Shown: piece after piece, positions 1 to 64,000 of the stretch
Layout: each line of letters opens with the position of its first letter
How positions within the stretch are numbered: the stretch's first letter is position 1
NCBI GenBank assembly: GCA_948567375.1
Contig: OX419755.1
Location: 49,742,291 to 49,806,290, forward strand
DNA: 64,000 nucleotides
Source of the DNA: Lunularia cruciata
Taxonomy: Eukaryota; Streptophyta; Marchantiopsida; Lunulariales; Lunulariaceae
Direction: 5' to 3'
Program-made: the position numbers and the translations under genes
Notes under the pieces: generated by a model
Database searches by the model: none
The model's input: only the letters and a program-made list of their open reading frames with translations
Told to the model about the DNA's origin: nothing

Positions 1-23
1 CCACTCTCCCTAGTAGCTACTCG

Positions 24-1245
24 CTATGTCCCAAGAATAGCATGTCCACTCGGTCCATCACCCCTAGCATGTGCTTGAATTGTCTCGATAGGCACAGGGC
101 TCATAAGTGTCAGAGTGGTGATGCCTATCAAGTGCATCCTATGTTGCTCTGCCAAGCCAAGGCTCATAATCCAGGTCAAACAATTCAGGTCCATAGCCTG
201 ACCTAACACTTGACGCCTGGATGCCTCTTACACTACTAGAATAATGGTAATCCCGGTGCAAAAACCCATTGCCCGCTCTCTCTCATCAGCATTGAGCTCC
301 ACCAACTGTTGTAACTGTGAGTCCCAAACAAGTTTAGGTCCTCCCTCTCAAAAAGCATGAGAAGAGCATAGAAAACTCATGAGTGTGGGAAATGCGGCTC
401 TAGGCTGTCCAACTAGGTTCACCATTGCCATAGGTGACCTATTAGCCACTACTACTGTCTGACGCCCAACATCCAAGATATTATCAACAAGGATGTGGTC
501 AAGTTGTTGAATCTCATCATAAGCACGTTGTAAAACCTCTCTGTGTAAGAGGTTTGTCCACCAAAGATAAAGATGATGAGCCCGTGATCCCACTCTGGCT
601 GCATCTAACAATACAACAAGTTCCATCCAAGAATGGACCTGATGTGTACTCACCACCACTCTGGTGCAAGAATCACCTATCAAAGGAACTTTCTCTAAAA
701 GGTAAGCTAGAGAACGGATTGATGAACCTAGAGATGTTGTAGTATCCGTAACATCTCCCAAAACACACCAGAATGAGGATACTAAAGACCCAAACCTCCA
801 CCCGCACGTGTATGTCCCTGACATAGCCATCTAGAAATCACTAAGTGAATAGGCCCATGTCTCTCTAGATCATGCACCCCCAGTAAAGAATGTTTGTTGG
901 TAGGGCCTTTTGGTAACCTCTAACTGCTGACATTGGTAATAACTCCAGATACCAATAGACCAAGTGTGCCACATGATGTAGAGAGACTTGCCTAGCAGTC
1001 TCATCTCTCTCTACATACAACTACCTCTGGACTTGTATACCCGCTTGTAATACCGCAACTAGTCAGGTGCTAATCCCACCGAACAACTCCAATAGACATA
1101 TCTCCTCTATTGGATACTGCCAAGCAATGAGTGTGGTATCCCGAGGTGTCAAAATAATTGACTCTAGAGGCTTATCCTCACACTCATTTGCCGATGGTAC
1201 AAAGGCTCCACTCCAAGCTTGTTGCACCACCTGATCTGCATGCTG
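24..1245 (-). pseudogene. DNMT3-like cytosine-5 DNA methyltransferase domain inside a retrotransposon (degraded)
   Basis: Enzymes of this family transfer a methyl group from S-adenosylmethionine to C5 of cytosine in DNA. The conserved motifs occur in the right order. Motif I reads LLELFGGIST (about 1062-1094) and is followed by a DNMT3-like GIQVQR..YVE stretch. Motif IV reads LCQGHTRAGGG (from 829), where PCQ is expected; one C-to-T change would give the Leu. Motif VI reads LLEKVPLIGDS (687-695) instead of ENV. Motif VIII reads GSRAHHLYLWWTNL (about 550-592). Motif IX reads RERAMGF (about 259-283) and motif X RRQVLGQAMDLNC (about 180-207). The reading frame changes around motif IV, and there are stops after motif I, near 349 and near 230, so it is not translatable. 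It lies directly downstream of the protease region with no start of its own, which suggests it was part of the element polyprotein. DNMT3 similarity rests on the motif I context and motif VIII; DRM-type permutation is not seen. Confidence 0.82.
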
Positions 1246-2586
1246 CTATAACGCCTCCTTTGAACTCCACAATGGAACATCCAAGGTGGATGGAACAATC
1301 CCACTTGTACTCCAAATCCAAGTGATCTCCTCTGGTATTGGAGTATCCTCTTCATGGGCATTCTCCTCCAACAAGTCACCAAGCCAAGTAATTGCACCAC
1401 TGAAAGCATAAACTGATGTTGCCATGGTCCCGGACTGTAGTGAGCCAAGACTGCCACTACTGAAGCGTACTAGTAGGCGACATACCCATCCCTCACTAGA
1501 CTGCCAACCTGGTCTATAGGAGATTGTCTCCTCCCAATAGTCAATATTGAAACCCATGGGGCATAACACTACTCCCCCAACTAGCACATCATATGACTCA
1601 TCTATTGTCACAATAGCCTGAGCTCTCACCACCGAGCTATCCATTGGATGACCAGGCTGAACCTGGACAACAAGCTCTCCATGTGTGATGTATTGTGTCA
1701 AACCACCACCTAGAGATGTTTGGATCTGAAATAGACACCTCTCCACATCGGCCTTCCATAACTCTAGACCGACTATTGTAGCCTTCCCCAACATAAGGGG
1801 CTGCGCACCGGAGTCTAACAAGACTCTCTGTGGTGTATAGACCTTCCCTGAAGGTCCCACCAAACCAAAAGTCCTCCTTTGGTTATCCAATAGGATAACA
1901 CCAAGTGTGAACTGTGCTCTCTCAAAGGCCGGTCTAGCCGGCAATTCCTCCAGTCTAGCCGTTGTTGCCTACCATAAACCACTAGTTGCTGAATGGATCC
2001 CATGCTCCTCAACCAAGTCAACTCCACTATCAACCACCTTTGCTTTAGTAGTAGGAACCGCATCATCCCTACTCTCACAAAGCATGGCAGCCAACCAAAA
2101 CACTAGGGTTGGGTCAACTCCCAATGTAAACATGTCACTGGCTGAAAACAAAGGGCATTGTATAATCAGCTGAGAGGCCCCCAACATTGTGCTAAACTCA
2201 GTCTGTGTAGTAGTAGGTGGCTGACTAGCAAGTAGTCAATCATGCACTCTATCACTACCTACCACACCTGCACTGGGACGTCTAGGAGCCATGGATATTG
2301 TCTGCAATGCCTCAAATAGCATGAAAGACTGGGGAAGTCTAACATGTCTCCCAACCTCTCCTCTTTGTTGGTCCAACTCCACTGATGCTCCTCTAGGCTC
2401 TGGAGCACGTACTGCACTCCTAGTCATTTCTACAGACGCATCCACCTGTGCTGCTCCGCACATGAAGTCCAAAGCATCTCTATCACCAACATAAGAGGTG
2501 GAAGCCTCATCACCCAAATCTGATCTCCTCTGAGCAATAACCATACTAGCCAATCTCTGCTCCAACTGCTCAATCCAAGTAGCCAT
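1246..2586 (-). pseudogene. Retroviral-type aspartic protease region of the methyltransferase-bearing element
   Basis: One frame runs from about 2586 to 1246 with stops near 2236 and 1969. The catalytic loop reads RVLLDSGAQPLML, the D-S/T-G-A signature of the single active-site aspartate in retrotransposon proteases, which act as homodimers to cut the Gag-Pol polyprotein. A second conserved stretch, YDVLVGGVVLCPMGF, sits about 100 residues later and corresponds to the flap/C-terminal part of such proteases. The frame differs from gag upstream, which fits either frameshift expression or decay. The stop at 1246 separates it from the methyltransferase start, although the frame continues open for about 60 codons afterwards into methyltransferase motif I. 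This suggests the two were once one continuous reading frame. Confidence 0.75.
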
Positions 2587-2597
2587 AACTATATCAA

Positions 2598-3901
2598 AAG
2601 TAAGAGCATGTACTACACTCCTAGTAGGTGTAGATCCTCTACTACCACCTCTACCACCTTGTCCTCTATGAATTGGAGCTCCTCTACAACTTGCCTAACA
2701 ACCCTACCACTCCGTAACTCCGGGTGTAGGTCAAAACACCGATCACTAGTGTGACTAAATCTATGGCAATGCTCACACTACCTATGTGCTGGCTGTGATG
2801 CACCAGAGGTATCAAGTCCGCTGCCCTGAGTACACTCTCTCCGATGGTGAAGTCCACCACAAGTCCAATAAGCAACACCACTACTTACTGGTTGCTACTG
2901 ACCCAAAAATGAAGGTAAGGGTCTAACTACAATAGGGCCTCCACTCATTCCATAGGACCTGGGCTGTCCACCTTGTCCTCAAAAACCAATTGGGCATGGT
3001 GCACTCTGCTGCACTCTAGAAGAAGTCATAGCCGTGGATGAGGTCTCCCTACCAAATCCAGATATCATTACTCTCTCCTCCACCATGTTGAGCTCAATAT
3101 GCTCAGCCAAACCAAAGACCATTGCCAAAGTAGGCAAAGTAGCCTGTAACAACGTAGCATCACGAACTCTACATTGCAACTCCCTGTCTAGTATCCCATA
3201 CCAAAACTAGACTTGTTGGGTCTCAATCACTCCTTGAGTGAAACTGATCAGCCGCCTCATGCAAGTGTATGCCTTGCATAGGCTCTCTCTAGCCTTCCGC
3301 TGGAACTCTTGCAAGCTTCTTAGCTTGTCAGTCTGCACTCCTTGGTAGTTCTGCCTCAAACATTGGAAGAACTCCACCAAGGAGTTAAACCTCGGTACCA
3401 CACCACCTCCTCTAGTGGTACCTCCACTCGTGGTAACACTATCTCTAGCTAGTGCACCTCCACTATCTCCACCAACACCACTCGAGCTAGAACTCATGGG
3501 TACATCCAATCTACTCCTAGCAACCAAGCCTAAAGTGATAGAGATATAGTTCAAAGACCAATACTATCTCCATAACTCAATCTCTTTCAAATGAGCTCTC
3601 TTGAACTCATGGTAGTCATCCATCAGTGGACCCTCCAAGTGCTGAAACAACCCTTACATGCCATGAAAGGTGTGAATAAAGTTGGGTTCCGCATCTACTG
3701 TAGATCACACCAAGTATCAAACTCATGGATGAAGTCATCCAACTCAATGGTACCCAATGTACCAGAGTAACATTTAGAGCCTTTGGAGGCCCCATAAATC
3801 TTGTCCATGTCCCACAACAACGGTGCAAACACGACAAGTGCACTCTCAATTGGATCAACTCCTGTGTCAAACTCTAACTCAAAGTCAATCTCCTCTCTCA
3901 C
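2598..3901 (-). pseudogene. Gag (capsid and CCHC zinc knuckle) of the methyltransferase-bearing element
   Basis: Gag packages element RNA into cytoplasmic particles. Acidic N-terminal text (MREEIDFELEFD, from 3901) is followed by a low-complexity Ser/Gly segment, then a helical capsid-like stretch (FNSLVEFFQCLRQNYQGV.., about 3405-3210) typical of the Retrotrans_gag family. A nucleocapsid zinc knuckle is intact at 2736-2777: Cys-X2-Cys-X4-His-X4-Cys with residues CEHC....H....C. Capsid and knuckle are in the same frame; the N-terminal part is in another and there are stops between. The chain from gag to protease to methyltransferase on one strand is what ties the methyltransferase to a retroelement rather than to a host gene. 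Confidence 0.72.
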
Positions 3902-4043
3902 TAGGACCTAAGATACAAGCTGATATTGAGCGCCACTACGAGAAAACCCACTACGTACTATAGGGCTATCTCCTCTAGAATCTCCAAAGAACTCCATCGG
4001 TACAAAGTAATTGCAACTACAACCGCAACCGCAAACTGCAACA

Positions 4044-4190
4044 ACAAGTACCCCACCAAGTGCAAAGACTAACCAAGCACCACCAAGTACCAACACCAAT
4101 TGAGCACCACCAAGTGCCAACACCAACCAAGCACTACCAAGTGCCAATACCAACCAAGCACCACCAAGTGCCAAAACTAACAGACCATTA
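4044..4190. repeat. Degenerate 27-bp tandem repeat in element leader
   Basis: About five units of a 27-bp motif built around caccaagtgccaa. On the minus strand it is open and would encode a hydrophobic nine-residue repeat (LVLALGGAW), but this is probably a chance reading of a minisatellite in the 5' leader of the element. Confidence 0.7.
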
Positions 4191-4532
4191 TCCACTAATG
4201 TAACTCTAACCAAGACAACTACACTAGGAGCAAGGACACCATGTAACCTACCATCACAACGTGCATTCTCACAGTCTGCAGGTCATCACTTCTTTCCTTA
4301 CCAGAGAGAAACAAGACAGTTTGACTAGTCATCACTGTAGCCTCACTATTGAGAACACACCAGAGCACAAATGCTCAAAATTCAAGGCACCTCACACAAA
4401 TACGGTGCACAAACATGAAGTAAAGAATGGAGGGAGTCCAATCACAAGAATGCTAAACAACAACATAAATTAACATCTCATCTCATAAACATAAACAACA
4501 TAAATCCCATCTCATAAATTAACATAGGACTG

Positions 4533-4544
4533 ACTCTGCCACCA
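4533..4544 (-). other. Primer-binding site, tRNA-iMet-like (methyltransferase-bearing element)
   Basis: The minus strand reads TGGTGGCAGAGT. This matches 9 of 12 positions of the usual plant LTR-element site complementary to initiator Met tRNA (TGGTATCAGAGC). It starts two bases after a CA-ended LTR edge at 4547, the canonical spacing. Confidence 0.5.
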
Positions 4545-4546
4545 TT

Positions 4547-5320
4547 TGGTATTTGACATAATCGAAGTACCTATCTACTTCTTGAGCTACGAGGATCATC
4601 GAGGATTCAAGTTCTTCTCGCCAAAATCTGACGTAAAATCTGACATAAATCCCTAAAAATAGCTGACATAAATCCTCAGCTAACTCTTCACTTGAGCCAA
4701 ATTGGAAAAATGTGTTTCATCCAATCTTCAATTCACGAGGATCTGCTCCCAACTTCACCTTCAATTTTAGTTTTTGAGCTCAACTCGTAACAAATTGGTC
4801 TTGAGCTCAAAATCACAACTACAACTTGAAAATTGCTTCTTCCTTGGCTCTAAATTTTGCCAGCGCTTCCACACACACACTCTCTCAAGGAAATCTGATC
4901 TACTCGATCAAGATACCATGATCCACCGAGCTTGGAGATACCACCAATACTCGCAATTCCTGCACCCTATTCCCCCCTAACTCACTTCTTTGATGTAATC
5001 AGATTGTTTACAACTCAAATCAATTGAACTCAGATCAATACTTGATATGATCCTCAACAAATTGCCAACAATTGGGCACTGATTACAATCAAGCCACACC
5101 CACTCTGGCTAAGAGACTCCAGGTGATGCTCACCGGCTTTTTGTCCACTCTAGCCAGGAACTCGAAGGCTCAACATCAAAGAAGTGAGCTCTCTGGAGCT
5201 ACACTTCCAAGGTATACTCCTGATTTTGACCTAGGTCTCATCCCAATGGTCCCATTGACAACACACCCAACGGTGTAGATGGTGCAAGTGATGGTGGGCC
5301 CCACCATGAAGTCAATACCC
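4547..5320 (-). repeat. 5' LTR of the methyltransferase-bearing element (edges approximate)
   Basis: The inner edge is set by the adjacent primer-binding site: plus strand TGGTATTTGAC, so the sense strand ends ..CCA. The outer edge is placed at GTCAATACCC (5311-5320), an imperfect inverted copy of the inner end, just before family B protease text begins. The second LTR lies outside the window, so neither identity nor target duplication can be checked. Confidence 0.42.
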
Positions 5321-7805
5321 TAAACAAAAAATCTGACCGTCGGAAAGTAGTCTATGAGTAATAGCCAATATGCCTCTAACTAGTAACACTAGAACTCTAG
5401 TGTCTGAGCAATCTAGATGCGACACTACAAATGGCATGACAAGTTTGTAGTAGCTCACTACATGATAATACCATTCTAGGTCTACCTTGGCTTGAAGGTC
5501 ATAAGGTTTAATTTGATTGGACCAAACAACAAATTCAAGTACAACATCAAGGTAAGAATTATTAATTAGGTTGTTTGGCATCTTTGAGTCAAACACCTAA
5601 GAATAGTCAGTCCCAAGATGTGAAATTTGTTAGTATAGCAACTATAGAGTAAGTTTTGTAATAACATATTCTTGTTTTTGTTATGTGGATAAAGCTAATT
5701 GCACAAGGAGAAGCGGACGAGGGTAAACAACCTCAATAAGCAATAGTTGATTAGATAGTGAAAGAAATTTTAGATATATTTATGGATGATCTTCCAAAAT
5801 GATTACCTTTTGATTGAGGTATGCCCTTCAAGTTGTTGCTAGGTAGTACTTTTTTAAGTAAGCCAATCTGTAGGCTCTCACCAAAGGAGTTAGAAAGACT
5901 TCAAATAACATTGACAAAGTTGTTGGAGAAAGATTTCATACAACATAGTATATTTCCCTGAGGACCACTAATACTCTTTGTACCAAAGAATGATTAAGGA
6001 TTCAATTCTATTTTGACTATTGTGGCCTTGATAAAGAGCCATGAAGATTATATATCTCTTGCTTTCAATTGATGACTTGTTGGATCAATTGAGTGGAGAA
6101 TGAAATTTCTCCAAGTTGTATCTTTAAAGTGGCTATTGGCAAACTCTCATTGATAGGGAGGATGTACAAAAGACTACCTTTTGCATGAAGTATGGGCATT
6201 TTGAGTGGATAGTTTTACCTTTTAGGGTCACTCATACTCTAGTAGTTTTCATATATCAATTACACCAAGTGTTGGATGTGCTATTAGATTAATAAGCAGT
6301 AGTGTTCTTGGATGATATTTTAATCTACAATAAGATATAGGCAAAACACAAGAATCACATATGAGAAGTACTAAGATGACTATGTCAATGGAAGTTTTGC
6401 TACAAGAAGTTGAAGTGTGCCTTTTGGCAAAAGGAAATAACCTTCTTGACTAAGGTCTAATCAGCGGAGATCAAGATGGAAGAAGAGAAATCAAGGCCAT
6501 TATTGATTGGCCTAATCCTAAGGATGCCATGGAATTGTAAGAATTTAATGGATTGGTGAGATTTTATCAATGCTTTATCTACAACTATGCTCATATAGCC
6601 ACACCGTTGACCAATCTTTTGGGGAAGACATCAAGTTGTTAGTACAACACCAAGCACAAGAAGCATTCAAGAAATTGAAGCAAATGATGTCTTCATGACC
6701 CATCCTCCAACCATATGATCCTCAACTACCTTGTGTGGTTGATTTTGATACTTCTAACTTTGCTATTGGAGCTGTGTTACAATAGGAGTTTCTAGATGTG
6801 TTACTTCCCATTACCTTTGTGTCTTGCAAACTAAACACCATAGAAGGAATTACTTTGCTTAGGATCAAGAATAAATGGCAGTGGTATATGCCACAAAGGT
6901 ATGGAGACATTATCTCTTGAGGAAACAAGTGATCATGTGAACCAATCATAAACCTTTTTTGTAGGCCTTATAATTGGAACACATGGAAAGTTGACATCAT
7001 TGATAGGAGAAACACCTATAATTTTTTGACATCAAGCTTGATTACAAACTCAACAAGTTTCATGTCATCCATGATGCCTTATCACAATGACTTGATTTGA
7101 AGACTCTTCTTGAATCTCTTATAATAGCAACAATTCTAATAGTGTTAATTGACTCAAAAGTCCAAATCAAGTTGAGAGCTGCTTTATAGCAAGAACACTT
7201 CTTTCAGTTGGTACAAGGTCATGTTGCAACACACAAAAAGGATTACAACACTTTCTCCTTCAAGGAAGGCTTTCTATTCAATGAGAATTGGATTTATGTT
7301 CCAACCAAGGGTGGTCTATGACCTATAAGGTTATAATAGGCCCATGACTTACCTACCAATTTCTGTTCATAATGAGTGTAGACAAGACTTTGGGTACCCT
7401 ATAATGTTAGTGGTGATGGCCCAACATGGTATGAGAGGTTCAAGAGTTTGTCTGATCTTATGAGAGCTACCAACAAAGCTAGTAACCAAAAGCCGAGTGG
7501 ACTCTTTCAACCACTATCAATTCTATCTACCTATTGAGAACATGTAAGCTTAGATCTCATCACATCCTTACCAAAGATGGACCACAACCATTAAACCATT
7601 GTAGTGTTTGTTGATAAGCTCAACAAGCAAATTCATTTGGCACCTACCATGGATACAATTAATGGTCCAACACTAGCCTAGATCTACTTTGAAATCATCT
7701 TCAAGCACCATGGGATGCCAAGGGTTCTCCTCTTTGATCAAGATCCTTACTTTATTAGTAAATTTTGGCACCCACTTTTTAAACTCCTTGGTACCAAGCT
7801 TGTGT
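5321..7805 (+). mobile_element. Family B Ty3/gypsy pol remnant (protease to integrase), heavily decayed
   Basis: Plus-strand text matches, in order, the family B element seen on the minus strand at 42-56 kb. It begins with the end of protease and its GCLASLS...NSQSQD linker (about 5420-5620). Reverse transcriptase runs from PICRLSPKELERL (about 5860) through [13 protein letters not shown] to the catalytic FLDD box (6305-6316). RNase H follows at about 6640-6960 (QPYDPQLPCVVDFDTSNFAIGAVLQ reading), then the integrase core at about 7400-7800. Many stops and frame changes make every product defunct. The 5' LTR and gag are missing because the methyltransferase-bearing element abuts on the left; the integrase C-terminus is missing because a family C LTR fragment abuts at 7806. 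Confidence 0.8.
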
Positions 7806-7910
7806 GAGGCCTCTGTTTGATCTACTTAGTCCATCATGTATAACATCCTCCCAAATGTTACCAAACCAAATTTCATCTCTAGATCATATGTCTAGCTATT
7901 GGTATTATAG
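7806..7910 (-). repeat. Family C LTR fragment
   Basis: These bases match the last roughly 105 bp (plus-strand order) of the family C LTRs at 46703-47434 and 52558-53296, including the shared stretch atgttaccaaaccaaatttc and the end ggtattata. The rest of the LTR is absent, so this is a truncated copy abutting the family B remnant. Confidence 0.7.
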
Positions 7911-9131
7911 GCTTCCATGGCTTCAATTTTCAATTTTGTAACCTTTGAAAATTCCTCCCTAAATGTTGAAATTGTGGAAGAGGAAGGTGTCTTCACACAA
8001 CCAACTTTTCTTTGGTTTTATGACTCATTCTCCTATTCTCTATCTTTTTTTCACCTTCTAGCTCTTTTCTCTCTCTACCTCTCTCTTGTGATTGAGGTTC
8101 CTCTTTGGTAGGTGTACTTGGTTGTGGGAGGAATTCTTATGATCTTGAGGGCTGAAAGAATAGATATCAAATCTCCTCCACTTGAACTAGAATATGGCCA
8201 TCTTGTATTCATGGTCCTTGACAAATTGGTTCTTGGGTACTACAAACAACAAAATTAACCTGATGGTTGGTAGTTAGTTCCTGACCTAGAGGTGTCCTTG
8301 GTCCAGTCTTCAATTGGTCATTCTAATGAAACTTGATATCCCAATTCCTCATTTATGACCATTTTTTAAAATTCAATTTCCACACCTAGATTCACAAGGG
8401 CAAGGGATGAAATTTTGGCTTTAGTCCCAAATAGAAAATCCATTCTTGCATAATAAGTGCATTGATGATTCAACTTATCTCCATTCTTGCTTCAATTCCC
8501 TCTTTGTGAGCCCTTTGCCCCTACACTTGTCCTTCTATTTGCATGTTGATTTGTAGGAGGAAATGTAGTGAGCACACTTTTTGTATAAATTTTATGTGCT
8601 CATAGATTCAAAACCTTTGCAAAACTTCACAAGGTAGGTGGCCATGTAACTAAAATTTACATTTTTTTGAATAGGTTCTTACAAATCACTTCATGGATTT
8701 TATGAAAATGTTTGGGGTCCTCAAGATAGTCCAAAATTTGACTATAGTTGTGAAATACCATTCTAAACCTATCTTTATCTTTATCCTTCTCCTCATCCCC
8801 TACTTTTGTAAAACCTCCAACTATGGAAAATTATCTAGGTGTATCAGATACCATGTTCAAAAGATGTTGAAATCCTAAAATTGACCAAGGAGGTGAGGTG
8901 GAATGAAATGTTGAGACTTGGGTGGAATTGATGCAAGGGTGGAATGAAATGTTGATACTTGGGCAAAATGGATTGGTAGACAAGGGAGTTGGAAAATTGG
9001 CATCTACATGCTAGGAACTTTCTATATTTGCTACCACATGCAAAATTGCAAAGCCGGTGCAACATATTTACATTTCTCCTTCTCCCATTCTCCCAAATAC
9101 CAATGCATTAATATGTCACATCATTGTATCA
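7911..9131. other. No gene recognised; degraded AT-rich DNA
   Basis: Only short open stretches without recognisable motifs. A roughly 55-bp partial duplication of a ggaatgaaatgttga-containing unit occurs at about 8899-8965. Probably old transposon-derived sequence. Confidence 0.5.
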
Positions 9132-9136
9132 CTTGG

Positions 9137-9876
9137 TGTAATACCAAGAGCTAGCCATATGATCTAGATGTGAAATTTGGTTTGGTAACATCTGGAATGA
9201 TGTTATACATGATTTTTAAAATAGATCAGATAGAAGTATCACCAAAAGAGTACTTCTACTAATAGGGCAAAAAGCAAAATAGACTTGAAAACCTTAGAAC
9301 CAATAGCTAGACATATGACTTAAAGGTGAGAATTGGTTTGGTAACATCTAGAAGGATGTTACACATGATAGACTAAGCAGATTAGAAAGAAGTATCACCA
9401 AAAGGGGACTTTTACTAATAAAGTAGGAATTGAAATATGCCTGAAATCTTTGAAGGTAATTTTGGAGGCCTAAACGGATGAATTAGGCCTCAAAAATGTG
9501 CAAGTTTTTCCACTCCCAAAGAACAAAAGGCTGGCCTTCCCTCCCATTGGTTTGTCTTGTCAAGAGCTTTCCAACAATACCTCATCCACGTGATTATGAG
9601 ATTCCTATAGGAAGATTCCCTAAAATATTCCCTCCAATCAAAGCTTGTTTGACCAACCAGATAGGACCAGGACCGACATGTCACACATCCAAGTAAGTAA
9701 TCCAAGGGTGGAGCTTGCTAACATGTCACCTATCTGTGTGCCTGATCCTATGGAGGAGCTTCCTTGGAGGAGATCCTCTTTGTCTATATAATAAACAGAA
9801 GGTGCTCCTTTGGAGCATCGGATGATTGAGTGTAAAATCTATGTTTTCTCTCTTCTCTTGTCCTCGGAGTATTACA
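9137..9876 (+). mobile_element. Family C solo LTR with perfect 5-bp target duplication
   Basis: The unit starts TGTAATACC and ends GGAGTATTACA, with palindrome-like LTR termini, and is flanked by CTTGG at 9132-9136 and 9877-9881. Its 740 bp match, in reverse orientation, the LTRs of the full element at 46703-53296. No internal element sequence is present, so it arose by LTR-LTR recombination. In its sense direction (plus) a TATA-like ctatataataaa lies at about 9782-9793. Confidence 0.93.
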
Positions 9877-9881
9877 CTTGG

Positions 9882-12800
9882 CAACCAAATTCTTCTTTGA
9901 TAATATAGATTTTCATATCATCTAGTGTGCACATGAATATCACTCTTGGCACCCAAACACTTCTGATTTGACACACAACTAACAAGTAGCTTAACTAAGC
10001 CGCAATTAACAACCGACAAGCCACAACCCAAGAGAATGATAATTTGTGACAAGCAAAATCTGAAATTATGAAAGTCAATTGAAACCTAGCATGAGCTCAT
10101 AGCATGAATAAACTACAAAGAGAGGAAATCAAGAGAGGGAATTTTACATTTTGAACATCTTTAGTGATTAGAGTTGGAATATGGTAAACTCAATTCAAAT
10201 TTTGTTGAGAGAAAATCTTACATTTTGAACATTGTTATTGATTATTGATTGTTAATGATTAGTTGGAGAGCATGGTAAGTTTCAATTCAAATCTTACCTA
10301 CCATTCTCCACATCTCATTTGTGCCACATATCATTTCCTTTAGTGCTAGTATCTTCTCTTCTCAACTAATTAGTTCATGTTAGAGGTCACACATAAATCA
10401 GGGCCATAAAACATTTTGATTAGAGAGGTACCAAAAACAACCCATAGAGTAGTTGGATATACATAAAAATTTATACTAGCATTTGTTTTTATGGGTGATT
10501 TTATTTTACAAGTAGAGGAGAAAAATTGTATAGGTAGACCTCCATTACATGTTAAGAACCCACTAATGTAACTACACAAAATTCTAAGTGGAAAAGGATG
10601 ATTGTAAGCAAGTCCAACTATCAATGAGCTATGGCAAAGACAAGGAAGTATGAATGACTTATGGTAACTAAGTTTAGCTCCAAATTCTTGTATATTGGCT
10701 CTCAATCCCTTTTGTGAGCATGAAGGTTATGGTATATTTGAAAAATTAATAACAATGTCACTATTATATAGTAAAAAATTTATAGCTATGCAAGTGCTCC
10801 CAATCTTTTAGGTAGCACTTAGAAGATGCAAGGGTTTTTGGGCAAATCAATCGCTCATAAATTCTGTGGAGTCCAAGAAGGGAAATGTTGGATAACCTTA
10901 GAAAGTATATATATGCTTTTTTTCTTATATAAATATAAATATATTTTTATTTTTATTTATAAATATAAATATAAATATATTTATAAGATGTTTAGAGCTT
11001 GGAGTTGAGATACTAATAAGATTTGGGACCAAGATTGATTTTGCAACTGAAGTTGATTGGGCATTGGTGATTGGAGTTATGATTAGTTTGTGAAGAGAGC
11101 TCAAATTTTAGTTTAAGTTTTGAGCTAAGTTAAGGATTGTGAGTGAAGCTCAAATTACAATTGTGATTGGACTTGAGAGTAAGGCCTACTTGGGAAATAG
11201 GTGATCACCTTTGGTTATAGATAGACTACTCTCATATTATTATTATTTTTTGTCTTTATTTTGTTTATTAGTTTCCCTTATTTTTATATTTCTTCTTTAT
11301 TATTTATTCCTTTTAAATTATTTTTCATATATACATTATTTTTATTTTTCTCCATATATTATCTATATGTTTCTCCTTGTACAATTGAGTGGTTTGGAAA
11401 TATATTCAATTGCATTCATCCTTGCATTCACTAATATTCATATCTTCTTTTTGTTCTTTGGCATATGAACTTAGAAGAACTACCATAGAGAAAGTCTCTT
11501 TAGTCTACACTTTACAATTTTTTCCCTAACCATTGAAGGACCGTTCATTTGTGTGATTCCCTAAAGATCTTATACTTTATATACTCTATACTCTTAAGAT
11601 CTTATATCTATAATTTATGTTCCTATTTTGATATTATATTATGGTTTATTTAATGAATGGAAAAAATAATTAAGTGTTATTTATCTATATAATTTTATAG
11701 TAGATTATGCAGAATATCCTATAGTTGATCCATTGCTAGATGAACAACTTATATATATTCAAGTGATTGGGCACATGGATTACAATAATGTCTTCTTCAG
11801 CAGCTTTGATATATATAAGTGGTGGATGTTACATAGAGAATAGGTGTATTTTAGTCCTGCAAGTTTCAAGTGGGACTGGAGTGTGGAAGCTAAGACTTCC
11901 AAGAGTGGTAGCAAAGCATTGGAGCTAGAGCATCTGAGAGGTGAGGCAACCAAAAGATGTTCAATGCTCTTGATCGTCCTCTCTCAAGTCTTTTTCTCAT
12001 CAAACTTCAGATTTTGAATTATGATCTCTTTTGGGCATGGATGATAATGCATTTTGGCCTTAAATTCATGTCGTGGATGATGGAGAGTATGGATCCTATT
12101 ATCCTCTATGTGATTACTTATAGGTAAATTTAGAATTTAACCATTTACATCTTTTTATAGAAATAAATGCACAAAAAAAATTTAGGCATGGAATTTTGGA
12201 GGTCATATGTTAAAAGAACGAGGTGACAAAATGTCCAAGGGATAAAGAATTGACTCCTCCAAGTCAAAACTAGAGTTTTGCAAGTTTTGGAATGTTGCAA
12301 AGAACCATTTGGAAAGAAAAAATCACCATTGTGGAGATGAGCAAATACACTAAAATTTGAAAACATAATGTTAGGGTGGAGATTATGATTAGGTTTGGAG
12401 TTTTGATCACATCTCAACTTTTGGTGAAATTGAAACTACAAAATTTTCCATGTTGTTAATGGTTTGATCTTGTACTTTTGTATCAAATTTTATGTGAACT
12501 ACTCAAGTAGAGAATTCAATGTTTTGTATCAAGTATACATAGGTATATATAGCTCAAAGTTAGCACAACTTGGGAATTTATTCATATCAAAAATTCAGTT
12601 TTTAATTTGAAAATTTAATAAAATATTAGACAAATTTATAAAAAATTACCTTGTAGATTTTAGTTAATTTGGTTTATATGTAGTGAGATCTAATATAAAA
12701 ACCTTCACAAAAAGTATTATCATAAGTATTATGGATTATTTTATACCTAATTATTATTTTATATCAAGTTTCCTATTTGAAACCATGATTAAAAACAATA

Positions 12801-15800
12801 ATTTTTTTAGTGCTTATGTAAATCTATGGTTCAAAAATTAAAAACTATGATTTCAAGTTTTATTAAGTTTCAAAACCAAGGTTTGAATTAAAAAAAATCA
12901 GACTAATTTAAAGAGATTGTTATAAGAGCTATAGTGATCAGATTGGGTCTTGCTATATATCATTGTAAATCTTATCTTGTAAGACTTCCATTGATTCTTG
13001 GAGCATTTGACTCAAAGCTATACAGAAGAATTGTCTTCATTTGAGTCTCATAATTATTTCACCACTACAAAGTATACAAATTCTCTATCTTACATACAAA
13101 TTGTAAGTAGCTCTTAAGGTACATATTGGCCAGAGCTCTTGGATAGAGCAATGATACTCTAAATGTATATTTTTACTAAGAAGAATTATTGTTAAGTTAC
13201 TTGTATTTGAATCCTCTCCATTCTTTGTGTATGTGATTATATGCCTAATTGACTTGGATTTGTGTGCATGCATTGTGCTTACATTTCCTTTTCTTTAAGA
13301 ATACTATATATTTCTCATTGGTAATGCTAAAAATGATTCACAAGCAACCAAGACTGTATATTGTAATGACATGTTATGTTACAATTTTCCCTACCTTATA
13401 AAAAGAATATTGAAAATAGGATTTAGAAGAATCCAATGGTTGGGAATACAAATGAGCATAAATTATTAGAGGAAAGTCTAGATACAACTTTCTATCCATA
13501 GGATTCACATCTAAACACTTGGTATGTACAAAGCATACCATAACAGTAGTCTCTCCCTCCTCCTAATATCAATCCTTTACTTCTATCTGATCCTGATTAC
13601 TTCTTTCTCATATCTCTCATATGTCTTTTTTTGTTGTTGTTGTTGTTGTTGTTACATTAGCAAATTTTTGTTTTTTATGAGTTGTCTTTTGGACAGTTTT
13701 GTCTTCTTGTGTGGAGGCATATTTGTAATAGAAAACTTGCTCATACCTCCACTTTGTTCTTTGATATAGAGACTTGAAGGGACTACTATAGATGATAATC
13801 TTCACTTTATATCACTTTATATGCACTTGATATCCCTTACATGCAATAAAAGAATATATTCTTTTACTACCTTTTTCTAGCACATCTTTACCATGACTCA
13901 AGTTCATCTTGTTGGAGTCTTTCTTGTCTATTTTTTGTATCTTTTGCCCTACCCAAGAGAACACTAGTTTGAATCTTTTATGAAGGATACCATATCTATT
14001 ATCACATGCATTCTTGATCTCCCTACCATGCACTATTCTCCTCACTCTATAGACACACCACTAAAAGATAAGATTCTTCTCCTTGTGCCTTCGGCATGCC
14101 CAAACATATTGCTTCATTAATGACTCATAGAACCTTGTCTAGATTGTACTTAGGTGAGATTAGCCCAATAAAAGGGAGACCTAGATATCTACAAATGAAG
14201 GTAAAGGTCACTTTTATACTTTTTGTCTCTATATCAATTTTCTATAGTTGTTCTAAATGGTTGCAAAATGGTTATGGATATTTTTTAAGTTCCTTGGACA
14301 TCCATCCAAATTGGATGGTTACCCAAGATGATATCTTAAATGCTTTTAATTCATTTCTTGTGCAGCATATTTTTTTTATGTTCATTGCTTAGCAGAGATC
14401 AAATTCACCTCCTTTGTGCATAACTAGGAAATGCTTCCAAAATAAACTACCAAATTCTTGTATTTATAATATTCATTAGAGAAATTTATTGAGTGGCACA
14501 TTTTGTAATCAATTTCTTAAATTTTCTATTTTGCATGGTTTGATTAATTATTCCAAATAATTTTTACAATTAATTTTATATAAACTAATAAAATTTAAAA
14601 GATGTACCATTATGATAAAAACAATAATAAATAGTTAAATCATTTATAAGATTCTATTTGTGCACAATTTGTTTTTGTTATTAAGGTATTTTTTATAACC
14701 ACCACACATTCTCACACAAGAATTCACATAGCTAGTATTTACTAAGTGCACAAGCTAAGGAGATCAGTTAAGAAGATCTAAATTTTCTATAGCTTAGTAT
14801 ACAACTTTACGGGAGATTGTAACCATTTTCCAATCATATCTCTTTCAATTACTTTTAGGTAATACTCATATCATGGATCCCTGAAAAAAATGTACTATAG
14901 GCATTGTATGCTTGTATACTCCACCTAGAGATCTTAGCTTCATGAGTCCAAACTTGTATAGACAAGGTTTGGAATCCACAAGAAGTCATCACTTTTTTGA
15001 ACTTCACACAAAGATTCAATTCCACTAGAAGTTTTGAGTGTTTTGGATATTCTTTTATGAAAAGATGATATTTGTAACTCATTTACTCCTCAAATGAGTG
15101 ACACACAAGTGATCTATTCCATTCTAAAATATGTTATAACTTTAGAGCCTCTTATTAGCACTTGCACATCTATAAATGTGCAAGTGTGCAATGTATTATC
15201 CCATCTATGTATATTTGATAGTACCATATGAAAAAATTTCTTTACCTTATTAGAGCCAAATATATTCATATAGCTATTAAATGAGTGGTGTAGATTATAT
15301 AAAACTCTTCTCACAAGTATGGGAGAATAAAATTTCATATTGCAAGAGTGTATTGCACTAACCGCCTATGTAAAAGCATAAGTTCTATTGGCTTTCTATT
15401 AGTTGATAGGTTCTTCTACTATAGTCATCTTTCTTTGTTTGCACCTATCATGACAATAGATTGATGCACTTATGATTTCCAATCATTTTTTAATTTGGAT
15501 CATGACATGCTACAAGGTCTTGCATGCACAACATTTCCCATGTTTATGTAATTTATATCACTAGATTTTAGGAAGATTTAGGTTGATTTTAATAAGCTTA
15601 TGCACATTCATATCTATACTTGCATATTTATTGATAAGTCTTCATTTGATGGAGCTAAGATTCTCTCTTACAAGTGGAAAAGCTTCAGAGCTTAGCTTTG
15701 TACTCTACTTTGATATTCTATTTGCATTTGGGTTTACCACATCAAACAGTTTTAGGGTTATCAAACCAATATGCTTGTAAATCTAGATATGATATATATA

Positions 15801-15985
15801 TATGATGTCTTTTAAGTGGAAACTACACTAGAGTTCATGATGTCATCCGCAATTAAGTGATACAGATCTTACAATCTACTTGGTCCAAACTACAAATTGA
15901 GAGATGGCTAAATCTACCTAGACTATCTACTTGGTAGGTGAATGTTGATATAATCATATTCCAAGATGAACAAGATACTTTTTAT
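9882..15985. other. No gene recognised; AT-rich degraded DNA with microsatellites
   Basis: No open stretch shows a protein family motif. Visible structure includes a partial duplication of a 'ttacattttgaacat' unit (about 10140-10300), an AT-rich imperfect palindrome (about 10920-10985), a (GTT)n microsatellite (13630-13652) and a short (AT)n run (about 15791-15803). Base composition and the density of stops fit long-decayed intergenic DNA. Confidence 0.5.
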
Positions 15986-18702
15986 GATATGGTGGTCACA
16001 AATCTCTTACAAGCAAAGTCATCGATAGGAGTTTGCATTCAAGCAAGGTACAAGGTATTGATTTATTCATATACATCGGTGATTCCTCCCAATGTGACTA
16101 TTGTAAGGATGTGACTAAAGTGAAAAAATGCTTAGAATTGCTCAGAATGATGCAAATATCACATTGGTATCAATAGGGTTTGCTAGAACATGCATAATTA
16201 TGTTTTGTGTTGTTTTGATCAATTGGGAAGGCAATCCATTGCACACTTTGAGTGGTTTTTTTGTAGGTTTTCTTAGTGTAGTCATGGGCAAGACTTGCGC
16301 TCATATCACTGTCGATATGAAATTGAAGATTGTAGAAAATGCTCACAAAACAAGACAATTACATAGGAGAAGATGTCCAAAATATTTCAGATCTCTCATG
16401 TAGTGTCCAAGATCCTGAAAAAGGATGCCATTATAGAATCATAGGCCAAGAGTCTTGGCCGTTCAGCTTGTCAAAAAAAGGTGATCCGCCACCACAACAA
16501 GTTGAAGTTGATCAACAATATGGTCATCAAGTAGTATGTCCATGTTGAGATCAATACAACAACCAACTCTAAATGCGATGGAAGGTGTTCTCAAAGAGGC
16601 AATGTTATTTTGTGACCAGATATTGAAAATTTCTAAGAGTGAGCTGCTTGTAGATATTGTTGTTGCCTTAAAGTTGTTATCAATTTTGAATTTGTGGCTA
16701 CAAAAGTATCTTTGTCAAAGCTCCACTCTCAGTGTTTAGAAAACCAAAGAGCATGGTTCCATTAATGTCCAAGATATTGGAATGCCTCTTGAGGACATCC
16801 ATAAAATGTTGGAAGAAGTTGAAGATGAACCTCTAATGGCTAATATGGTAGCGCACCATGGACTGAGAAGGCAAGGAACCCCAACTCCATCATACTCCTC
16901 CAAGGTTAACACTCCAAGACTCAAACCATTGCTCACTAGAGGACTCAATATGAGAGAGAGAGTTATAAATGAAAAGATGATGAGTACCTCCTCACTCCTA
17001 GTTTATATACTTGTGAAATAGTTATGTACCAAAGTTACCAATTATTGGAGTAACTCAAGTTACTATGCTAAAATTCAAATAAAGTCAAATATCTAAAGGA
17101 ATTTCCATACTCATGGGAATATCCTCCTAAGCATGTGATCTTATCTTGACCCAACCCCTAAGTCAAGGATTACTTCATATGGGCTTATTTGGACTATAGA
17201 AGAATCCAAAACAAAAAGACTTGTGTGTCCAAGAGTTCTCAACTCTTTACTCAAAGCCAAACATCTAGAAAATATCTAAGATCATCAATTTGGATGAGAT
17301 GGGCTTGCAGCATTGCACGACATCTTTGCGATCATACATTATGATCAATCATGATTGTCATGGCATAAAGCACAACAAGGAGTGGATCATGGTCACCCCG
17401 GTTGCATCGACGGCTAGCAAGAAGTTGTTAGAGACGATTGGCAAGAGCAAGTCCTCATGGGGATTGAAGGGAATCAACATAGAGAAAACTTTTGGCATCA
17501 TGTACAATAGCCAGATAGGCATGGCAAGATGGTTCCACTAGACTCAAGCTGCTCCATGCTATCACCCATATCACATAATTTCAAAAGAAGGTCATGTTTG
17601 TTTTGAATGACAATGCATCTTTGGGCGGCTAAATGCTTGATCTGCATAGCTCAGTAGAAAAATGTTTCTATTTCAAAAATCTGGTCATCACATTTTTCCC
17701 CAACAATGAATGTCAATAGCTAGATCAAGGCATTATTCATGACCTCAAGGTGCGGTTTTATAGGAGCATGCTCTCAACGCTATTGCAAACATATGAGGAA
17801 TGAGTCAAATCAAAATATCTAGATGACAATTCCAAATTTAATTTGAATCAGCATACGTATCTATGCAACATGCTTGACCAGCTCCAAACAGCTTGGAATG
17901 GCCTGACCATAATGTCATTTAGTGTTGCTTCATCAAAGCTAACATTTTTCCATAGTTAGTGATGTGCGACACCAACAATAACATCAAACATCAGACCTGG
18001 TATGCATGTGACAACAATGATGATGTTGATATTGATGATACATCAAACTTCATCAACATGTTGGATGTCAACAACTAGTTTGCAGCTGATCTCGACTTGG
18101 ATAACAAAGAGGGTCAAGAGATGACTCATGAACTCATCAATTTTGACAAGGATTTGCAAATTGGGTCACCATATGTTGACAAGTCCGAGCTGATTGAGGA
18201 GACTCTCACGGAAATGGATCTCATCCAAGAATGGTCTTCCAAGAATGGTCATGATTACAATGTTGCTTTGATTCCATCGTTGCTCAAAGCAATTGCTATT
18301 GCCTAGTCGTTGTTTGACTATCTTTGATTTGGGCTTATCAACCTGATTTCTCATTCATAGAAGATCAACTGGGTGGCACTGATTAAGAAGTAATTGTTGG
18401 AGTGTGATCAACTTGAACATCAGTCATCTCTGACAATGACTGATTTCTTTCGCTGAAATAAGCCAATAAGCTATTCCCATACAAACTGTTTCGTGAATGT
18501 GACTATTGAGATTAGTCCCGGTCCGGTTCTTATTCAGAAAATTCCAAGTTGTAGGACATTGGTTCCTGAAAAAGTGGGACTACTTGTGAGGATGTGACGA
18601 ATGTAAGGTGTGACTAAAGCAAGGGAGAATTCTGTACCTTGTATGATATGGTGGTCAAAACCCCATATTAATAGAATCATTGGTAGGGGCTTGCATTCAA
18701 GC
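15986..18702 (+). mobile_element. Tigger/pogo-like (Tc1/mariner superfamily) DNA transposon relic with flanking direct repeats
   Basis: A degraded DDE transposase (about 16290-18306) is bracketed by related sequence. A 58-59 bp unit with gatatggtggtca...ttgcattcaagc lies at 15986-16044 and 18645-18702. A shorter gtaagg(a)tgtgactaaag unit lies at 16102-16119 and 18604-18619. All are in the same orientation, with the longer unit outermost on both sides. Terminal inverted repeats and a TA duplication, expected for this superfamily, were not found, so the real transposon edges are uncertain. Confidence 0.6.
16290..18306 (+). pseudogene. CENP-B/Tigger-type DDE transposase (degraded)
   Basis: Transposases of this family bind terminal repeats through a psq-type helix-turn-helix and cut DNA with a DDE/DDD catalytic core. 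The N-terminal part (about 16316-16450) reads MKLKIVENAHKTRQLH, then, after frame changes, VSKILKKDAIIES, the spacing of a CENP-B/psq HTH. The catalytic part starts with LDEMGLQHCTT (about 17288), corresponding to the first acidic residue in the usual N-x-DE-x-G context. It continues with FVLNDNAS (about 17598) and LDQGIIHDLKVRFYRS (about 17721-17770), the hallmark of DDE_1 transposases. A C-terminal open segment (18097-18306) follows. At least two stops and several frame shifts make it inactive. Confidence 0.8.
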
Positions 18703-19790
18703 TAGAGTTATAGCACTCATACTACCAAGGGGGAAGGAAAACGATTCTGCACCATGAATATCCTCCGAAACCTTCGTATCTTTTGCCAGATTTACATCAT
18801 TGCCACTAAGGGGAAGGAGAATCACCATACACCATGGCTATCCTCGGAAACCGTTGTACCACTGGTTCTAGAGATTTGCAAGCATAGTCATTATCAAGTT
18901 GAGGTTTCTTCAAGAGAAACCACGAAATTCCCAACGGAAGAGATGAACTCTTACTATCTCTCCAACTATACTCACCTCTTATTTTTTTGACATAAAACCT
19001 CCGTCACTGTATAATACTTGTATGCATTGGGCTGCCGTCTATGTAAACCAAGTGCGGCAATAAAGCCTCCTATCCCCTCGGATTTTACTCTTTTTCCTTT
19101 TGGCTTTGTGCTAGTCCTTTTCCTTTGGGCCTTTTCCTGTTGCACTTCTTGGTCCCATTATTCTATTTTCCAAATATCGCTAATGCTTCACGTGTGTAAA
19201 ACACGCTGCGGATCCATAAGATACCTTATCAAGTGATATCAATTGTCGTTAAATCTTGTAAATGCCAGAATAATTACGAGGGTGGTTTTAGAAGCGACAC
19301 AAGTAACAATCTTCCTGGTTCCGGTTCTCCTTCAGAGCTCTCTCGAAGGAGGTGAGGGATGCTTGTGATGGATCATCCATTTGGAATTCAGGTGGAGACT
19401 ATGATTCATAGACGTTCATCTGAACAGAAACAATTTTTCCGGCACAAAATCATAAGCCTCTTAATTTTCTCTTGATCTGCTTTTCCTGGCAAAATGTTAC
19501 AAGTGCAGTGATGATGTGGTGATTCATTGCCTCGATATTGGTTAGCGTGCAGAGTGCTCTTTCTCGCAGTGATCACCACTAGTGTCGGTCGGTACGAAGC
19601 TTTTCAGATTAGTAAGAATGATCTAACAAAATTTCAGCTCCATGATGTCACTTTAAAGAAAATCCTCAAAGATCTCTCGTTTGATAAGCTAACTAAGCAG
19701 GCTGCCAAACCTCCCCTCCCCCCTGTTCTTGTGAGATATATTGGAGAGGCAAAACGGCGAATTAGCTGGTGGCATTCTCGTTGCAGTATT
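18703..19790. other. Transition to genic DNA; no gene recognised
   Basis: A degenerate duplication occurs at 18723-18781 and 18807-18863 (aaggggaagga...atcctc.gaaacc). From about 19000 the base composition becomes less AT-rich and CpG reappears, as in the EMC1 gene. Part of 19.3-19.79 kb is expected to be EMC1 3' UTR on the minus strand. An open plus-strand frame at 19527-19826 overlaps the EMC1 stop in antisense and shows no motif. Confidence 0.45.
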
Positions 19791-22700
19791 TCACTTCCAC
19801 TTGTCTCCAAGTTCCTTCTTTCCTGATAGGACCCATGTGACGACTATCCCAGCAACCAGCGCCACAATTGTAATAAGCAGCAACGCATAACTGAAATCTT
19901 CTGTTAAGGAGTCGTACGTGCGAGAAGGGGCGGTCCGTGTATAGAACAGGTCGAGACCATACGCGAAGATAAGGGATGTAGACTCCAAGCGTGCTGGCAC
20001 TGTCAAAATGCCTCTCAGTCCTTCGACTTGATGCACGTGCGTGAGGTACGACTGTCAATGGCAAAGTCCACATGTCGATCAGATCACAACAATATATATA
20101 TACCGATAGACCTTGATCAATAAATAGACCAAAATAGAGCTGAGTTACGAACACAGAACCGTTTCCTTAATTAGCAAGAATCCAAAACCATCGATGGAAA
20201 TGAATTACCTGAGGAAATATGGGGATAGCATCAGTCAAAGGCATGATTCCCTCTTCTAGTTCGGATTGAGACGGCCTGACGGTTCGCCTCGGATCAAAAA
20301 ATCGTCTATCTAGTGCTAAAACCTGCACAGAGAAATGGAAAAGTTATGATGGCTTTGTCATGAACCTCGGAATTAGGTTGATGATTCACTTCTTACTTCT
20401 GCAAGATGGTACGATATACAACTAGCTCACGAAAATGTCTCGATTTGTAAACCTTGTAAGTTGCAGAGCTCAGAAGAAAAAATATATGAATTAGCACACG
20501 AAGCATTCTAATCTGAGTTTTCGAGGACACTTTCCTTGTGTCCATATATTTGAGTCAGATACTTCGATATTTCATTGCCCACCGTAGTTTGTTATAGTTG
20601 TGTAACCTTTATACATTACTTACTACGAAAAAGAATTCGAGTCTTCGTGTAATTATCTTGAAGATCAGAATCTTTTGATCTTTCTTCCGTCCATACCTGG
20701 TCATTGACAGTGCCTACGAGGATATTCTTCCCTGTGATCCCTCGCGCAGTGGAGGTTACGGTCATGGCCTTCACACTGTATGTGAAGAAGTACGTCTGGG
20801 TTTTCACGTCAATGCTTGGGATTGAGTATGACGAAACCGGGGAACTGGCATTGTGCCTGCCCAGCATCAACTGTACCACTCCTTTATCACCCTGCCAAGC
20901 CAACAGCAAACCTCAGCTACAAGGTGAAGCAGAATTTTGACTCTGGTTGGCTACTGTTCTCCATACACTCAGATGTCCAGAGATAATAGGATGGCACGGT
21001 CCGATCTTATCACTGCGCCAGGACAGATGTGTGCATGGGAGGTAGAAGAGAGTCAGTAATGTACGCACCACACGAATCTGATCGTAGAGCTCGATCACCG
21101 ACATCTCACATCGATACATTTTCAAATTGAAGTAGTGGTAAACAACCCAGTTCTCATTGAATACCTGAAGGGATGGCAATTATGCATCAATACACAACAG
21201 CCACAAACTAGCTGAAGAACAATAAAGCATCGTCTCAACTTAGAGAGATCTTAGCTAGATACTCCACTAGAAAGTTACTTGACCGATAGGACAAACATGC
21301 ACTAGGTTGATGAATCCTACCGCATAGACGGGCCCTTGCATAGATGGGTATGTCACTCGATGCAAAACTCGTCCGGTTACAGTGTCAATAAGATAGGCGA
21401 CAAGTCCCGCTTCTTCGGGGGTAGCCTCTCCAATATGTCGGGCTGCCTTAGGTGTGACAGTCGCTACAAATATCGAGTTTTTGTTCAGATACTTATAGAG
21501 GACATCACGGCTGCCAAGAATCTTACTCTGTGTATGTACAACCTGCGATCACATACACGGATGTATCAGATCAAATGCTTCCGCGACAAAACCAACGTCT
21601 AAAGGAGTATGTATATAGACTCGGATGTATCAAATGTCATACTTCTGCTGGGCTACCCGACATGTGGTGATGGACATTCCACGAACTTGCGGTGAAGTTC
21701 CTCACCTCATCCGACTTTCTCGAAACCACCGTAGAAATCACTTCTGTCTCTTGGGGAAATATAACCGACCATACCGGCTCTGTGCTGAACACATGGCCAT
21801 CTGTTTCTCGGCCTTCAACGTCATCACACATATCTTTGATGGTGTAGCCAACAATTGTACCTTTCTCCTTGTTGACTAGATAGTAGAAAACGTTTGGTTT
21901 GTGTGCCAAGAACAACGAGAGACTTTCCTCTGTGGCTGGATACACATGAGCTTTTAATTTGTCGTCAACAAGAAGGTGGAGTTGCTGTTCCGAGTTATCT
22001 TTAATCGGAAGGGGAATCACGAGTTTGACGGGGAAGTTGAGCTTCAAAGACTTTAGCTCCTTTCCTCTGTAGACATCCACCCAAGATAGAATCCCGGTAG
22101 CATCAGGTCCAGATTGAGTCTTTCCCACTACCAACACAACGGGATTTTCATCCAAGGCATGCTGATGAGGAACTTGCCATGCCATCAGTTTAAGTGGGAC
22201 AGCCGTAATTCCAGACTCTACACGCAAACCAGATAGAAGAACAGACCACACGATTCGGCCATCTCCTGTGTGCAAAGCAAGAATCTTGCCAGCCTTTGTC
22301 AGCACAATCAAGAGCTTGCGGAAGCCATTGTGGTCTCTGGTCATTTTGGTCCTGTCTGAACTATGCAAGCGCAAGGCTTGAACTGCAACGATGTCCTCTG
22401 AACTGGCCAGAAACAATGTAGCCTTCAACTTCAGCCAATGACCCTGCACCTCGAAGAAATAAAGAGACTGAGCAAAAGACTGAAAAAAAATTTCCCATGC
22501 ATAGGCCCGTGCAAAATTCGGTAGTAAAGAGGAGACTAGAAATCACGGGATGATTATTATTACCTTCAGCCATGCCGACAAATCATGCTCAACTTCAGAC
22601 ACAGAATGTCCATCTCTTTCAAGAGGCAGCTCACTGGTCCATGTATCAACGATGGAAGCAAGGCCATCCTCGCGCGTCCATACGACTTCTCCTTGTTGTA

Positions 22701-25557
22701 GTAGGGCCAGCGAGTCGTCTTCTGCTACAACTAACGCTCTAAACCCATAGCTGCGATCTGTTCGAAGATACGCGTTTAGAAACACCTTCTTGATCACTCC
22801 TCGAGGTAACTCCAAGCTGACGCGATCTTTCACAGCATCTGCATTCCAGTTATCTGTGTAGACCACTCTAAGCGAAAATTTCCCCGCATCTGATCCATCT
22901 TCACCTTTCTGTACTATAGCCGCTGCGTGCTTGCTATCTACGACGTTCAAAGTGTTACTCAAAATGGCTGAGTTCTCCATAACCTCCAATACGCCCAGTT
23001 TAGCAGATACTGGATCAACTTCAACCACTACCAATTTCTCATTCACCTCAAGAGCTACTGCCCCTTCTAGGCTTGTAGGTAAGAGCCTGCTACCCTTCAC
23101 CTGACCGGAAACAAGGTCTGATAGGGGAGTTTCAACAATTTTAACATTCCCGTCTGTTTGAATGAGGGCTGTCACAACAGTCCGGGAGTCAGAGTCCAAA
23201 GCAACAGCAACACTATTGACAAGCATAAGCTCATCCGTGGACAATCTTTTGGTGATGCCGACTGGGGTGGCCTTTCGAAAGTCCCCAGAGCGCAGATCGA
23301 TATCCACAACAACTAGTCCAGAAGTCCTGGAAAATCCGACACCAGAAAGGATCCCATCGGTTGACAGGCTAACTTTCTTGATGACAAGGTCCTCTCTGTA
23401 TTATTACCACGTCAAAACGAGGCAACATCTGTTAGCCATGGACATCAATCGTCGATTTTGCACTATATCATTATTTCTACTTTAAAATTGCAACCGTTTA
23501 TCCCACAGTACACCAGAATTGATTTACAAACTAACAAACAGTCTACCTATTCAGGATAAAGTGCCGACGTATAATTCTGGAAGAGACACCAACGCCAAAG
23601 TTCTGAATTGAAGGAACTCTTTCCGTAGAGTGAAGGCGTAAAGTCGAGCAGAAATGATGATCAGAGGCTGTTACATTAAAAGCATAAGTAAGGTTGCGTT
23701 CAAATACCTTACAGACTGCAGACCTGATTCCCAAATTATACTCCCATCAATGCTGGAAAGAGCAAACAGCACACTCCCGCTAAAGATTAGAATATCATTC
23801 GCCTTATCATTGTTGATATCCACCTGTGGGTTGGACAAACGAGAGTGATCAAGCAGCAACGCGAAATGCTACAGCACTTTAGATTGAATGCCTAAACAAA
23901 TTATGTCAGTTCAGATCTGCAGAACACGTTATAACTTACCGACGTAGAAACTGTTTATTATAAGGCTACTAGGACCGTATTAACCCAACCAAATCAGCAA
24001 AAGGACATGAAAATGGAAGGACCTGGAACAAAAGTTGTATGTTTAAACAAGAAAAGATAGTACCGTACAGGCAGAACAAGTAAACTCGCCGCAGAGCCCA
24101 AAGACGATTGAAGAAGAGATTCCCAGACCAAAGCACCATCTGGAAGATGCCAGGCTCTTACACTGCTGCCCTTCTTGGACAAGGAGATAACATCTGCACG
24201 GATGATATTTAAACATACACATATCATGAGTTGTTTTCTTCCTGTGTGAAGTTCCAGACGAATTGCAGCTTTACAACAAAAGAATCGGCAATGACAAATA
24301 TGCCGCAACTTATTCCTGGTAATAGTCACTTGATTTCGTTGCGGGCAGATCCCTTTCAGCTAACAGTATCTCCTTCCACTTCACCAAATACTTCGTCCTG
24401 TCCACTATGCACGCTTCTCCCAAATGGAAGTCACACAGGGGATTAAGTGCTTAGAGGATGCATAACTTACATTTTCCGAGAATTAGATCTAGAGCGTTCA
24501 CGGAGTCGGCCTTCCCCAAAACCCGTCTCCAGTCTGTCATGAGCATATGACCATCGTCAAAGCCATAAACTAGAAGCAAGGTCGAAGGACGTTATGTCAT
24601 AGTTGAACATCCATCCACAATGGTTGAAGCCAAGCCTATGTACGTCTGTTGCTGAATCCTACGACAATGACCTCTGACTACTTTCTTTTCTACTTTGAAT
24701 CTATTTCTCCGTGTAGAATACGTATGCATTAAACAGCTCTAACAAGGCTCAAAACTTCGGCTGTGGTAAAGGATATCGCGGTCACTTTGATGGCAATCAT
24801 GCTTATAGTCCCAGCTTTATGTGTAATGAAAGTGGGCAACACATACAGACTTCGCCAGTCCGTAGGTTGAGAGATGCAATCGCATTTTCCTCGGTGGCAA
24901 CTATGACACGCTTCCTCCCACTGCCTTGAGTCTGGAAAACGGCATGTCTCACTTTGCCAATGTACTGTTGATGCCTGCATCCCGTTTTCGGATTAACAAA
25001 GGTGGAAACAAGTAATCCAACATATCAATCAACATCGCCTGCACTCTTCGATTTGAAACTCAAACCGGAATTCACCTGTGCATCTACCACCTGCAACTGC
25101 AATAGAAATTTCGCCATTGACTTTTGCGGTAGATCCAAAACTTGGGTGTTACGGGTGGGATCTTAGACGTAGGACTAATCTTAAATTCCTAAAAGTTCAT
25201 TCGATCAACTTGTTTCTGAAACCCTATCGTTACTTCGATAATCAGCAAACATCCAATTGAACGTTCCAACGTTTTGAATTTACCCATAAGGACCTCAAGT
25301 TTCAAAATGAGCTAAGAAGCTTCACTTGCTCTAAAGACCCATTCTTGTTGTGTAACTGAGTAATCAGATGCTACCAACCCATAACAGTAACTGACCCTAC
25401 CACAAAATGTCCAAATTCTGTTTCTCAAAAGAATCAGTGTCCAATAGTACCAGTCCCAGACACCAGCTTGATCCTCATAGAGAGCCTCGCAAGAGATCCA
25501 GACACTGAACAAAATCAATAGTCCAATCGTCGCCCGCTGAAGCACTGGCAAATTCAT
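19791..25557 (-). CDS. EMC1: EMC1, ER membrane protein complex subunit 1 (13 exons)
   Basis: EMC1 is the large lumenal/transmembrane subunit of the ER membrane complex, which inserts and stabilises membrane proteins. Exons, 5' to 3': 25557-25451, 24974-24847, 24533-24471, 24193-24069, 23823-23713, 23602-23547, 23395-22564, 22443-21706, 21542-21321, 21164-21069, 20891-20697, 20322-20209, 20051-19791. All joins keep phase with GT-AG borders and sum to 3048 bp, 1015 residues plus stop, close to the family's usual length. The start gives a signal peptide (MNLPVLQRATIGLLILFSVW..) followed by LYEDQAGVWDWHQQYIGKV. PQQ-like propeller text follows (GEVYWRRVLG, RAWHLPDGALVWE, TRDHNGFRK, LHTGDGRIVWS), then the C-terminal DUF1620 region (DTVTGRVLHR, NENWVVYHYFN, VEGLRGILTVPARLEST, AYGLDLFYTR). 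Near the end is one membrane helix (YALLLITIVALVAGIVVTWVL split as read) and the tail KKELGDKWK. Exon 6 is chosen only by phase and may be wrong or incomplete; the donor at 21069 could be 3 bp away. Confidence 0.93.
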
Positions 25558-27018
25558 GGCTGGCTCCGACTTCTTTTTTTTCCGGCTCCAGCAGCAACCC
25601 CTATCCTTTCATGTCCTCTGAGGCAACAAGATGCAAAAGTCAGGATACTCCGATGAAGATACGTCGATTCTGAACATCGGGAGAGGTTGCTTCAAGAAAT
25701 GCAATAAAGTATTGCGATCGAGTACAGTATAGTACCATATTAGCCGGCCGTAGTTCCACAACTGCGAAGCCCGCCCGATGCTCAATTAAATTTGTGCTCG
25801 GCAGGCAAGAGAAATGGAAGGAAGGAAGACAAATGCCCAACTCGTCTGTCTAAACCCTACGAACTTGTCAAGATGTCAGTCAGGAGAAGAGCCACAATTA
25901 TCCTATTCGTCAGTCTTGGGAGATCCGGCTCATTTTTCCCGACATCCTCATAAGAAGACTCTGATGAAGATACGTCATTCTACTGCATATTTAACCAAAT
26001 CTCCGATATCTTCCATCGAGCATCCGGCTATAAAAGTTTACGTCTTTCGTCCGTCAGTCCGTCAAAGTCGGAATCGGGAGGTTTGTTTTATGTCCTTCTC
26101 TGATTCAATTTCGTAATGTTCTACGGAGCGCTGCTGCTGCTACGATTGACTGAAGTGACTCAAGAGCATACGTACAAATACTTGTTAGTGTCAATGTTGT
26201 GGGAAGGAATTTTGTTTCTGACGTCTGATTTGGAATGGAGAATCTGCAACTATTGTTGTTGGGGCTGTCCAAGCATCCAGGATGACAGAGTGAGCTGCCG
26301 GTCAGTGTCCATTAAATTTTCATGAACTTTCCAATTGAGCATGTAACTGGGACTTCCTAGATCGGATATCATGTGAGATAGCTGTAGATTGCAGGGTTAT
26401 CAGAAGAAGGTCTTGTTTGGGTTTTATTCAGCGCAGGACAAAGAGCGAGATAACGATTCCTGGATTCAATTTCATGATACATAGTGGTTGTGAGAAATAT
26501 TTTGAGTTCGTAGACCATACTATAAGCATTTTCCTGTTTCTCCTCACGTCAAACACGGGAAACGACTTGCCTACGGTGTATTGTTATCAAGTATAAGAAG
26601 CTGTTGTGAAGCTTCAGTAGTCTTTAGGTACGGTAAGACAGGCTCAGTTTTAGCTCTTTCCAACTATACCTGGTAATTTCCTGCAAGGTTCAAACCTTCG
26701 AATTCGAAATTCTTAGGTTTAAGTTTTTCTGGGAGAGCAATATCCCACGATGTTCAGAAGCGACACCGCATTAAGCTTTATGTTCTTCTTTGTCTGCAAG
26801 TATAGCAGTAGATTTTGGTCTCGGGGAAACCCTTAACTTGCTGGAGCACGTCGAAGGAAGGGTGGTCCATAAAAAGAGTAAGAATTGAATCCCTTCATGA
26901 AAATCAAGTTTTGTATCCTGCATGGTTTAACTTGTGTCGCTTTTGTTGCTGCCGCAGAGTGTAGATCGGAACATTAGAATCAGAGCAGACAGCGGACCTT
27001 TGAAGGACTTAGGTCCTG
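25558..27018. promoter_or_regulatory. Divergent intergenic region between EMC1 and the PRCC-like gene
   Basis: This 1.46-kb stretch must hold the promoters and 5' UTRs of both divergent genes. No further gene is recognised. A perfect 14-bp direct repeat, gatgaagatacgtc, occurs at 25652-25665 and 25963-25976. It contains an ACGT core of the kind bound by plant bZIP factors and lies 95-420 bp upstream of the EMC1 start codon. No clear TATA box can be assigned to either gene. Confidence 0.5.
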
Positions 27019-28714
27019 GTGATGGATTTACTTGCCAACTATGGATCTGACGAAGAGGATGAAGAGTCGACGAAACCGCCAATTGCGATGCCAAGTTCCT
27101 CTAGTAAAATCTTCTCCCTTCCACCTCCAACGAGTTCTCCTCAGGTAAAACGGGTTAATGATGTGCCAGTAATAAAAAATGTCCCTCGCTTTCCATCCTC
27201 AACTGAACCTCAAGTAGAAGAAAGGACTCTTCCTTCGGATTTCTTCGAACAAACGTCAAGAGTGGCCAAAGTATCTGTGGAGGGCCGGGAAAACCCTTCG
27301 TCCTTGTTCTTGCAGCTGCTAGCTACTTCGTCTTCCAAGTCTTTACGTGCCCACTTACCCCCTCCATCAAACTCGAAGTCGAAAAAGAAAACGGTGGAAT
27401 TCAAGCCTCCGGGTAACTTTTCTTTGTTAGAATCCAGAGATGAAGATGACTCAGAACGCCGAAAGAAACGATCTAAGGTCTCTGAGGAGAGCAGAACAAG
27501 AATTGAAGGAAAAGTTGGAGGTTTGACTGCTCTACTTCCACCCCAAAGAATAGCTTAGGGGTGGGACAAGCGTTTGGAGGAGGTGGAAGTGGACGTCGCA
27601 CCGCAATGGAAACTGTTTCAGTTTCCTCGCGAATCGCCAAGGAAGCTAATACGTTCGAGCGGAGTGCGCTAGACAAGGAGAGTGACAGTGTGGCACCGCC
27701 ATCTGCAGGAAGTCTGGATGCACAGATGAGGCCACATCCAAGTACTCGATTCCATTACTCTGCCCAACCAGGTCAAGGTCATATTGCACCGGAGTCCCTT
27801 AATTGCGAACCTGAAGTACGAACAAATGAAGGGCACTTTGCAGAATACCAGCAATATGCCAATCAATCTAATGGACACCAGGATCAAGCAAGCTGGCAAT
27901 ATTCAGATGCTTATGGAGATGCAGCGGTGCTAGTTTCTGCAAGTGTGGTCTCAGATCCTCTGGCCGAAGTATTGCAAAGGGAACGGAGGAAAGGCAAGAA
28001 TGAGCCACCGCCACAGGTCATAGAGGTCAAGCAAGCTGAGCTTACCGGGGGAAGACTTCGAGAAGATGAACTTCGCACCACTGGAATTGCTTTCGGACCA
28101 TCCTACCAGGTTGACATCCACCCTCCTTCTATCTCGGCTTGGCTCCATGGTCTTAGGGCTTTTGTTAGTAGCTAGCATTGATGACAGACATTATCAAAAT
28201 TGGTCTATCACCTCCTTCCTTACTATTCCCTTCTCTTTTATATCAAGACCAGACGTTCTGATACGGGTTACTGCCTAATTTACTCAAGTAGTGTGTGCTT
28301 TTCTGTGATGGAACTTAGGTGCTAGTCCAGTAGTTCCCGTGCTCCTACTTAAAGGTTTACCTTGCACATTGAGCACATTGCAGAGTTAGTTAGAGCCTAA
28401 TAAGTGTCCTAGTACCATTTGCTTCTACTCATAGGAGTTGTCATAGGCTATTGCAAAACTCTTGTGCAACTCTTGTGATCATTATTGACAGTTTTTCGAA
28501 GTCCAGAAAACCTGCCTCGCTGACGAAGTTGATCCGTCTTGACATCTTTCAGCCAGTGTCCTCGGGTAAAGATAAACCGTCGAAGATCCATAGGAAGAAG
28601 CATCAAATTTGAGCATTGTATTTCGACATGAAGTCGAAAGAGATGGAGATGCTTGACCGTCGTTCTAAAGGCAACTTGACGAAAGCCGAAACTCATGCAA
28701 AGTATGGTTGGTAG
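27019..28714 (+). pseudogene. PRCC-like (proline-rich, mitotic checkpoint/splicing-associated) gene with two disabling lesions
   Basis: PRCC proteins are nuclear, low-complexity factors associated with pre-mRNA splicing. Exon 1 (27019-28109) begins MMDLLANYGSDEEDEE, typical of the family, and carries a KKRSK basic patch. It changes frame at a run of four C (27541-27544): the upstream frame stops at 27556, while the conserved continuation (KNSLG..GQAFGGG..GRRTAMETV) is open one frame away, as if one C were missing. The exon ends with GIAFGPSYQ at a GT donor. Exon 2 (28553-28714) resumes in phase after an AG acceptor. It holds the family C-terminal block: KPSKIHRKKHQI, then TGA at 28610-28612 where Gly is expected, then ALYFDMKSKEMEMLDRRSKG and the terminal AETHAKYGW before TAG. 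The protein would be about 417 residues if unbroken. Either this is a recent pseudogene or the sequence has two errors. Confidence 0.85.
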
Positions 28715-30296
28715 TTTGTCACCCATAGAATCACTAACATGGTTGCGGACAAAATCGAGCTCACGTGAACTATCATGGTCTTGCACCTTGCTTCAATCAC
28801 ACATCTGTTGACATTGTCTTGTTGATCAATATTTGGAAGCCGGGTTGTCCTGTTCTGCGAGTTACACCCTTCGTGGCAATGAACGATGTTGAAAGAAGTT
28901 TGCCGTGCTTGATATCTTTCGGCGTTGTTTGTTTGTGATCTGTGCATATTATGTAAAAGTCTGGTCAGCCGTGGGTATGAAACTGGGCTGTTTACAACGG
29001 GGTCTGGACTCCAGTACTCAATATTATGTAAATGTGCATATTTTGTATTTGAGATGTCTAACAGGTTTCATCTAGTTTTTAAGACCTGACTGGCGTGACT
29101 GAGACTTACGTGGAACGAAACGCAAAATAAAACGTGAATGGGATTAGAATCAAGTTCATAAACTCTACTCAGCTTGTATTAACCCCGGACAATAACAGTG
29201 TATGCCTCGTTCAGGAAGATTCTCTTTCCTAGGAATTTTATGTGGAAAACTTTGTAATTCCAGCTCCTATTTGGAGTCCCACTTATGTTGGTATTTGGAA
29301 TTTAGTTTGTATATCTCGGGCTACGATGTTGACATCCTGAGGGAGGAATATATACCTTACATACGGGGAGCTCTTTTGACCTCGTATGAACGTTTCATTT
29401 TTCTTCACAATTGAGTCAACAGCCTGTGTGCGACTGCTATTTAGTTGCTGCAGAGCTTTTATCTTTCAGACGATTCATTTCACTTCATACGTTATTTATC
29501 CTTATGCCGCTCCGTCAGTAACCTTTTCAACTTACTTACTTTTGGCGTTATGACGTTTACCTCTGCCTCAATTACAATCTGCGTTGATGATTTTCACCTG
29601 GATACATTTCCTAGGGTGTATATGTAACCATTCGTCTCAGAGTCAAAAGGTCTGTCGGGTATTCTACTCTGCTGGGTTTTTATTCTTTCACCTCGGTAAG
29701 ATGGTTTGTCTATTCTTCCTAGAAGAGCATCACTGGGAGTGAGTAAGTTTTATCTGCACTCTAGAGCTATGAGACAAACTCGCGACGAGGGATAATCCAC
29801 TCCAGCTCTATCTGGGCGCTCGTGAAGGCATAAATGTTTTTAAACAGATTTCTTTTGAAGTTCGACTACTACGAACAGGTAACAAGCGAAGGACTCGTGT
29901 AGTGAATATGCGTGTCAGGATAACAATTATCAATCTTCCTACAGCTTTTTACCAGTCACTGAAACGTATCTCTCATTCTATATCTGTAGAAATAGGTAAG
30001 CTTAGTTACGGCTTTCTGTACGTTCAGTCGCTAATCCATTCTGGAGCATTTTCAAGAAAATTATTTATTAATCGTTAGATTGACATAGTAGTTGGTATCA
30101 GTACCTACTCTTGGTTTAAAAATGTGATCCAAAGTATTCAATTATCATTTCGACCCGACGTGCTGTGGCGATGTTCAGTTCATCATCTACTTCATGTGAC
30201 AAATCCATTATCAGATATACTTTCTGCATAATTAGTTAAATTCCCCCGTACATTTTGAGCTATAAGGACTCATGTTACAGGGTGCGGGGAAGGATG
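28715..30296. other. No gene recognised downstream of the PRCC-like gene
   Basis: High-complexity, moderately AT-rich DNA without transposon or protein motifs. The first few hundred bases may include the PRCC-like 3' UTR. No RNA gene was recognised. Confidence 0.45.
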
Positions 30297-30895
30297 AGCA
30301 CACCAATCGAGTCAGTCAGGGCGGTACATGGGCGTAAAATAGAATTCTGAAGATATCCAAAATGGGTTCAACATGTCAGTAATTATATAGACAGAGATAG
30401 GGCATAGCATGCTCTTTGAACCAAGAATTAGTTAGCGTTCACTGGATCCGTACTTTCTTCTTGTTTGTTAGTCAGTTTTACCTGCGGTGTTTTCATTCAC
30501 GCGTGATATTCCCTTCAGCTTCATATGCCATTCATGTCTTTTCTTAGTTATGTCTTCATTTCTTCTTATATGCGTGGTGCGTACTTAATTGATGTCAATA
30601 TTTGAATTGAGCATGCCAATTGAGTCAGTCAGGTTGGTTCCTGGCCATAAAATAGAATTTTGGGGATATCCAAAATGGGTTGAACATGTCATTAGTTGTA
30701 TAGACAGAGATGGGGCATAGCATGGTCCATGAATCAAGAGTTAGTAGTGTTCACTACATCCATACATTTTTCTTGTATGCTATCAGGTTCACTTGCAGTG
30801 TTGGCAGTCATGTGTGATATTCTCTTCAGCTTCATATGCAGGTCATGTCTTTTGTAAGTGTATTTAGGTCTTCATTCCTTCTTATATGCCTGGGG
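30297..30895. repeat. Tandem duplication, two diverged units of about 290 bp
   Basis: Unit 1 spans about 30297-30590 and unit 2 about 30608-30895. Shared landmarks in the same order are gagtcagtcagg, ggatatccaaaatgggtt, tatagacagagat.gggcatagcatg, gtgatattc.cttcagcttcatatgc and cttcttatatgc. Identity looks near 80 percent, so the duplication is old. No coding potential is visible. Confidence 0.85.
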
Positions 30896-31480
30896 CAAAT
30901 GTCCAGTTTGGTTCTGATTATTCCTTGAACAGATAAATTACATTCTGGCTGATTTAAACTCAAATGTAGAGTTCCTGGCTCTGTTTATTTCTGGCTAATT
31001 CGCGATCAACACAATAAGCATACATATTCGCCTTTAATGGTCAGGTCTACGTCTTTCCACGGCTTGTTGCTCGTAGTGGTTTCTTGTGTTCCTGCTAAAA
31101 GTATGTATAACAGAGAATTTTAGAGATGCTGAACATACGTAGAGTTGTTTGTACTTATGGTTCAAAGTTGGAGTCATATCCTGTCCAATCCAGTCAAGTG
31201 CGTGCAAATGCGAGTTCTTGGATCCAATATAAACGGGCTTTGCAAACCATTACCAATATCGTTATGAACTGTCGCGATGGTTGAGCTCATTCAAAGCCTT
31301 ACCCTCCGACAGTTGACGACCAGTGGAGGGATAAGTTCCTTCGAACAGGACTTATGATCGACACCTGCTGGATCTTGGACGACTCTTCTGAAGTACCCAA
31401 TGTCCTCGAGAAGGTGCAAACGCCACGTAAACCACTGTCAACTACTCCTTGCGCTAGCTTTTCGAACTAGACACCTTATG
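30896..31480. other. No gene recognised between the tandem duplication and the fold-back
   Basis: Unremarkable DNA. A short plus-strand open stretch around 31320-31470 has no recognisable motif. Confidence 0.4.
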
Positions 31481-31617
31481 CCATCCTCGTTTCGAGATCC
31501 TCCAGGTGAAACTTTGTATAGAATGTGGTGAAGTCAAAACTCTGAAGAACTCCCAGAGTTTTGACTTCACCACATCCTGTACAAAGTTTCACCTAGAGGA
31601 TCTCGAAACGAGGATGG
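31481..31617. repeat. Near-perfect inverted repeat (64-bp arms, 9-bp loop)
   Basis: The left arm 31481-31544 and right arm 31554-31617 are reverse complements at 61 of 64 positions, with the spacer aagaactcc. A transcript would fold into one long hairpin. No transposon terminal motif or target duplication was found around it. It could be a small inverted duplication, a foldback-element remnant, or a young small-RNA-producing hairpin; sequence alone does not decide. Confidence 0.92.
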
Positions 31618-31908
31618 CCACTCTCGTAAGATCCACTTTCTAACGTAGGGTCACTCTCAACAGGGAGTATGGGCTGGTGGTTAAGACCTCCGCCCTCGGC
31701 TACAAATACAGATGGCGCAAGAGCAAAGATAACGTTACGGGGAGATATGATTTTTGGTTTCTCTTTAAGCCGTAAAATCCTATGGAATCACCCCGTTGGA
31801 TTTTTCGGCTACTCCCCATAATAGATTATGTTTAATTTGAAATTGTACCACATGTTTAAAGTTGTACCCGTGTCTTGTACACCAATCTGGTCTGGTCTCC
31901 CTCTCCTT

Positions 31909-32075
31909 ATGTTCCTTAATTCGGTTCGACTTATCATTCAGTTCTTGCATTAATTCGTCCTGGTCTCAGTCTCTCTCCCTCTCCCAATATCCTTGTTGGG
32001 TTCGACTTGTCATTCAGCTCTTACATCAACTCGCCTTGGGACTTCGGCTTGTCGTTCAGTTCTTGCATCAATTGG
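31909..32075. repeat. Three degenerate units around 'cgacttgtcattcagttcttgcatcaa'
   Basis: Similar 30-33 bp cores start at about 31926, 32002 and 32044, partly preceded by ctggtctc-type pyrimidine-rich text. Non-coding minisatellite-like sequence. Confidence 0.65.
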
Positions 32076-32806
32076 ATCTTCCTGCGATGGAACACCTTTG
32101 GCATATCACTTCACGGGGTTCTTTGATGTCATATTCACTTTTCTGTCTTCTTTGTTTTTCTTTTTTCATTGTAAAATGCCCCACTCGACATACCATTCAG
32201 ATTTTTATATCCACTTTTCTTTCTCCTTTATAAACCACACAGAGAGAATTCTTGGATGTTCTCTTTGACACATCTCTCTCATTCATCTCTAGAGTTGGTT
32301 AAAGTTCTCTTCTGTCAAAATGCTTTGGATAGGTTTCCGCATGGAAGTGCTATATGAAATTATAAAAGGAATGCAGAAGTCCATGCATAGTATGACGAGA
32401 CGAACAATGGATTGAGAATAGTGACAATGAAGTATGGATGGGAAACGAGGGAATTGACAATGAGATAGTTTAGACTTAGACTAATGGAGTGGTGATGATG
32501 ATGAATATGAAAGTGGGTTAGTCTTTTGAAATGGTGGGAATCTGTTACTTCGACTACATTTCTTCACAAAAGAGTAAACTCATATCGCTACAATGATTTT
32601 GTGCATGAAAAGTTTATGGATCTTGATCCTTTGTCATTTAGACAACTCATTCATGTGGATCTTTTATCTTTTACAATGTTAGTGGATCATATTAAAGACC
32701 ATCCTATATTTAAAAATTATTCATACAATGATCAAACCTCTGTCTTTATATAACTTGCAATTGCTTTAGATATATTTGGGCATCATGGAAATGGAGCATG
32801 TGTAGC

Positions 32807-33100
32807 ATGAGGATTAAACCTTGGGGGCTTAGTGCATGATCAATGGTACGTTTTACAAATAGAGTGATCATTGGAATATTATCTTGTGTGTGAAAGGAAG
32901 TGGAATGAGGATTAAACCTTGGGGGCTTAGTGCATGATCAATGGTACGTTTTACAAATAGAGTGATCATTGGAATATTATCTTGTGTGTGAAAGGAAGTG
33001 GAATGAGGATTAAACCTTGGGGGCTTAGTGCATGATCAATGGTACGTTTTACAAATAGAGTGATCATTGGAATATTATCTTGTGTGTGAAAGGAAGTGGA
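32807..33100. repeat. Exact tandem triplication of 98 bp inside the Harbinger relic
   Basis: Three head-to-tail units at 32807-32904, 32905-33002 and 33003-33100 (unit start atgaggattaaacc) read as identical. One unit belongs to the transposase coding text; 98 is not a multiple of three, so each extra copy shifts frame. Confidence 0.95.
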
Positions 33101-33507
33101 GTGGCCAAATAGAAGAGAGAGAGCAAGAATTTCTTCCATCTTTGCTGAAAAAGGATTTGTTGGGTATGTGGGATTAGTGAACTTTTTGCTTTTCCCCTTA
33201 TCACAAAGACCAACCATTGATAGAGAAATTTATTTTAGTAGGATAGTACAATATTCGATCAATGATCATCCTCTTGTCATCACAAATCACTTGATCATTG
33301 ATTTGTTATGACAAGAGGATGATTATTCACTTTGCAAGAGGTAAGTATTCTGATTGGTCCGTTGATTGGTCCTTTGGTATGTAAGTGAAATGCAAATGGT
33401 AAAATTAGTAGGTGCTTTGTGTGGAGATGTTTGATCACTAGTGTTCAATGTTTGTGCAAGTATGCATGAGTCATGTCAAGACATGACTTGTTTAAAAAAG
33501 TTTGCAG

Positions 33508-33815
33508 TATGGCCCAAGTTGAGTGTGAGAGCAGCTTGCCATTATTTTGATACCTATCAATATTTGATAAGGGATTTGGAATAAGTTCCTATGGAACATT
33601 TAGGTCCTTCTTTCAAGCAAATATCTATTGAAGAAAATTTGATTTTAATAAATCTATTGCTTTATGGCCCAAGTTGAGTGTGAGAGCAGCTTGCCATTAT
33701 TTTGATACCTATCAATATTTGATAAGGGATTTGGAATATGTTCCTATGGAAAATTTAGGTCCTTCTTTCAAGCAAATATCTATTGAAGATAATTTGATTT
33801 TAATAAATCTATTGC
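33508..33815. repeat. Tandem duplication, 2 x 154 bp, in the Harbinger relic
   Basis: Units 33508-33661 and 33662-33815 both start tatggcccaagttgag and differ at about three positions. It lies between the catalytic domain and the C-terminal block of the transposase. Confidence 0.95.
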
Positions 33816-34672
33816 TTCAACTTGCGTATTTTTTTCAATGAGAAATGTATGGGGATTTTAAAAGCTAGATGGAATTCCTTAAAGGAGTTAAGAGTACAAT
33901 TAAAAAATAGAATAAAATCATATCCATTAAGATGGATTAGTTGTTGTGTGATATTGCATAGCTTCCTAATCACCTGATCTGATATATGGTTTGAAGATGA
34001 TGGAGATTTTGGATCAGATAGCTCCCATGAAGAAATTGCCAAAGAATCCAGAGGTAAAGAGGATGATTGAGAGGAAACAAGAATAAATGTTAAGGAAAGG
34101 TGCCTTATTTTCAAGAGGCAACATGGGAGATTACTTTGTAAAAGATTTTAAAACAAAATTTTATTTAATTGATTGTTTGCATCCCCATTTTCCACATGAA
34201 TGTAGTGTATGTATGGAGGATGAATTTTAGTGTATGTATGGAGGAGTTTCTTTATTGTGATAAATTTCATAAAGTGCTTTCTTGGGTACCATAGAGCCTG
34301 CATTGTTGTTCATGATAGCTCAGGTTTGAAATTTGGGTACTACAAGGCCGACAGTGTTGTTCTTGTTAGCTCAGTTTCATTTAGAGAAAGGATGTTCAAA
34401 TTTCATTTCAAGAAAGGATGTTTGAATGTTATTGCTATTTGAAAAAGAGATGAGGATGTTTGAATGATGAGAAAAGGAGAAGAAAAAGGTGGAATTTTTT
34501 GGGAACTAGAAGGAAGATGTCTGAATTTACAAGTGAGAGAATAGAAGGAGAATAGAAGGTAGAGAGACATTGATGGGATCTGATTTGGGTTAAGGGGTTA
34601 AGAATTGCTATTTGAGAGTGCCATTTGTAAGTGTCATCCAATAAAAGAGAGGAAGGTGGGAAACTTCATTGC

Positions 34673-34912
34673 AATAAAAATTATGAGTGGAGTAGAATCT
34701 GATAGAAGAAAAGTGGCAAGCTTGTGGTTAATTTGATTCCACACCATCATGGAGGATATGATGTTTATAAAATTGTCAAGGATGGACAAGACAATAAAAA
34801 CTATGAGTGGAGTAGAATCTGATAGAAAATAAGTGGCAGGCTCGTGGTGAATTTGATTCCACCTATTATGGAGGATATGATGTTTATAAAATGGTGAAGG
34901 ATGGACAAGACA
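34673..34912. repeat. Tandem duplication, 2 x 120 bp
   Basis: Units 34673-34792 and 34793-34912 both start aataaaaa.tatgagtggag and end ggatggacaagac, with a few differences. Immediately left (34205-34400) are smaller near-duplicates of tgtatgtatggagga and of a ttgttgttc..gatagctcag-type unit. Confidence 0.92.
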
Positions 34913-37900
34913 CAAATCAGAGAATCTCTAGAGGAAATCAAAGAAATTGATTTAGATTATTTAGGTTTGAAGTCAGCCCTTGGTGGGGGATATCCTATTC
35001 TAGAGGTATGGGTTAATTCCACTTTTGAGTTTTTGCATTTCAGTTCATGCTCAAGTTTCATTTCCAATTTTAAGTTTCTTTTTCATTCAAATCTTTTCTA
35101 TTGCCTTGATACCAATTCTATGTACCTTGTTACATGACTTCAATTGATTTCAGTTTTAGACACCCAATAATATTGTTGAACTCCTCCGTCAACTTCATAG
35201 AAATTTTGCTATACTTCAAATACCAAACCAATTAGTGTAATGCTTGGCGCTTGGTACATGAATCATTGCAAAATCTTATGTGATTCATCAAAATTTTAAA
35301 TGTGGTCCATCCATTTGCCTCAACTTTGAAGTGCTCAATATCTTTTCCACCATGAAGTTGGAGCTCCAAAAATGGTGCTTTGGCTCCAATATAGCAATAG
35401 AGCTTAGCCAAGTGTCATGCCAAGCTCCAACATTGTGCTTAATCCCAAGCACCATGTCGGGCTCTAGGCGCCAAGCTCTAGCAACGTGCTCAATGTTGTG
35501 CTCAACATAACGGTTGGTGCCAAGCATAGTGCTAGAGCTTAACACTTGGAGCCCAACATGGCTCTTGGCCAAGCTCCAAGCTCTATTGCTTAGAGCATGG
35601 TGCTAGTTCCAATGCCGTGCTTGGAGCATAATGCTCAACATTAGTTCTAGCACCACACTTAGCTATGTTTTGCTGAGTATTTAGTTTAAATTAGTATAGA
35701 ATTAGTTTTGGTTAGTAGTTAGTACTTGGAAGATCATTTTGGATTCCAACTCAAATCTGAGTAGTTGCATATAATATGACATCTATTCTACTAACCATGG
35801 ATTCTCATGTTATTGATTGTTTGTTGTGCAAAGTTTGGTTTGGGTATGTATAATGTGACATGTGAGTAGTGCCATGTTAAATGACCTTCAAGTCCCTTTG
35901 GCAACATGTGGGAATGATAAGTCTTAACTTGATTGTACTTACATGAGCACTCTCAATCCAATCCTTGTCAAGGTTTGGTATTTCTAATTTTTATTTCTCT
36001 CTCTCTCTCTCTCTCTCAAAGAGCTAAAGTTAAACCCCAAGAGGAGCAAGAGAGTATCCCATAATGATAATGATTGTGATTCTTGTTAGCAATAGTAATG
36101 TGGTCCACTCTACAGAAGTGAGGCATGAGCACTTATTGTAAGAACTACTATGAGATATGGATATGACAAAGTGGAAATCAAGTGATTAAATTTGATTTTC
36201 CATGTTTATCTCTAGGTTCATCTTTGCACAAAATTTGCAAGGACTAGGGACAAGGAATCTTTGACAAGGATAGTGCACAACAAAGATTTGACTTTGAATT
36301 TGACAATGATCAAAGAGTTCTTTGCAATTCCACGGGAGGAGTGTGAGTAGAAGAATAGTAAAGTGTAATTTAGTGGAGGATTGGTTTCCCATCCAAGACT
36401 TAACCTCAAAGAGATATCTGGCCAAAAAATGTGTATTCTTGGCTTGGAGACCCCTCTTTCAGATTATGAGTGTACTATTGATGACAAGAAGGAGACCAAA
36501 GCTAGTACAAGGGCCTATGATACTCTATGTGAGGAAAAAGATTGCATGGTCCTTATTTGAGGATTATGATTGGCCAATTTGATTCTTCTAGTGGTTTTAG
36601 TAGAGTTGGTCTTGTTACAAAGGTAATTGAATCATCCAAAGGAGAGACACTTCATGGAAAATTTTGTGGGACAACTTCTCATTCATATTTTTGTGGAGAG
36701 TAGGTTGATGAGCTAAGATGAGTTAAACATACAAGAGCCATGAGGTAGAGTACTTTCACTTGGAAGAAGAAGAAGGTGAGTATAATTTAAATTCATAAAT
36801 TGTTTGAATTATTGGAATGTAGTGTAATTGATAATAAAGGAGTAAATTAGGTTTTAATTTTCTAGAATTTACCTTACATTAATTGTGCACATATTAGACT
36901 CATGATCCTATGGAAGATAGTGTATTGGATGTTACTAGGGAGGAGCATGTCTTGGATGATACCCCCTTTGATATTGATTAAGAGTATAGTGAGGGAGGAG
37001 TTATACTATCCATGGTGACGTTTGAGAGAGATTCATGTATTATTACACATGATGTTGGGATCCAACTAGTGAGACTACACCAAGTGGACTAAGACAAAGA
37101 TGGAAACTCAAAAAATGATATGTAGATTCAAACAAAGATGGAGGAATCATGAGACATATGATAATGGAACTCAAACTATTAGTAGGGAGATAGAGACTCA
37201 AGGGACATAGATTATTGAGAGAAAGTTTATGAAAAGTCTTGCAATAACATCTTCATGGGATCCATTAATCTCCACCTCTCTTTGAGATGTAGATATTGAG
37301 ATGAGTGGCTCTTAAGGAGAGGAGGATGAGTTTGAAAGATGAAGTTGTATGGTTGGAGGATTTGATGCAAAGGATTTACTCAAATGAACATTTCATTCTT
37401 TGTATTCTTTACTTTGCACATGTGCACAAGAAGATTCTTGTTTTGAATCTTGAATGTATAGCAAATTTGATATTTGATATGGGATAGTAGTCCTCTTTTT
37501 GCTCAATGGTGTTCATTGACAAAGCGGTTTGGATGGACTTCATAAAAAGACTCAAGTTCTTTTTGATATGTACCTCATCTTGGGGTTAGAGATTTCATAT
37601 CATATCATGTGTTCATTTGAGGTTCTAATCTAAACAAACGGCTTGAATACAAATGTAACTCACCTTTGTTGTTCCATGTGAGACTAAAAATTCTTACTAG
37701 AGAGATTTCACACAAGGATTTGCCTTATTTGCATATTTACCAAGGCAGATGGCTTAGTAATGAGAACTAGAGAGTTGAGAGTTAGACCTTATAGTGCATT
37801 TCATGAGTGTTCTAAATCTATTTGTGATCTTTTGACTCTTGATAGTGCAATGGCTCTCTATTTTACAAGCCATCCACATGGTACTTTCACCTTCTTTACT

Positions 37901-40658
37901 TTACTCCTTCTCAAACAAGGTATGCATTATCATATATCTCATTTCATGTCCTCTTGCTAGATCCTTAGAGAGATTTAGATCCTCTATACTTTTGTTGATT
38001 GACTTTTATACCCAAGAGTGATTGTCTAGGAAGTTGAAAGATTATAGCATAGATCCTTATGATGGCTTAGCAGAGTTCTTTTAGGATCCATCACTTATGC
38101 CTAAGGAGAGGAATAGTATGTGGTTTTTTAGTCTAAGGTTTCAATCCTACTCATTTCAACTCTTGGATCTTGCAATTGAGAAGGTAAAGGCATATAGTGT
38201 AGGCCCAATTTAGCTACCATAGAGACAAAAGGCCTGGTGATAATGTATTATCACATCACTTGTACACATGCATATGTTTTTTATACTTCAGTTTACTACA
38301 TTCAATCATATTTAGCTTTGGTATATATTCCAAGATTACATGATTTAGTCTCTCCTAAACACTTGGTATATATGGTTGTATTGTGTATCCAAAATGCTGA
38401 ATAATCTAGTCTAGTGACAAAGTTCAAAGTACAACGTTCAATTTGGTGTTGATTCCTTCCACTTTAAAACAACAATTTGATCACGTGAGGCAACAAAGAA
38501 CTTCCTCACAATAATGTGGCAGGATGAACATATATTGATTGATGAAAGAGCTTTGGTGCTACACAAGAAACTGAATATTTGCATGTGGCATGACAGTCTG
38601 GGACAATGGTGTAGGCTTCATGGTAATGAGCACTAAGAAATTTGTGAAGGAGAGATTACAAAAGCTATGTTGATATTGGTAGCCTTCATGTTGTCAACTT
38701 TAACATTGTCAGATATTATCATTTGGATTTTTGCTACTATGGGTTCTATATTACATTGCTCAATGATATGTCCTACAAATTTTAAGTAGAGACTTATTTA
38801 GTGTGGTACTCAACCACCATAATGCTTTTGTGTTTACAAATATTTGTTTAGTGCAAGAAGAAGTCAACTCTTTTGTGAAAGAATTTCACTTCAGAGCAAG
38901 ATTCTATCAAAATATGCTATATCAAGAGATGAGTGGCAGATTATGCATGCTGGTAAAACTTGGAATATGAAGTGATTGCGTGTTGAACCATGGTGGTTCA
39001 TTTACACCAAAGAAGTTTCATGTGTTGAGCTCCAAAGATTTATTTTAAGATCAACCAAAATTTAGAGGGTCAATACAAGAAGAATTAAAACAACTTAATA
39101 TGCATTCAATGAAGTCAAGATCATGAACTTGTCTTTGACTACATGCTCAATACTTTATGGTTGCATAGCTTTAATCATAAGATTTTGATTGTTGGCAATG
39201 CTTTAAAGATGTCTTCACTCATAATGAAGTAAATGAGAAGAGTAATGTAAGTATGGGACTAATTTGGTATCTTTGACTTTCCTCACTAAAGTTGTATCGT
39301 CAAATTTCCTTGTGTCAAGTTTAGCATCTATAAAAATTTCAATTTTTGGAATTACAAAATCACATGTGCACAAAAATAGTACAAACTTTCCTTAAAATAG
39401 ACCGCCATCATCCAAAAGTGAAGGTCTTTTCTACATAATGTTTTCTCTTTATCTCCCACTAGACACTTGTTGAATGTCTTATCACAATTTAGCAATCAAT
39501 CAAATCAAATTTACATGCACATGGTCAAATTCTGTATTATAAAACTCTAGATTATTTGGAGTAAGATGTGCTAGAAAATAAACTTTCCGGCATTGATACT
39601 AGAGATGAGAGATTTTCAGAAGTGTCAAGAACCATAAGTTTGGATAAAGAAGAGATCCCATAGAACTCTCTAAGCTCATTGTAAGAAATCATGAGAAATT
39701 TGAGCTCTCTAGCAGATTCGATTCCTTTCAAGCTCTTATGTCCATTTTGCCAACATAAACAATGAAATGCAAACCTCTGTCAATGTTGTAAATGTCACAA
39801 ATGTTCTTCAATTGATGCTAAGCTAAGAAAGTTTGATGATGGTTTTGCATGTGAGCTCTTACATGCATCTTAGAACTCACATTCATTTCACGTTGTGATG
39901 TGTAACCTTGCATACAAGAACTAGGGCAAAAAGGAGGTAAGTATTTTAAATTTAGGTGAGAAGGCACACTCATCTTCTCCATTGACTAGAACAACATTCA
40001 TGCAAGGTGTTGCTGATTTCAATACTTTTGGCAACCTATAAATGACACTCCTTAACAATAGAGGCAATCCAAAATTACAACCTGCTAGATAGCATCCAAG
40101 GATGGAGAGAAACTAGATGTGTTCATAAAACATCCAATGCCATGTGCTAGGGAGAAATTAAACATTCTCTTTGACTTGGTAGACAACATACAATACCAAA
40201 GAGAAATTTAACATTCTCTCTATTCTGCTCTCATAGAGAATAGTTTTTAAGATAGGAGTAAAATATCATGAAACACTAGACATTCCTCATTGATCTTTCC
40301 ACAAGCTTGTTAAACCCTAAAGCCTCTTCTATGGCCCTTGAGTTCCCTAATCCCAGCTTGCTCAAAAAATTTAAAACAAAACAAAACCATTGATCAATTA
40401 TTTTATGACTAGCCTAACTATTTTATGACAAGACATTCTAAACATCAATGAAAAAAGACATTCCAATACAATCCATTGAGACATTCTGAAATAGTACATT
40501 CACCAAGACACATCAATGGCATTCCAAGACTGTCCATTGAGAACAAACAAGAGAGCAAGTATTTACTTATATGTCCATCTTCTAACTCAAATTGACTAGG
40601 ATAATATAGATTACTCTCATCACTTGGAGAAGGATAGAGTGAGTGTATTCATGCACAC
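34913..40658. other. No gene recognised; degraded repeat-derived DNA
   Basis: Includes a degenerate low-complexity block rich in gctccaa/gtgctcaa words (about 35340-35670), a (CT)11 microsatellite (35996-36017), and short plus-strand open stretches (36322-36582, 37305-37487, 37760-37960) that look coding-derived but match no family I can name. A near-duplicated 65-bp segment occurs at about 40585-40650 and 40662-40730. Probably several old elements now beyond recognition by eye. Confidence 0.45.
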
Positions 40659-41902
40659 TTACAACTCAAATCCACTAGGATAATAGGAATCACCCTCATC
40701 ACTTGTAGTAGAAGGAGTGTAGTTGTGAAATTCAAGACCATCACTATAGCTATCATTTGTATCATGTCTTGCATTTGAGAAATTTTCCATTAAAGTTTTA
40801 ATCTCATCAGTTGATTTGCTCACCTTTGCTAATTTTATTATCATTAAATGGAAATTCTTGGACTTGACATACCTCTCCTCTAATCCACACTTTTCTGATT
40901 TAGATCTTAGTTTTTAGGACATCAATATCTTATCTACTTCCACTTTTTCTCTTTGCTTCTCTATCTTTGCCAATTTTTTTGCTTTTATTTCTACTAACTT
41001 GCATCTCTCATATGCTCTCATATGCTCTCATAGTCTCACTCTTTAAGTTTGATTGGTTAGCAAGTCCTTGCAAAAAAGAAGCTACAATGGGTACCAATTT
41101 TGGATAAGTTTTAGACACCTTTTTTTCTTCCATTCAACCCTCCATCTTGGTTTGCTTCTCTGCCATGTTTACTTGATTATCCATCTCCTTCTTGTGCATC
41201 TCCAAGTCTTGCTTTGTCAACATGTGTATCCTTCCCTCCTCTTTGTCAACCCATGGTTCTTTCAATCCTCCCAATTTTAAATAACCTTATCCACATGAAC
41301 TTCTTTCACACAAAGTTGAGAATCATGCATGAAAAAACTCTCTTCTTCTAGGACGTGTTGAGTATCTTTTCCAAACTCAAACTCACTAAGGATACTTGCC
41401 AAAAAGAAAGGTCTCTATGGTTCTTGAAAATAGGATATCATCTATCATATCATCTCCTTCTTCTTCTTCTTCAATACCATATCTTGATTCATAGATACAT
41501 GCTTCAATTCCCAACCCCATACCTACTAGAGCAAGAGGAGATATATAAGCACAACATCCAAACATAATATCCATTCTATGGAAATGAAGAGAATTGTGAT
41601 TCAATTTTTCATCTGTAGTTTTCAATCCAAGTTTCATCTCCTTTTCCATGATACCCTCTCTAGTAGATTTACCCTTCCAATCTCTATCAGACTTGTAAGA
41701 CTTCATATATCTTGCACATTTCTTGCACAATCTATCCCTTGTCATGGTACTTGGAAATTCTATCCCAAACTTCAAGAGAAATATGGCCATCATACTAAAA
41801 TCAATGCTCTTTTGCAGTAGCTTCTTACAACCTCCTCCATGAATCTTATTGAAGTGCTTGGGATTATCAAGATAATCAAAAATATATGCAAAATGATGAG
41901 CA
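40659..41902 (-). pseudogene. Myb/SANT-like protein, C-terminal part (gene split by the family B element)
   Basis: From 41902 downward the frame reads HHFAYIFDYLDNPKHFNKI and continues open to 41386. It contains a basic helical segment (MTRDRLCKKCARYMKSY) and FHRMDIMFG, a layout seen in plant Myb/SANT-like DNA-binding proteins, some of which are partners of PIF/Harbinger transposases. An acidic run (IEEEEEGDD) follows. Below 41386, frame-shifted text continues coding-like: a coiled coil (LVEIKAKKLAKIEKQREKVE, about 40960) and a final open segment (40844-40659) ending YYPSGFEL. The missing N-terminus is at 56005-56176, on the far side of the inserted element. Family assignment is tentative; that it was a protein gene is well supported by the restored frame and by a second copy near 58.3 kb. 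Confidence 0.6.
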
Positions 41903-42314
41903 TGTAAAAGACCAAGACCAAGGAGAGAAATAGAAGAATGGAAGCTCACATTGGAACACTAGAATGAGGAGAAACTCCAAATGCCTAACATGAGCTTTGG
42001 CTTTGGTATTTATATGTAGCATACAAGGCCCTTGAGAAGCTTCTCAAGAAGCTTCTTCTAGCCTTTTTCTTAGAGTGCAAGCCAAGTTAACCAGGAAGCT
42101 TCTCAAGAAGCTTCCTTCTAGAAGTTGCCTACTTGGCATGCAAGCTAAGTTAGTTGGAAGCTTCTAGAAGCTACTTACTTGAACTGCAAGCTAAGCTAGC
42201 TGAGAAGCTTCTCAAGAAGCTTCCTAGATACTTCCGGAATATTCTAGGCTAATTTATCTTATTTGCTACTTTGTTAGCCCTACTAACTTTGTCGTTAAAC
42301 TCCATATTGTTACA
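41903..42314 (-). repeat. 3' LTR of the family B element
   Basis: Plus-strand edges are TGTAAAAGACC and CATATTGTTACA. It matches the 5' LTR at 55586-55999 along its length with substitutions and small indels. On the sense (minus) strand a TATAAATA box corresponds to plus positions 42008-42015, downstream of an array of GAAgcTTC-type sites (42020-42244). Confidence 0.92.
42030..42244 (-). promoter_or_regulatory. Heat-shock-element-like array in family B LTR (3' copy)
   Basis: The array has repeated GAA/TTC pentamers in alternating orientation. GAAgcTTCtaGAA at 42157-42169 and TTCcgGAAtaTTC at 42232-42244 are perfect three-unit heat shock elements (nGAAnnTTCnnGAAn pattern). Extra GAAgcTTC pairs occur around 42030-42125 and 42200-42225. 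They lie upstream of the LTR TATA-like box in the sense direction, where heat shock factor sites would act. Function is inferred from sequence only. Confidence 0.6.
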
Positions 42315-42328
42315 TATTCTCCCACTGC
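42315..42328 (-). other. Polypurine tract of the family B element
   Basis: The minus strand reads AGCAGTGGGAGAATA directly before the 3' LTR start TGTAACA, the position and composition of a plus-strand priming polypurine tract. Confidence 0.65.
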
Positions 42329-42379
42329 TAGTTGGTGACGTCCTCGTTGCCAATGAAGCTTTGAACTCTTGGATAGCCA

Positions 42380-44316
42380 TCTATGCATTTTGGAGGTGAG
42401 AAAGAGGTTCCCATGTGGCATCATGAGGAGATACTCTTTCTAAAGGACCTTGTACTCTGTATGTTGTCGATGGCCACGTTGAATATGGTGTTGTGCAAGG
42501 ATACGATCAACTTTGTACTCCTCATGATCATTGATAGGGATAGGAGGAGGGAGAGGTTGGACTCAAGAGGAAAAGGAAGAGGGGTTAGGAACAAAGGGTT
42601 TCAACTTGGAAACATGAAAGATAGGATGGATACGCATATGACAAGGCAAGGCAAGTTGATAAGCAACATGAGAGACAATTTGGGTGACATCAAAGGGTCC
42701 TATCCAATTAGAGGCAAGTTTATAAACTTGGGTATCAAGGGGAAGAGGGAGGTTACTAGAGAATAACATGACTTTATCACCGACTTCAAAGGTGAGATCA
42801 CGATGATGGTGATTCGTATATTGCTTTTGACAATTTTAAGCAACAAGGAGGTGAGATTTGGCTTGTTGGAGAGATTGGGATATAGTGGCCAAGAATGTTG
42901 AAGTATGAGGAACCTAAGATGGAAAAGGAGCAAAAAGAGAATTTGGAACAAGCGGATCTTGGCCAAAATTGAGAAAGAAAAGAAAAAATCTGATGCTTGT
43001 CTATTTGGAATTGTTGTAGGCAAATTCTGCAACTGCAATACATTCATCCCAATTGGTATGGTGGATATTGACAAAGGCATGCAGCATATCTTCCAATGTA
43101 TGATTTGCATGTTCAGTTTGTCCATCAGTTTAAGGATGATAGGTTGTGGACAAAGCAAGCTTGGTTCCGAGTATCTGGAAGAGTGCTTGAAAAAACTTGC
43201 CGGTAAATTGAGGATCACAGTCGGAGATGAGTACATGTGGCATCCTATGATGCTTGAAGACATTTTCAAAGTAGATTTGTGCTAAGGTTAGAGCATCCAC
43301 AATATCACAGATTGGTGCCAAGTGGATTTTCTTACGAAGCTTATCCATAAACACCACGATTGTTGTGTGTCCTTGCTTTGTCTTGGGCAAGGATGTGATG
43401 AGATCCAAGCTCACATGCTCCCATTGAGCAAATGGAATGGCAAGTGGTTGAAGGAGTCCACTCAGCTTCTGGTTGTTGGTCTTGTTGCATTGGCAACTCT
43501 CACACGATCGGACAAATTCTTGAACATCCCACGTCATATTGGGCTACTACCATCAACTTTGGAGGGTACCCAATGTCTTGTCTACACCCATGTGACCAGC
43601 TATGGGCAAATCATGTGTTCATGTGTTCATGTGTTCCAAGTGTAAGGTCTACAACAATGGTTTGTGATCAGTTTGCATGATCACTTGTTTCTCCAAGAGA
43701 TAATGCCTCCATACCTTGGTGGCATATACCATTGCAAGTTGTTCTTGATCTCGAGTAGAGTAGTTTCTTTTAGTTTTTTTGAGTTGGCAAGACACAAAGG
43801 CAATAAGATGTAGTCCATTTGGGAATTCTTGTTGCAACATGGCTCCAATTGCAAAGTTAGAAGCATCAAAATCAACCACACATAGTAGTTGAGGATCATA
43901 CGGTTGAAGAATGGGCCTTGAAAACACCAAATGTTTCAACTTTTAGAATGCTTCTTTGTGCTTGGTGGTCCACTGGAAGCTCAAGTCCTTCCCCAATATG
44001 TCAATCAATGGTGCAACCACATGAGCATAATAATGGATGAACCGTTGATGAAATTGGCCAACCCATTAAATGCCCATACTTTTGTAGTATCCTTTGGAGA
44101 AGGCCAATCAGTAACTGCCTTGATTTTCTCCTCTTCCATCTTGATCCCCTCCGATGAGATCTTGTGCCCCAAGAAGGTAACTTCCTTTTGCCAAAAGGCA
44201 TACTTTGACTTCTTGTAGTAAAATTTCTATTGTTGTAGTCGTCTTAGAAATTCTTGCACATGATTCATGTGTTCTGCCTCTATCTTGTTATAGATTAAGA
44301 TGTCATCCAAGAACAC
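42380..44316 (-). pseudogene. Family B pol, 3' part: end of RT, RNase H, integrase, chromodomain
   Basis: This resumes the RT after the 2.2-kb insert with the catalytic VFLDDILIYNK box (FLDD at 44302-44313). RNase H follows at 43939-43649, with VVDFDASNFAIGAML and NYSTRDQEQLAMVYA. The integrase zinc-binding and core region is at about 43640-43130 (CESCQCNK; VFMDKLRKKIHLAP; LISDCDPQF), where the DDE aspartates read D..D. The GPFDVTQIV..VAYQLALP module is at 42769-42563. A chromodomain-like tail (EYKVDRILAQ...ATWEP with a frame shift) is at about 42545-42395. Stops and frame shifts separate the parts. The chromodomain tail places the element among chromoviruses, whose integrases are steered to chromatin. 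Confidence 0.85.
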
Positions 44317-46545
44317 CATCACATTGTCATGCTTTTCTTTTCTCTCTCAGGGACCACATAGGGTGCCTAGCTATGAAGATTGCAGATAAGAGGCTATAGG
44401 TAAACCTATAACTACTTGTCTAAACACGCGTGTTACCTAACAATCGGAACCCTCCACACTCGTAATTAGTATTCTTGCTATCGGGTGGAGTAGTGACGGA
44501 CAACCTAACCTGTCATCACAATATGCACTCCTGGTTTGTTGGTCATCACTTCCAACATTACCATGGAGAAATACACACCACTCCTAGAAGGAAAGAACTT
44601 AAGTGTAATGCACGCACACCAATCCAAACCAACTGGGCGTACAAACAAGCATGCAAGCACAAAGAGGATCCAATCACAAGAATGCGGCAACACCTCTCTG
44701 TGCTTTTGTTGAAAACGAGCTTTAGAGCCTTCATGCTCTATCATTAAGCTAATTTCAACCTGTACTCCAAGTCTCCTCCGAGTTGTACTTCAGATCTCAA
44801 CAAATTCCTCCTCCATGTGGGGATTTCTTATGTCTTCTTGATGGAGAAAAGTCAGTGCAGCTCATATGAACATAAATATTTCTTTATAGCTTGGATTCAA
44901 GTGTTCTAGGATTCAATGGGAAGCCTATGAGATAATATTTCCAATGATATGAAATAGACCTCAATCAGATCACTAAAAATCCCTTGACAAGCTCTCAAAG
45001 TTGCAGGTTTTTGCAACTCTCGCACTAATTTCAAAATCCATTTTTTAGGGTTCTTGCCAAATTTCCTTTGGTTCTTGCCAAATTTCCCCTAATTTCTAAA
45101 TTAGATGTACACTTGATCCTCACAAAAAAATCTGGAAATCTGAACTCTCAATCGTAGTCACAAAAGTGAGAGAATTGACATTCAATTAGGATTGAAGAAA
45201 GAAATTCTCCTCCGAGCTTACGACAATCTTTTCAATAAAACTTGTTGTATCAGATCTCACTCTCTATGAGTCCAAAGCCAACTAAATTTTCCACAGTAGT
45301 TGTTCGTGCTCTTGGTTAACAATCTGCAAAGTTTGATGGCCTAATCCAACCCCAGTCCCTAGATAAGGATCAATTCTTGAGCTAGGCTAACTTGTGAGCT
45401 CTGTAAACCCAAGTATACATGATCCAAGACCCTAAATTCTCTATTTGAAGAATTCACATGAAACCTTCACACAAAAGTTGAAAACTCTAACCAATAACAA
45501 AACTAGAAATTTTCATAAGGTATCTCAAACCACAACTTGGGGAGTGACCAAAAACTCCAAAGCTGATCACTAGCTCTTCTCCATCACCTTACACCTCAAG
45601 AGCTTCAACTTCAATCAACCAGATCTGATTTGAGATTAATCCAAAACTGAAATTTCTTGTGCTCAATACTGGAGGAAATGTTTTTTCTCTCTAATCCCAC
45701 TAACATATGGTAAAAATGTCTCAAAGAGCTCTCTCAATTGCCTACTTTGTGCTCCTGGGTATGAATTTTACCTCCCTTGATTCAATCAATCATATCCCTC
45801 TCAAAATCGGGTCAAATTGTGTGATTTTTGTCTTTGGATTGTAGCTTGTCAACTCCTCTTTCCAACCATGTCCTTTATTCCCCAAATGGCCTCCTTGAAC
45901 TCCTTCTATGGTCAAAAAACTCTAGACTTCTCTCTTAGATCCAATCTCTTGCACATTTGTCCCTTAGTCTTTTTAATTTTTGACAAATGGACACCCCACA
46001 ACTCCACCTTGAAGCTTATGAGCAAAAATTTAGGCATTCCTCAAATAACAAGCCCATATATTGTCAAGTCCTAGACATGCTCATAAGTAAGCACCAAAAG
46101 GAAGATAGGATCTGGGTTTCCCATCACCACCGACTCCATGAATACCGCCTCAAAATGTACCACCAACCAGTCCCATAAGCCATCACGGTGCAAAATCTGA
46201 AGCCTAATGAGAAAAGGACTTCGGAGTGGCAGATGGGGAGCATGGGATATCTCATGCTCAAATGCTTCCTCTGATGTCCTACCACTCACGTACTGCTACA
46301 ACTCTCATTCCTAACGTCCTTCTCCTTCTCGAGAGTCCTCGACTAAAAACACCCTACACTTGCCCTTATCTTTATTCATTAAAGCCCTCAAACATGGTAA
46401 GATTGTAATTCACATGACCAATCACATACAAGTTCATAGATTGCTCATATGGCAGCATCTCATCCGTTGGATCTAGCCGACAACCTAACACACTAATGTG
46501 GAGATAAAAATGATAAGTCACTTTTTTACGGGCTATGCAAACCAC
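44317..46545 (-). mobile_element. 2.2-kb insertion of undetermined type inside the family B RT
   Basis: The insert is flanked by AACAC at 44312-44316 and 46546-46550. Deleting it with one duplicate restores the RT frame through YVVVFLDDIL. A 5-bp duplication suggests an LTR element, but the ends (plus strand catcacatt...aaaccac) are not TG..CA. A block at about 44505-44700 resembles the leader of the methyltransferase-bearing element (4246-4460; shared gtcatcactt and ccaatcacaagaatgc words), in the same minus orientation. A minus-strand open stretch at 46289-46071 resembles short leader reading frames found downstream of the other gypsy 5' LTRs here. It may be a truncated relative of the first element. 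Confidence 0.7.
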
Positions 46546-46702
46546 AACACAACAACGTACCAATCCAATAGTCCATCCAACACCCGATTCATCTGATCCA
46601 TGAAGATTATTGGAGCATTAGTGAGCCCAAAAGGTAGAACTCTTTACTCAAAATGCCCATACCTTGTATCTTTTGCACATCCTCCCTATCAATGGGGATT
46701 TG
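46546..46702 (-). pseudogene. Family B RT fragment between two insertions
   Basis: The minus strand reads PIDREDVQK (from 46702) directly continuing LCSNYWQI left on the far side of the family C element, then reaches [12 protein letters not shown] at 46546, next to the 2.2-kb insert. This is the RT segment preceding the catalytic FLDD box; a frame shift lies between the two ends. Confidence 0.85.
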
Positions 46703-47434
46703 TGTAATACTCCAAGGACAAGAGAAGAGAGAAAACACAAATTACACACTCAACATTTGGTGCCCCAAAGGAGCACCTTCTCTTTATTATATAGACAAAG
46801 AGGATCTCCTCCAAAGAAGTTCTACCATAGGATTAGGCACATAGATAGGTGACATGTCAGCAAGCTCCACCCTTGGATTACTTACTTGGATGGGTGACAT
46901 GTCGGTCTAGGTCCTATCTGGTTGGTCAAACAAGCTTTGACTTTAAGGGAATCTTTTAGGGAATCTTCTTGTAGGAGTCTCAAAATCACGTAAGGTACTA
47001 TTGGAAAGCTCTCGACAAGATAAACCAGCAGGAGGGAAGGCCAACCTTTCCTTTTTTGGGAGACAATCAACACATTTTTGAGGCCTAATTCATCCGTTTA
47101 GGCCTCCAAAATTGCCTTCAAAGATTTTGGGCATATTTTGGTTCCTACTCTATTAGTAGAAGTCCCCTTTTGGTGATACCTTTTTCTGATCTGTTTAGTC
47201 CATCATGTGTAACATCCTTCCAGATGTTACCAAACCAATTCTCACCTTTAAATCATATGTCTACTTATTGATTCTAAGGTTCTTAAGTTTATTTTGATTT
47301 TTGCTCTATTTGTAGAAGTATTCTTTTGGTGATACTTCTATCTGATCTATTTTGACCATCATGCATAACATCATTTAAGATGTTACCAAACCAAATTTTG
47401 CATCTAGATCATATGGCTAGCTCTTGGTATTACA
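46703..47434 (-). repeat. 3' LTR of the family C element
   Basis: It is 732 bp long with plus-strand edges TGTAATACTCC and GGTATTACA. On the sense strand a TATA-like TATATAATAAAG is present (plus positions about 46783-46796). Confidence 0.95.
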
Positions 47435-47452
47435 GAATTCTCTCCTTTTAAG
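47435..47452 (-). other. Polypurine tract of the family C element
   Basis: The minus strand reads AAAAGGAGAGAATTC immediately before the 3' LTR start TGTAATACC. Confidence 0.7.
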
Positions 47453-47469
47453 ACGCAACGACCTCGTTG

Positions 47470-48523
47470 TGCAATTGTTGCTCAAATACTTGCACTAATA
47501 CCGATGCATGTGTCAAATTGGCAGCGGGCTCCCATGTTGCTTCATAGAGGAGGTAACCTTTCCACTATACAAGATAGTCCACTTGTGGATGGCAAGTACC
47601 ACGCATGCGTTTTTTGAGAATACGCTCCACTTCATATTCCTCTATGCCATCAATGAGTGGCGGACAAGGTCGAATGTCTTGTGTAGAATGACCTTGGCCT
47701 GATCGGGGAGCATATCTACGTAGTAGGGAAACATGGAACACTGGATGGATCTTCATGTGTGGTGGTAGCTCAAGGTGATAGGCCACAACACCGACGTGAT
47801 GAAGAATCGAGAAAGGCCTAATAAAATGAGGTCTGAGCTTACAAGGTCCAACTAATGTGAGGTTGGTTGTTGATAGCCACACTTGATCCCCAACATTGAA
47901 CTCCATGTGCCTACAATGTGCATCAACATATTGCTTTTGTTGATTTTGTGCAATCTGTAATCTGTGCTTGGTGCTCTCCACATCGTGTTGGATTTTAGAA
48001 ACAAATGTGTTGACTGCATGGACCTTGGTAACCACTAGATGGATCTTCATCAAGCTAGAAGGTGTGAAGAGATGCTCACCATACATGAGGACGAACGGAG
48101 TGACCTGGGTGGATGCATTCACTAAATTTTTGTAAGCAAATTCTACCAATGGGAGTCCTACCTCTCTTGCTCTTCTAAGGTGAAGTTGCGTAACATGTCT
48201 TTAATTGTGCAATTAGCCCGCTTTGTTTGGCCATCTGTTTGTAGGTGGTAAGTTGTGGACATGGCCAACTTGGTTTTGAAGAAACCAAAGAGTGTTTGCC
48301 AAAACAAATTGGTGAATAGAGTGCACCTATCGGTGATAAGTACTCTAGACAAGCCATGGTGAGAGAAGATTGCATCTAAGTATAATTGAGCTAGTTGTGG
48401 AGTGGTCACATCCTTGGTGGTAGGGCGTACATGAATCATTTTGTTGAGCCGGTCCTCAAAGACCATGATGGAGTCAAACTTTGAGGTGGTCTTGGGTAAT
48501 TCACACACAAGATCCATACTCAC
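47470..48523 (-). pseudogene. Family C integrase with chromodomain (degraded)
   Basis: The integrase core begins MSMDLVCELPKT (48523) and includes VFEDRLNKMIHV, LITDRCTLFTN and TDGQTKRAN, the usual Asp-containing and glutamine-rich core motifs. VEFAYKNLVNAST (48149) and PFSILHHVGVVAYHLELPPHMKIHPVFHVS follow. The C-terminus has a chromodomain start EYEVERILKKR (about 47640) with WKGY/ATWEP-like text down to about 47480. A frame change occurs at about 48150. Confidence 0.87.
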
Positions 48524-50284
48524 TTGTTCTCAACGTTGGGTAGGCGTGGGGAGAGGTTGAAAGAGCACTGCAGGAGCTTGATTAGAAGCTTTGTTCTATT
48601 GACAAAGTAGGCAGCTACGCACGTAATCCATCACGTCATTGCTCATCTTGGGCCAATAGTGATGGCGCTGGATTGCATCCAAGGTCTTGTCCACTCCGAC
48701 ATGACCTGCAATGGCCAAATCATGATATTATGCTAGAATGGTAGTGCATAATTCAAGGACATTTGGGATCCATAATTTTCCATCACAAAAGGTGAGTCCT
48801 TGGATGCTGGTGACACCTTTGGATGATTGCGCTTCTACAATCTACAGATCAATTTTTGTAGCAGCCAGAATCTCTGGCTAGAATTCAGGGTTAATCTCAA
48901 CCTCAACCACCAAGTTATTTTCCATTGACATACGGGTGAATGCATCTACAAGTTGCTTCTTACCTTCCACGTAGGTGATTGACATGTTGAAGCGTTGTCA
49001 CCACTCTGCACACCAAATCTGGTGATGAGATAGATCCTTCTGCGTATTGAGGTAGACTAGAGATTTGTGGTCTGTCTCTACTACAAATGCATTCTTGCCC
49101 AGATAGTCCTTCCAATGCTTGGTTGCCAGAACAATGGCCAACTCTTTTCATTCTATGGTGTGGTAGTTGCGCTTTGCTGATAACAACTTTTGAGAGAAAT
49201 ATGCAATTGGATGCCATCAATCATGCCACTCTTGTTGTAGGACTACTCCTATTGCTACGCTTGATGCATCTATAGCCAACTTGATTGGTCGTTTTGGGTC
49301 ATACCACTTCAAAATTTGTGCATGTAGCAAGGCGGCTTTCAATTCTTGAAAGGCCAACTCTTGTGCGGTTCCCCATGTCCACTTCTTCCCCTTGCCAAGT
49401 AGTGCCGTTAAAGGTTGTGCAACCTTGGAGAAGTCCTTGACAAATCTACGATAGAATCCCGTCAACCCCAAGAAGCTCTTGAGTTGAGTCTGATCTTCTA
49501 GGGCACGCCATTTTTGAATGACCTTTATTTTATCTATCAATACTTGAATGCCCTCTATACTTACTCTATGCCCCAAGTAATCTAATTCAAACTTGCCAAA
49601 CTCACACTTTGAGATTTTGGCATACAATTGATTACGTATTAAAATCTAGAGGACCTCTTGTAGATGTTGTTTGTGTTCCGTCATCGTGCTATTGTATACT
49701 AAGATATTTTCCAAGAAGATGATAACAGACTTATCCAAGTATGGACAAAATATGTCATTCATTAGACTCATGAAAGTGGCAGGTGCGTTGGTGAGGCCAA
49801 AAGGCATCACAAGATACTCAAAGTGGCCATACTTGGTTCAAAAGGCAGTTTTGTACACATTCTCCTCTACAATTTGGATTTGATTATAACTGCTCTGCAA
49901 GTCTAATTTGGTGAAGTATCTCGCTCCATGGAGTTGATCAAACAGGTCATCCATGCAAGGTAAGGGGTATTTGTTCTTCATTGTTTGCTGATTGAGACCT
50001 CGATAGTCAATGCACGTGCGCATTGTACAATCTTTCTTCTTCACAAACAAGACAAGAGCTCCATATGGTGATATGCTAGGTTGGATGAACCCCTTTTGTA
50101 GCATCTCCTCAATTTGAGTCTTACACTCCTCCAACTCATGAGATGATAGGCAATATGGGGCCTTACAAGGAGGTGTCTTCCCCGGGAGTGTCTCAATTTT
50201 ATGATCTACTCTCCTTTTTGGTGGTAATCCTGAGGGTAGATCATCAAGAAAGATATCTTGAAATTCATCCACCATAGCCGTCAA
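48524..50284 (-). pseudogene. Family C reverse transcriptase and RNase H (degraded)
   Basis: RT begins with [17 protein letters not shown] and [12 protein letters not shown] (50284 down), then [18 protein letters not shown] and [14 protein letters not shown] frame change leads to [13 protein letters not shown] and [11 protein letters not shown] near 49700, where the catalytic FLDD reads FLEN, so polymerase activity is lost. The thumb and connection are at 49627-49217 (LGHRVSIEGIQ, FLGLTGFYRRFVKDFSKVA). RNase H follows at about 49300-48960 (KLAIDASSVAIGVVLQQEW; DHKSLVYL reading). A zinc-binding integrase N-terminus (about 48700-48590) is present with stops. Confidence 0.87.
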
Positions 50285-50556
50285 TTTCTCAAGAACTTGT
50301 CCATCAAGTGGTGCACTCTAGACTTCTCTTATTAGACCTATGAAACATCTATCAATCTTATAGACAATTGCCGTCCCTATGACATATAGAGGCAGAATCT
50401 ACCTAGGTGATTTTTCTTTAACCCCAATGATTGACCATTTGTGGGTTCTCACTACTGTCTCCCTCCAATTTACCATAGGGTTGTAAGCTCCATCCATGGT
50501 ATGCCTAAGATTGCATCATAACAAGCTAATTGTATCACTCTCCACTCAATTGCTTC

Positions 50557-50874
50557 CTAATATTCTCCTACAGAGAGTGTTACCCTTCTAGGTAATGATT
50601 CAATCCTCTTTGTTTGCCCGTTAGGCAACTCTACTTCTTCAATACTATCTCTCTCTAGATCCATTCCCAATTTTATTGCAATAGAGCAAGATAAGAAATT
50701 TTTGGTTGCTCTCGGATCGATTAATACTCTCACTTGATTGCCTTCTTGGACTCCATTCATGACAATCAATTGTAAGGTTACCTTTTGGGATCTTTGCGCA
50801 TTAGTCTTCTTCCTTCCCTTGCTTCTCTTCTTCCTTATTGAGCCAATAAGGCCGCAAGGTACATTTATTGGCAA
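50557..50874 (-). pseudogene. Family C aspartic protease (degraded)
   Basis: The frame reads VNGVQEGNQVRVLIDPRATKNFLS, the position of the protease loop, with DPRA where D-S/T-G-A is expected, so the active site is mutated. VELPNGQTKRI follows at the expected distance. It sits between the gag zinc knuckle and RT. Confidence 0.75.
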
Positions 50875-50939
50875 TCTTCATTTTCCAAAGTGATTTCCAC
50901 CTCCTCATCTTCAATGCACATCTCCATGTTGTTCAAAGA

Positions 50940-51885
50940 TCACCTATACAAAGGCCAAGGGCCTCTAGGGAAACGAGTGCGATAGTTGGTAGATATGTGC
51001 CCAATACGGTCACAATTAAAACAACGGCGTTGTTCTCCTTGAGTTCCTTCTCCTCGTGGGAATCCATCTCTTTGTTCTTCTACCTGTCCACGCTCCCCTT
51101 GAAGTGATCGTGCTCCTCGATCTTGAAATTGAAGGTTGCCCAATTCCATTGGTACTAGTCCACCCATGTGTGGCATTTCTGCATGATAATGTTAAGGTGG
51201 AACTTCTCTTTCACCTCCACCCAATGCTCCTACTATTCTCTACGCACAAGCAATGGCTTCAAATATCGGGCAAGGATTTTGCACCATGACTTCTTGGCAA
51301 AATTGGCTCCTTTAACCCTCATTTGAAATTGTTGAGAGCCTCTATTAGACTCATGTTGGTTATTGCAACTTGTAGATCTAGAAATGCCTCCACATACTCT
51401 TGTATGTTGTTCTTCTATCTCAATCCCCATAGTCGGGTTTGAACCATATGCACAAAATCCACCGATTGGAAATTCTTCAGCAATCCTTCTTGCATTTTTG
51501 TCCACGTGACCTCTCTTCTCTCTGCCAACATGGATTGTTTCCAAACATCATACCATGTGAGGGCTTTATCGGTCAAGTACCCACATGCAAACACGCATGC
51601 AGCATGCTCCATGATCTCTATTGAGAACAATCGGAAATATCGATTTGTTGTTGAGATTCAATTTTTCACTACTCCTATCATACGCTTCTCCTTGTAAGGC
51701 TCAATGTTGCAGGTCTTCTTCATCCGGAGTAGCAATGTGGCTTCATCGTTGATAAGGTTCGTATGCACAAGTGTCTCTCCAAGTACTTCAATCGCAAGTA
51801 TTGGGTTTTGAGACGGCTCTTCTCCTTGCATGGCTTGATCTTTCTTGAGGATTTGCACTTGACTTTGTAATGTCTCCATGGTCAT
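50940..51885 (-). pseudogene. Family C gag (degraded)
   Basis: A coiled-coil start (METLQSQVQILKKDQ, 51885) leads to a capsid region with ACVFACGYLTDKALTWYDVWKQS and WTKMQEGLLKNFQ (51630-51420). A zinc knuckle reads CFNCDRIGHISTNY (about 51020), in which the last Cys is Tyr. The Arg/Gly-rich stretch before the knuckle is normal for nucleocapsid. Frame changes occur at about 51420 and 51240. Confidence 0.82.
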
Positions 51886-52222
51886 CTTAATCTCTCAAAA
51901 TTCATTCAACATCCCTTGCATTCCTTGCACCAACTCTTGCAATTGCGGATCCATGGTTTCAAAAACACTCAATTGCTAATGTCTACTTCAATAAAAAGTC
52001 AATATGATCACTTTGGAAGGCGCATAAACTATCGGAACTACCATTGGGACCTCAAAAGCTAGCACTCGTTGATAATACTCCTTGCCAAAATTCCTAACCA
52101 CAAAATCTCTAAACATCACTTTCGGTCTTACTACATGACAAATTTCTACTTGAGTGTTGAAAGGGAGAGAATTTGGGACATTCACATCCATATTATCATA
52201 ATAGAATGTAGATTGTCAAATC

Positions 52223-52417
52223 TCACTCTTTGTCATATATCACCACAGGTAGAATCACCGGTTTTGGTGAGTTCATCATCCTATCCATGAATTCTGCGCC
52301 AAAGTGATAAACTAGCGATACCCTCATTTCCTCATGCTGGATGTACATAGCCTTGATATGGAATGGATTTGGGAATGGAAAGCTAGGTGCGGTAAATTGT
52401 CCTCCCGGTGCATCCAT
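52223..52417 (-). other. Short leader reading frame of the family C element
   Basis: This 64-codon frame between primer site and gag reads MDAPGGQF...PFHIKAMYIQ...HFGAEFMDRM...PVVIYDKE. It resembles similarly placed short frames at 55563-55351 (family B) and 46289-46071 (2.2-kb insert): a Pro-rich start, then a hydrophobic/FM motif, then P-x-I-L-x-V-x-x-Y-x-E. Function unknown; it may be a conserved leader peptide or a former gag N-terminus. Confidence 0.45.
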
Positions 52418-52544
52418 CCCGTCCGCTCTCTAAAGTCCTTCCTAAGTCTAGCAATTACTTTATGTTCTCCACCTCAAATTACTCAATTTTAGTAGTTTGT
52501 GCTCTTCCAAGAGGAATGATCCACTCTCTTGGACTAAGACACTC

Positions 52545-52556
52545 GCTCTCATACCA
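52545..52556 (-). other. Primer-binding site of the family C element
   Basis: The minus strand reads TGGTATGAGAGC, one mismatch from the initiator-Met tRNA complement TGGTATCAGAGC, one base after the 5' LTR. Confidence 0.85.
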
Positions 52557-52557
52557 T

Positions 52558-53296
52558 CGTAATATTCCGAGGACAAGAGAAGAGAAAACACAGATTACAC
52601 ACTCAACATTTGGTGCTCCAGAGGAGCACCTTCGCTTTATTATATAGACAAAGAGGATCTCCTCCAAAGAAGCTCCACCATAGGATTAGGCACACAGATA
52701 GGTGACATTTCAGCAAGCTCCACCCTTGGATTACTTACTTGGATGGGTGACATGTTGGTCTAGGTCCTATCTGGTTGGTCAAACAAGCTTTGACTTTAAG
52801 GGAATCTTTTAGGGAATCTTCTTGTAGGAGTCTCAGAATCACATGAGTAAGGTATCATTAGAAAGCTCTCAACGAGAAAAACCAATGGGAGGGAAGGCCA
52901 ACCTTTCATCCATTGCGGGGGGGAAATTTTTCACATTGTCGAGGCCTAATTCATCCGTTTAGGCCTCCGAAATTGCCTTCAAAGATTTCAAGCATATTTT
53001 GGTTCGTACCTTATTAGTAGAAGTCCCCTTTTGGTGATACCTCTTTATGATCTGTTAAAGTCCATCATGTGTAACATCCTTCTAGATATTACCAAACCAA
53101 TTCTCACCTTTAAATCATATGTCTAGCTGTTGGTTCTAAGGTTCTCAAGTCTATTTTGGTTTTTGCTCTATTAGTAGAAATGTTCTTTTGGTGATACTTC
53201 TATCTAATCTATTTTTACCATCATGTAAAACATCATTCTAGATGTTACCAAACCAAATTTCACATCTAGATCATATAGCTAGCTCTTGGTATTACA
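52558..53296 (-). repeat. 5' LTR of the family C element
   Basis: It is 739 bp long and collinear with the 3' LTR. The inner edge reads CGTAATAT (plus strand), one transition away from the TGTAATAC found in other copies; the outer edge reads GGTATTACA followed by the target duplication ATTTG. Confidence 0.93.
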
Positions 53297-53707
53297 ATTT
53301 GCCAATAGTTGCTGCAAAGATCAAGCTTGGAAAAGTATCGTGCTCCACTCAATTGATCAAGCAAGTCATCAATCCAAGGCAAGGGATATGCATTCTTCAC
53401 TATTTTCTTATTAAGCCCACAATAATCAATATAGAAACAAAATGCTCCATCCTTCTTTGGAACGAATAGTATCGGTGCTCCACAAGGAAAGGTACTATGT
53501 TGTATGAAGTCCTTCTCCAACAACTCCATAAGTGTTGTTTGCAATTCCTCCAACTCCTTCTGGAGAGAGACGATAGATTGGTCTACTCATTGGAGTACTC
53601 CTTGGCAATAACTCAATCTTGAAGGGCATACCATGATTGGAGGGTAATCCCTTTGGCAGATAATCCAGAAACAGGTCCGCAAACTCCTGAACTATTTGAT
53701 TAAACAT
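53297..53707 (-). pseudogene. Family B RT, N-terminal part, broken by the family C insertion
   Basis: The frame has FADLFLDYLPKGLPSNHGMPFKI (53707 down), then after a frame change [24 protein letters not shown], the fingers region, [13 protein letters not shown] and [13 protein letters not shown], ending at the ATTTG junction. It continues at 46702 on the other side of the family C element. Confidence 0.88.
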
Positions 53708-54309
53708 TGCTTGATGAGGCTCTTGACTCTCCTTAGATTGTCCTTGTGCAATCGGGTTGATTTACATTGCAAAACATACTTATCTTCCTCCAAAGCTTGC
53801 TCTATGGCTGCTTCATTAACAAACTTCCTATCTAGTGACTCATTTCTCTTCAAAGCTTGCTCTATGGTTGCCTTCTTGGCAAACTTCCCATCTTGGAGCT
53901 CCTCTCTCTTCAAGACATGCTCTATGGCTAACTTCTCAACAAACTCCTCATCTTGGGACTGACTATTCTTAGATGTCTTACTCAAAGGTGCCAGACAACC
54001 TAATCGGAAATTCCTACCTTGGTGTTGTACTTGAATTTGTTGTTGGGTCCAATCAAATTGAACCTTATGACGTTCAAGCCAAGGTAGTACTAGAATGAAA
54101 TCATAGTATAGAGGTGCCACTACAAACCTCATACACTCCAAATACTCCTTCCCAATCTTAAAAGTAATAAGATGTGAGGTACGGAATGCAAAACCCTTTC
54201 TACCATCTACCATCATCAATCTACTTCCAATCACTTGCTTGATAGGAATACTCAATTCCTTTGCTCCTTGCATAGACATGCAATTCTTTGAACTTCCAAA
54301 ATCAACCAA
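53692..54309 (-). pseudogene. Family B aspartic protease and linker
   Basis: Open from 54309 to 53692. It starts VDFGSSKNCMS, the protease active-site loop with DFGS where D-S-G-S is usual (Ser to Phe, a possible C-to-T change). FVVAPLYYDFILVLPWLERH is the C-terminal protease motif. The linker contains three diverged EHVLKREE/EQALKRNE-type units, a short coiled-coil repeat. Confidence 0.82.
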
Positions 54310-54489
54310 AATCCTACAACCCCGATTAGATATTGTACCTTACAAGTGAATGAAACTTGCATAGGTCGAGCTTTCAATCCCATTGGAACTAATCAAGCAT
54401 CCAATAGGTGGCTCAAAATCTCCTACTTGGATTCCTCCTTTCCCTTATCATTTTGTTCTACAAACTCCATCTGGGCAACTTGTTGAGGT

Positions 54490-55360
54490 CACCCATTCCT
54501 AAGTGGACAAGAGATGCACAACTTGGCAACAATAAAAATAACCTCCATTTTGTCGTAATCTTTCTTTATTTGTTGTACCAAGTGGTCTCTGTTGGATAGC
54601 ATCAATCTCCATCGGTGTTGGTTGTTCCACCCATGCATAGTGTATTGGTAAGCTTTGTGTAGGTCGAGATCAAGACCTAGTTGTCACACCCAAGGAATCA
54701 AAGCGCTTAGCTAATTGCATGGCTTCTTCTACATTTTGTGGTTCCCACATGGTCACCTTTAATTTGGTTCATGACTTCAATCCCCGCACAAATTGATCTA
54801 GAACTTCACCTTTTTGTATATCTGGAATTTTCATGATGATGTTTTAAAATTATGTGATGTAGCTCCTTATTAAGCCAATTTGTTTCAACTCTGCCAATAC
54901 ATCTTGTGTGGCTTGGGTGACATTTATAGTTTGAAATTGACCAAGTATTGCATCCTTGAATTTTGCCCATGTCAAAATTGGCACAACAATCTATTGTCGA
55001 GCTTGCTCCACTCAAAATTGCCACCAAATTTTTGTCACACCATCCAATTGGCTAGAAGCCAAGAGAATCTATTTTTGTTCATCTTGAAGATTGGTGGCTT
55101 CAAAATAACGTTCATAGTCAAACACAAAATCTCCACTATGCACGGAAGATTCTTGTCTTCAAACACCTTGGGTTTTGGAAATCAAATGCAAACTTTCCAT
55201 CTTGAGTGGCACTCTCTCTATATGTTCTCATCGTTGCTGGTCTTGTCCATCCAACAATTGAGTAAGGTGCTCAATTTTTTGCTGCATCGCAAGGATAACA
55301 GCCGGTATTGCCGCCATAGCTACTACTCTATCTCACAACTCCCAATTTATCTAATTGATT
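54490..55360 (-). pseudogene. Family B gag (degraded)
   Basis: Minus-strand text contains WAKFKDAILGQFQ, QDVLAELKQIG, GEVLDQFVRGLKS and MQLAKRFDSLG (about 54960-54700), the usual chromovirus capsid order. A damaged zinc knuckle (FYCCQVVHLLST then stop, about 54535-54490) follows. Several stops interrupt it. The segment follows the family B primer site and short leader frame and precedes protease. Confidence 0.75.
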
Positions 55361-55572
55361 AACACATAGATGCAGCACGTCCATCGTTCTCCATAAGTTA
55401 CAACCAGAAGTATCCAGGGTTCCTCAAACAAGGTGATCAAATGCATAAAATTCTGCCCAAAGCGCGAGATGATGAATTGTGTGAAACGATGCTTGGGTAT
55501 ATCTGGACATAAAAATCCCAATGTTTGGTGGAAGTGGATTTGTGGTCCATAAATTCCATCCATCCCATTCTT

Positions 55573-55584
55573 GCTCTAATACCA
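55573..55584 (-). other. Primer-binding site of the family B element
   Basis: The minus strand reads TGGTATTAGAGC, one mismatch from the initiator-Met tRNA complement, one base after the 5' LTR end ..TTTTACA. Confidence 0.88.
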
Positions 55585-55585
55585 A

Positions 55586-55999
55586 TGTAAAAGACCAAGA
55601 CCAAGGTGAGAAATAGGATAAAGGAAGCTCACATAGGGACATTGGAATGAGGGAAAACTCCAAATGCCTAGCATGAGCTTTGGCTTTGGTATTTATAAGT
55701 AGCATACAAGGCCCTTGAGAAGCGTCCTCAAGCCTCTTTCTTAGAGTGCAAGCCAAGTTAACCATGAAGCTTCTCAAGAAGCCTCCTTCTAGAATTCACC
55801 TACTTGGTGTGCAAGCTAAGCTAGTTAGAAACTTTTAGAAGTTTCCTTCTAGAAGCTACTTACTTGAGGTGCAAGCCAAGCTAGCTGGGAAGCTTCTCAA
55901 GAATCTTCCTAGATACTTCCAGAATATTCTAGGCTAATTTGTCTTATTTTCTACTTCATTAGCCCTACTAACTTCATCACTAAACTCCATATTGTTATA
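55586..55999 (-). repeat. 5' LTR of the family B element
   Basis: It is about 414 bp with plus-strand edges TGTAAAAGACC and CATATTGTTATA. The sense-strand TATA box is the complement of 55690-55697, and GAA/TTC-rich upstream sequence spans about 55760-55929. Confidence 0.92.
55760..55929 (-). promoter_or_regulatory. Heat-shock-element-like array in family B LTR (5' copy)
   Basis: A perfect three-unit element TTCcaGAAtaTTC is at 55917-55929, the same alignment column as 42232-42244 in the other LTR. Further GAA..TTC pairs occur at about 55767-55780, 55828-55852 and 55887-55905. The site is upstream of the TATA-like box on the sense strand. Confidence 0.6.
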
Positions 56000-56004
56000 G
56001 AGTC

Positions 56005-56176
56005 ACCATCCTAAATCTATCCTTGTTGGTCTTAACTTTTCCTTTACTTGCTGAAAGCATCTCCAAGGAAGGCACTGAAGTCATAAACAAAGGCATTGAT
56101 GAAGACACCATGCTCAACATCTCCATGAATCCACCAAATCCACCAATTGGAAGGAGATCAAAAATTTCCAATTATG
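56005..56176 (-). pseudogene. Myb/SANT-like protein, N-terminal part (split gene)
   Basis: The minus strand is open from about 56176 to the insertion edge and ends KGKVKTNKDRFRMVT. Removing the family B element with one target copy joins it in frame to HHFAYIFDYLDNPKHF at 41902. A second genomic copy (58.25 kb) has the equivalent junction text GKITKGKDDQFRMAYQHY, which supports the join. The true start codon is not certain; candidates are the Met residues at about 56144 and nearby. Confidence 0.6.
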
Positions 56177-57510
56177 TGAGGTATAGAGGAGAAAAAAGGA
56201 GGAGAAGGAATGTTTGTGAGAAGCAAAGGAGAGGAATCTATAATTTAAGAACCCCTTTTTGAATATCAATTGTATAGAAAAGTGGATACTATGTGCGAAA
56301 ACAAATCTTGAACATAAAGAACTTTGAATGGAACCAGAAGAAACAAACTCAATTGCGGGTATGGAGGGGAGGGAAAATCTAAGAGCAAGATTATTCTTCA
56401 TATTACCTCATAGCAATCTTCAAATGGTGTGTCAAAATTAACAAACCTCAAGTGCCACATCTCACATTCTACTTAGCTTTCATTATTATTAATTTTTTTT
56501 CTAATGACATAGGTATCCTATAAGATTTGAATAGTCCCATAAAAGAATATCTCCTCCCATAACAATTCTTTATGGGACCGTTAGGCGGTTTCAAATTCCA
56601 AAATTTTGAAATTATGCAAGTAGAGCTTTGAACTCCATAAATTATTATACAAGTGGTCATAAAAGTTAGTGGTCCCAGTAATAAATGGTCTCACATAGAT
56701 TTGTATTGTACCAAAAAGTAGGTTGCAAAGGCAAGGGTTTCAATTTTACATTTTTTGCTAGTTTATTGTGAAGATGGTGGACTGAATTATCTAACTATAT
56801 GGGACTTAGTTACCAATGCACTTTGGAGTTAATTCTAACACCCATGTTACACTAACCACCCATATTAAGCTAGATGTAAGTGAGAGAAGGATTATAATAG
56901 AAAACCACGTGTTGAATCCGATTTGAAAATCATCTCTCCATCCTTCTACCAATTTGACTGGATAGTCTTGTCTCCTCATGCTCACATCTTACCATGCACC
57001 TCTAATGGTTTAGAAGGGATTGACATGTTAGGCAAGGTAGAATAATTCCTAATGGTACACAATTTGAACATTTTGTTATTCTTCTTCAAAAGTGTTAAAA
57101 TAAGTGAGTAAACATCCCACCTATTGCCTTGCCCCAACAATCAACAATCTTGACATACAACACAATACAATAATAGAGGTTGCATGCAAAGGTGTTAGAA
57201 TTGGTGAGTAAACATGTTGCTTTTAGCCCAACCAACCTAAGATAATATAGTAATAGAGGTCACACAAGCAAATTGAAATGAAAATCTAGATTATCTTTTT
57301 ATACTTTGGAAACATAGATGAATCTCTTATTCCCTCTGCTTTGCAATCTAAATTTTCTCCCATCTCTCCTCTCCTTGTTTGATTCCAAGAATTACTTGAA
57401 AAGATGGTTGCATTTGTCCCACTTCCGTGTTCAAACACAACAAGCAAAGGATCAAAGAGTGTTTATGTGCACATGGCAAAGGTGGGTCTGTTGTTATATA
57501 TTCCACACAT
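56177..57510. other. No gene recognised
   Basis: AT-rich DNA. A partial duplication (about 57087-57180 and 57187-57270) shares gtgttagaat.ggtgagtaaacat and aataatagaggt words. The last bases, acacattg at 57505-57512, are repeated at 58240-58247 around the next solo LTR. Confidence 0.45.
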
Positions 57511-58242
57511 TGTAATACTCCAAGGACAAGAGAAGAGAGAAAACACAGATTTCACACTCAAGCTTCCGATGCCCCAAAGGAGCACCTTCTCTTTATTATA
57601 TAGACAAAGAGGATCTCCTTTGAGGAAGCTCTACCATAGGATTAGTCACATAGATAGTTGATATGTCAACAAGCTCCACCCTTGGATTACTTACTTGGAT
57701 GGGTGACATGTTGGTCCTGATCCTATCTGGTTGGTCAAACAAGCTTTGACCGGGAGAATCTTTTAGGGAATCTTCATATAGGAATCTTAGAATCACATGG
57801 GTGAGGTAGCATTGGAAAGCTCTCAATGTGATAAGCCAAGGGGAGGGAGGGCCAACCTTGCTTGTGATGGGGGGTATCTACACGTTTTCAAGGCCTAATT
57901 CATCCGTTTGGGCCTCCAAAATTGCCTTCAAAGATTTCAAGCATATTTTGGTTACTACTCTATTGCTAGAAGTCTCCTTTTGGTGATATCTCTTTCTAAT
58001 CTACTTATTCCATAATGTGTAACATCCTTCTAGATGTTATCAAACCAATTCTACCTTTAAATCATATGTCTAGCTATTGGTTCTAAGGTTTTCATGTCTA
58101 TTTTGGTTTTTGCCCTATTAGTAAAAGTACTCTTTGGTGATACTTCTATCTGATTTCTTTTTTCTATCATATATAACCTCACTCCAGATGTTACCAAACC
58201 TAATTTCACATCAAGATCATATGGCTAGCTCTTGGTATTACA
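57511..58242 (-). mobile_element. Family C solo LTR
   Basis: It starts TGTAATACTCC and ends GGTATTACA on the plus strand, collinear with the LTRs of 46703-53296. The 8-bp string acacattg spans both junctions (57505-57512, 58240-58247), so a target duplication is present, although its exact 5 bp overlap the LTR ends. It sits in the second Myb/SANT-like copy. Confidence 0.92.
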
Positions 58243-59026
58243 CATTGAGTAGTAATTTAGGCAAAATAACAAAGGGCAAAGATGACCAATTTAGGATGGC
58301 TTATCAACACTACTTGCAAATACTTGATTATTTGAAGGATCCATAGCACTTTAGTAAAATCCATAGATCTGACTAAAGTGGATCAAATGCCATGTTGTTT
58401 TGGACTTGTTATCTAGAAAAGCATGCCATTCAACTACATGGCTACTTACTTAGTTCGGTACAAGCAAGGATTTCACCCTCTATGAATGGTGATAGCGTTT
58501 AAAAAAATGTGCAAGATATGTGAATCATCCAAAGATACTCAAGAATGGAAAAAAAATTTGAACTAGGAAGGGTCTCATAGATAAGGGCTTGAAGCAAGGA
58601 TGGAGAACAATTGAGGATAAACTCAATCATCTTTGTCCATTTTTTGAAAGAATGGATATAATGTTGGGGTGCAGAGCCAATACATCTCTCCTTGCATTGG
58701 TTAGGATTGGTGGTATAGAGGAGGAAGTTTAGTTTATGGGTGGAACATGCCCTATTTTCACACCACTAGAGAAGGCCAATGAAAAAATGGGAGAAAATCC
58801 TCTTGAAGAATCAATTCTTGTTAGTATCCCAAGCATCCAAGGGTCCTTGGATGGCATGTTTACATTTGGAAATTCTGAATGTAGGTCATTGGGAGTCCTA
58901 GACAAGGATGACAGTCCCTATTTGACAAGAGATAAAGCAGAGCAACACTCCCATACTTCACAAGCAAAAGGGAATCACTCAAGAGGGAATGGAGCACCAA
59001 GAGTAAAGGAGAACCAAAGAGAGTGA
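58243..59026 (+). pseudogene. Second copy of the Myb/SANT-like gene (degraded)
   Basis: Plus-strand text begins GKITKGKDDQFRMAYQHYLQILDYLKDP and continues with KIH. After frame changes it has KKMCKICESS, GLIDKGLKQGWRTIEDKLNHLCPFFERMDIMLGC and an IEEEV acidic end (about 58720). These align in order with the split minus-strand copy (FRMVT / HHFAYIFDYLDNPKHF...KLNH...FHRMDIMFGC...IEEEEEGD). An open segment 58736-59026 (start MGGTCPIFTPLEKANEK) may be the following polar C-terminal part. Stops and frame shifts show decay. Confidence 0.6.
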
Positions 59027-62000
59027 GAGAGTCAAGAATTTCATAGAGATGAGCCAATTAGAGATGCATCCAAGGAGAAAGAGAAATAGGATAATGTACA
59101 AGAACATCCAACAAGAAGGAAGTTAATTCTCAAAAGAGAGAAGGAACTCAAAAGCTTCCAAGATGACCCCAGCACTCACAACTGATCTGGCTTCATTGTC
59201 ACAAGATCTAGTATCTCACACCAAACTGAGAATTGAATCAATAGAATCCAAGGAGAGATGTAATATAAATCAAGTTTACCGAGTTTTTTTGGGTATTTAA
59301 TATAGCACATGTTTCTTCTTTGTTTGGCAATGATTATATCCATGTTTCCATGTGAAACATTGAGAAATTCTCTTGTTGTAGATTCATCCATTTGTATATG
59401 GATTACATAATAATTTGATTATGATAGGAAAACTACATAGAAAGAGAAGAATATAAGAACTTCAAAGCTACCAAACTACAAACTACCAAAGGCACACTCC
59501 TCTTGTCTGACATTCATGTTTGAAAAATATTTAAATCATATTATTTAAAACACAAAGCATCCAAATTTTAGGAGCACCACTATCCCTATCCAAGCACTTT
59601 GTTTGCATAGATCCAAACATTTTTTTGGTTCAACCCACACAAACCATGCAAACCACCACAAGTTTGCACGGACTGCATAGATTGCATGGTCCACATTCCA
59701 AACATGTACATTTGATTATAATCCACACTTTCCATTGTTGAGTTGATAGAAAATAGAAAAAATATAAAGCTCTATACATGTTGCATAAATAGTGTCCAAC
59801 AATATTGCAAGTTTGAAAGAGAAATATGTAAAAGTATATACAGGACAAAAAGTATGTACAAAATATAAAAGCACTAAAGGCTACGCCTAAGGTCTAGTGT
59901 GTATATCTCTCCATGGCATCATGTAACTTCCAATATAAGGCAATTCTAATAAAAAAAATGACTATAGCATCACATCCATCTCTTCTCTCGAGCATGCATT
60001 AGAGGTTCACTAAATGCTCTTTTTACAAGCTCATAAGAGTCAAAACTATAGTCCCTCAATCTATCACTCATCAACTCCTTCTTTAGGAATCAAACAATTA
60101 GAGCCATGGAAGCACTAAATCTATCTAGAGGTGAGACAAGGAGCCAAACTAATGAAGTATATGAAGTACTAAGGGTATCTATTGGTGAAAAAAGTAGAGG
60201 ATATATAGGTCCATGAGGATAGTTCTTGCAATAAGGAAGAGCCTCTCCATCCACAAATAATATATCTCAAATAGATAACCTAATTAGGTAAAAGTACTAT
60301 ATGATCTAACCATAAAACCTTTAAACTCATCAAAATATCCATCCATCTCAGTGAGGCATGCCATGAAATGTGAACTAGTGTGAACTCTTGCCGGTAGATT
60401 GCCAAACTCCCACATAGAATGTAATTGGTCTCCATCACACTTTGGACCAATTGTCCATATGATCGCCTCAAAGTGAGAGATACAATACTCCATGAACTCT
60501 CTAATGCAATGCTATGGAATAAACCATTAATTAATATTTGTGGTAAAATAGCACCATCCTCTCTTTATGGTCCCCAAACACAACTCCAAGAAAATGAGGT
60601 CTACTAGGATCTCTCACAACTGCTGTACAACTCAAATCTAATACTAGAATATTCTTCCTCAAATCTATATGGAAAATGATACAAGCAATGAATAATCTAG
60701 ATAAACTCATCTTCTCTCTCAAAAAATTGAGTCTCTATAACTCATCACTCAAAGATGCCTTCTACTAAAAGCCATAAGCACTCATGGTAAATACCCCAAA
60801 AACTCAAAGGAGTTGCAATATCATCCATTGTGAGAGGTCTCCATGATACAATATATTCTCCCAAACACAAATAAGGCTCCTCTCGTGGGCCACCTACAAG
60901 AGTCAACCAAGTTTGATTGGATTGAGTAGCTCACAAAGAAGGTGCTCTCCCATCTGATGGAGTTGTTGTCTCTCTAGCATGATGCACTGCAAATGAAGAA
61001 CTTGAAGTATGTGGTGGTGGTGGGGGTGGTGTAAGGAGGACTCTCTCTATGGAAGGATCTTTAAATGGACCAAGGGTTTGAGTTCTGATATGTGTAAAAA
61101 AAGCCTTGCTCTTGGTCTGAGTCCTTGTATCAACTAAACTAGCCTCTCTTTAAGCCCTACCACACCATAAGGGTCATCACTATGATCTGTCTCACTCCTT
61201 ACCTCCTTTGGAGAAAAACTCCAAGGATACTATAACATATCTGCCTCTAACCACTCTTTAGCCTCTTGGCAAGCATCCTCATATGCTACCCTAAGATTAT
61301 CTAGCTGAGTACTCACCTCATGTATTTCCCTCCCAATCTTCTCTAATAGTTTCATAGTAATGGAAAACTCTCTCATATACCATATCTTTTGAACTCAATA
61401 TCCTCTACTCTCTCCTTGCTATCTCTCATGAGTCCTTCCAACTTAATGAGTCTCTCCACTCAAGCTCTCACATAACACTCTCTCTAACTAATAACTCTAA
61501 CAAACTCTACTAATTTCTTGCTTGTAGTAATCTACTCAATACATAAATGAATCTTCCTCTTTGCTAGTCTACTCTCTCTCAAACACAATGTGCCCCTCAA
61601 GCCAAAATTTCTCCTTCCTTTGTGCAACTATTCTCTCATGCTTAACTAGCCTACGCTTCCTCTCACTCAAAAGGTACTCACCTAGCCTAATATCCTCCTC
61701 TCTCTTTTTTTCTCTCTCTCTCTCTCACGAGAGCTCAACCCACTCTCATCCACAATGTGAATGTACCTCTCTTTAGGGATAATTGAAAGGTGATGGCAAT
61801 GGAGGTGCTCAACTCTCTCTTTGTGTATACTATATGGATGATCATCATGCTCATGGGTACTAAGTTCTAGTACATCAACATTTGAGATGCATGGGGAGGA
61901 TCATGAGGAGTGTGATCATCAAGGTGCTCACAATTCTTCAACCATATCAATCCAACAAAAAATACCATGTTAATTGAGAAAGGTTATCCAGGAGTTTGCA

Positions 62001-62809
62001 ATAAAAAAAAATCTATATGAATCTCAAAAATATACAAACATCTACATAAGGCTAGCTAACCCATAGTCAAAGATGCACTAAACTAAAACTAAACTATACT
62101 AAACCCTAAACTCACCTGGCTGCTCATCATGTGCAAGCTCTTCCTTGTCTGCCCTCTTGTGAATATAAACATCCTCCTCTGCACCTCCAATGCTATAGAC
62201 AATCTCATCCTCTTCAAGAAGTTCACTCTCCATGAATAAATGAGTGAGAACCTATACCACATGGGTCACACAAAATTGTCTAGAATTTGGGTGCCCAAGC
62301 TACCTCTAGACTAGAACAAGCTCCACCTCAATAGCCAACAACATAAGCTCATCTCAATCATAGTCCACTAGAGTAGATCGTGCCATCTTACTCTTCACTA
62401 TGAGAATGATGTTCCCAAGCAGAACTCTGGGTCATCATGCCAGAATAAGTAGTGAACACAAGAGCTCAAAAATTAGTCTAAATGCTAGATATGCACACTA
62501 CCAATCTAGATGCACACTCCTACTTGTCATATCTCTCATTGGAAACCAATCTTTCTACCATGCTCTACGGAATTGTCTTCCTCCTCTCATACCTAGTGGC
62601 AAAAAAAATGCTCTACAAATGTGAGATGTGGTGGGAAAAAAATCTCTACTATAGACTATCCCTCTATGAGTGTCCTTCTCCCAAGTGCATGCAAACTTTG
62701 TGCATTTTGCTACCTACAAATATGTCATTAAATATTTCAATAATTAACATCTCACACAAAAACCCAAGAAGCATTTCTTATGTTGTACAAACAAGCCCAA
62801 AAACCACAT
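59027..62809. other. No gene recognised; some coding-like minus-strand text
   Basis: Minus-strand stretches at about 60800-60280 and near 61400 read like eroded protein (for example HFLGVVFGDHKERMVLFYHKY and MDDIATPLSFWGIYHEWL) but match no family I can name. The first shows a faint resemblance to plus-strand text at 37305-37487. CT-rich stretches occur near 61690-61730. Confidence 0.4.
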
Positions 62810-62945
62810 AGACCAAGCATGTCCGCCACACAGACCACATTTGCATAGCCCACGTGAACATAGTTTGCATGGCCCATATGCTTGGTTTGCATAGCCCGCT
62901 TTGGTTTATATGGCATGTGTTGGTTTTTAGCTAGGCGGCTTCATG
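62810..62945. repeat. Degenerate repeats of 'ttgcatagccc' words
   Basis: Four or five imperfect copies of ttgcat(a/g)gccc occur within about 130 bp. A related gcaaacca/tgcatggtcc cluster lies at 59640-59710. Confidence 0.5.
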
Positions 62946-63169
62946 CGATTCTATAATTTGCAACTTAAATTAGACTTAGCAATTCAAGAAATATTTTTTC
63001 ATTTGACAAAAATAAGCTAGAAACTTACATGGTGGTGAATTCTCAAGCCCAATGCATCCAAATCTATTTCATGAATGGACTCTATAGCTTCTTAAATCTG
63101 ATCTTTATCCAACCAACACTACTTCACATATGGCATATAATCCACAATCATATGAAACCTGATCAACCA

Positions 63170-63990
63170 AGGTCCTTCAATTGTCTCTTCCATGTGTTTC
63201 ATTTCAACTTCTCTCTCATACTCCTCAATTGCCATCTTGCTTGTCTTGCTTTTTTATCTTGCAATCATCTCTCTTGCGTTGTGAAAAACTTGTATTCCTT
63301 GAAATTGGCACTCTCCTCTCCTCTTGTCCCTCTACACCTCTCCTCTCTCTCACTCTCCTGCACCTATGTCTCTCACTCTCCTCTCTTCTCTTTTGCAATT
63401 TTCACCTACTCTCTCTTCCATTGTGAATGCTTTCTATCTTGAAATTCTCTCATCTCCTCTCTTTCTTGATTTACACCCGCATCTCTCATTGTGAATACTT
63501 TTTGTCCCAAAACTCTCTCCTTTCCTCTCTTTCCCAATTTGCACATGCACTCTCTCTCACTCCCGCACTTGCACTCTCTTGATTCTCCTCTCTTCTCTTT
63601 TCCCAACTTGCACTCTCTCTCACTACGAAATTTTTTTTCCCAAAACTCTCCTCTCCTGTCTTTCCCAATTCTTGCACCTGCACTTGCACCCCCTCCTTGC
63701 TACCACAAAAGGTTTTTATCCTCTCTTGGTCCTCTCTCTGATGTCTTTTTTTCCTCTCTCCTTCCTCTAAAACATGGACTCTATTTCTAGTTTCTATCAA
63801 ATTTGAACTTCTCCTCTCTATTTTCCCTTGCCACGATTTCTCTCCCCAATTTGAATTTGTGCTACATTTGGGTCTTCTTTCATAAATTTACTTCCTCTTT
63901 TCCTTTTCCTTAAACTCTGTCTTCCCTTCTTCTTAAACCCTTTCCTCTTCCTTGTTCTCTTAAATTTGTCCTCAATCTTGGCTAGCGGTC
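63170..63990. repeat. Pyrimidine-rich low-complexity tract
   Basis: About 800 bp dominated by ctctc/ttctc words with recurring phrases such as actctctc, tttcccaa.ttgcac and attgtgaa. Apparent open frames on both strands here are composition artefacts. Confidence 0.8.
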
Positions 63991-64000
63991 AACTATACAT

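Follow-up and report, generated by a model that had tools for sequence, protein, structure and literature searches.

We identified, on the minus strand of positions 1–5441 of the window (the whole 64,000-nucleotide stretch of Lunularia cruciata DNA analysed here), the decayed remains of a Gypsy-type retrotransposon that belongs to the KnitGypsy-Dnmt3 kind and in which gag, an aspartic protease and a predicted DNMT3-type DNA methyltransferase share ORF1. The family is very numerous in the window's genome. We favour the reading of a land-plant element of this kind whose enzyme would be borne in the particle and methylate cDNA, whose integration would be steered by a PHD finger and whose ends would derive from a circle; taken as a whole, we hold this to be probable without regarding it as secure.

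Architecture and decay of the window copy

The whole copy measures 8,431 bp (G000:C1:49739301-49747731), of which 2,990 bp extend past window base 1. The window contains the following features:

1–5441, minus: window part of the element; the element ends at TGTC (window 5441) and GACA (L013 1302)
5442–5445, minus: target-site duplication, decayed (AACT here and AACC at the opposite end, 3/4)
4996–5441, minus: 5′ terminal repeat A1, starting with TGTC (alignment to its own A2)
3–4072, minus: ORF1, broken, gag–protease–methyltransferase (tblastn, query the open 1428-aa ORF1 from a genomic copy)
2736–2777, minus: gag CCHC zinc knuckle (pattern scan and comparison with copies)
1249–1968, minus: aspartic protease region, frame still open, LLDSGA ... 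YDVLVG (motifs and genomic matches)
53–1137, minus: DNMT3-type methyltransferase, inactivated (DNMT3A scan; end points from ORF1 codons 990–1352)

As an earlier note on this DNA had proposed, the gag CCHC knuckle, a DSGA protease and the methyltransferase lie collinearly on one strand (minus), about where that note had placed them. The tblastn pieces of ORF1 run over 4072–3641, 3689–2697, 2694–877, 889–713 and 713–3 and are 67–82% identical to the open frame. Because the minus frame 2694–952 is so poor in stops (5 in 581 codons, against a mean of 29.7 and a minimum of 15 in the best of three frames of 1000 Markov sequences), we conclude that the end of gag, the protease and motif I once formed one polyprotein. 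The gag knuckle CX2CX4HX4C (CEHCHRFSHTSDRC) reads from 2777 down (−) and is the sole match of this pattern in the six frames of the window, where 0.14 are expected by chance (maximum 2 in 100 Markov shuffles); all of the 20 copies compared share it without a single change, bar the window's own S for G.

The protease motif LLDSGA starts at 1821 (−) and is followed 70 residues further by YDVLVG in one open frame. Pfam did not recognise the window protease piece and a PDB search with it returned nothing relevant. A Pfam-supported gypsy protease piece also lies at 54 kb of the window, and similarity of the element protease to it was not significant (48/300 shuffles score equally high). With support from neither Pfam nor the 54-kb piece, the identity of the window protease rests on its motifs and on its frame, which has stayed unbroken elsewhere in the genome (25 of 26 other copies). 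An AlphaFold model of the protease piece alone reached a mean pLDDT of 35.5 and was set aside.

The copy in the window is dead, which the earlier note had not noticed: the methyltransferase contains 6 stops and 2 frame-breaking gaps, with LCQ instead of PCQ in motif IV and EKV instead of ENV in motif VI. C>T decay is alike at CG (37/164) and CHG (82/373), for which host enzymes could account. Reverse transcriptase (RT) or integrase of the methyltransferase element was not found within the 64-kb window; an RT-RNase H and an integrase stub of this copy were found past base 1, outside the window. A1 aligns with its own A2 (L013 1402-1844, outside the window) over 444 bases at 87.4% identity, and is about 80–81% identical to the A2 of four other copies. 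A candidate LTR at about 4540–5430 with a primer site at 4533 proved wrong, the repeat being 4996–5441.

Sequence identity of the methyltransferase

Pfam returned no methyltransferase match for the window pieces or their frame-joined read-through, and the case was therefore built on a frameshift-tolerant scan and then on other copies. Scanning both window strands with the human DNMT3A catalytic domain placed the best match at minus 1101–188 with a score of 105, compared to a mean of 56.4 (sd 4.1, maximum 66) for 60 shuffled DNMT3As. In the same scan, M.HhaI and a DNMT1 piece each scored 57, at chance level (equalled by 23/60 and 13/60 shuffles, respectively). The open enzyme of a genomic copy matched DNMT3A best in the PDB (1e-9), followed by DNMT3B/3C; these three make up 29 of its 47 matches, including every match better than 0.05, while HaeIII reached only 0.059 and DRM2 0.12. 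The Pfam search suggested earlier was blank for the window pieces and gave, for the open copy, a PF00145 match of 2.1e-4 (21.3 bits) just below the 22-bit cut-off and a weak Retrotrans_gag match (0.08).

Aligned with human DNMT3A, the element enzyme is about 31% identical (78/253, score 141) with all motifs in place. Their order is I, IV, VI, VIII, IX, X; motif I precedes the rest, and the domain is unpermuted, unlike DRM, as had been claimed from the window letters. We therefore assign the enzyme, by sequence, to the DNMT3-type C5 methyltransferases, DNMT3 being its nearest relative among them, which upholds the earlier DNMT3-like rather than DRM-like call. Motif IV is PCQ in 24 of 25 copies, not PCN as in animal DNMT3A; it is also PCQ in the host's own plant DNMT3. 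That host DNMT3-type gene occupies a separate locus (L052) of the same genome, where it appears to contain introns and to have DUF3444 behind it. A better alignment to this host gene was looked for and is absent, the element enzyme scoring 75 against it and 141 against human DNMT3A.

Copies and coding capacity of the family

A first look through the 566-Mb genome gave 11,687 candidates for the element protease, and 150 of 150 scored places matched at E≤2e-129 over nearly the whole length. Of 26 further copies, 25 have a methyltransferase region (≥90% of codons) downstream of the protease, and a copy whose full sequence was read carries gag, protease and methyltransferase in a single 1428-aa frame with RT in another frame; the linkage in other copies that the earlier note had asked for is thereby found. 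Among 25 further copies, mostly chosen for long open frames, the methyltransferase is open in 16 and broken in 9, and the motifs are kept as PCQ in 24, ENV in 25, GSRAH in 24 and WWTN in 24. Differences between repeats within copies amount to 125 of 6572 sites for A1 and A2 (18 copies) and 19 of 2031 for B1 and B2 (19 copies), a similarity that suggests recent activity. A tblastn search for relatives in viral_contigs and genome_contigs found none.

Behind ORF1, the fully read copy encodes a Gypsy RT-RNase H and an integrase. Pfam identified PF00078 (6e-30), PF17917 (1e-36) and PF17919 in pol of one copy, and PF17921 (3e-16) and PF00665 (7e-11) in the integrase part, which ends C-terminally in a predicted PHD finger (PF00628, 7e-11). 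Judged from these Pfam domains, RT-RNase H followed by integrase is the Gypsy-type order. The gypsy-type label given by the earlier note is supported, with the qualification that the terminal repeats are DIRS-like split repeats rather than plain LTRs.

Split repeats and target duplication

In 18 of 20 copies the repeats are arranged as A1...B1-NN-A2-B2, that is, as split direct repeats, where a Ty3/Gypsy element would have two identical terminal LTRs. The B1-A2 junction reads GACA-NN-TGTC in 18 of 19 copies and forms a full palindrome in 15. The ends are TGTC...GACA (TG...CA), and an exact 4-bp target duplication flanks 17 of 18 other copies, which points to a DDE integrase; tyrosine recombinases are not known to leave such duplications. 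Termini and duplication of this sort agree with a Ty3/Gypsy element. The rve integrase and the target duplications thus set the element apart from tyrosine-recombinase DIRS elements. A primer-binding site for initiator tRNA-Met was not found (47 matches at ≤3 mismatches, 54.4 expected), nor was one seen by eye.

Solely from the anatomy of the repeats, we infer a two-LTR circle model. Reverse transcription would yield ordinary LTRs with the layout B-NN-A, the cDNA product would circularise with two LTRs, and this circle would be opened by the integrase at the inner palindrome GACA-GC-TGTC; opening there would produce exactly A1 ... B1-NN-A2-B2 and the 4-bp duplication.

Relation to known elements

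In 2018, retrotransposons that carry methyltransferases were described from dinoflagellates (SymbioDIRS-Dnmt3 and SymbioLINE-Dnmt) and a single charophyte alga (PMC5890265). The charophyte report that the earlier note mentions exists, and its element is close to ours. KnitGypsy-Dnmt3 of Klebsormidium nitens is described as being under purifying selection; its enzyme gave no methylation in yeast, a result its authors call inconclusive (de Mendoza 2018, PMC5890265). Matched by description, our element belongs to its kind: both combine an unpermuted, intronless Dnmt3-type enzyme with Gypsy domains and DIRS-like repeats (PMC5890265). They differ in (i) the host, a charophyte there and a land plant here; (ii) apparently the position of the enzyme, said to be in the Pol polyprotein frame there and after the protease in the gag frame, with RT separate, here; and (iii) the PHD finger and target duplication, present here and absent from the description of KnitGypsy-Dnmt3, the main text of which mentions neither 'PHD' nor 'protease' (PMC5890265).

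SymbioDIRS-Dnmt3 shares with our element a retrotransposon setting, a Dnmt3-type enzyme and split repeats, and its enzymes perform de novo CG methylation in yeast, but it is a tyrosine-recombinase DIRS element of Symbiodinium, a dinoflagellate, whereas ours has a Gypsy RT and a DDE integrase (PMC5890265). SymbioLINE-Dnmt, also from Symbiodinium, likewise carries a cytosine methyltransferase, although of an orphan class and in a LINE (PMC5890265). Plant DNMT3-DUF3444 genes (PMC6453930) share the DNMT3-type catalytic domain; unlike the element they are host genes, and the one in this genome apparently has introns and DUF3444. Of the further reports, as far as their accessible text goes, in one a PHD protein figures solely as an adjacent gene of the host (PMC3286476), and the other describes orchid Gypsy elements with an m6A demethylase domain (PMC9289625). 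PMC5890265 and its citing papers apart, the freely accessible journal literature searched turned up no methyltransferase-bearing retrotransposon in a land plant. As far as this search reaches, the non-flowering plant host, the gag-protease fusion, the PHD integrase, the target duplications and the palindromic inner junction are new.

Proposed function and alternatives

Being translated in one piece with gag and protease, the enzyme would, we infer, be packaged and carried in the particle beside reverse transcriptase. There it could methylate cytosines of the new cDNA, or of the freshly inserted copy; new insertions would then resemble already silenced chromatin, at lower cost and with less detection, and the PHD finger may steer integration according to the state of the histone H3 tail. 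Methylation of the element's own cDNA appears to be the likeliest function.

The enzyme could instead be a passenger or structural part whose catalysis the element no longer needs. Its pooled Ka/Ks of 0.48 exceeds that of RT-RH (0.35), protease (0.31) and gag core (0.33), it is broken in more than a third of the copies even though most were chosen for long open frames, and the proportion of its variants that are non-synonymous is not significantly lower for shared (27:20) than for single-copy ones (80:37; Fisher p 0.21). A neutral insert should, however, resemble the gag-protease linker (0.94), and the near-invariance of motifs IV and VI and the retention of every motif at such a distance from DNMT3A argue against this reading; we regard a passenger as unlikely. 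Somewhat less likely still is that the enzyme targets host chromatin, as the earlier note had suggested it might, or competing elements and not the element's own DNA: a free DNMT3-type enzyme from so numerous a family could reach the whole genome, but synthesis inside the gag-protease frame suggests confinement to particles.

For the ends, a DIRS-like recombinase supplied in trans would explain a layout that is that of DIRS elements, yet the exact duplications, the TG...CA termini and the element's own rve integrase make this improbable. We reject the chance neighbourhood of a host DNMT3 gene or pseudogene and an unrelated gag-protease remnant. Such a coincidence might be read from the window alone, with its broken enzyme and no RT, but it is next to impossible given the same arrangement in nearly all further copies, the one continuous frame and the separate host DNMT3 locus.

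A bolder version of the favoured reading describes a self-contained epigenetic retrotransposon that packages a de novo methyltransferase together with its cDNA, reads H3 through the PHD finger of its integrase and acquires split repeats from a two-LTR circle that an ordinary Gypsy integrase opens at the palindrome, and would extend this account to the whole KnitGypsy-Dnmt3 kind and make it a main force in a land-plant genome; we consider this version tentative and rather doubtful.

Implications

How a DDE integrase would make split repeats is a second question, for which the circle model predicts a junction that ordinary sequencing could find. Recent land-plant copies with open enzyme genes and a PHD finger would make self-written epigenetic marks testable in a plant. 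Land plants are also better served with methylomes, mutants and transformation, which makes the benefit that retrotransposons may draw from carrying a methyltransferase testable there.

Evidence for a DNMT3-like methyltransferase in the window

All parts of the Gypsy-type retrotransposon in the window (the element) lie on the minus strand. A Pfam search of these pieces gave no match, and the CCHC knuckle is unique in the six frames of the window (0.14 expected by chance). The minus-strand frame 2694-952 contains 5 stops in 581 codons, compared with at least 15 in the best of three frames from 1000 Markov sequences; no other part of the window is equally open, apart from the region of the EMC1 gene. 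Near the gag start, at 4053-4187, lies a 27-base tandem repeat of four copies.

We scanned both strands with frameshift tolerance. A DNMT3A piece peaked at minus 1101-549 with a score of 79 (200 shuffled controls: mean 51.4, sd 4.7, maximum 69) and the whole DNMT3A catalytic domain at minus 1101-188 with a score of 105 (maximum of 60 shuffles, 66), whereas M.HhaI and the DNMT1 piece peaked at other places in the window, at chance level. The scan agrees with the earlier note, in which the methyltransferase looked DNMT3-like. A frame-joined read-through gave 17 PDB matches up to E 10 (best 0.0095), 16 to DNMT3A and one to DNMT3C.

The remainder of the window contains the following features:
21637-24359, minus strand: EMC1-like host gene with long exons (PDB EMC1, 7e-14 and 4e-6)
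27013-28175, plus strand: long open frames starting MDLLANYGSDEEDEE, without a Pfam match; they resemble a plant PRCC-type gene
47565-50317, minus strand: second, different Gypsy element in pieces (RT, RNase H, Tf2-1-like SH3 domain), its RT ~33% identical to that of the methyltransferase element
53692-54339, minus strand: Gypsy protease piece (PF13975, 2e-4)
42935-44328, minus strand: further Gypsy RT and integrase remnants
5800-7700, plus strand: very old Gypsy RT remnant (CpG observed/expected 0.05)

The flank directly outside the 5′ end of the element (5443-5600) is 84% identical to 53969-54127, which indicates that the methyltransferase element is inserted in another repeat.

Copies across the genome

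We searched 565.8 Mb in 74 contigs; eight large contigs (60-85 Mb) make up 558 of 566 Mb. The protease region yielded 11,687 candidates at first look, a number too loose to serve as a copy number. All 150 places scored reach E 2e-129 or better; one of them is the window itself, and the other 149 are 84-87% identical. The RT gave 54,379 first-look candidates, among which other Gypsy families are to be expected, and the 84 scored are 97-100% identical.

In one fully read copy, ORF1 (1428 aa) encodes gag with its CCHC knuckle, an LLDSGA protease and the methyltransferase (LFGGISTGL, GWPCQG, LENVPL, GSRAH, WWTNL, ending ERVMGF...VLGQAMD), so that the linkage claimed previously recurs outside the window. 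RT-RNase H (513 aa; RVT_1 6e-30, RT_RNaseH 1e-36) and integrase (417 aa; Integrase_H2C2 3e-16, rve 7e-11) follow downstream, the integrase with a C-terminal PHD (Pfam, 7e-11). We fetched 20 copies, hand-picked from the 150 for an open ORF1 of 1131-1431 aa, which biases open fractions upwards: both long frames are open in at least one, and RT-RNase H and integrase form a single 1037-aa frame in two, a length also found at many of the 84 RT places. In the stretch L010, a second element copy lies inverted beside the first (52-1567 and 7949-9464; 1516-nt arms, 94% complementary).

Split terminal repeats and target duplications

The split terminal repeats are arranged with A1 on the left and B1-A2-B2 on the right in 18 of 20 copies; of the two exceptions, one has lost most of A1, and in the stretch of the other the right end is missing. 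With these left out, identical 4 bases flank the exact TGTC...GACA boundary in 17 of 18 copies; in the eighteenth and in the window copy, three of the four agree. The B1-A2 spacer is two bases in all 19 of 19 copies, and the junction in 15 of them is the perfect palindrome GACA-GC-TGTC; three read GACA-AC-TGTC and one GACA-GC-TATC. In the four copies inspected, B1 is preceded by a G-rich tract.

We propose that the true LTR is B-NN-A: opening a two-LTR circle at B-NN-A would give exactly the genomic layout, and B-NN-A would be regenerated in a transcript that starts in A1 and runs to A2. This circle model goes beyond what the sequence proves.

Age and decay of copies

Over 18 copies, the divergence between A1 and A2 comes to 125 of 6572 sites; between B1 and B2, over 19 copies, it is 19 of 2031. 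The window copy, at 55/443 and 7/100, is therefore an old insertion. It spans 8,431 bp, with RT-RNase H at 84-88% identity and an integrase frame reduced to the first 77 residues. At sites where 12 other copies agree, C>T changes amount to 37/164 in CG, 82/373 in CHG and 84/1359 in CHH, and T>C changes to 36/1841. The C>T excess at CG and CHG shows past methylation of this copy in those contexts, whatever the enzyme.

Kinship, source and selection of the enzyme

The open enzyme gave 47 PDB matches up to E 10, 29 of them DNMT3A/3B/3C (best 1e-9); the remainder are HaeIII (0.059), DRM (0.12) and HhaI (0.25 and worse). PF00145 scores 21.3 bits, under the cut-off of 22. In a survey of 25 copies (26 looked at, one left out for coverage), the frame is open in 16, and PCQ is retained in 24, ENV in 25, GSRAH in 24, WWTN in 24 and LFGGISTGL in 22. 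Pooled Ka/Ks over 20 copies is 0.48 for the enzyme, 0.31 for protease, 0.33 for gag core, 0.35 for RT-RNase H, 0.63 for integrase and 0.94 for the gag-protease linker. Non-synonymous to synonymous enzyme variants number 80:37 in single copies versus 27:20 when shared, a difference in the direction of selection that is not significant (Fisher p 0.21).

The host has its own DNMT3-type locus:
L052 (a stretch of the same genome) 3300-5889, minus strand: DNMT3-type locus with DUF3444, motif IV being PCQ, not PCN

Its motif I-IV and VI-X pieces are in different open stretches, with DUF3444 (30.6 bits) behind them; the published distribution of DNMT3-DUF3444 (PMC6453930) excludes an angiosperm host. 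A methyltransferase closer to a host gene with start and introns of its own would have counted against the earlier claim. Aligned with the enzyme of the element, human DNMT3A scores 141, M.HhaI 79 and the host gene 75, whereas the host gene scores 333 with DNMT3A; recent capture of the host's DNMT3 gene is thus unlikely. An old capture, or a source other than the host gene, would fit these scores.

Known relatives

The charophyte case mentioned in the earlier note exists: de Mendoza and others (PMC5890265) describe Dnmt3 in Gypsy elements of K. nitens which, like the present element, have DIRS-like repeats, and streptophyte and dinoflagellate cases are repeated in PMC12344493. A full-text search of open-licence literature found no land-plant case. 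The Lunularia cruciata assembly is given as 580 Mb, with bursts of Ty3/Gypsy, in PMC9985172. This kind of element is already known. As far as the open-licence literature shows, the present one is set apart by its host, by the fusion to gag and protease, by an integrase with PHD and by the evidence from target sites, although the alga's element may have some of these features without their having been reported.
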